This document shows positions 1-32,817 of a stretch of DNA of 32,817 nucleotides, in pieces (position 1 is the first letter of the stretch; the number at the start of each line of letters is the position of its first letter). The DNA lies in assembly GCA_947176075.1 (NCBI GenBank), contig CAMWPG010000011.1:1-32817 (forward strand), in the 5' to 3' direction. Below the pieces are notes generated by a model. It was not told where the DNA came from, made no database searches, and saw only the letters and a list, made by a program, of their open reading frames with translations. The stretch is from an uncultured Ruminococcus sp. (lineage in GTDB: Bacteria; Bacillota; Clostridia; Oscillospirales; Ruminococcaceae). A program made the position numbers and the translations under genes.

Positions 1-113
1 TATCATAATAACATTTTTACATAAAAAATAAAAGAGCTTTTTGTAATGTTTCAAAAAAATTTTTGGCAGCAATTACATTTTCAAATAAGAAAGAAAAAAC
101 GGAGGTAAAAAAT

Positions 114-1412
114 ATGAAACTTGGCGGAATCAGGCTCAGGCACTGCAAGAATACAGAAGATTCACACAGCATCATATTGCCGCTGCCGGCAAAGGTACGA
201 ATACCTATGAGTATGCACATAGGTGCGCCATGCAGTCCTATTGTAAAAAAAGGTGATACTGTAACTGTTGGACAGAAAATAGGCGATACCGACGCTTTTA
301 TGTCTGCACCTATACACAGCAGCGTGTCCGGCAAGGTCATAAATATATGCGACTATCGTATGTCCAGCGGCAAAATTTGCAAGCTCGCAGAAATAGAAAC
401 AGACGGCGATCAAACTGTCTGTCCTGATATAAAGCCTCCTGAGATAAAGGACAAGGAGAGCTTTCTTAAAGCTATTCGTGAAAGCGGACTTACCGGCATG
501 GGCGGTGCAAGCTTCCCAGCTCATGTAAAGCTTGCATCAAAGCAAAATGTAGATACTCTCTGCATAAATGCCGCTGAATGCGAGCCTTACATAACCTCCG
601 ACTACAGACAAATGGTCGAAGCCCCGGAGGATGTAATAGACGGTATTCGAAATATACTCAGATATCTTTCAATACCACAGTGCATTATCGGCATAGAGAA
701 AAACAAACCTAAGGCGATAGAGCTTCTCACCGAAAAGGCAAAGCCATATCCGGAAATAAAAGTTATGACTCTTCCATGTACATACCCTCAGGGTGCAGAA
801 AAGGTTCTGATATATAATGCTCTTGGCAGAATAGTTATGGAGGGACAGCTTCCGGCAGATCAGGGAGTTATTGTTATGAATGTTTCCTCGGCTGCATTTG
901 TAAGCCGATATCTTAAAACCGGTATGCCTATGATATCCAGAATGTTGACTGTTGACGGAGACAATGTTATAGGTAAAAAGTGCAATGTAATAGCTCAGAT
1001 AGGTACTCCTGTCATAGATGTGTTAAAATTTGCAGAGTGCGATCTTGACAGAGCAGAAAGACTTCTCTATGGCGGTCCTATGATGGGTGTGAGCATAAGA
1101 GACATAAACGATCCTGTGCTAAAATCAAGCAACGCTATTCTTGCATTTAAGAAATACACATCAAAAAAAGCATCGCCGAAACCGTCGGCGTGCATTCATT
1201 GCGGAAGCTGTATAAAAGCTTGTCCGTTTCATCTTATGCCGCCTGATATATGCCGTTCCTATGAACGAAAGAACGTACAAGAGCTTGAGAGTCTTAAAGT
1301 AGCTCTATGTATGAACTGCGGCTGCTGCACTTATGTATGCCCTGCAAAAAGACCTGTTGCGGAGACAAATCAGCTTGCAAAATCTCTGCTTATGTCTAAG
1401 GGCAAAAAATAA
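114..1412 (+). CDS. rnfC: Rnf electron transport complex subunit C
   Basis: RnfC is the peripheral Fe-S/flavin subunit of the Rnf complex, which couples ferredoxin:NAD+ oxidoreduction to ion pumping. I chose the ATG at 114 because GGAGG lies 8 nt before it; the ORF-track start at 63 (TTG) lies upstream of this ribosome site. The protein is 432 aa, close to the short clostridial RnfC type. The N-terminal biotinyl-lipoyl-like region is followed by a Rossmann/SLBB core with a glycine-rich GLTGMGGASFP segment typical of NADH-binding NuoF/RnfC proteins. Near the C-terminus are two 4Fe-4S motifs, CIHCGSCIKACP and CMNCGCCTYVCP. It is the first gene of rnfCDGEAB, with rnfD starting 17 nt downstream. 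No clear promoter is visible in the 113 nt upstream, so the promoter may lie before the window. Confidence 0.97.
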   Translation: MKLGGIRLRHCKNTEDSHSIILPLPAKVRIPMSMHIGAPCSPIVKKGDTVTVGQKIGDTDAFMSAPIHSSVSGKVINICDYRMSSGKICKLAEIETDGDQTVCPDIKPPEIKDKESFLKAIRESGLTGMGGASFPAHVKLASKQNVDTLCINAAECEPYITSDYRQMVEAPEDVIDGIRNILRYLSIPQCIIGIEKNKPKAIELLTEKAKPYPEIKVMTLPCTYPQGAEKVLIYNALGRIVMEGQLPADQGVIVMNVSSAAFVSRYLKTGMPMISRMLTVDGDNVIGKKCNVIAQIGTPVIDVLKFAECDLDRAERLLYGGPMMGVSIRDINDPVLKSSNAILAFKKYTSKKASPKPSACIHCGSCIKACPFHLMPPDICRSYERKNVQELESLKVALCMNCGCCTYVCPAKRPVAETNQLAKSLLMSKGKK

Positions 1413-1429
1413 AAAGGATGTGAAAAAAC

Positions 1430-2422
1430 ATGAATATACTTACAGTATCACCATCACCGCACATAAAAAGCGGCATTACTACGCAAAAGATAATGCTCAC
1501 CGTTATAGCGGCTCTTATTCCTGCAATAATTTCCGGCACAATATTCTTCGGACCAAGAGCGCTGTTTATGGTTATATTCTGCGCATTAGTCAGCATGATA
1601 ACTGAAATAGTCTGTCGTGCCCTTATGAAAAAGGAAGGCACAGTATCCGACGGCAGCGCAATGTTGACAGGTGTGCTTCTTGCACTAAATTTACCTGTTA
1701 CACTGCCGCTGTGGCAAGCGGCAGTTGGATGTATCTTTGCCATCGCTGTCGTCAAGCAGCTTTTTGGAGGTCTTGGCTGCAATTTTGCAAACCCAGCGAT
1801 AACAGGACGAATATTCCTTTTGTTGTCTGTCGGCAGCGATATGACATCGTGGGCTGTGCCTTTCTATTATAAACATCTTCCGATGCTTGGATTATTTGAA
1901 GCATCGGGAAGTACAGCTCTTGACGGTATAACAGGCGCTACTCCTCTTGCATCAGGCAATGCAGAACTCACACAATTGTTCCTCGGCAATATCGGCGGAT
2001 GTATCGGTGAGACATCTGCCTTAGCGCTTCTCATAGGCGGTATTTTCCTTATTATATCAAAACTTATCTCTCCTGTAACACCATTTTCATATCTCGGCTC
2101 GCTTGCTGTTCTTACCTTTGCAAAAGTGCTGATAACAGGCGGAGATATGACAGAAGTCCCATATGCTCTTTTAAGCGGCGGCGTTATTTTAGGTGCATTC
2201 TTTATGGCTACAGATTATGTTACCTCTCCGATCACAGCAAAGGGCAAGCTTATATTTGGCATAGGCTGCGGCTTGACTACATTCATTATAAGAGAATTTG
2301 CAAGTATGCCGGAGGGATGCTCATTCTCGATCCTGCTAATGAATCTTCTTACACCATATATTGATCGACTGACTAAAACAAAACCTGTAGGAGCAAGATC
2401 TGCTTCAAAGGAGCGTGCATAA
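1430..2422 (+). CDS. rnfD: Rnf complex membrane subunit D
   Basis: RnfD is an integral membrane subunit of the Rnf ion pump (330 aa, many hydrophobic helices). It carries the covalent-flavin motif DGITGAT, with the FMN-acceptor threonine near residue 171, as in RnfD/NqrB. The start is an ATG preceded by AAGGATG. It sits 17 nt after rnfC and ends directly before rnfG, which begins 1 nt after its stop. Together with RnfG it supplies the covalently bound flavins of the electron path. Nothing appears truncated. Confidence 0.97.
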   Translation: MNILTVSPSPHIKSGITTQKIMLTVIAALIPAIISGTIFFGPRALFMVIFCALVSMITEIVCRALMKKEGTVSDGSAMLTGVLLALNLPVTLPLWQAAVGCIFAIAVVKQLFGGLGCNFANPAITGRIFLLLSVGSDMTSWAVPFYYKHLPMLGLFEASGSTALDGITGATPLASGNAELTQLFLGNIGGCIGETSALALLIGGIFLIISKLISPVTPFSYLGSLAVLTFAKVLITGGDMTEVPYALLSGGVILGAFFMATDYVTSPITAKGKLIFGIGCGLTTFIIREFASMPEGCSFSILLMNLLTPYIDRLTKTKPVGARSASKERA

Positions 2423-2423
2423 T

Positions 2424-2981
2424 ATGAAAAAAACAACAAACAGCTTTATGCCTCCCATAGTTCTTGCAATTGTATGCGCTGTATGCTGCGCATTGCTTGC
2501 ATTTGCAAACAGCATTACAAAGGACAAAATTGCAGCGGCTGAGAATGCAGCGGTTCAGGAAAGCCTCTCATCACTGCCGAACGCAGGAACATTTGAAGAG
2601 ATAACAGATTTCAATAAGCCTAAGCTGGAAAAAGTAAAAATAACAGCACTTTACAAAGATGAAAATAATCAGACAGCAGTTCTTGTGACAGCCGACGGAT
2701 ACAATAAGGGCGGTATTCAGGCAGCGGTCGGCATAGATAAAAACGGTGAAGTTACGGGTATATCATTTGTATCTGTTACAGAGACACCGGGACTTGGCAC
2801 TAAAATACAGTCAAATCCGGAGCTTATGGCAGATAAATTTAAAGGTATATCAAATATTGATGCTGCAAACGCACTTGACGGTATCACAGGCGCTACATTT
2901 TCATCAAAGGGACTTAAAAATGCCATAAAATGTGCGCTCCAGACATTTGAGCTTAATAAGGAGGCGATCCTGAATGAGTAA
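2424..2981 (+). CDS. rnfG: Rnf complex FMN-binding subunit G
   Basis: RnfG is a membrane-anchored extracytoplasmic flavoprotein of the Rnf complex. The ORF track starts at a GTG inside the end of rnfD. I prefer the ATG at 2424, which follows AAAGGAG with 10 nt spacing and gives 185 aa. One N-terminal transmembrane helix (about residues 10-29) is followed by an FMN-binding domain. The motif DGITGATFSS has the covalent FMN-acceptor threonine near residue 158, and TPGLGTK matches the family. Its stop overlaps the rnfE start by 8 nt. Confidence 0.97.
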   Translation: MKKTTNSFMPPIVLAIVCAVCCALLAFANSITKDKIAAAENAAVQESLSSLPNAGTFEEITDFNKPKLEKVKITALYKDENNQTAVLVTADGYNKGGIQAAVGIDKNGEVTGISFVSVTETPGLGTKIQSNPELMADKFKGISNIDAANALDGITGATFSSKGLKNAIKCALQTFELNKEAILNE

Positions 2982-3639
2982 TATATCAACTCTTACTAAG
3001 GGTATTTTGAAAGAAAATCCTGTATTTGTATCGCTGCTGGGTATGTGCCCGACGCTGGCTGTTACCACTGGTGCATTCAATGGCATTGGCATGGGACTGT
3101 CAACAACATTTGTTCTCATATGCTCCAATCTTGTTATATGCCTGCTGAGAAAGCTTATCCCATCACAAGTAAAGCTTCCCTGCTATATCGTAATTATTGC
3201 AACCTTTGTCACACTTATACAATTCCTGCTTCACGGATTTGTGCCGTCGCTCTACACAAGCCTTGGTGCATTTCTGGAGCTTATTACTGTAAACTGTATA
3301 ATACTTGGCAGAGCAGAAATGTTTGCAAGCAAAAATAAGCCCTTTGCTTCTGTACTCGACGGTATAGGTATGGGTCTTGGTTTTACTCTGGCGCTTTTCC
3401 TTATGGGAAGCGTTCGTGAAATATTCGGCTCAGGCACATGGCTTGGCATAATTATTCCCGGTATGACAGGTCATACAATGTCTCTGTTCATTATGCCGGC
3501 TGGAGGTTTCTTTGTACTTGGTATACTTATTGCAGTGGTATCAAAGCTTTCTAAACGCAAGCCGCCGAAAAAGCTCGGCTGTGCAAATTGCCCGAATGCT
3601 TCTGCCTGCAATGCAAAATGTGAGGAGGCTTCATCATGA
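2974..3639 (+). CDS. rnfE: Rnf complex membrane subunit E
   Basis: RnfE is a polytopic membrane subunit (221 aa) homologous to NqrD; with RnfA it forms the inverted-topology pair in the ion-translocating core. The start ATG has AAGGAGG nine nt upstream, inside the end of rnfG. About six hydrophobic helices are visible, and the TVNCIILGRAE segment is typical of the family and carries a conserved Cys. An unusual feature is the short Cys-rich tail CANCPNASACNAKC after the last helix, with four Cys that could bind a metal or cluster. It overlaps rnfA by ATGA. Confidence 0.96.
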   Translation: MSNISTLTKGILKENPVFVSLLGMCPTLAVTTGAFNGIGMGLSTTFVLICSNLVICLLRKLIPSQVKLPCYIVIIATFVTLIQFLLHGFVPSLYTSLGAFLELITVNCIILGRAEMFASKNKPFASVLDGIGMGLGFTLALFLMGSVREIFGSGTWLGIIIPGMTGHTMSLFIMPAGGFFVLGILIAVVSKLSKRKPPKKLGCANCPNASACNAKCEEASS

Positions 3640-4220
3640 ATACGATCATAGGAATTATAATTGCGGCAGTGCTTACAAATAACTTTGTACTTTCAAAGTT
3701 CTACGGCTGCTGTCCTTTTCTTGGAGTATCCAAACGAGTAGATTCAAGCATCGGCATGGGTGCAGCTGTAATATTTGTCATGATATGCGCCTCCCTTGTT
3801 ACATATCCGATATACTATTTTCTGCTGCTGCCTTTGGAGCTTACATATCTGCGTACCGTTGCATTTATTTTTGTAATAGCAGTATTTGTACAGCTTCTGG
3901 AAATCGTTATAAAGAAGTTAATGCCTCCGCTTTATAAGACCTTGGGCGTATATCTTCCGCTTATTACTACAAACTGCGCTGTACTGGGTGTTACGATCAT
4001 GAACATAGATGAAAGCTATACATTCTTTGAATCTATAGTAAATTCTTTATTCTCAGGAATAGGCTTTGCACTGGCAATGGTCATATTCTCCGGTGTACGC
4101 TCTCGTGTTGACGATGCAGACAGTGAAACTCCTGAAATGTTCCGTGGAATACCTGCTACTCTCGTTGCCGCTGCTATCGTTTCAATGAGCTTTTTAGGCT
4201 TCGGCGGACTGGGTCAGTAA
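3636..4220 (+). CDS. rnfA: Rnf complex membrane subunit A
   Basis: RnfA is the NqrE-like membrane subunit (194 aa, six predicted helices) that pairs with RnfE. Family-typical segments include NNFVLSKFYGCCPFLG near the N-terminus and TTNCAVLGV mid-protein; each contains a conserved cysteine of the shared intramembrane Fe-S site. The start overlaps the rnfE stop (ATGA), indicating translational coupling. rnfB follows after 12 nt. Confidence 0.97.
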   Translation: MNTIIGIIIAAVLTNNFVLSKFYGCCPFLGVSKRVDSSIGMGAAVIFVMICASLVTYPIYYFLLLPLELTYLRTVAFIFVIAVFVQLLEIVIKKLMPPLYKTLGVYLPLITTNCAVLGVTIMNIDESYTFFESIVNSLFSGIGFALAMVIFSGVRSRVDDADSETPEMFRGIPATLVAAAIVSMSFLGFGGLGQ

Positions 4221-4232
4221 GGAGGTAAGATT

Positions 4233-5021
4233 ATGGAAAGCTATATTTATCCCATTGTGATATTTATAATTATGGGCATTATATTCGGTGCACTTCTAAC
4301 GATCCTGTCAAAGGTTTTCGCCGTTAAGAGCGATCCTCGTACTGAAAATATAAGTGAAAGTCTGCCCGGTGCAAACTGCGGCGGCTGTGGATTTGCAGGC
4401 TGTGCAGACTATGCAGATGCTATTGTTACAAAAGGAGCACCTATGAACCTGTGTGCTCCGGGCGGAAATGCGGCAGCTTCTGCCATAGGAAAAATAATGG
4501 GCGCTGAGGTATCTGCATCAGACAGAAAAACGCCTGTTATTCATTGCAACGGCAGCTGTGAGAAAAGTCCAAACGTATTCAGTTTCGATGGAATACAGTC
4601 CTGCGTTTCTGCTAAGCGTTTCTATGGCGGAACAGGTTCATGTATGCACGGCTGCTTAGGTCTGGGTGACTGCGCTTCTGTTTGCCCTAAAGGCTGCATA
4701 AGCATAAAAAATGGTATTGCTGCTATATGTACAGAGGAATGCATCTCCTGCGGAAAGTGTATCTCCGTATGTCCAAATGGCCTTATAGAACTAAGAAGCA
4801 CAAAGAAAAAGGTAGATGTGCTTTGCTCATCAAAGGATATGGGTGCAACTGCTGTAAAGGCTTGCAAAAATTCCTGTATAGGCTGCGGAAAATGCGTAAA
4901 AGCCTGCAAACTGGGAGCGATTGAGATAAAAGACTTTCACGCTGTCATTGATTATGACAAATGCGTCTCATGCGGTCTTTGTGTAAAGGAATGTCCAAGA
5001 AACTGCATCACCAAAAGATAA
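4233..5021 (+). CDS. rnfB: Rnf complex ferredoxin-type subunit B
   Basis: RnfB is the iron-sulfur subunit that accepts electrons from ferredoxin (262 aa). An N-terminal membrane helix is followed by the Fes-type cluster motif CGGCGFAGC with a later C at about residue 70. Several ferredoxin-like motifs follow: a CMHGCLGLGDCASVCP segment, CISCGKCISVCP, CIGCGKCVKACK and CVSCGLCVKECP. This multi-cluster form is the clostridial type, longer in clusters than the two-cluster proteobacterial RnfB. GGAGG precedes the ATG by 8 nt. It is the last gene of the operon, and a strong terminator begins 12 nt after its stop. Confidence 0.97.
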   Translation: MESYIYPIVIFIIMGIIFGALLTILSKVFAVKSDPRTENISESLPGANCGGCGFAGCADYADAIVTKGAPMNLCAPGGNAAASAIGKIMGAEVSASDRKTPVIHCNGSCEKSPNVFSFDGIQSCVSAKRFYGGTGSCMHGCLGLGDCASVCPKGCISIKNGIAAICTEECISCGKCISVCPNGLIELRSTKKKVDVLCSSKDMGATAVKACKNSCIGCGKCVKACKLGAIEIKDFHAVIDYDKCVSCGLCVKECPRNCITKR

Positions 5022-5032
5022 AAAAACATAAA

Positions 5033-5088
5033 AAAAGGCTTTCTGCAAATGACCTTAAAGGACACGCAGAAAGCCTTTTGTTTTTTTA
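5033..5088. terminator. Bidirectional rho-independent terminator after rnfB
   Basis: Perfect 14-bp arms AAAAGGCTTTCTGC / GCAGAAAGCCTTTT enclose a 19-nt loop, followed by TTTTTTT on the + strand and by an A/T run on the other side. It separates the + strand rnf operon from the convergent - strand lipoprotein gene and could serve both. Confidence 0.93.
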
Positions 5089-5523
5089 TTTTTCATTGGT
5101 AAATGTGAGCTTACCGTAAACATCTCTTACCTTGGCTTCATCTTTAAGACTCGCCATAATTACACCTGTATCTGAATCAGGAACCATCAGAAGTATATTT
5201 CTCTCAGTTCCTGCCTGACCGTCAAATTCATATAAAATATATCCGTCAGATTCAAGTATCTTGCCTGTCTGCTCTATTGCCTTTTCGTACTGAGAGTACA
5301 TATCGGTGGTAAGAAATATTCCTTCTACAACTTTATCATCATTTTCCTCAACTATAAAATGACTTCCGTCTGCCTTAAGCTTATAAGCATTTTCAGTTGT
5401 ATCAAGCTGTACATTTATGCTGTCGCCTGTTTCTACATTAAATGTCAATGCCATCTGGGTATTGCTCTTGCAGCCCGTAAGCATAAGACTCAAAGCAAAA
5501 AGTGATGCTATTCCCTTCTTCAT
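5086..5523 (-). CDS. Small predicted lipoprotein, unknown function
   Basis: A 145-aa protein with a type II signal peptide: MKKG, a hydrophobic stretch, then the lipobox LTGC with the lipidated Cys at residue 18. The mature part is a small, mostly polar domain with no motif I recognise. GGGAG sits 7 nt before the ATG. It lies 65 nt downstream of the aminotransferase gene on the same strand, so it may share that transcript. It is convergent with rnfB, and its stop lies within the shared terminator. Function cannot be assigned from sequence. Confidence 0.85.
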   Translation of the reverse strand: MKKGIASLFALSLMLTGCKSNTQMALTFNVETGDSINVQLDTTENAYKLKADGSHFIVEENDDKVVEGIFLTTDMYSQYEKAIEQTGKILESDGYILYEFDGQAGTERNILLMVPDSDTGVIMASLKDEAKVRDVYGKLTFTNEK

Positions 5524-5588
5524 TTAATACTCCCTTTTATTCATAAAATATTTTAAATGCCAAATAAATTGGTCATTCACTATAACTT

Positions 5589-6881
5589 TTATCCTAACAG
5601 CTTTTCTGCTGCTGCCAGCTTTGCACTGCATACGAATACGTTCATAGCCTTCTGAAGCTCTTCCTCAGTCGGGAATGTAGGAGAAAGTCTGATGTTTTCA
5701 TCCATTGGATCTTTTCCGCATGGGAATGATGCACCAGCACCGGTCAGAACAACGCCTGCTTCCTTACACAGATCTACAATTCTCTTTGCACAGCCAGTCT
5801 GATTAAATGAGATAAAATATCCGCCCTTAGGGTCAGACCAGTTTGCTATATCAAGATCTTTAAGTTCTCTTTCCAGAGTATTTTCTACGATCGCAAACTT
5901 AGGCGCTATAAGCTCCTTATGCTTTTTCATATGTTCAACAAGATTTTCAAATTTACCGCCGAAAAATCTCAGATGTCTCAGCTGATTTATCTTATCAAAT
6001 CCTATTGTTGCAAAACCAAGTGACTTTTTAAGGCTTGCAATATTTTTGCTGCTTGCAGCCATAACCGCAACACCGGCGCCCGGAAAAGTGATCTTTGAAG
6101 TGGAAGCAAACATATAACAAATGTCCTCATTACCTGCCTTTTTCGCTTCTTCAAGAAGATTTGCCTGAACAGGAGGATTGTCAACCAGATGGTGTACGCA
6201 ATATGCATTATCCCAGAAAATACGGAAATCCTCTGCCTTTGGCTTCAGCGCTGCAAAGCGCTTTACGACTTCATCGCTGTATATAACGCCGCCCGGATTT
6301 GAATACATAGGCACACACCATATACCCTTTATGCTGTCATCCTCTGCTACAAGCTTTTCAATCATATCCATATCAGGACCATCTTCGCCCATAGGTATAT
6401 TTAACATTTCCATTCCGAAATATTCACTTACTGCAAAATGGCGGTCATAACCCGGCACAGGACACAAAAACTTCACCTTAGGAAGCTGACTCCACGGCTT
6501 GCTTCCCAGAACGCCGTTAGTCATTGCAACAGACATTGCCCAATACATTATATTCAGACTTGAGTTGCCATAAACAATAACCTCTTCCGGTGATGTACCC
6601 AGCATATTTGAGAAAAACTCCTTAGCCTCAGGTATACCGTCAAGCACACCGTAATTACGGCAATCAAGACCATTATCTGTTTTATAATCTTCACGCTTCA
6701 AACAGTCCATAATATCCATACTCAGCTCAAGCTGCTTTGGAGAGGGCTTGCCTCTTGACATATCCAGCTTTAAATTTTCTGCCTGAAAGTCTGCATACTG
6801 TGCCTTACAATCTGACAGGAACTGCTCCAGCTCTTCCTTGCTCATTTCTGATAACTTCATAACAATTACATCGGATCCCAA
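5589..6881 (-). CDS. PLP-dependent aspartate aminotransferase (PF12897-type)
   Basis: A fold-type I PLP aminotransferase of the PF12897 family (the Mycobacterium Rv3722c type), in which characterised members are aspartate aminotransferases. Visible motifs are LDMSRGKPSP (N-terminal substrate-side loop), YGNSSLN (phosphate binding), YSNPGG, WDNAYCVHH (PLP-N1 Asp) and STSKITFPGAG with the Schiff-base Lys near residue 263. There is no DNA-binding domain, so it is not a MocR regulator. The start is uncertain. The TTG at 6881 has GGAG 11 nt upstream and gives 430 aa; the next ATG (6860) is 33 nt from that site. It likely supplies Asp/Glu interconversion. A good sigma-A promoter lies upstream. Confidence 0.9.
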   Translation of the reverse strand: MGSDVIVMKLSEMSKEELEQFLSDCKAQYADFQAENLKLDMSRGKPSPKQLELSMDIMDCLKREDYKTDNGLDCRNYGVLDGIPEAKEFFSNMLGTSPEEVIVYGNSSLNIMYWAMSVAMTNGVLGSKPWSQLPKVKFLCPVPGYDRHFAVSEYFGMEMLNIPMGEDGPDMDMIEKLVAEDDSIKGIWCVPMYSNPGGVIYSDEVVKRFAALKPKAEDFRIFWDNAYCVHHLVDNPPVQANLLEEAKKAGNEDICYMFASTSKITFPGAGVAVMAASSKNIASLKKSLGFATIGFDKINQLRHLRFFGGKFENLVEHMKKHKELIAPKFAIVENTLERELKDLDIANWSDPKGGYFISFNQTGCAKRIVDLCKEAGVVLTGAGASFPCGKDPMDENIRLSPTFPTEEELQKAMNVFVCSAKLAAAEKLLG

Positions 6882-6957
6882 AACGGACCCTACTCCTTTC
6901 GTCTTTTTCTCATTTTATATTTTATATTATCTTATAAAATGATATACTCTGAATTCT

Positions 6958-6986
6958 ATTATAGCATATCTTCCAGTGAAGTGCAA
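6958..6986 (-). promoter_or_regulatory. Sigma-A promoter for the aminotransferase gene
   Basis: On the - strand, TTGCAC is separated by 17 nt from a perfect TATAAT. The distance to the start at 6881 leaves a leader of about 70 nt. This is the only strong promoter match in the 306-nt gap at 6882-7187, whose remainder is the inverted-repeat element. Confidence 0.8.
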
Positions 6987-7025
6987 GTGTTCACGGGTAA
7001 AATACACAGAAAATTTATGAGATTT

Positions 7026-7185
7026 TATAGTAAGCCTACTTGAAATTAGAACAAAAGGAACTGAATAAAAATTTTTCATAGCAAGGCGTAGAAGGAAAGC
7101 GTGCTGTTGCACGGTGACGACGACAACACAGCTATGGAAAATTTTTATCAGTGAACTTGTTTTGATTTCAAGTAGGCTTACTATA
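7026..7185. mobile_element. 160-bp MITE-like element with about 56-bp terminal inverted repeats
   Basis: The left arm (7026-7082) and the reverse complement of the right arm (7131-7185) both start TATAGTAAGCCTACTTGAAAT, an identical 21 bp. They continue with imperfect identity to CATAGC. The 48-bp centre contains a further small palindrome, GTGCTGTTGCAC. The ends read TA-TAGTAAG ... CTTACTA-TA, compatible with a TA target duplication as made by IS630/mariner-type transposases. No coding capacity is visible. It lies between the ROK gene stop and the aminotransferase promoter. The transcript would fold into one long hairpin and may act as a terminator for the ROK gene. Confidence 0.75.
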
Positions 7186-7187
7186 CT

Positions 7188-8378
7188 TCACATAATCTTG
7201 AACATTCCTCTTAAAACAGCATAAAAGCATCCACAAATAAATCTATGATCGTCAGTTATATCACAGATATTAAGTTCAGTGCAAACCGCACTGCCAAACT
7301 TACACTTATAATGCTCCCTAAGTTCATTAAGCTGCTGCTTTGTAAAGTCAAATTTATAAAAGTAAATATTATTTGCACCGCTGATAACAACTGCATTATT
7401 CATAAGAATACATAGTTCATCAAGCAGCTCTTCCCTAAGAACTTTCAGAGGTTCATCTCCAAGGCTTACTGCAGTCATTATCCGAGCAATACTCACACCT
7501 CTTATATCTCCTGCCGTTATTTTGTAAAGCGCAGGGGTCTTACTTTTGCTATAAATGCCTGTCGCTTTTCTGCATATTCCTGTGCGAGTAAGCTCTGTTC
7601 CTGCAATGCCCTGCGAGTTTATATAGAGCGAATTTATATTTACTGTATCCGTCAATTTTTCAAACACCGACGGCATATTTAAAATACTATTCAGATAAAT
7701 ATTTTCATCATCAGAATAAAGGAAAACACTCTTGTTCTGTTTGCAGGTACGTTTGTGCTGACCCCAACAAAAGGCAGAAAACTGAGAAAGAGCATCTCCC
7801 ACAAAAACCGGAATCCCCATTCTTTCATAAAAGGCTTTCTGCAACTTATCAAAGTACTGTCTATCATTTTCCGCATCTTTAAGAATACAGTCCGGCATAT
7901 CAGGCATTAACCCTATGCCAATACCGGTTATCTGTTTTTCTTTAAGGCAGCTATTTTGAAGTATACGCCTTATCGCCGCTTCTGCTGCCTCTGCAAGCTC
8001 ATAGGAGGATATATCATTCATTATACTGAAATTTTCCTTTTCCAGAATATCTCCATTTATATTTGCAAGACCTACGGATACATTATACCTGTCAATATAT
8101 ATTCCCATCTGAAAGCATGTGTCGGTGCTTATATCCAAAAGAATTTTTCGTCTTCCTTTGCTGCTGCTATATTCATCATAAACATTACTTTTTCCGATCT
8201 CTACGAGAAGTCCGTCTGCGATCATTTCATTTGTTATTAAAGTTATCGCAGCACGTGTTATACAAAGCCTGCTTGCAATATCTGCTCTTGAAATCGGTCC
8301 GAATTCCCATATTGTACGCATTACCTGCGCTCTGTTTATTTCTTTCAAATCAGATTTGCTTATTCCATACTCAAGCAT
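7188..8378 (-). CDS. ROK-family transcriptional regulator (NagC/XylR type)
   Basis: A 396-aa regulator. The N-terminus has a winged helix (about residues 13-60: RAQVMRTIWEFGPISRADIA, then ITRAAITLITNEM), and the rest aligns in layout with a ROK sugar-kinase-like domain. The hallmark CGxxGCxE zinc motif and a clear kinase catalytic motif are missing, so it is a divergent repressor rather than a kinase; its ligand is unknown. It starts 38 nt after the AEC permease stop, so the two are likely cotranscribed and this regulator may control that permease. The ribosome-binding site is weak (AAGGG/GGGAA). Confidence 0.8.
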   Translation of the reverse strand: MLEYGISKSDLKEINRAQVMRTIWEFGPISRADIASRLCITRAAITLITNEMIADGLLVEIGKSNVYDEYSSSKGRRKILLDISTDTCFQMGIYIDRYNVSVGLANINGDILEKENFSIMNDISSYELAEAAEAAIRRILQNSCLKEKQITGIGIGLMPDMPDCILKDAENDRQYFDKLQKAFYERMGIPVFVGDALSQFSAFCWGQHKRTCKQNKSVFLYSDDENIYLNSILNMPSVFEKLTDTVNINSLYINSQGIAGTELTRTGICRKATGIYSKSKTPALYKITAGDIRGVSIARIMTAVSLGDEPLKVLREELLDELCILMNNAVVISGANNIYFYKFDFTKQQLNELREHYKCKFGSAVCTELNICDITDDHRFICGCFYAVLRGMFKIM

Positions 8379-8416
8379 TACTTTTCCCTTTTTACCCTTT
8401 TCATAATAACAATGCT

Positions 8417-9352
8417 TTATCCTACCATTTCAAGTAAAAATGTAAAAAGCTTCACCATAATCGGAAGAGTTCCGACTGACAGTATCGTAGTCATTGCGAA
8501 TATCTGAGAGGCATATGTATCGCATAATCCAAGCTTCTGGCATTGAAGGGTACACATAGCTGCTGACGGTGCAGATACAAGAATAAGAACGACTATACGA
8601 ACCTCTTCGGAAATAAATCCGCAGAAAAGACACATGATAAGCGTTATCAACGGCAGAATGAGAAGCTTCACAAAAGATACAAGATACACACGTGGATTTT
8701 TGAGTGCTTCCAATATATTTGCCTGTGCAACGCTTACACCCGATGCGATCATAGCCAGCGGCGTATTAAGGTCTGCAATAAAATTCATAGTGTCTGTAAT
8801 TACAGATGGAAGCCTCAATTGCGTAAAATAGAAAACAAGCCCTATAGCTATAGCGATTATAGTTGGCGAACGCAGCACCTTTAAAAGAACCTTCATATCG
8901 CTTTTGCCTGTAAGCAGCATTATTCCGTGCGTCCATGAGAAAAAGAAAAATACTGTCAGGAAAGCCGTTACATAAAGAACTCCCTGTGCCCCGAAAAGTG
9001 CGCTGGCAAGAGGGATACCCATAAAGCCGCAGTTACTGTAAATTGCTGAAAATCGCTCTATAGCAGTTTCCCTGCCTTCTTTATTCCGAAGCAACAGTAT
9101 TGCCACGGAAATCGTAAGAATATATGAAACCGCTGCTAAGGCAAATGTCCATAAAAGATTAATCATAAGTTCACTGCTGTATTTCACATCCATATAAGCA
9201 TGAACTACAATAACAGGCGTAACTATTTCAAGCACAACGGCAGAAAGCTGTCTGCCACCTTCACGTGAAACTATTTTAAGCCGATAAGCAAGAATTCCTA
9301 CCATAATAAGAAGCAGCATAATAACTGCCTGATTTGCAATTATCCCTGTCAT
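8417..9352 (-). CDS. AEC-family permease (auxin efflux carrier family)
   Basis: A 311-aa polytopic membrane protein with about ten hydrophobic helices and the two-half layout of the AEC family, whose bacterial members transport organic anions such as malate or malonate. Family-like segments are NCGFMGIPLASALFG and PLAMIASGVSVAQ. I start at the ATG at 9352 because GGAGGG lies 7 nt upstream; the longer ORF-track start adds an unlikely 20-residue Cys/Arg-rich leader. It lies upstream of the ROK regulator and downstream of dpaB. A 7-bp GC-rich hairpin sits just before its ribosome site. The substrate cannot be told from sequence. Confidence 0.85.
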   Translation of the reverse strand: MTGIIANQAVIMLLLIMVGILAYRLKIVSREGGRQLSAVVLEIVTPVIVVHAYMDVKYSSELMINLLWTFALAAVSYILTISVAILLLRNKEGRETAIERFSAIYSNCGFMGIPLASALFGAQGVLYVTAFLTVFFFFSWTHGIMLLTGKSDMKVLLKVLRSPTIIAIAIGLVFYFTQLRLPSVITDTMNFIADLNTPLAMIASGVSVAQANILEALKNPRVYLVSFVKLLILPLITLIMCLFCGFISEEVRIVVLILVSAPSAAMCTLQCQKLGLCDTYASQIFAMTTILSVGTLPIMVKLFTFLLEMVG

Positions 9353-9369
9353 TATTTTCCCTCCACAAA

Positions 9370-9399
9370 GCCGCCTATCCACATAAGCAGACAGGCGGC
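9370..9399 (-). terminator. GC-rich hairpin between dpaB and the AEC permease gene
   Basis: Arms GCCGCCT / AGGCGGC with a 16-nt loop. Only three T residues follow on the - strand before the GGAGGG of the next gene. It may be a weak terminator after dpaB or a leader structure of the permease mRNA; the sequence does not decide between them. Confidence 0.4.
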
Positions 9400-9446
9400 A
9401 AACTTCAAACATATTATGGCAGATTTTTTTTAAATATTCTACGTTT

Positions 9447-10028
9447 CTATATTATTAAAGGTTGAATTTGATGACACTCAAGGGCTGATTCAATAGTGAG
9501 CGGCAGTTTTTCAAAATATGCCACCATTGATGCCGGCTTTTTCTCAGGCGAATCTTGACCGAATGGAACAAAATAATAATTTCTTGTATTCATAAGTGCG
9601 CCGATATTCTTACCGCTGCATCTCAGCGCATCGTTTGTAGCTATTGCAAGAATAATGGGTTTGGAATTTCTGAGCATTGACTTAACAGCCATAGTTACCG
9701 TTGTATCTACAACACCAAGTGTCAGCTTACTCATTGTATTTGAGGTGCACGGACAAACTGCAATGCAGTCAAGAAGATCTTTAGGTCCTAAAGGTTCTGC
9801 ATCTGTAATACTCAATATCGCACGTCTGCCGCTTATTTCTTCCATGCGGCGAATATGATCGGCTGCTTTTCCGAAACGTGTGTCAAATGACGCTGCGTGT
9901 TCGGAGAATATCGGCGTAAGCTCTGCTCCAGCTGATACAAGAGCTTCAGCCTCTTTAAAAGCAGATTCAAAGGTGCAAAAAGAACCGGTCACCGCAAAGC
10001 CGATTCTTTTGCCCAAAAGCTTTTTCAT
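9447..10028 (-). CDS. dpaB: Dipicolinate synthase subunit B
   Basis: DpaB (SpoVFB) is the flavoprotein-fold subunit of dipicolinate synthase. With DpaA it makes dipicolinic acid for the spore core in the mother cell. The protein is 193 aa from the ATG at 10028, with GAGGAG 7 nt upstream; the ORF-track extension to 10127 runs through the dpaA 3' end in another frame. Family motifs are GFAVTGSFCTFE near the N-terminus, CPCTSNTMSKLTLGVVDTTV in the middle and LAIATNDALR. The start overlaps the stop of the dpaA 3' fragment (ATGA), the normal dpaAB coupling. In the present configuration its natural promoter is separated from it by the 4.7-kb element. Confidence 0.93.
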   Translation of the reverse strand: MKKLLGKRIGFAVTGSFCTFESAFKEAEALVSAGAELTPIFSEHAASFDTRFGKAADHIRRMEEISGRRAILSITDAEPLGPKDLLDCIAVCPCTSNTMSKLTLGVVDTTVTMAVKSMLRNSKPIILAIATNDALRCSGKNIGALMNTRNYYFVPFGQDSPEKKPASMVAYFEKLPLTIESALECHQIQPLII

Positions 10029-10107
10029 GTTACTCGCTCCTCTGATAATCGCACTACAGCGTCGGCAAGGAGTATTCCCGCTGTTTTGGGTGCAGCTTTT
10101 CCGGGAA
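10025..10107 (-). CDS. dpaA: dpaA 3' end (last 25 codons), separated by the inserted element
   Basis: In the frame ending at the TGA at 10025, the residues GKAAPKTAGILLADAV are the conserved C-terminal part of dipicolinate synthase subunit A (Bacillus SpoVFA has a similar PG..APKTAG motif). No start belongs to it. It is the tail of the gene whose first 265 codons lie at 14846-15635. Both parts are in the same frame across the shared TTCC: 790 + 83 nt = 873 nt, i.e. 290 codons plus stop. It overlaps dpaB by ATGA. Left of the crossover, the same frame runs into element DNA that overlaps the recombinase 3' end. Confidence 0.9.
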
Positions 10108-10126
10108 CGGATAGTGCAGGATGACA
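10104..10126. other. attL: left junction of the dpaA-interrupting element
   Basis: The shared core GGAA (TTCC on the - strand) is at 10104-10107. The arm CAGGATGACA at 10117-10126 is inverted relative to the arm at the other end of the element. Left of the core is dpaA sequence, and right of it is element sequence. The recombinase stop codon is only 2 bp beyond the arm. The extent of the functional site is inferred. Confidence 0.8.
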
Positions 10127-10128
10127 CA

Positions 10129-11463
10129 TCAGCGTAAAATAAGAATCGTTTTTTCTTCGGTGACGATGATATTTTTTATAAGAATCCTCGCTATTGCCTT
10201 TTTTTCTGAAAATGAAAGCTTTTTCCACATACTTTTGACGCTTTGTTGAGAAATGATTCTGCCTGCACTTTTCCGCATCAAAAGTTCTCTTTTATGTTCA
10301 AGTGAAAGAAGCCTAATAGTATCTGTATTTTTGGATTCTTCGATAATCCGTAAAATTTCCGCCTCTATTTCATCAATAAAATGCTCGCTTTCATTAATAA
10401 TCATCTTCTCTCCTATAAAAAGCTTTTCAATTTCAGATGACATAGTCTCGTCTGCCAAGCTTTCAACAGTTTCTGCACGTATTCCTCTAAGTCCATCACA
10501 AGACCCATTTCGCTTTCCACGACAAGTAATATACAAATAAGGTCTGCCCTTACCGTTGTCTCTTATGTAGCAGCTGCCGCCGCATTTTCCACAAAGTATA
10601 AGCCCTTGCAGCCATGATGTATTTCCGCTGCCGCCATTTGAGGACGGCTTATGTAAATTTATAAGCTCCTGTGCAGCAAGCCAAATTTCGGGCTCTATAA
10701 ATCCCCTATGATTAGCAGGTGCAGCAAAATGTTCACCTTCTGATCTTATCGCAAGAATGCCGTAATTATCACGAAAATCGTCCGATGATCCGAGCAGATT
10801 ATAGCCCGATGCGACAAGGCTTGATATCACATCACAGCTGCACATAACATAAGCAGGATTCCTGATGATCCTTGCTGCTTTTGTACCAGAAAATCCAAGC
10901 TGTCTGCCGATCCTATCAAAGCTTTTTCCAGCAATATATCTGCTGTAGCACTGCCTTACAATATTGCTTTCTTCGGTGTTTTCAGTCCAATCTCTGTTAT
11001 ATCCAAAAGGCGGAATGCCTCCGAGCGGCAATTTTTTTTCTGCTCTGGCATGATAATTGTCACGAATCCTTGCCGATATAGTTTTCTGTTCCATTTCGGC
11101 AAACATTATAAGCAGCTTAACGAGCATCTGACCCATAGGCGTTTTTGTATCAAGTCCCTCACTATATGAAAAAAGTTCTATCTTTCTCTGCTCAAGTTCT
11201 TCCCAAAGTCTTGCAAAATCAGCCAGCGACCTCGATATACGATCAAGCTTATATACTATTATTCCTCGAATTAGACCTCTCCTTGCATCGTTAAGCATTC
11301 TCTGAAAGTCAGGACGATTGATATTTGTCCCACTGTAACCCTTATCCTTATAAACCTCCACCGTTTCTTCGCATGGCAGCCTGCTTTTGCATAAATCTAT
11401 CTGCATTGATATTGAGATAGAATCCTTTTTTTCCACAGATTGTCTTGCATAAATTGCATACAT
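10129..11463 (-). CDS. Large serine recombinase of the dpaA element
   Basis: A 444-aa large serine recombinase, the class that includes SpoIVCA (sigK skin) and phage integrases. The catalytic domain begins MYAIYARQS with Ser9 as nucleophile, followed by YSGTNINRPDFQRML and YKLDRISRS. The recombinase domain follows (GGIPPFGY). The zinc ribbon has Cys291, Cys294, Cys314 and Cys322. A charged predicted coiled coil spans about residues 345-410, the part that governs direction in this family. All key residues are present, so it is probably active. The start has GAGGTGAT 7 nt upstream of the ATG. It lies just after the cohesin-gene terminator and ends at attL. It is the obvious candidate to insert and excise the element. 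Confidence 0.95.
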   Translation of the reverse strand: MYAIYARQSVEKKDSISISMQIDLCKSRLPCEETVEVYKDKGYSGTNINRPDFQRMLNDARRGLIRGIIVYKLDRISRSLADFARLWEELEQRKIELFSYSEGLDTKTPMGQMLVKLLIMFAEMEQKTISARIRDNYHARAEKKLPLGGIPPFGYNRDWTENTEESNIVRQCYSRYIAGKSFDRIGRQLGFSGTKAARIIRNPAYVMCSCDVISSLVASGYNLLGSSDDFRDNYGILAIRSEGEHFAAPANHRGFIEPEIWLAAQELINLHKPSSNGGSGNTSWLQGLILCGKCGGSCYIRDNGKGRPYLYITCRGKRNGSCDGLRGIRAETVESLADETMSSEIEKLFIGEKMIINESEHFIDEIEAEILRIIEESKNTDTIRLLSLEHKRELLMRKSAGRIISQQSVKSMWKKLSFSEKKAIARILIKNIIVTEEKTILILR

Positions 11464-11496
11464 ACGATCACCTCGTTAAATAATATGCAAAACGGC

Positions 11497-11527
11497 AAAA
11501 AAAAAGCACCCTCCCGAAGGAGGATGC
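11497..11527 (-). terminator. Rho-independent terminator after the cohesin gene
   Basis: On the - strand the hairpin GCATCCTCC-TTCG-GGAGGGTGC (one mismatch, tight tetraloop) is followed by nine T residues. It ends the dockerin-cohesin transcript 34 nt before the recombinase start. It should therefore insulate the recombinase from the strong upstream promoter. Confidence 0.93.
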
Positions 11528-11578
11528 CTTAATTCAGATGTTAGTCTGTATTAGTCTTAGAGTTTCTCTTAGGAGAAA

Positions 11579-12457
11579 TTACTTTCTCTTCTTAGCAACC
11601 AGAGCTACGCCGCCGATTACAACCAGAGCAGCAGCTGCACCAGCTACAGGCAGAACATCGCTTGTCTTAGGTGAAGATGTTGTGCCGCCAGTTGGCTTAG
11701 CAGTTGTTGTTACTGTAGTAGTTGTTGTTGTTGGAGTTGTAGATGTAGTAGTTGTAGATGTTGGAGTTGTAGATGTTGGAGTTGTAGATGTTGGAGTTGT
11801 AGATGTAGTTGTTGTTGTTGTTGGAGTTGTAGATGTAGTTGTAGTTGTTGTAGTTGTAGTAGTTGTAGTAGTTGTTGTAGTTGTTGTAGATGTTGTATCA
11901 CCCTTGATGATGATAGCACCATTTACCAGAGCAGGAACATCTGTACCAGCAGGTGTTTTAATCATAGACTTTTCTTCATCACCCTCAAAGTTTACGATTG
12001 TGAATACATCGCCTTCCTTAGCATTGCTTGTTACTGTGAAGTTGAGGTTCAAAACAACACCATCTGAAATAATTTCATCACCTGCAACCTGCATGATAGT
12101 TGCACCGCACCACATTCTACCAGCATCAGCATTAACAACAGGAACGTTAAGAGCTGTATAGCCATTACCAAGAGCTTCAATAATAGCACCGCCGCTTACG
12201 CACTTATCAAGAGTCAGCTCAGATGTATTATATGTTACACCATAGCCAAGCTCAAGCCAGCCGCCTGTACCAGACAGTGTCATAGGAACAGTAACCTTAT
12301 AATTAGCAGCCTTCAGTTCATCAAGTGTCAGTTCAATAGTACCAATAGTATACGTACCAGTTACAGCATCAGCTGGAATTGCAAATACAGCTGCAGAAGC
12401 AGCAACTACGGCAACTGCAGAAATAGCAGCAATGCTCTTCTTAAATGTAGTCTTCAT
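11579..12457 (-). CDS. Single-cohesin cell-surface scaffoldin-like protein
   Basis: A 292-aa protein with a signal peptide (MKTTFKKSIAAISAVAVVAASA, cleavage near AIPADA) and one cohesin-like beta domain (about residues 33-190; GYGVTYNTSELTLDK and the LNFTVTSNAKEGDVFTI pattern). A long Thr/Pro-rich linker (about 195-255) follows, then a C-terminal sorting-like end: PKTSD, a hydrophobic helix of about 20 residues, and KKRK. The signal resembles LPxTG-type sorting signals but has KTS rather than KTG. It probably anchors a dockerin-bearing protein on the cell wall. AAAGGA precedes the ATG. It is the second gene after the dockerin protein on the same transcript and lies inside the dpaA element. 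Confidence 0.85.
   Translation of the reverse strand: MKTTFKKSIAAISAVAVVAASAAVFAIPADAVTGTYTIGTIELTLDELKAANYKVTVPMTLSGTGGWLELGYGVTYNTSELTLDKCVSGGAIIEALGNGYTALNVPVVNADAGRMWCGATIMQVAGDEIISDGVVLNLNFTVTSNAKEGDVFTIVNFEGDEEKSMIKTPAGTDVPALVNGAIIIKGDTTSTTTTTTTTTTTTTTTTTTSTTPTTTTTTSTTPTSTTPTSTTPTSTTTTSTTPTTTTTTVTTTAKPTGGTTSSPKTSDVLPVAGAAAALVVIGGVALVAKKRK
11700..11895. repeat. Thr-codon tandem repeats encoding the cohesin-protein linker
   Basis: Simple-sequence tract of GTT/TGT-type codons that includes consecutive 15-nt units TTGGAGTTGTAGATG (encoding STTPT units on the - strand). It is prone to slippage, so linker length may vary between strains. Confidence 0.85.
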
Positions 12458-12499
12458 TTTAATTAATTCCTTTCAAATATAAAATTTATTTTGATACAG

Positions 12500-12521
12500 C
12501 CGGCGTAATGTAATACGCCGG
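12500..12521. repeat. 8-bp hairpin between the dockerin and cohesin genes
   Basis: CCGGCGTA-ATGTAA-TACGCCGG. No T-run follows on the - strand, so it is unlikely to be a full terminator. It may stabilise the upstream mRNA segment or attenuate transcription into the cohesin gene. Confidence 0.6.
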
Positions 12522-12542
12522 TTATATGCGTACCTTTTTTAA

Positions 12543-14501
12543 TTAGCCAATAATCTCAGACCAAACTGGATTCTGACCTGCACCAGACTTACCATAGTAA
12601 GTCAAAATGTTTGTAGCATCAGAAATATCAAGTCTGCCATCATTGCTGTTCTTACCAGCCTTAGACTCTGTATCTACATCTGCGAGGAAGTATGCCAGAA
12701 CATTCAGATCTTCATCGTCATTCAGAGTTATTTCCTGTCCAACACCAGAATGACCATAGTAAGTCAGAACCAGTGTAGCATCAGCAATCTCAACATGACC
12801 GCTAAGATCTGTATCACCCTTAACACCGATGTAAACGATCGGGTTATCAGTTACTGTAAGATCAGCATTATCAGCAACATTCATTGTTTCGCCCGGAACA
12901 AATGTAAGCTTAAGCTCACTTGCAACATATGCTGTACCCTCTACACTGTTGAAATAATCAGCAGGAGTAGCAAATGCAGGCTTCAGGTAATTATTATAAT
13001 GTGTTGGTGAGATCTTTACTGTGTAAGCCTCATCATGAAGAGTACCAACCAGTGTCAGGCTATTAACCAATCCAGCCAGATCAAATGCATTCTCATCATG
13101 TGAGAAATAGTAACCCTTACCGGCTTCAACTTCTATACTTTCCAGAATAAAATCAACCGGAACAATACTATCTGTTGTGTCAGATGTATCTGATGTTGAT
13201 ACTGTAGTAGTTGTTGTTGTGCTGTCAGATGTATCTGATGTTGATACTGTAGTAGTTGTTGTTGTACTGTCAGATGTACTTGATGATGTTGTTGTAGTTG
13301 TTGTTGTACTGTCAGATGTAGTAGTTGTTGTAGTTGTTGTTGTAATCTCAACATCCTTGAGAATTATTTCTCTTTTTACATCGAAGTAAGCAACACCATC
13401 ATTAATATCTCCTCTTGCCTCAACAATCTTATAGGAAGAATCATATGCCTTGCCTTCTTCAGCATTTGCATTTACATATTCCTCAACCTCAGCAGCTTCA
13501 GCATCAGAGATCTGGAATGATACAGCATATGTACCATTACTTACTATCACTTCAAAATTAGAACCTTCCTTTGCAAGTGCAGCAACATCATTAGCTGTTA
13601 CATTAAGTGTGTAGCCATTTGTTACAACAATATCATTCAGAAGATCAACAACCTTATTGAAGTCGCTGCCATGTCTCTGAACAGCCTCGTCAACAGAAGC
13701 AGGAACAGTATAAACCTTAGTCTTTTTTGCAACGTACTTAGACACAGCTGCCAGCATTTCATCAGCTGTTGCATAAGAACCTGACTTATTAAGATCAGCA
13801 GCCTTTTCCTTAAGCTCTTGAGCCCTATCAAGCTTTGCAAGAAGCTCAATATTCAGTGCATTAGCCACATCATCAGAAACAACATCTACCTGAGCAGCAA
13901 CAGAATCAGCCAATTCCTTAGCCAGACCCTTGAAATATGCAGCAGGTGCAAGTCCGATGTCTGTACCGTCAGATGTCAATGTGCATTCAACGTCAATTTC
14001 CTTTCCAGATTCCAGAGCATTAGCATCAAAAGAAACAGTGAATTCAACAGTCTTATTGAATGCATCCATTGTTACTGTGCCTGTATAGCCCTCTTTTGCA
14101 AGAGCCTTACGAACCTTGGAGTAAACCTTAGATTCTGCATAATTTGTCATGTCAGCTGTTGCCTTTACAGTAACAATGCCGTCTTTTACAGTCAGAACTG
14201 GGTTTGCTGCTTCGTCCATGATTTCCTTTGCCATAACTGCATAAGAATTGTTTTCAGGAAGCATTGCCAGGAAATCATCCTTAGTAATTTCCTTCTGTGT
14301 ACCTTCCATAGATGTTGCTACAGCAAGCATCTTAGTATTCCACTCAGACTCGATCTTATCTGCTGGAATAGCTGTGAAAGTATCCAGGGAAAGTGTCTTA
14401 GCACTGGCATCTTCTGCAGAAATATTCATAATAGCGCCCTGTGTAAGCACCATTGGAACAGCAATTGCAGCAGCCATGACTCTGTTAAGAATCTTCTTCA
14501 T
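12543..14501 (-). CDS. Secreted dockerin-bearing protein with repeat-rich linker
   Basis: A 652-aa secreted protein. I start at the ATG at 14501 because GAGG lies 9 nt upstream; the ORF-track TTG two codons earlier is too close to it. A signal peptide (MKKILNRVMAAAIAVPMVL, then NISAED) is followed by an Ala/Lys-rich region of unknown fold to about residue 385. Next is a Thr/Ser/Asp linker with a 15-residue repeat TTTTTTVSTSDTSDS. A beta-rich X-like module leads into a C-terminal dockerin with DTDLSGHVEIADA and DVDTES...DGRLDISDA calcium loops. The second loop carries an extra ESKAGKNSN-type insertion. No catalytic motif is recognised. It is cotranscribed with the cohesin protein, its possible partner, from a consensus promoter. 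Confidence 0.85.
   Translation of the reverse strand: MKKILNRVMAAAIAVPMVLTQGAIMNISAEDASAKTLSLDTFTAIPADKIESEWNTKMLAVATSMEGTQKEITKDDFLAMLPENNSYAVMAKEIMDEAANPVLTVKDGIVTVKATADMTNYAESKVYSKVRKALAKEGYTGTVTMDAFNKTVEFTVSFDANALESGKEIDVECTLTSDGTDIGLAPAAYFKGLAKELADSVAAQVDVVSDDVANALNIELLAKLDRAQELKEKAADLNKSGSYATADEMLAAVSKYVAKKTKVYTVPASVDEAVQRHGSDFNKVVDLLNDIVVTNGYTLNVTANDVAALAKEGSNFEVIVSNGTYAVSFQISDAEAAEVEEYVNANAEEGKAYDSSYKIVEARGDINDGVAYFDVKREIILKDVEITTTTTTTTTSDSTTTTTTTSSSTSDSTTTTTTVSTSDTSDSTTTTTTVSTSDTSDTTDSIVPVDFILESIEVEAGKGYYFSHDENAFDLAGLVNSLTLVGTLHDEAYTVKISPTHYNNYLKPAFATPADYFNSVEGTAYVASELKLTFVPGETMNVADNADLTVTDNPIVYIGVKGDTDLSGHVEIADATLVLTYYGHSGVGQEITLNDDEDLNVLAYFLADVDTESKAGKNSNDGRLDISDATNILTYYGKSGAGQNPVWSEIIG
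13178..13345. repeat. 45-nt tandem repeats in the dockerin-protein linker
   Basis: The unit beginning TGTCAGATGTATCTGATG recurs at 13178 and 13223, with a partial copy at 13268 (period 45 nt, 15 codons). It encodes the Thr/Ser/Asp linker. The near-identity of the copies suggests recent duplication and possible length variation. Confidence 0.85.
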
Positions 14502-14660
14502 TTCCAATTACCTCTCTTTATAAAATTTTTTTTGTGCCCTTTCGCTTTGCATACGTGATCGCAACTGTAAATTCTCATAAATTTACTCGTCTGCCAATCT
14601 CAGAACACCATGTATCATCAGTTACAGCGCACGGTGCATGAGCAGCTATAATCGATTTAC
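14502..14660 (-). other. Long 5' leader of the dockerin-cohesin transcript
   Basis: From the predicted transcription start to the ATG is about 160 nt. It contains a 7-bp hairpin GTAAATT/AATTTAC (14567-14586) and ends in an A/T-rich stretch with the ribosome site. I see no known riboswitch and only very short ORFs. Together with the promoter and the attR-proximal A/T-rich DNA, it fills the 315-nt gene-free stretch 14508-14822. Confidence 0.5.
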
Positions 14661-14666
14661 AAAAGT

Positions 14667-14695
14667 ATTTTAACATATTCCAGCCGGAATGTCAA
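14667..14695 (-). promoter_or_regulatory. Consensus sigma-A promoter for the dockerin-cohesin genes
   Basis: On the - strand a perfect TTGACA, 17-nt spacer and TAAAAT. It lies inside the element near attR, so the cargo genes have their own vegetative promoter independent of the dpaA promoter. Confidence 0.88.
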
Positions 14696-14820
14696 GTGAT
14701 TAATCGCATTTTTTTTAAAATTTCTAAAGTAATATTTTTCCCATTTTTAGTGCTTTTACACAATTACGGGGATTTTTTCCTTTTTTTGCAGCTCATCAGC
14801 GCTTATCTTTAATATATTTA

Positions 14821-14845
14821 TGTCATCCTGACACTGCCGCTGGAA
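14821..14845. other. attR: right junction of the dpaA-interrupting element
   Basis: The arm TGTCATCCTG at 14821-14830 is the inverse of the attL arm, and the shared core GGAA is at 14842-14845. To the right of the core the sequence is dpaA codons for WASGLP. To the left the dpaA frame reads five foreign residues and stops at 14823. Confidence 0.8.
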
Positions 14846-15635
14846 GCCCTGATGCCCACACATATTTGCGTCCAGTTTCCTCTATAATTTTTTTATCTGC
14901 ACCTCCCGGCGCTGATGCAAGCTCTATAAATACACATTCCTTTTTAAGACACATTATATCAGCGATCCCAAAAATCTCCGCCGGCACTGTATTGAAAATT
15001 ATATCAATTTCTGAAAGAACGCTTTTTTCAGGCAATATTTTTGCTGCATTAGCGCCCATTGCTTTTATTTTCATTCTATCGCACGTCTTACGAGCCGATG
15101 CTGTCACGTCTGCACCCAGCTTTATAAGTCTGTCAGTCAGGATCATTCCTATCCTGCCGTAACCTGTCACTAAAACTTTACTTCCCCAGATGGTTCTTTC
15201 CGTTTCTTCCATAGCTATTTTCAACGCTGCCTCAGCGGTCGGAACTGCATTTGCAATAGCAAGAGCTTCATCCTCCATATAGTTAAATATACTCAGTCCC
15301 AGCTCATTTGCAGCCTGCTCTGCCGCTCTACCATTTATTCCCATAAAAACTACGCTGTCTTCTTTTATTTTATCCATTATATCCTGTACTTTTATTTCCT
15401 CTGCTCCAAATGGAGCATTTATTCTGCCTTTATTGTCTGTAACCACCGGCGGAAGAAGCAGTATATCTGCTTTATCTGACGTCCCTTTAAATTTTCTGAA
15501 AATCATTTGCTCTTCTTTCGGAAGCTTTTCCTCTGAATACCCCACAAGTTCTACATCATAAATATCCGACAGCCTTGCAGCCGCATAAAGCATTCTGATA
15601 TCTCCGCCGGCAATAAGCAGTTTCTTTTTATCCAT
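14823..15635 (-). CDS. dpaA: Dipicolinate synthase subunit A, N-terminal 265 residues (interrupted gene)
   Basis: DpaA (SpoVFA) is the NAD(P)-binding oxidoreductase-like subunit of dipicolinate synthase, acting in the mother cell late in sporulation. The ORF is 270 aa, ending WASGLP plus five element-encoded residues (AAVSG). Visible features are an N-terminal AGGDIRMLYAA segment and a Rossmann motif VTGYGRIG (about residues 156-163). IELASAPGG also matches the family. The missing C-terminus, GKAAPKTAG onwards, is at 10025-10107 beyond the element, and the joined gene is 290 codons. The start ATG has GGAG 8 nt upstream. A sigma-K-like promoter lies about 40 nt upstream. As it stands, the product lacks its conserved tail and is probably inactive until the element is removed. 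Confidence 0.93.
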   Translation of the reverse strand: MDKKKLLIAGGDIRMLYAAARLSDIYDVELVGYSEEKLPKEEQMIFRKFKGTSDKADILLLPPVVTDNKGRINAPFGAEEIKVQDIMDKIKEDSVVFMGINGRAAEQAANELGLSIFNYMEDEALAIANAVPTAEAALKIAMEETERTIWGSKVLVTGYGRIGMILTDRLIKLGADVTASARKTCDRMKIKAMGANAAKILPEKSVLSEIDIIFNTVPAEIFGIADIMCLKKECVFIELASAPGGADKKIIEETGRKYVWASGLPAAVSG

Positions 15636-15678
15636 ACAACCATCTCCGTTTCAGGTGCATTTCAGCTTCGGCTCTTTC

Positions 15679-15706
15679 TATTCTATGAATATATAGGGCT
15701 TTTGGT
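15679..15706 (-). promoter_or_regulatory. Putative sigma-K-type promoter of dpaA
   Basis: On the - strand, AC, then 17 nt, then CATAGAATA. This matches the Bacillus sigma-K pattern AC-N16/17-CATANNNTA exactly. The predicted start of transcription is about 36 nt before the dpaA ATG. In Bacillus, spoVF (dpaAB) is sigma-K dependent, which supports the call. It is a short motif, so chance cannot be excluded. Confidence 0.6.
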
Positions 15707-15767
15707 GCAGGACTATGAGCTTTGTAGAAGCTGCACAAGTTCTCATTTTTATTCTCTAATTCGCCCG

Positions 15768-15799
15768 AAAAGGCACCTGCATATATACAAGTGCCTTTT
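15768..15799. terminator. Rho-independent terminator after the htrA-like gene
   Basis: 9-bp arms AAAAGGCAC / GTGCCTTTT flank a 14-nt loop, with the T-rich arm at the 3' side on either strand. It lies about 60 nt beyond the protease stop codon and about 60 nt before the dpaA promoter region, so it separates the two genes. Confidence 0.75.
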
Positions 15800-15857
15800 C
15801 AGAAAATAATAAGGAGAATGTATGAAGATAAGTGGACTGCAAATTTATCTGCGGAAT

Positions 15858-17504
15858 TTAATCCGTCTGTGCTACAGATTCTTCAAGAGTTACTGTAACA
15901 TCCATCTGTTGACCCTGACGCACTATCGTGAGTACGACCTGCTCGCCTGCGTCATGCTCATTTTTATAATCATTTAATTCTTCTGATGTTTTAATAGTAT
16001 GACCATCAATGCCGATTATAAAATCCTGCACCTGAAGCCCTGCCTTATCGGCAGCGCCGTTCTTTGTAACACTTATTATACAAGTGCCCATAGGGAAATT
16101 ATACGCCTGAGAAACTGCCTCGGATACATCCTGACAAACGATGCCGAGCTGTGGTCTGCCTGTTACATAACCATGTTCAATAAGATCATCCACAATTTCC
16201 TTTGCCTCAGTGATCGGTATCGCAAAGCCTATACCCTCAATTGAAGCATTATTGCTTGAATAGGTAGAAGACATCTTAGCTGAATTTATACCTACCACCT
16301 GTCCTGCACTATTTATAAGCGGACCGCCGGAATTACCGCTGTTTATGGCAGTATCAGTCTGTATCAGCCTCATTTTTTTATCATTTATCGTTATCTGACG
16401 ATTAAGAGCTGAGATAATTCCACACGTTACAGTATTCTGAAGCTCAAGACCCAGCGGATTGCCTATTGCAACTACAAGCTCTCCGACCTGACATTCATTA
16501 CTGTCACCAAATTCAGCCGGTATAAGTCCTGTCTGATCTACTTTCAGTACAGCAAGGTCTGATTCTACATCATATGCAACTATTTCAGCGGTGTAAACAG
16601 TCTCCTGATCTGACATTTGTATATCAACAGACTGAGCCACGCCATAGCCTGAGCTGCTATCATATACTACATGAGCGTTTGTAACTATATAGCCATCCTG
16701 CGATATAACCACGCCTGTACCTGTTCCTACAGCTTCCTTTGACTGTGTGCCGCCGTTTCCAAAATCAAAATATCCAAAGCCGAAGCTATATGGCATATTT
16801 GACTGTGCCGTTGAGACAAATGTAGACTGAACTCCTACAACCGACGGGGTCATCTTGTTTACGATCTCCGGAATGGTTATTGCATCCTTACGTGAAGCAA
16901 GCTCAATAAGGCTCTTGCTCACTCCTGCCGCAGCTATACCTGTCTGCACTGCTGAATTATCATTATTACTGTCGTTTTTGTCGTCAGAGTCAGCAGACGG
17001 ATCTGAATAATTGATTTTGCCTGCATCAGATACTCTGCCGCCCTTATTCATAGAATATCCACCAACAAATGATATGCTTACCACAAAAACTGCTGCTGTA
17101 ACAAGTGCTGCTATTTTCAGACCTTTGCGGCTTTTTTTCTTTTCTGTATTTTCAGCTGACTGTATATTATTGCTGTTTGTATAATAATTTGCATAATTAT
17201 ATCCATTGGCACTTCCAGTCTTATTTGTATATCCGCCTGCACCGAAGCTGCCCGCTGCAGATTCTGATCGATAGGCATTACCGCTGCCATATGACGGATT
17301 TCCAACTCCCGTATAGCCATTGCTTCTTATGGGTTCATCCTGATGAGGATTTGGATTGCGGTAGTATCCGCTTCTGTAATCCGGATATGTGCCGCCCATA
17401 TTGGACGAATGCGCAGCGCCTTCAGCCGCACCATTTGCCTGTGATGGTTCCTCTGCTCCGTCATAAGCGCCATTATTATTATTGTTGTTTTCAAATTCAG
17501 CCAT
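15858..17504 (-). CDS. htrA: HtrA/DegP-type membrane-anchored serine protease with PDZ domain
   Basis: A 548-aa surface quality-control protease. A disordered Asn/Gly/Tyr-rich cytoplasmic N-terminus (about 1-120) is followed by one transmembrane helix (about 129-150) and a linker. The trypsin-like domain has His278 (TNAHVV), Asp316 (ESDLAVL) and Ser392 in NSGNSGGPL. A C-terminal PDZ domain spans about 450-540. The catalytic triad is intact. AAAGGA lies 8 nt before the ATG. Expected role: degradation or folding control of exported proteins, useful in a cell that secretes large cohesin/dockerin proteins. A TATAAT is visible about 60 nt upstream but without a good -35. Confidence 0.93.
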   Translation of the reverse strand: MAEFENNNNNNGAYDGAEEPSQANGAAEGAAHSSNMGGTYPDYRSGYYRNPNPHQDEPIRSNGYTGVGNPSYGSGNAYRSESAAGSFGAGGYTNKTGSANGYNYANYYTNSNNIQSAENTEKKKSRKGLKIAALVTAAVFVVSISFVGGYSMNKGGRVSDAGKINYSDPSADSDDKNDSNNDNSAVQTGIAAAGVSKSLIELASRKDAITIPEIVNKMTPSVVGVQSTFVSTAQSNMPYSFGFGYFDFGNGGTQSKEAVGTGTGVVISQDGYIVTNAHVVYDSSSGYGVAQSVDIQMSDQETVYTAEIVAYDVESDLAVLKVDQTGLIPAEFGDSNECQVGELVVAIGNPLGLELQNTVTCGIISALNRQITINDKKMRLIQTDTAINSGNSGGPLINSAGQVVGINSAKMSSTYSSNNASIEGIGFAIPITEAKEIVDDLIEHGYVTGRPQLGIVCQDVSEAVSQAYNFPMGTCIISVTKNGAADKAGLQVQDFIIGIDGHTIKTSEELNDYKNEHDAGEQVVLTIVRQGQQMDVTVTLEESVAQTD

Positions 17505-17660
17505 GATCGTATCATCCTTTCAATATATTAAGAAGCATTTGCTTTTGTTTTTGTAATTATAATTATACTGTTTTATGTGATAATATTATGATAGCCTATA
17601 GAAAACACCGTAAAATTGAATAGCCTTTTCTTTCACATCAGTATGCCATATTTCACACAT

Positions 17661-18887
17661 TTATTTTCCTGCAACAAAATCATCAAATGTTCCGCTTATT
17701 ATACCTGCCGCTTTTCCTGAATAATATTCCAGTATAAGTGTAGCGTCCTCTATATTAACACTGCCATCCTTATTGCTGTCAGCAGCAAGCGCATTCACTC
17801 CAGTGATCTCTGGTGCTTTTCCGACAGCATTTGACGCATAAATAGTCAACGCAGCTGTAGCATCATTAATATTCACAGCGCCGTCAGCATCGACATCTCC
17901 ATAACTGTTTTTCAAGACTCTTCCCAGTATTCCGTTATTTATAGCAGGGTCAACTCCTGCAAGTGTATTTTCAGCACCCGACAGTGTATATGCCCTGCGC
18001 ATAAGAGTACCGCATTCACTTCCTGTTTCAGGAATATCAAGAGTTTCTATAATTGATTCTGCAATTGCAAGATGCCCCTTGCTGTTAGGATGAACATCAA
18101 CATTTTTTATATGCGTGTAAAAATATGAATGATTGGCAAATGTTACAAACGTATCGACTATCGATGGTCCTGTAAGGCCTCTTATAATATCATTTACACC
18201 GCCGTCTATAGGATAAAGAGTATTATCAGGCTTTCCTTCAAGATAACTGTTAACATTTGCACAAAGTACTGTCATTGAACCGCTTGAGGCAAGTGCGGTA
18301 TTATCATTTTTCAGATCCATAGGATTATATACAGTCTGAAAAACAATTCTTGCAGATGTCATTGAACTAAGCTGCTCTGTCAGCTGCTGTATATTCGCAT
18401 TGCAGTTTTTAATAGCATCAGGCATAAATGAATTTAACTTCGTTTGAAGAGCAATAGAATAGAATAGATCCTTATCACTCTCTGCCTTTATAGCTGCTAT
18501 AAGCTCTGTCATAGTATTATATTTTGAAGCATCTATAAATTCATTATTCAGAACCGGTTTCATAATATCATTGCCGCCTATTGTTATAAGAACAATATCC
18601 GCATCAGCAATTTCGCTCTGAACTGCCGGATCTGAAATCTTAGATAAAAGCTCTGCGCTGGTCATGCTGTCCTCAGCAAAGTTTACAAGCTCCGCACCAT
18701 AGTAACTGCTCACAAGCTGCGGATATGATGCTATCAAAGAACCATCCATTGAATAACCATTTGTAATACTATCACCAAGTGCAACGATCTTCATTGCATC
18801 GTCTGCGCTCGCATCAAATGCCATTGAAGTCATCCCCAGAATGACTGAAGCAAATGCAGCTGCATATTTCAAAGTTTTGTTTTTCAT
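17661..18887 (-). CDS. Secreted SGNH/GDSL esterase with C-terminal dockerin
   Basis: A 408-aa secreted hydrolase. A signal peptide (to about ASADD, residue 30) is followed by an SGNH domain: block I ALGDSITNGY with Ser40, block III GGND (104-107) and block V DVHPNSKGH with Asp264/His266. All catalytic residues are present. The dockerin (about 335-398) has two canonical calcium loops, DVDADGAVNINDA and DSNKDGSVNIEDA. Family role: carboxylester hydrolysis, for example removal of acetyl groups from polysaccharides; the true substrate is unknown. The dockerin implies docking to a cohesin-bearing complex. GGAAGGA precedes the ATG, and a perfect sigma-A promoter lies upstream. It is outside the dpaA element. 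Confidence 0.92.
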   Translation of the reverse strand: MKNKTLKYAAAFASVILGMTSMAFDASADDAMKIVALGDSITNGYSMDGSLIASYPQLVSSYYGAELVNFAEDSMTSAELLSKISDPAVQSEIADADIVLITIGGNDIMKPVLNNEFIDASKYNTMTELIAAIKAESDKDLFYSIALQTKLNSFMPDAIKNCNANIQQLTEQLSSMTSARIVFQTVYNPMDLKNDNTALASSGSMTVLCANVNSYLEGKPDNTLYPIDGGVNDIIRGLTGPSIVDTFVTFANHSYFYTHIKNVDVHPNSKGHLAIAESIIETLDIPETGSECGTLMRRAYTLSGAENTLAGVDPAINNGILGRVLKNSYGDVDADGAVNINDATAALTIYASNAVGKAPEITGVNALAADSNKDGSVNIEDATLILEYYSGKAAGIISGTFDDFVAGK

Positions 18888-19025
18888 AAAAATATTCCTT
18901 CCAATTTCTTAAATTATAGTAACCATTCAAAAATAATTTCATATTCTACACATTAATCGTGTGCCTATTGGCAAATATTAAAATTTGTCGTTTAATATAA
19001 AATTAAAAAAATATTTCATGCTTTA

Positions 19026-19054
19026 ATTATACACACTTTTGCACTGTATGTCAA
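19026..19054 (-). promoter_or_regulatory. Perfect sigma-A promoter for the dockerin esterase gene
   Basis: On the - strand TTGACA, 17 nt, TATAAT, both hexamers perfect. The predicted leader is about 130 nt and A/T-rich, with no recognised riboswitch. Confidence 0.9.
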
Positions 19055-19080
19055 GCAATTGAAAAATTTGACAAAATCAG

Positions 19081-19123
19081 AAAAACCGAAACAGCCGCAC
19101 TGCAATGCAGCGACGGCTGTTTC
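19081..19123 (-). terminator. Rho-independent terminator after the aquaporin gene
   Basis: 10-bp arms GAAACAGCCG / CGGCTGTTTC followed on the - strand by GGTTTTT. It lies about 50 nt beyond the aquaporin stop codon. Confidence 0.88.
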
Positions 19124-19170
19124 AGGAAAAACAATGAGAAAAAAGAGATAAATGCTCTGGACTTCAAAAA

Positions 19171-19881
19171 TTATTGCTTCTTCTTAGCGGACTGGAGCAG
19201 CATAAATGCAACTGCTGCAATCGCAGCACCAATAAGCGGAGCTACTATAAATACCCATACCTGAGAAAGTGCATCGCCGCCCATAAACAGTGCAGGACCA
19301 AGACTTCTTGCAGGATTAACGGATGTACCTGTAAACGGAACGCCAAGAATATGTACAAGTGTAAGTGTAAGACCGATAACTATGCCTGCTACAGAGCTGT
19401 ACTTTTCCTTAGATGTAACACCAAGGATCGCAAATACAAACACAAATGTAAGCACTACCTCAACGAGCAGAGCCTGAGTAAGAGTAGCACCCATTGCGCT
19501 TGCTTCACCATAGCCGTTAGTTCCCAGACCGTACTCAGTACCGCCAAGGATTCCCATAAGTACAGCGGCACCTGCTATACCGCCAAGTATCTGTGAAATA
19601 ACATAACCTATAAAATCGGTAACAGACATCTTTCCGGTTATAAGCATTCCAAGTGAAACTGCCGGATTTATATGACAGCCGGAAACATTACCCACTGAAT
19701 AAGCCATTGCAACAATAACAAGTCCGAATGCCACGGAAATCGCCAGTGTTGAAAATGACAGCGGAACGATAACACCCTGCGCATTGAGCATTGCATTAGC
19801 GGCAGCAGCGCTTCCGCAGCCAAAAATGACTAACACAGCAGTGCCTATAAATTCTGCAATATACTTTTTAATAGATTCCAT
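19171..19881 (-). CDS. aqpZ: Aquaporin (AqpZ-like water channel)
   Basis: A 236-aa MIP-family channel with six helices and both pore NPA motifs: SGCHINPAVS and TSVNPARSLGPALF. The second has NPARS, and a preceding His in the TLVHILGVP segment matches the AqpZ water-selective filter rather than GlpF (NPARD). I start at the ATG at 19881; the ORF-track TTG at 19899 begins inside the AAAGGA ribosome site. It is a single-gene unit with its own perfect promoter and terminator. Confidence 0.93.
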   Translation of the reverse strand: MESIKKYIAEFIGTAVLVIFGCGSAAAANAMLNAQGVIVPLSFSTLAISVAFGLVIVAMAYSVGNVSGCHINPAVSLGMLITGKMSVTDFIGYVISQILGGIAGAAVLMGILGGTEYGLGTNGYGEASAMGATLTQALLVEVVLTFVFVFAILGVTSKEKYSSVAGIVIGLTLTLVHILGVPFTGTSVNPARSLGPALFMGGDALSQVWVFIVAPLIGAAIAAVAFMLLQSAKKKQ

Positions 19882-19922
19882 TTTTTCAATTCCTTTCAAA
19901 TTTAAGTTTGAATTATGTATAT

Positions 19923-19951
19923 ATTATACCATAGCAATGGTCATTTGTCAA
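19923..19951 (-). promoter_or_regulatory. Perfect sigma-A promoter for the aquaporin gene
   Basis: On the - strand TTGACA, 17 nt, TATAAT. It gives a leader of roughly 35-40 nt. Confidence 0.9.
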
Positions 19952-20012
19952 TAAAAATCGCTTAGTGAGCTGTAAAAATATGCCATTCATTTTTGTGCAA
20001 AATACACAAACG

Positions 20013-20927
20013 CTAACCTGCCAATCCAGAGCGTTCTATTCCTTCGGTAAAATACTTCTGGAGAAAAATGTACATAATAAGTATTGGCATAACGGCAAGC
20101 AGGCAGCCTGCTTCAAGCCATACGACCTGTTCACGAACGCTTACATCTAAGCCTTGAAAAATCGTTTGAGAAAGCAAACTGCTTAAATTTTTAAGGCTGA
20201 GCGCTATTGTCTGATTTTTATCAAAAAATACAGAGCTTACATAGAAATCATTCCAGTACCATACAATGGAAAACAGAAACACTGTAAGCAGCGGCGGCCG
20301 TGCATTAGGCAGCATCACAGTAAAAAATGTCCTTACTGCGCCGCAGCCGTCAAGATATGCCGCATCCTCAAGCTCCGCAGGCATTCCTCTAAAAAACTGA
20401 CGGAATATAAATATCATAAGTCCAGATTTTATACCGCATCCCATAGCCGCCGGAATATACATACATAATGGATTGTTAATAAGATTAAAAGGTCCAAAAT
20501 GTCGAAAGATCATATACTGAGGAATTGCTGTCACCTGCACCGGTACAAGTATCATCATTATAACTATCCCAAAAAGCAGTCCTCTTCCTTTGAATCTGAA
20601 CCTTGCAAATCCATAGCCTGTTACTGCGCACGATATAACCTGTAAAAGGCAGCAGCCTATATTAAGAAAAAATGTTCTGCAAAGAGTTTTCCAGTAATCC
20701 ATTATCTCCATAGTTTCTCTGATAACGCTCAACGTCAAATGCTTAGGTATCCATATAACCGTAGGATCGCTCATATCCTCCGGCATACGAAAAGCACAGC
20801 TTATCATGTAAATAAGCGGATAAATTATGATAAATCCCAGCCCTAACAATATCAAAAAACGGACAATACGCCATATCGCACTGCTAATCGCCTGTCTGCT
20901 TACAATAATTTTACCAAATCCTTTCAT
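20013..20927 (-). CDS. Carbohydrate ABC transporter permease, MalG type (second pair)
   Basis: A 304-aa binding-protein-dependent permease with six helices and the EAA loop (EDAAYLDGCGAVRTFFTVMLP) that contacts the ATPase. The loop and the short C-terminal tail place it in the MalG/CUT1 group. Its ATG overlaps the stop of the preceding permease (TAATG). It is the last gene of the eight-gene operon; no strong terminator follows. Substrate unknown. Confidence 0.9.
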   Translation of the reverse strand: MKGFGKIIVSRQAISSAIWRIVRFLILLGLGFIIIYPLIYMISCAFRMPEDMSDPTVIWIPKHLTLSVIRETMEIMDYWKTLCRTFFLNIGCCLLQVISCAVTGYGFARFRFKGRGLLFGIVIMMILVPVQVTAIPQYMIFRHFGPFNLINNPLCMYIPAAMGCGIKSGLMIFIFRQFFRGMPAELEDAAYLDGCGAVRTFFTVMLPNARPPLLTVFLFSIVWYWNDFYVSSVFFDKNQTIALSLKNLSSLLSQTIFQGLDVSVREQVVWLEAGCLLAVMPILIMYIFLQKYFTEGIERSGLAG

Positions 20928-21817
20928 TATTCTACCTCATAGTAAACAAATTTATTTATTATAGCTGAAATAATACCAACCGCTGCAAGGACTATGGCGA
21001 AATATATCCACGCCATAGCAGAAGCTTCTCCATACTTCCAATCCATCTGCATATCAAGAATCCTGCACATTACAGAATTATCCGTATCAGTGAACGAATC
21101 TATAAAAGTGAAAATAAAGCAGGCTAAAAATACAGGACCTACTCCCGGCAAAAGCACCTTCCAGAAATAATCCCATCCGGAAGCTCCTTCTATCTGCGCT
21201 GCTTCTCTTGCTGAAGCCGGTATATTCTGAATTGCTGCCAAAAACATCAGTATCTGTATTCCTGCTTTCCATATGATGCCGAAAATATCATTTGCTATCG
21301 CCTCTGCCGCCAGAGCAGCCTGCTCAGAAATACCATATATATCAAAATATCTCATAAGACTATTCAGAAGATCTGCTGAAATCATAGTGGAATAGCCGCC
21401 GCCGTCGTTTCCAGTACTTGCCATATTTCCACTGATTATATTGTATATCGGTCCTGCTGCAATTATAACAGGAAGGAAAAATACTGCTCTTGCAAATGTC
21501 CTGCCACGGAATTTTTGGCTAAGCAGCATTGCTGTAAACAAAGACAAAAGCATTATAAGCGGCGTTTTCCAAAGCGTCTCTTTCAGCACCTGTATAAGAT
21601 ATGTTCGATAATTCGGATCCTCATTCAGTGCGTAATTATACTTTTCAAGTCCTGCAAAGCTGCCTGTCATCCCGCCTGTATCGGGGCGTATATCAAAGAA
21701 TGAATATATAAACGATTGTATAAGAGGCAGCATAAAAAAAACAAGAGAGCCTATAAGCCATACAGATATAAATCCAAAGCCCTGCATATCTTTTCTTTTT
21801 TGAAAGCTAAGCTTCAT
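20927..21817 (-). CDS. Carbohydrate ABC transporter permease, MalF type (second pair)
   Basis: A 296-aa CUT1-type permease with an EAA loop EGASGWDYFWKVLLPGVGP. I start at the ATG at 21817, 5 nt after the stop of the DUF5696 gene; the longer ORF-track start would overlap that gene by 60 nt. GGAG lies within the end of the upstream gene. It pairs with the MalG-type gene that follows directly. A second permease pair sits at the head of the same operon. Confidence 0.9.
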   Translation of the reverse strand: MKLSFQKRKDMQGFGFISVWLIGSLVFFMLPLIQSFIYSFFDIRPDTGGMTGSFAGLEKYNYALNEDPNYRTYLIQVLKETLWKTPLIMLLSLFTAMLLSQKFRGRTFARAVFFLPVIIAAGPIYNIISGNMASTGNDGGGYSTMISADLLNSLMRYFDIYGISEQAALAAEAIANDIFGIIWKAGIQILMFLAAIQNIPASAREAAQIEGASGWDYFWKVLLPGVGPVFLACFIFTFIDSFTDTDNSVMCRILDMQMDWKYGEASAMAWIYFAIVLAAVGIISAIINKFVYYEVE

Positions 21818-21822
21818 AAGAA

Positions 21823-24012
21823 TCACTCTCCATTTGACGAAGTATCGCAAAGATAGTATTCCTGCCCGTCTGCTGTAACAGAGCATTTTTCAAGATCCAC
21901 TATTATCTCAATACCGCCCTCATATTCAGTATAAATTTTATTACCGGATCTTTTATATGCTGTGATAAACTTTCCCTCCACTTGGGACAGTATCTTTTCT
22001 GAAAACAAAAAATCCTGTGCTGCCTGCTGCGTCCAACTGTCGTAATAAGTATAGTAAAGATGCTCCAGCTCTGTACCGCTGATGATCTGCACATTTTCAC
22101 CTATCATATCATAATGCGGATTGCTCCCCGATGCCATTGCAAGAAGCAGAAGCTCTCTGCGGTCGGCACTGCCATTTATAGGTTCAGTTGAATATGACTT
22201 TAATCCATGCAAAACCATCTGATAAAACGGTATGTCCTCGTCAAAGATATCATATCCGCTCGAACAAAGCGGCACATTATTTATCCTATCTGCATATGGC
22301 AGAACATAAGCATTAGCTTCATCCGCAAGAATGCTGTCTGTGCAGTCTTCAAGCATTTTAAGTCCGTCTGTAAGCAGCTGCTGCGCTTCATCCCTCGAAA
22401 TTTCCCTGCTGCCATAGTCACCGCATAACATGGTAGTAAGCTCCGACAAACATATATTATCTATACCGTTTTTCTTTAGATTGCACGACAGATTTTCAAA
22501 AACCTCTGGATACTCAGCCGGCGATAAAATCGACAATGATTTTTTATTCATATTCTTACTGCCGCTGACAATGTTATAATCATAAAGAGATGCATATTCA
22601 CCCGATATGCGCCTTGAAGCATTACTTATTGCCCTATAGCCGCTGCCGGAGCTGAACGCCGCATTCTGCACAGAAGGATAAAACGCAACGCCATTCAATG
22701 CTGAATACTCAGCAAGATTATAAAATTCATCTGCGCCTATAGATTTCGACACCTCGGCTTTTGTATCTATTCTGTTTTTTATGCCATCGTCTGTCCATTT
22801 ATTAAAGCTCACTACCATATTTGAAATACCTGCATTTTTCAAGGTTTCTATTATATCACTTGCCTGAGATGCTGTCGTAAGCGGTGTTTTCATTGTTATC
22901 GGAATACCTAAGAATGAGCGCTTTTTTAAAACAGCTCCATAAAAATCAACATAAAGCTCCGCAGGCGGTGTCTCTGTCCTTATGACATTCATTTCTTTTA
23001 TAAGATATTCCCGATATGCTCTCGCAATATCTACAGGCTCTGCTGCGTTATTATCCGTACCCTCTACCGGATAATAGCGCAAGGATATTCTGTCCGTCTT
23101 TATATTTCCGCTTTCAAACACCGTAATGGCATTTACCATATCTCCTGACATATAATAAGTATCGCTGCCTCTTAGAATAAAATCAAAGCTGCAAAGATTA
23201 TAGCTGCTTTTTGATACACCGCTCACGCTGGCATTGAGTCTTGCGTTTGAGTCGCCTCTGGTGCACACTGTCATAAGTCCGCTGCATCCGCTGATTATAC
23301 CGTACATGGGCAGATATATCTGCTTTGTATTATCTATAGTTTCAAGCGGTGCAGCTGCCGTATCCCTGCCATAAACCATACCTGAATAGCTCTTTGAATT
23401 TATTTTGCCATTATTGAAGTTTATAACAGCTCCGCAGCCATCGGGAATAATAAAGCACCCATTATCATCCGCTCCGGCAGCACCAAAGCTGCTCATGATC
23501 GAAAGCTCAGTAAGCAGTCTGCCATCATTGGTTTCTTTTATATCAGCTGTTTCAACCGAAGCTTCAAGGTAATTTTCACCTATTGTAAACCTTACCGGAA
23601 TAGTTATTCCTGCCTTTTTAAACTCGTAGATCATCTCTACTCCGTTATTTATATCCTTTATCTTAACAGACGCACTGGTTTTAGAGCAAAGTCTCGTATC
23701 AGAACGTTTTTCAGGCTCACAATAAGTAATGCAAAGCGGTGAGCTAAGCTCTGATATGACGACATTTGAAGCCAGCGAATCATTTTCAGCATTTTCAGGG
23801 CATGACCGCCATGTGGTCCCTGATGTCTTATCAGTAAGAAATATTTCCCCATTTTCATCGTTTACATAAAGCGCAAGGCGTTTATTCTCCGCAGCAATAC
23901 GGAATTTTTCCTCTTTTGTAATATTTGCTGCAAAAACAGGTATATGAAAAATATTAAAAATAACAATTGCCGACAATAAAACCACGACGATGATATAAAT
24001 ACGTTTTCTCAT
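21823..24012 (-). CDS. DUF5696-family extracytoplasmic protein
   Basis: A 729-aa protein with an N-terminal signal/anchor helix (about residues 5-28, ending VFAANI). It matches what I recall of DUF5696 proteins, which occur beside sugar-type ABC permeases in Firmicutes. The N-terminal half looks beta-rich (DKTSGTTWRSCPENA, FIIPDGCGAVINFNNG). The second half has alternating strands and helices (YVDFYGAVLKKRSF, SNMVVSFNKWTDDG, VAFYPSVQ) resembling a glycosidase-like barrel. That is inference, and no catalytic pair can be named. It sits between the YIP1 gene and the second permease pair, so a role in handling the transported glycan is plausible. GGAG is 12 nt before the ATG. Confidence 0.8.
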   Translation of the reverse strand: MRKRIYIIVVVLLSAIVIFNIFHIPVFAANITKEEKFRIAAENKRLALYVNDENGEIFLTDKTSGTTWRSCPENAENDSLASNVVISELSSPLCITYCEPEKRSDTRLCSKTSASVKIKDINNGVEMIYEFKKAGITIPVRFTIGENYLEASVETADIKETNDGRLLTELSIMSSFGAAGADDNGCFIIPDGCGAVINFNNGKINSKSYSGMVYGRDTAAAPLETIDNTKQIYLPMYGIISGCSGLMTVCTRGDSNARLNASVSGVSKSSYNLCSFDFILRGSDTYYMSGDMVNAITVFESGNIKTDRISLRYYPVEGTDNNAAEPVDIARAYREYLIKEMNVIRTETPPAELYVDFYGAVLKKRSFLGIPITMKTPLTTASQASDIIETLKNAGISNMVVSFNKWTDDGIKNRIDTKAEVSKSIGADEFYNLAEYSALNGVAFYPSVQNAAFSSGSGYRAISNASRRISGEYASLYDYNIVSGSKNMNKKSLSILSPAEYPEVFENLSCNLKKNGIDNICLSELTTMLCGDYGSREISRDEAQQLLTDGLKMLEDCTDSILADEANAYVLPYADRINNVPLCSSGYDIFDEDIPFYQMVLHGLKSYSTEPINGSADRRELLLLAMASGSNPHYDMIGENVQIISGTELEHLYYTYYDSWTQQAAQDFLFSEKILSQVEGKFITAYKRSGNKIYTEYEGGIEIIVDLEKCSVTADGQEYYLCDTSSNGE

Positions 24013-24027
24013 AATTCAGGTGATCTC

Positions 24028-24657
24028 CTAATATTTCAATCTGTATTCTATCTCTGCAATGATCGTTGCCGCAAAGACGTAAATCTGCTGGATAAGCGCT
24101 GCTGCCAGCACGAGAATCAAAATAATAATAATCATTCCAGCAATTGTAAATAATATTGACAATACTGTTTTTGATACGCTTAATTGATGCGCCGCCTTTA
24201 TTCCTGTAAATATAAGCATTGCTGACCACAAAATTCCTATAACACCCGTAAGCGTTATAAATATTCCCTCGTCCCTAATAAGAATATGCGACAACATCAC
24301 TTGAACATAAAGGCTTACTGTATACGGTATAAGCGCATATGCACTGTAAATATATATTCTTCTTATAGTTCCCTCTCCGTCAAAAAAAGTGCAGACCGCA
24401 CGATTTGATACTGTCCATGCAAGAAACAAAAATACAGTTCTGATAATAAACGATAAAATGCTGAAGTCTTCCACAGATGTAATAACAAACTGCTTGCCGT
24501 AAAAATTTTCACGCAATATAGTTCCTGCAAACCACAGTGCTATTACGATATTGGATATTAAAATCGAACCAGCTTTTTTAAAGCGAAGATCCTCAAAGCC
24601 GTCAAACGGATGAAAGACAGTATGCAGCACCCACTGCTTTTCTGTAAGCTCAATCAC
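24028..24657 (-). CDS. YIP1-family membrane protein
   Basis: A 209-aa protein with about five hydrophobic helices and the Yip1-domain layout (FHPFDGFEDLRF near the start, then helices and YSAYALIPYTVS). The start is GTG at 24657, with GGAGG 10 nt upstream; it lies 6 nt after the NHL gene stop. YIP1 proteins commonly accompany DUF5696 and ABC permease genes in this type of operon. Its molecular function is unknown. Confidence 0.82.
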   Translation of the reverse strand: MIELTEKQWVLHTVFHPFDGFEDLRFKKAGSILISNIVIALWFAGTILRENFYGKQFVITSVEDFSILSFIIRTVFLFLAWTVSNRAVCTFFDGEGTIRRIYIYSAYALIPYTVSLYVQVMLSHILIRDEGIFITLTGVIGILWSAMLIFTGIKAAHQLSVSKTVLSILFTIAGMIIIILILVLAAALIQQIYVFAATIIAEIEYRLKY

Positions 24658-24663
24658 TATCTA

Positions 24664-26124
24664 TCATCCTCCTCTGTATCTGCGCAGCTTTTTTCTATAA
24701 TGCCTGTGAATAATACGCAAAATTATAAACACAGCTATAAAAGCTGATACAATAGAGAAATTTTTGCTGAGCCACTCAGCACGATAGCCTTCAAAGGCTT
24801 TATTGTAATGATAGGACGATCCGCCAAGCTCTGCATATTCCATTGCTCCTCTATAATCGCCCTTTCTCAGAAGCGCAGAGGATATCCCCAGATATGCTGC
24901 GGTATAATTACCATCACACCTCAAAGCTTCTTGCCACGGCTTCAAAGCCTCCTCGTACTTTCCGTCATTATAAAGCTTATCCGCATCATGTACTATTTTC
25001 CCAAAGTCCGTTTCCTCAAATATTGTAACAGTATTTTTCATGCTGTCCGTTATAAAAATCCTTTCGCCTGTACATTCAACAGCTGTTGGCTTTAGTGAAA
25101 ATCCTCCCAGACAATCGCTTCTGCCTCCCATTATAAACAACAGACTGCCTTCTTTATTATATTGAAAAACTCTGCCTGTACCTGTGTCCAAACAGCATAT
25201 TCTGCCTTCATTGTCAACATCTATATCAATAAGCTCAGTTTTGAAAACCTCACCTGAATCTGAATTCTGATACCTTGGCAGATCTCCGAATACTGTATCA
25301 ATTCCGGCAAAAAGATTCTTTCCGGCAGGATTCACCTTCTTAACACGATCGTGTCCGGCATCAGCTGAACCTGTTACAGTATAGACAAAGCCTTCTTTGT
25401 CTATATCAAAGCCTGTAATGCCAGCCGGAACACTTCTGGACATTGCACTTCTCATCTTATCTGTAGCAAACAGCTTCTTGATATAATCCGATATGACCTT
25501 TGCTGTCGGCAAAACGCTGCCTGCACCATAATAGCCCTCAAATTCTCCATCTCTGCTAAAAAACGCTGCACCTCCGGTAATATTATCAAGTATTGCGTAA
25601 ATGTTGCCATACTTGTCAGCTATTACCTTTTCAGGACGAAATGTTTCGCTTTCATACATATCTGAATCAGGTTTTGTAACAATAAGACTGACATTTCCGT
25701 CCATATCTGAAACAATAATCCTTGAGTTGCCGGTATCGGATATATACATCAAACCATCATCAGAAACAAATATTCCCTCAGGCGATGAAAGATTAAAACT
25801 TGCACCATTATTATCTGTAAATATGCTGTAAACCATAGAAGCTTTAGTAAAATCAGGATCGACCTCTATTATACGGTCATTACCCTTGTCTGCTATGAAG
25901 AAGCTGCCGCTGTCCGCACAAAAAATATCAGCCGGCTGACTAAGCTCTCCGCAGCCAAGCTCATTTCCATTTACCGCTTTGACTGCCCTGTATCCCGCTT
26001 GAGACGGCACTGCCTCACCATAAAAGTTATAGCTGTAGCTTCCTTCTGCGGATACATATGAAGCTTTTGACAAAAAAAACGCACAACACACAAAAGCCAA
26101 CGCAGCACCTGCATTTCCACGCAT
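24664..26124 (-). CDS. NHL-repeat/TPR surface protein with C-terminal membrane anchor
   Basis: A 486-aa protein. A signal peptide (to about YVSAEG) is followed by an NHL-type beta-propeller with repeated segments such as FIADKGNDRIIEVD, YISDTGNSRIIV and FITDSMKNTVTIFE (about 50-370). One or two TPR-like hairpins follow (AAYLGISSALLRKGDYRGAMEYAEL), and a transmembrane helix near the end (IVSAFIAVFIILRII) is followed by a basic tail. The propeller would face outside, consistent with ligand or protein binding. GGAG precedes the ATG. It lies between the first permease pair and the YIP1 gene. Exact role unknown. Confidence 0.82.
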   Translation of the reverse strand: MRGNAGAALAFVCCAFFLSKASYVSAEGSYSYNFYGEAVPSQAGYRAVKAVNGNELGCGELSQPADIFCADSGSFFIADKGNDRIIEVDPDFTKASMVYSIFTDNNGASFNLSSPEGIFVSDDGLMYISDTGNSRIIVSDMDGNVSLIVTKPDSDMYESETFRPEKVIADKYGNIYAILDNITGGAAFFSRDGEFEGYYGAGSVLPTAKVISDYIKKLFATDKMRSAMSRSVPAGITGFDIDKEGFVYTVTGSADAGHDRVKKVNPAGKNLFAGIDTVFGDLPRYQNSDSGEVFKTELIDIDVDNEGRICCLDTGTGRVFQYNKEGSLLFIMGGRSDCLGGFSLKPTAVECTGERIFITDSMKNTVTIFEETDFGKIVHDADKLYNDGKYEEALKPWQEALRCDGNYTAAYLGISSALLRKGDYRGAMEYAELGGSSYHYNKAFEGYRAEWLSKNFSIVSAFIAVFIILRIIHRHYRKKLRRYRGG

Positions 26125-26141
26125 AAAAAGTCACATCTCCT

Positions 26142-26978
26142 CTATTCTTTAAGCCCTGAATGAGCCATTGTTTCAATAACATGACGTTCTGCAAGCATGA
26201 ATATAATAACAGGCGGCACAAGCATAAACACTGCCGCTGCCATTGCAACGCCGGCTCTTGAAAGTCCTGCCGCTGATGCCTGCATGACCACAGTCGGAAG
26301 CGTTTTCAGAGATTCATCAAATATAACAGAACCTCCCTGAATATTCCAAGCAGCCTGAAATGTAAATATAACAAGAGTCATAAGAGCAGGCTTCTGATTT
26401 GGCATAACTACCTGCCAACATATACGAAAAAGTCCTGCTCCGTCTACCTTTGCAGATTCTATTACTGAATCAGGCATCTGACTTATAGCCTGACGCATCA
26501 AAAAAATACATATTGGAGACGCAGCCGCAGGAAGTATCAGCGCAGCAATTTTGTTCACAAGTCCCATTTTAGCAAGAACCATATACTGCATTATATAAAT
26601 GACATTACTTTGATAAAGAAGCGCTGCAACTATAAGTGCATTTATGAGCTTTGCTCCGGGGAATTTTACCTTTGCAAGACAGAATGCAGCCATTGAAGAA
26701 AAAACGACCTGCATAATCGTTACAGCCACAGTTACAAATACGCTGTTGAAAACATATCTCGAAAAAGGCACATGCTCGCCGCTGCAAATTCTGAACATTG
26801 CGGTATAATTTGAAAGCGTTGGCTCTGTCACATAAAGCTTTGGAGGAAATATAAACATCTCCTGAATCGGCTTCACAGACATTATTACAGTCAGATAAAC
26901 AGGCATTATCATAAAAAGCGCAAGAATTGCAAGAATAATAAATATTCCTATATTGCCCATCCTTTTCCGTGCTGTCAT
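26142..26978 (-). CDS. Carbohydrate ABC transporter permease, MalG type (first pair)
   Basis: A 278-aa CUT1-type permease with six helices and an EAA loop ESAKVDGAGLFRICWQVVMP. AAGGAG lies 7 nt before the ATG. It lies downstream of the MalF-type partner and upstream of the NHL/TPR gene. The substrate is unknown. Confidence 0.9.
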   Translation of the reverse strand: MTARKRMGNIGIFIILAILALFMIMPVYLTVIMSVKPIQEMFIFPPKLYVTEPTLSNYTAMFRICSGEHVPFSRYVFNSVFVTVAVTIMQVVFSSMAAFCLAKVKFPGAKLINALIVAALLYQSNVIYIMQYMVLAKMGLVNKIAALILPAAASPICIFLMRQAISQMPDSVIESAKVDGAGLFRICWQVVMPNQKPALMTLVIFTFQAAWNIQGGSVIFDESLKTLPTVVMQASAAGLSRAGVAMAAAVFMLVPPVIIFMLAERHVIETMAHSGLKE

Positions 26979-27014
26979 ATAGCTTCTCCTTTATAAAAAT
27001 TTATAGTGAAGGTG

Positions 27015-27920
27015 TCAGTCCATATATTTTCTGAGCAGCCTACCTACAAGCCTATTTAAAAAGTACATTACAACAAATAAAATCATACATATCGCAGAAG
27101 CATACCCCATCTCATAGCGTATCCATCCATAATCATAGGCGTGATTCATGATAGTATGCGCTTTATAGTCCGTACTCGGAAAGCCGAGAAGATTCTGCGA
27201 AACAGTGCCTGCTGCAAATGCACTTACTATCTGCATAACTGCCGCAAACATAAGCTGAGGTGTCATTGCAGGTATAGTTATATATATAAGCTCCTGCCAG
27301 CGATTCTTTATGCCCTCTATAGCTCCTGCCTCATACCATGTACGGTCTATATTTTGAAAGCCTGCACGAAGAGCCAGAAATCCTGTGCCAAGGCTTAAAT
27401 ACATTTGCACTACTATTGTAACTAAAAGCACATACCGCGCATCGGTAAGCCACTGAACAGGAGATGTTATAATGCCAGTGTTCAATAGAAATGCATTTAT
27501 ATATCCATGTGAATCACCGCTGAAGATCAGCTGCCAGACAGTATAAACACTGGACATTGAAGGTATGTAAAATATAAGGGTAAATATAGTTCTTAGCTTT
27601 GGTCTCATCTCATTTATAAGCCATGCGATCAGAAAGCAAAGCACATAGCTTACAGGTCCTGTGAATATAGCTGAAACAAGCGTTACACGCACTGATTGCA
27701 TGAATATCTTATCTGAAAGAAACAATGCGCTGTAATTGGAAAGCCCCACAAACTGCGGAAACTGCACCATATTAAAATCAGTAAATCCTATCGGCATCGA
27801 CATAAGCACAGGGATAATCGTAAACAGCGTAAAAAAAAGCATAAACGGCAGCAGCATAAGATATGCTGATTTATTTTTCTTTATAGAAACAAGTGTTTTT
27901 CTAAGCGGAGCATTATCCAA
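27015..27920 (-). CDS. Carbohydrate ABC transporter permease, MalF type (first pair)
   Basis: A 301-aa CUT1-type permease. The EAA loop is recognisable though less standard (EAGAIEGIKNRWQELIYITIP). The start is TTG at 27920, 10 nt after AAGGAGG; no ATG is available before residue 18, so a TTG start is likely. It follows the solute-binding protein gene by 17 nt and pairs with the MalG-type gene. Confidence 0.9.
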   Translation of the reverse strand: MDNAPLRKTLVSIKKNKSAYLMLLPFMLFFTLFTIIPVLMSMPIGFTDFNMVQFPQFVGLSNYSALFLSDKIFMQSVRVTLVSAIFTGPVSYVLCFLIAWLINEMRPKLRTIFTLIFYIPSMSSVYTVWQLIFSGDSHGYINAFLLNTGIITSPVQWLTDARYVLLVTIVVQMYLSLGTGFLALRAGFQNIDRTWYEAGAIEGIKNRWQELIYITIPAMTPQLMFAAVMQIVSAFAAGTVSQNLLGFPSTDYKAHTIMNHAYDYGWIRYEMGYASAICMILFVVMYFLNRLVGRLLRKYMD

Positions 27921-27937
27921 ACGCCTGCAACCTCCTT

Positions 27938-30775
27938 TTAATTTTTTCTCGCCATTTCCTTATTTATATCCCGATCATAACGCATAAGCGCATCTCTTGG
28001 ATTTTCACCGTTATTTACAACATCACGAAAAGCGTTCATTATATTTCTTGTAACTGCATATGACGATGGAAGTATAGGTATCTCCTCTGTCTGGAGCATA
28101 GTGCTTTCAAGAACGTCAAGCTCTTTTGCCGACCACTGCATCTGTCGGAGCGTCTCGGTATTGGCAGGTGCATATCTTCCAAGCTGTCCCATAAGTCCCT
28201 CTGTTTGCTGTGCGTATTTCGTCTGCACCTCTGATGAACAGAACCACTTTATATATTCCCATGCAGCTTCTGTCTTTTTCCTGTCATTATTTTTGAAGAT
28301 CACTGCGCCTGACCCAACGGAATTAACAGTATGTGAAATGCTGCCGTCTGCCAGCTGCGTTCCCGGAACAGATGTAAAATCCCATAAGCCGTTTATCTCC
28401 GGAGCGGCTGTACTGAGCTGATTGCAAAACGTATAATCTGCTATAACTATAGGATAATCTCCCGTACGAAAACGGCTGAATGCGTCATATTGCTGCGGCA
28501 GGCTGTATTTTGTATAAAAGCTTGTCCACTGTTCAAATGCACTAATGGCTTCATTTGTATAAAATGTAGTCCCTGTCTTTGAAGCATTATAGTAATTCAT
28601 GCCGTTTTGCAGCATAAGCACTGCAAATGTATGCCCTGTTTCAGTTACAGAAGATGCAAGTGCTGTACCGCCTGATACAGACTTCGCACCGGGCAGCACA
28701 AGTCCTGCGGACATATAATTTCTCTGCAAAATCGGAAGTATGTCTATAAGTTCCTGCCATGTCTCCGGCGGCGATGTGATGCCAAGACCGCTTAATATAT
28801 CCATTCGGCAGAACATTACTGCCCAGCTCCTTACAAGAGGTACGGCATATATATCGTCATTATACGTATACGGCACAAAGGCATTATTTGTATACATTTG
28901 AGATATTTGCTCAAAGCCCTGAAATTCTGATATATCCTCAAGAAGCCCACGGCTTCCAAGATTCACGGGTGTTTCTCCGCTGAGAAACAATGCTGCATCC
29001 GGTTCTTCATCTGCAAGGGCTGCTTCTACTATACCGCCCGATACAAGCTTTACCGAAACGGGAATACCTGTTTCCGTGATGAATTCTGATTCTGTAAGTT
29101 CTCTTACGACCTGTGCCTGTTCACGTCCCAGCTGCACCCACACCTCTATTCCATCGCTGTCGTCTATATTATTATCATCTTTTATAAACGAGGAGAGAAA
29201 TCTTTTAAAGCTGTAAGCTATGCGGCTGAAAAATCCGGCTTTTGTATCTGAAAAATCACTACTCTTTGATGCAAGCTCAATATAGTCTATCTCCAGCGGC
29301 TGATCTCGATAATCACGCATCCATGATGATATAGCCGCTGTACAGTCTTTTATCTGAGAAAGATAAGCAGGTATTCTTATTGGCGACTGAATGCACTTTT
29401 CAAGTATAACCGCCATATTTTCAAGCGAAGCAGCTTCTGATCCTTCTGAACCAGAAAGCAGCTCTATATCAGACTTTATCATTCTTAGATGACCGGATAT
29501 TCTTTCAAAGCTGTCTGTAAGTCCGGGTATCTTTTCATGAACATAATAATCAGTATATTTATCAGGCTGCGTGCCTGTTATCATAGCTATTCTGCGATAA
29601 TTTTCATTAAGCTCATATACTATATCCCCAAGCTGCTGTATATATGAGCCTATTACACCGGGAATAGCTTCCATTGTTAAGGTATGAGCTTCTCCGGCAG
29701 TAAGATATATATATATATCATCGCCATCCTCTGTTTTCACATCATTAAGCTCAAAGTCAGTGCTGTAATTAAAGCGAACCGCAGACATATCCTCACACGG
29801 AACCTCTCCGTCAATATAGAGCCTTCTGTTGGAGAAAAATCCACGCATTTCCTCCTGCCTTGCCTTTATGCCTATTTTGTACCATCCGTCATTTGGTACT
29901 TTAAACTCCCATGTGAGCGTTTGTCCTGATTTTTTGTAGCTGCCCTTTCCTATTGTGTTATATATAAGATGCCATGGATCAGACGGAGAAACATCGCAGC
30001 TGGAATTGTCATATGTAGGATACAAAATAGGTGACGACTTGTATTTTGCATTTTCTCCCTCTATCCGTACCAAAGCAGACGGAGTATCATCAGGAGACAC
30101 GCAGGCATTTATACCTGCGATATACTCCCCATAGGTTTTATATTTCTCCGGGCAGTGAAGCTTTATATATTCTATATCAATGCTTCCTCTCTGAACGTCA
30201 AGCTTTACGGTATGTCTGCCCTTTTCAAAATAAAAAATCAACGGCTCATTTTGCAGACCATCTGGATCCTTCAGATCTGTTTTCTGCTGAATCTCCACCT
30301 GCTCCTGAGCAGATCTTATCTCATCGCCATTCCTGTCCTTTTGAATAGCTTTTTCAGCCCTGTATACCTTATTGAGTCTCAGGCGCTGTGCGCTGTCAAA
30401 GGGAATATTCCCATCTATTTCCATTGAAAGCTCTATTTCAGCCGATGGCGATATAACAGGCAGATAGGAGATCTCAGCACAGTAAAGACCTGACCAAAGA
30501 ATATTCACCTCATATAAAAAGCTGTCATCTTCACGTCTAATCAGCGAAAGGCTTAATATATCTTCGGTATATTTTTCATTACTGTATTTTTCGGTGTATT
30601 CTCTATATGTAATATTCCCGCTGCTATAGATCGGCGATTTATTTTCTTCGTGTATTTCTGCCAGTGCAGGAGATATGTCTGTTTCAGCGGATACATGAAA
30701 ATGTGCCGCACCAGTCATCAGGCTAAGCGACGTTACTATGCTTATAAATGACATCATGTATTTTCCGCCAAACAT
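27938..30775 (-). CDS. Giant extracellular solute-binding protein with N-terminal carbohydrate-binding-like region
   Basis: A 945-aa protein, more than twice the usual 400-450 aa for a sugar-binding ABC component. The chosen start (ATG at 30775) has AAAGG 11 nt upstream, while the ATG at 30802 coincides with the predicted transcription start. A signal peptide (FISIVTSLSLMTGA) lacks a lipobox Cys. The N-terminal half is beta-rich with a CBM6/35-like section (VRIEGENAKYKSS, then WEFKVPNDGWYKIGIKA), followed by a helical stretch. The C-terminal ~400 residues (from about VWVQLGREQAQVV) form a family 1 binding protein with VIADYTF and AAWEYIKWFCSSE. First gene of the operon; it should deliver ligand to one or both permease pairs. 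Confidence 0.88.
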   Translation of the reverse strand: MFGGKYMMSFISIVTSLSLMTGAAHFHVSAETDISPALAEIHEENKSPIYSSGNITYREYTEKYSNEKYTEDILSLSLIRREDDSFLYEVNILWSGLYCAEISYLPVISPSAEIELSMEIDGNIPFDSAQRLRLNKVYRAEKAIQKDRNGDEIRSAQEQVEIQQKTDLKDPDGLQNEPLIFYFEKGRHTVKLDVQRGSIDIEYIKLHCPEKYKTYGEYIAGINACVSPDDTPSALVRIEGENAKYKSSPILYPTYDNSSCDVSPSDPWHLIYNTIGKGSYKKSGQTLTWEFKVPNDGWYKIGIKARQEEMRGFFSNRRLYIDGEVPCEDMSAVRFNYSTDFELNDVKTEDGDDIYIYLTAGEAHTLTMEAIPGVIGSYIQQLGDIVYELNENYRRIAMITGTQPDKYTDYYVHEKIPGLTDSFERISGHLRMIKSDIELLSGSEGSEAASLENMAVILEKCIQSPIRIPAYLSQIKDCTAAISSWMRDYRDQPLEIDYIELASKSSDFSDTKAGFFSRIAYSFKRFLSSFIKDDNNIDDSDGIEVWVQLGREQAQVVRELTESEFITETGIPVSVKLVSGGIVEAALADEEPDAALFLSGETPVNLGSRGLLEDISEFQGFEQISQMYTNNAFVPYTYNDDIYAVPLVRSWAVMFCRMDILSGLGITSPPETWQELIDILPILQRNYMSAGLVLPGAKSVSGGTALASSVTETGHTFAVLMLQNGMNYYNASKTGTTFYTNEAISAFEQWTSFYTKYSLPQQYDAFSRFRTGDYPIVIADYTFCNQLSTAAPEINGLWDFTSVPGTQLADGSISHTVNSVGSGAVIFKNNDRKKTEAAWEYIKWFCSSEVQTKYAQQTEGLMGQLGRYAPANTETLRQMQWSAKELDVLESTMLQTEEIPILPSSYAVTRNIMNAFRDVVNNGENPRDALMRYDRDINKEMARKN

Positions 30776-30808
30776 ACATATCACTGCCTTTCGATACTTC
30801 ATAAAAAT

Positions 30809-30838
30809 ATTATACCAAATCGTTTGTATTCTTGTCAA
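30809..30838 (-). promoter_or_regulatory. Sigma-A promoter of the eight-gene transport operon
   Basis: On the - strand a perfect TTGACA, 18 nt, perfect TATAAT. Transcription should start near 30802, which supports using the downstream ATG at 30775 for the binding protein. Confidence 0.88.
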
Positions 30839-30863
30839 GCTGCACAAGTGAATTTAATAAACT

Positions 30864-30890
30864 AAAGCCTCTCCGTTACGGAGAGGCTTT
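30864..30890 (-). terminator. Terminator hairpin after tadA
   Basis: AAGCCTCTCC-GTAAC-GGAGAGGCTT on the - strand followed by TAGTTTATT. It starts at the tadA stop codon and separates tadA from the transport operon promoter. Confidence 0.8.
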
Positions 30891-31441
30891 TACACATCAA
30901 CATCTGCTGCTCTTTCAGATGCCCTTGACATCTCTTTGCGCCAGCGCAGACCTTCTTCCTTTTTTTTTCGTCTCAGATCCCTGAAAAATCTTTTCAACAG
31001 CTCACTGCACTGACTCTCCATAAAGCCATCAGTAACCTCAGGCTTATGATTATATGGAAAAGTAAACATTTTCTGTACTGAACACACTGACCCCGATTTT
31101 TCATCATACGCACCGAATATCACCCTGTCTATCTTAGCATGAATAATCGCACCGGCACACATAGGACAGGGTTCAAGTGTGACATAAAGCTCGCTGTCAA
31201 CTATTCTCCAACCTCCAAGCCTGCGGCTGGCATTCTCTATAGCCATAATCTCTGCATGAGCAAGCGGCGATCTGTCATTCTCACGGCTGTTCCAGCCCTC
31301 GCCTATAATATTGCCGCTCGGCTTGTGAACTATCACTGCACCGACAGGAACTTCCCCCAAAGATGCTGCATATTTTGCAAGCTCCAAGGCTCTTTCCATA
31401 TGGACTTTGTCGGTACTGCTATTATTTCTGATGCTGTCCAT
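30890..31441 (-). CDS. tadA: tRNA-specific adenosine deaminase
   Basis: TadA converts the wobble adenosine A34 of tRNA-Arg(ACG) to inosine. The zinc site is complete: His62 and Glu64 in AHAEI, Cys92 and Cys95 in PCPMCAG. It is 183 aa from the ATG at 31441, which lies 1 nt after the stop of the upstream membrane-protein gene (TGATATG), suggesting translational coupling. The ORF-track TTG start would overlap that gene. The C-terminal tail is basic and somewhat longer than in the shortest TadA proteins. Confidence 0.95.
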   Translation of the reverse strand: MDSIRNNSSTDKVHMERALELAKYAASLGEVPVGAVIVHKPSGNIIGEGWNSRENDRSPLAHAEIMAIENASRRLGGWRIVDSELYVTLEPCPMCAGAIIHAKIDRVIFGAYDEKSGSVCSVQKMFTFPYNHKPEVTDGFMESQCSELLKRFFRDLRRKKKEEGLRWRKEMSRASERAADVDV

Positions 31442-31442
31442 A

Positions 31443-32603
31443 TCACACAAATACTTCAATAAGCATTAGAATACCGCAAAGCACCCATACCATTAAAAGC
31501 GAAGTTTCTAATACACTATACCGGATCTTACCCTTTACAGAAATAAAGGTCTCATAATCTTTCATTACAAGCAGCTTATTTTTAGAAAAAGACAGTATAA
31601 AGCAGCTTATCAACCCTATTATAAAAACCAGAATCGTAGATATAAGCTCAGCCGGAATACCGCTTATATCAGGAAAATCCTTCCACCAGAATGTCATAAA
31701 GCTAAGAATTCTTACCGTTATATGAACAACAATTCCCGTCATTATCGAACCGCTTTGCCATATACCATAACCGGCAATAACAATTGTTGTAAAAATCATC
31801 AGAGCTGAAAATGGATTGTGCATTTCCGCTGTTACGATCACTGCGATCATAATAACCGCAAAGCTCACTCCAAACTGCCTTAATGCCTGAAAAAGCGCAC
31901 CATGGTAAAGAAGCTCTTTCATGATCGGCACCAACAGCAGTTCAAAAATAAGAAAAGCCGTTTTGCATCCTGTACTCATGTTAAATGATATTTTGTATGT
32001 CATGTTGATATCATTTACAGTGAATATATTAAGCGGCAGATATATCCTTATAAGCGTAGTAACTGCAAATCCTATAAGCGCAGCAGTGATTGCAGCAAAA
32101 ACTGCCCAGCTATTACCTACTTTAAACGGATATGCTACTTTAAGAGGCATTTTTAAGATCTTACGCATAAAAAGCAGCGGAAAAACAAATTTCATAACTC
32201 CTTCGAATACAAAAGCTATGAGCACTGCATACTGATCTCCGCATGCTGAGCTTTCATGAAAACTATAGCCTATATCCATTCCCAGACCCTTAAGCAATAA
32301 TATGACCGGAATGATAAGAACATTCTCTGCAATAGCATATATAAAAACGGCAGCAGTTATAATTTTGCATACACTTTTAAGAGCTGATCGCTCCTGATTT
32401 TCAGACATCTCCTTATGCGTTCCGATTCCGTCTACATATGTATGAAGATTTCTTGAACGCTTTCCTGCAAAAACAAAAGGATTGCCTTCTTTGCTTCGCC
32501 ACTCACGGTAAGCTCTGTTATATTCTGCGCTTTTGATCGGAGAATCCGAAGTATGCGCTGATTCTGTTTCCTCACTTAATTTTTTATAGTTTATTTTTTT
32601 CAT
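31443..32603 (-). CDS. CPBP-family intramembrane protein (CAAX protease/Abi-like), divergent
   Basis: A 386-aa polytopic membrane protein with about eight helices. I start at the ATG at 32603 with AAAGGA 8 nt upstream. The layout fits the CPBP family, but the motifs are degenerate. The usual EExxxR is KELLYHG, with the first Glu and the Arg changed. MHNPFSAL stands where the FxxxH motif is expected, and a later His sits in GIVVHITVR without the usual following Asn. It may therefore be a non-catalytic member. It lies directly upstream of tadA in the same transcript. Function unknown. Confidence 0.7.
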   Translation of the reverse strand: MKKINYKKLSEETESAHTSDSPIKSAEYNRAYREWRSKEGNPFVFAGKRSRNLHTYVDGIGTHKEMSENQERSALKSVCKIITAAVFIYAIAENVLIIPVILLLKGLGMDIGYSFHESSACGDQYAVLIAFVFEGVMKFVFPLLFMRKILKMPLKVAYPFKVGNSWAVFAAITAALIGFAVTTLIRIYLPLNIFTVNDINMTYKISFNMSTGCKTAFLIFELLLVPIMKELLYHGALFQALRQFGVSFAVIMIAVIVTAEMHNPFSALMIFTTIVIAGYGIWQSGSIMTGIVVHITVRILSFMTFWWKDFPDISGIPAELISTILVFIIGLISCFILSFSKNKLLVMKDYETFISVKGKIRYSVLETSLLMVWVLCGILMLIEVFV

Positions 32604-32738
32604 AATAGTGTCCTTTGGCAAAAATGCATTGCGGCAGATGCGCTTTATATGGTAATTTTTTATATACATTTAAAATTTTGTTCAGCATCTCGCTGTACAC
32701 GTCTTTTCTGCATATCAGACTTAATCAGTATTTCTTTA

Positions 32739-32747
32739 ATTATATCA
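32739..32747 (-). promoter_or_regulatory. Extended -10 promoter for the CPBP-tadA unit
   Basis: TGATATAAT on the - strand (TGn-TATAAT extended -10); no good -35. The predicted leader is about 130 nt and A/T-rich. The rest of 32604-32817 shows nothing else I can support. Confidence 0.55.
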
Positions 32748-32817
32748 CACCAACACAATCTATTAATGTGATTTTTGCACATATTCTATGTTATTTTTTG
32801 TCCTTTTCTTTTACGAC

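Follow-up and report, generated by a model that had tools for sequence, protein, structure and literature searches.

A conserved eight-gene CUT1 cassette of Ruminococcus and other Bacillota, with two permease pairs and a probably non-catalytic GH129-like accessory protein

The window analysed here, a stretch of 32,817 nucleotides, is contig C11 of an assembly (2.07 Mb in 189 contigs, 84% complete) from an uncultured bacterium whose nearest named relatives are Ruminococcus. On its minus strand, from position 30775 down to 20013, lie eight head-to-tail genes separated by gaps of at most 36 bases, with one overlap, which judged from the DNA form one operon (Table 1); all eight open reading frames were found on that strand within 20013-30847. 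The operon has its own promoter, a strong hairpin closes the deaminase gene upstream, and the aquaporin gene downstream has a separate promoter; thus the operon is well bounded, to the extent that sequence can tell. This agrees with an earlier note on the same DNA, which had described eight genes behind one promoter and a binding protein of 945 residues starting at 30775. We likewise consider ATG 30775 a better start than the longest-frame start at 30847 (969 residues), because of where the promoter and the deaminase hairpin lie. The operon contains neither an ATPase gene nor xylanase genes, no enzymes adjoin it in the window, and the first gene after G2 is that for the aquaporin, with no binding protein of the axoE type (see below) at this place.

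Table 1. Features of the operon and its borders in the window, in the direction of transcription
Feature	Position	Strand	Remarks
Terminator-like hairpin, 12 pairs, 3' end of upstream deaminase gene	30864..30890	-	strong
Operon promoter, TTGACA-18-TATAAT	30809..30838	-	12/12 matches, TG ahead of -10 box
SBP1 (XloE-like), 945 aa	27938..30775	-	hydrophobic N-terminus, two CBM35/CBM6-like modules, helical linker, MalE-type C-terminus (predicted)
F1, MalF-type permease, pair 1	27015..27920	-	
G1, MalG-type permease, pair 1	26142..26978	-	
NHL propeller + TPR protein	24664..26124	-	C-terminal membrane helix
YIP1 multi-span membrane protein	24028..24657	-	
DUF5696 protein	21823..24012	-	signal/anchor helix, GH129-like beta domain and barrel (predicted)
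F2, MalF-type permease, pair 2	20927..21817	-	21817 likely start; longest frame from 21886
G2, MalG-type permease, pair 2	20013..20927	-	
Promoter of aquaporin gene, downstream of operon	19923..19951	-	12/12 matches; marks operon end

Elsewhere in the window, genes for a serine recombinase (10129-11463) and two secreted proteins lie between that for dipicolinate synthase subunit A (14823-15635) and that for a flavoprotein resembling subunit B (9447-10127); in this region (9447-15635) an element may have entered a sporulation operon. The proteins encoded at 11579-14507 and 17661-18887 are secreted and carry Thr-rich linkers or dockerin-like repeats; the dockerin of the latter, a GDSL protein, is supported by Pfam, and the product of 12543-14507 gave a sub-threshold Pfam match to CttA_N.

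The domains of the encoded binding protein and permeases support an operon of the uptake type, as had been proposed. Three of the permeases match Pfam BPD_transp_1 above the cut-off and the fourth (20927-21886) falls just below it (24.2 vs 26.4 bits); an EAA loop can be seen in each of them. With two MalF/MalG pairs carrying these loops, a MalE-type binding protein and a MalK-type ATPase with OB/TOBE domains, whose pairing with the cassette we infer, the system would count among the CUT1 importers. In SBP1, the Pfam SBP_bac_8 match is confined to the C-terminal third (residues 589-883 in the numbering of the 969-residue frame), and the predicted structure (pLDDT 84.7) shows a MalE-type fold at the C-terminus, with a beta-1,2-glucooligosaccharide binding protein among its best matches. 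Residues 78-398, used as a profile, matched the CBMs of a cycloisomaltooligosaccharide glucanotransferase (E=4e-8) and an exo-beta-glucosaminidase (E=6e-4), and 14 of 27 SBP1 members gave a Pfam CBM_35 match at E up to 0.1. SBP1 is therefore predicted to carry two CBM35/CBM6-like modules ahead of its MalE-type domain, an architecture new here, and these modules would probably keep polysaccharide or long fragments close to the pore.

Between the two permease pairs lie three accessory genes, whose products gave Pfam matches to NHL and TPR, to Yip1 and, at E=1e-154, to DUF5696. All three had been taken as extracytoplasmic, which fails for YIP1, a multi-span membrane protein. NHL and YIP1 are fused into one protein in many loci of the phylum sample and in five of the family sample, and this predicted NHL/TPR-YIP1 protein, often seen in place of two, is likewise new here. 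Together with the CBM-like modules and an invariant gene order, the fusions make the larger surface assembly suggested by the earlier note plausible, if unproven; our literature search returned nothing on DUF5696, nor on YIP1 and NHL together with permeases.

The DUF5696 protein has a predicted structure (pLDDT 89.3) whose best Foldseek matches are GH129 (5opq, E=1.5e-30) and then GH101; a profile search also found 5opq (E=2e-9), and alignment to two true GH129 proteins with hhalign gave E=1.9e-10. Its fold is thus like that of the GH129 glycosidases NagBb and ZgGH129, but the positions of their catalytic Asp and Glu are not conserved: in alignments of low identity, the position facing the nucleophile Asp is hydrophobic and variable, and that facing the acid/base Glu varies too. 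The best conserved acid, Asp191 (97%), stands ahead of the barrel, and no acid within the barrel, Asp532 and Asp591 included, is more than 80% conserved. These two observations tell against an active glycosidase that would couple trimming to import, a reading which the GH129 fold and the annotation of the Caldicellulosiruptor bescii counterpart as GH129 (PMC8579813) would favor and which we regard as unlikely. Since the catalytic positions of GH129 are not conserved, most DUF5696 members are probably not hydrolases, a conclusion of moderate weight at such low identity, and a GH129 fold predicted to lack conserved catalytic acids is new here.

Loci were fetched around DUF5696 or SBP1 hits in genomes of the same GTDB family and in named genomes. 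The full set of eight genes, in one order and on one strand, occurs in 101 of 126 loci, and the cassette is therefore conserved beyond chance; of the other 25 loci most are cut off by the end of the fetched stretch, not each one having been checked. Holders of the cassette include R. callidus ATCC 27760, R. flavefaciens FD-1 and R. flavefaciens YAD2003. Full-type DUF5696 occurs in 62 of the 199 genomes of the family sample and DUF5696 in 37 of the 399 genomes of the phylum sample, where most of twenty loci, from several families of Bacillota, carry the same gene set. Conservation of gene order in other Firmicutes, the check that the earlier note had proposed, is thus found both in the family and well beyond it. 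One locus with a weak DUF5696 match (L067) has no cassette, and in another (L244:3862-6721) an IS-like transposase frame on the opposite strand divides the cassette's G1 into two parts. The diverse alignment A2 gave no usable motif when scanned; the closer alignment A3 did work.

The architecture of the cassette is already published as the core of the xylan-degradation operon of the hot-spring bacterium C. bescii (also named Anaerocellum bescii), xloEFG-X-GH129-axoFGE-xynF-xynE-xynD-xyn10A-xynX-xynB, which is induced on xylan (PMC8579813, Table 3). This locus corresponds to Athe_0174-0185 (PMC8579813, PMC12285236), with a XynR operator before Athe_0174 and 14 target genes (PMC12285236), and normal growth on xylan requires the shared ATPase MsmK (PMC8579813). 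Both operons run SBP1-F1-G1, X, a GH129-type protein and F2-G2, and both would depend on an unlinked shared MsmK-type ATPase; they differ in that X is one gene in C. bescii and two in the window (NHL/TPR and YIP1), and in that axoE after G2 and the xylanases are absent from the window. Two of our loci, L243 and L250, match the C. bescii order and continue with GH43, GH10, GH39, GH10, esterase, GH39 and GH10, their GH10 being closest to the xylanases 6d5c and 5ofj; L243, which appears to be from Caldicellulosiruptor, also has an axoE-like second binding protein after G2. The avi locus of C. bescii (Athe_0594-0598) was considered as a counterpart and rejected, as only a permease pair, two binding proteins and an endoglucanase are reported there and it is the xylan locus that agrees gene by gene. 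The cello-oligosaccharide importer Athe_0595-0598 (PMC12838199) is comparable in that one permease pair, powered by MsmK, works with two or more binding proteins whose ligand ranges differ; its binding-protein genes, however, adjoin the permease, and none for NHL, YIP1 or DUF5696 is reported there (PMC12838199). This kind of cassette is known in one thermophile. New with respect to the papers searched are how general it is, the NHL-YIP1 unit, the GH129-type protein, which is probably dead, and the likely supply by binding proteins in trans.

How, then, might two permease pairs in one operon be served? In the tree, the F1, G1, F2 and G2 families form one clade each, four in all, and the two pairs are therefore old and have been inherited together. 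The earlier note had assigned one giant binding protein to both pairs, which would make them alternative pores behind a single receptor, and in the window lineage the operon indeed encodes no binding protein but SBP1. Such sharing is nonetheless improbable in our view: the pairs are separate and ancient, and many relatives have a second binding protein next to F2/G2. Relatives in which both pairs have a binding protein to themselves were what the earlier note had named as refuting it, and many such exist. This SBP2, an ordinary binding protein of roughly 400-660 residues found beside many divergent copies of the cassette, stands after G2 (L032, L033, L035, L036, L062, L064, L065, L235, L237, L239, L240, L241, L243, L244), before SBP1 (L034, L230, L231, L232) or before NHL-YIP1 (L242, L245), and adjoins most cassettes outside Ruminococcus and some paralogous ones. 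No adjacent SBP2 exists in the window lineage, but the window genome (G000) does hold a stand-alone one: PF01547 is found in two of its proteins, SBP1 and a 491-residue lipoprotein (G000:C8:22463-23938) flanked by housekeeping genes, with no permease nearby. Leaving aside the stand-alone group, this lipoprotein is matched best by SBP2s encoded next to a cassette, and it did not match the binding protein of the genome's C4 CUT1 operon or the SBP1 domain. One binding protein for two pairs thus probably does not hold.

Stand-alone SBP2-type proteins number up to seven in relatives of the window genome, and among the permeases listed none is closer than 5 kb to any of the 59 such proteins of 18 genomes. 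Across the 199 family genomes, this SBP type is present in 49 of the 62 with DUF5696 and in 8 of the 137 without it (Fisher p=6e-26, a value that overstates the evidence, the genomes sharing ancestry and the association being confounded by it). The 13 cassette genomes without the stand-alone type include three (G001, G099 and G178) in which a cassette has an adjacent one. Neighboring stand-alone SBP2-type genes form arrays at G010:C5:31385-42730 and G166:C11:11204-15926, with no permease listed on either contig. A member of the same genus (G027, 99% complete) has no DUF5696 or SBP1, yet carries three SBP2-type proteins and is an exception to supply in trans.

A further reading is that the four permeases and the accessory proteins would build one larger importer for long chains. 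The invariant order and the NHL-YIP1 fusion would fit such a machine, as would three loci (L242, L245, L249) in which the two modules stay together although the halves are swapped (NHL-YIP1, DUF5696, F2, G2, then SBP1, F1, G1). ABC importers, however, consist of two membrane domains and two ATPase domains, and we know of no precedent for a single importer with four permeases; moreover, some genomes keep the modules at separate loci (L235, L236, L240), where SBP1 is not adjacent and 4 to 6 SBP1 matches occur elsewhere in the genome. We hold this reading to be improbable as well.

With no ATPase gene in the operon, energy would have to come from elsewhere, as the earlier note had assumed in proposing a shared MsmX-like protein. 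The window genome encodes a single OB_MalK ATPase (G000:C3:40291-41406; domains ABC_tran, OB_MalK and TOBE_2), unlinked to the cassette and lying in a 16-kb stretch without a permease. Only three CUT1 permease pairs were found in this genome, two of them in the cassette, and the third, C4, has no ATPase beside it either. Because there is one unlinked MalK and the C4 pair likewise lacks its own ATPase, a shared MalK/MsmX-type ATPase is the simplest reading, and it supports the proposal. Among 33 genomes, one OB_MalK ATPase was found in 28 and two in 5 (window genome included; one of the second copies weak); in the window genome, 84% complete, further binding proteins, permeases or ATPases could be missing. 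Shared ATPases are established for CUT1 importers, as MsmX in B. subtilis (PMC5730181) and as MsmK in S. pneumoniae (PMC3302838) and C. bescii (PMC8579813), and these importers resemble the cassette in having MalF/MalG-type permeases without an ATPase of their own and an unlinked MalK-type one; the cassette differs in its two pairs per operon, three accessory proteins, 945-residue binding protein and stand-alone binding proteins. In some relatives (L040, L044, L048, L049, L050, L051, L056, L060, L069, L143, L144, L149), SBP1 is immediately preceded, on its own strand, by one or two LolD-like ABC ATPases; the one nearer to SBP1 has a C-terminal MazE/AbrB-like domain, and no obvious partner permease was seen beside them in about a dozen relatives. 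We considered them as dedicated ATPases and rejected them as the general answer, since neither the window nor its genus-mate G139 has one ahead of the cassette and genomes that do have them keep the unlinked MalK.

We therefore favor, at a probability of roughly 0.68, two CUT1 importers for plant-cell-wall oligosaccharides that would share a membrane-bound accessory module. Importer 1 would consist of SBP1-F1-G1; importer 2, F2-G2, would probably be supplied in trans by stand-alone SBP2-type lipoproteins, here the one on contig C8, and the single unlinked MalK/MsmX-type ATPase would power both. The three accessory proteins, NHL/TPR, YIP1 and the GH129-like and probably non-catalytic DUF5696, may contact them as a surface scaffold or glycan-presenting subunit. 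It is tempting to go further for Ruminococcus and to see in F2-G2 a hub, one pair and one ATPase serving one to seven or more dispersed binding proteins by turns, with NHL/TPR-YIP1 and dead GH129-like proteins as the docking platform; we put this forward tentatively, at less than even odds. That the cassette is instead a sensor gating fibrolytic gene expression, and not a bulk importer, seems very unlikely to us. Sensory proteins often contain propeller and TPR domains, and no enzymes adjoin the operon in the window, but no conserved regulator or kinase was found beside the cassette, and the permeases keep their EAA loops for ATPase coupling. As to the substrate, on which like the purpose the earlier note had offered nothing, the analogy with the transporter core of the xylan-induced C. 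bescii operon (PMC8579813) goes part of the way and points to plant-wall, xylan-type oligosaccharides. The substrate may have shifted here, because no xylanase genes adjoin the cassette in the window.

Ruminococci are major fibre degraders of the rumen and the human gut, and little is known about their uptake of the sugars set free. The cassette, with its three uncharacterised surface or membrane proteins, is spread across the Bacillota and is genetically reachable in C. bescii. It would show whether Gram-positive importers come with dedicated modules on the surface that play a part like that of the Sus complexes in Bacteroidetes, and whether a single permease is shared by binding proteins whose genes lie elsewhere in the genome.
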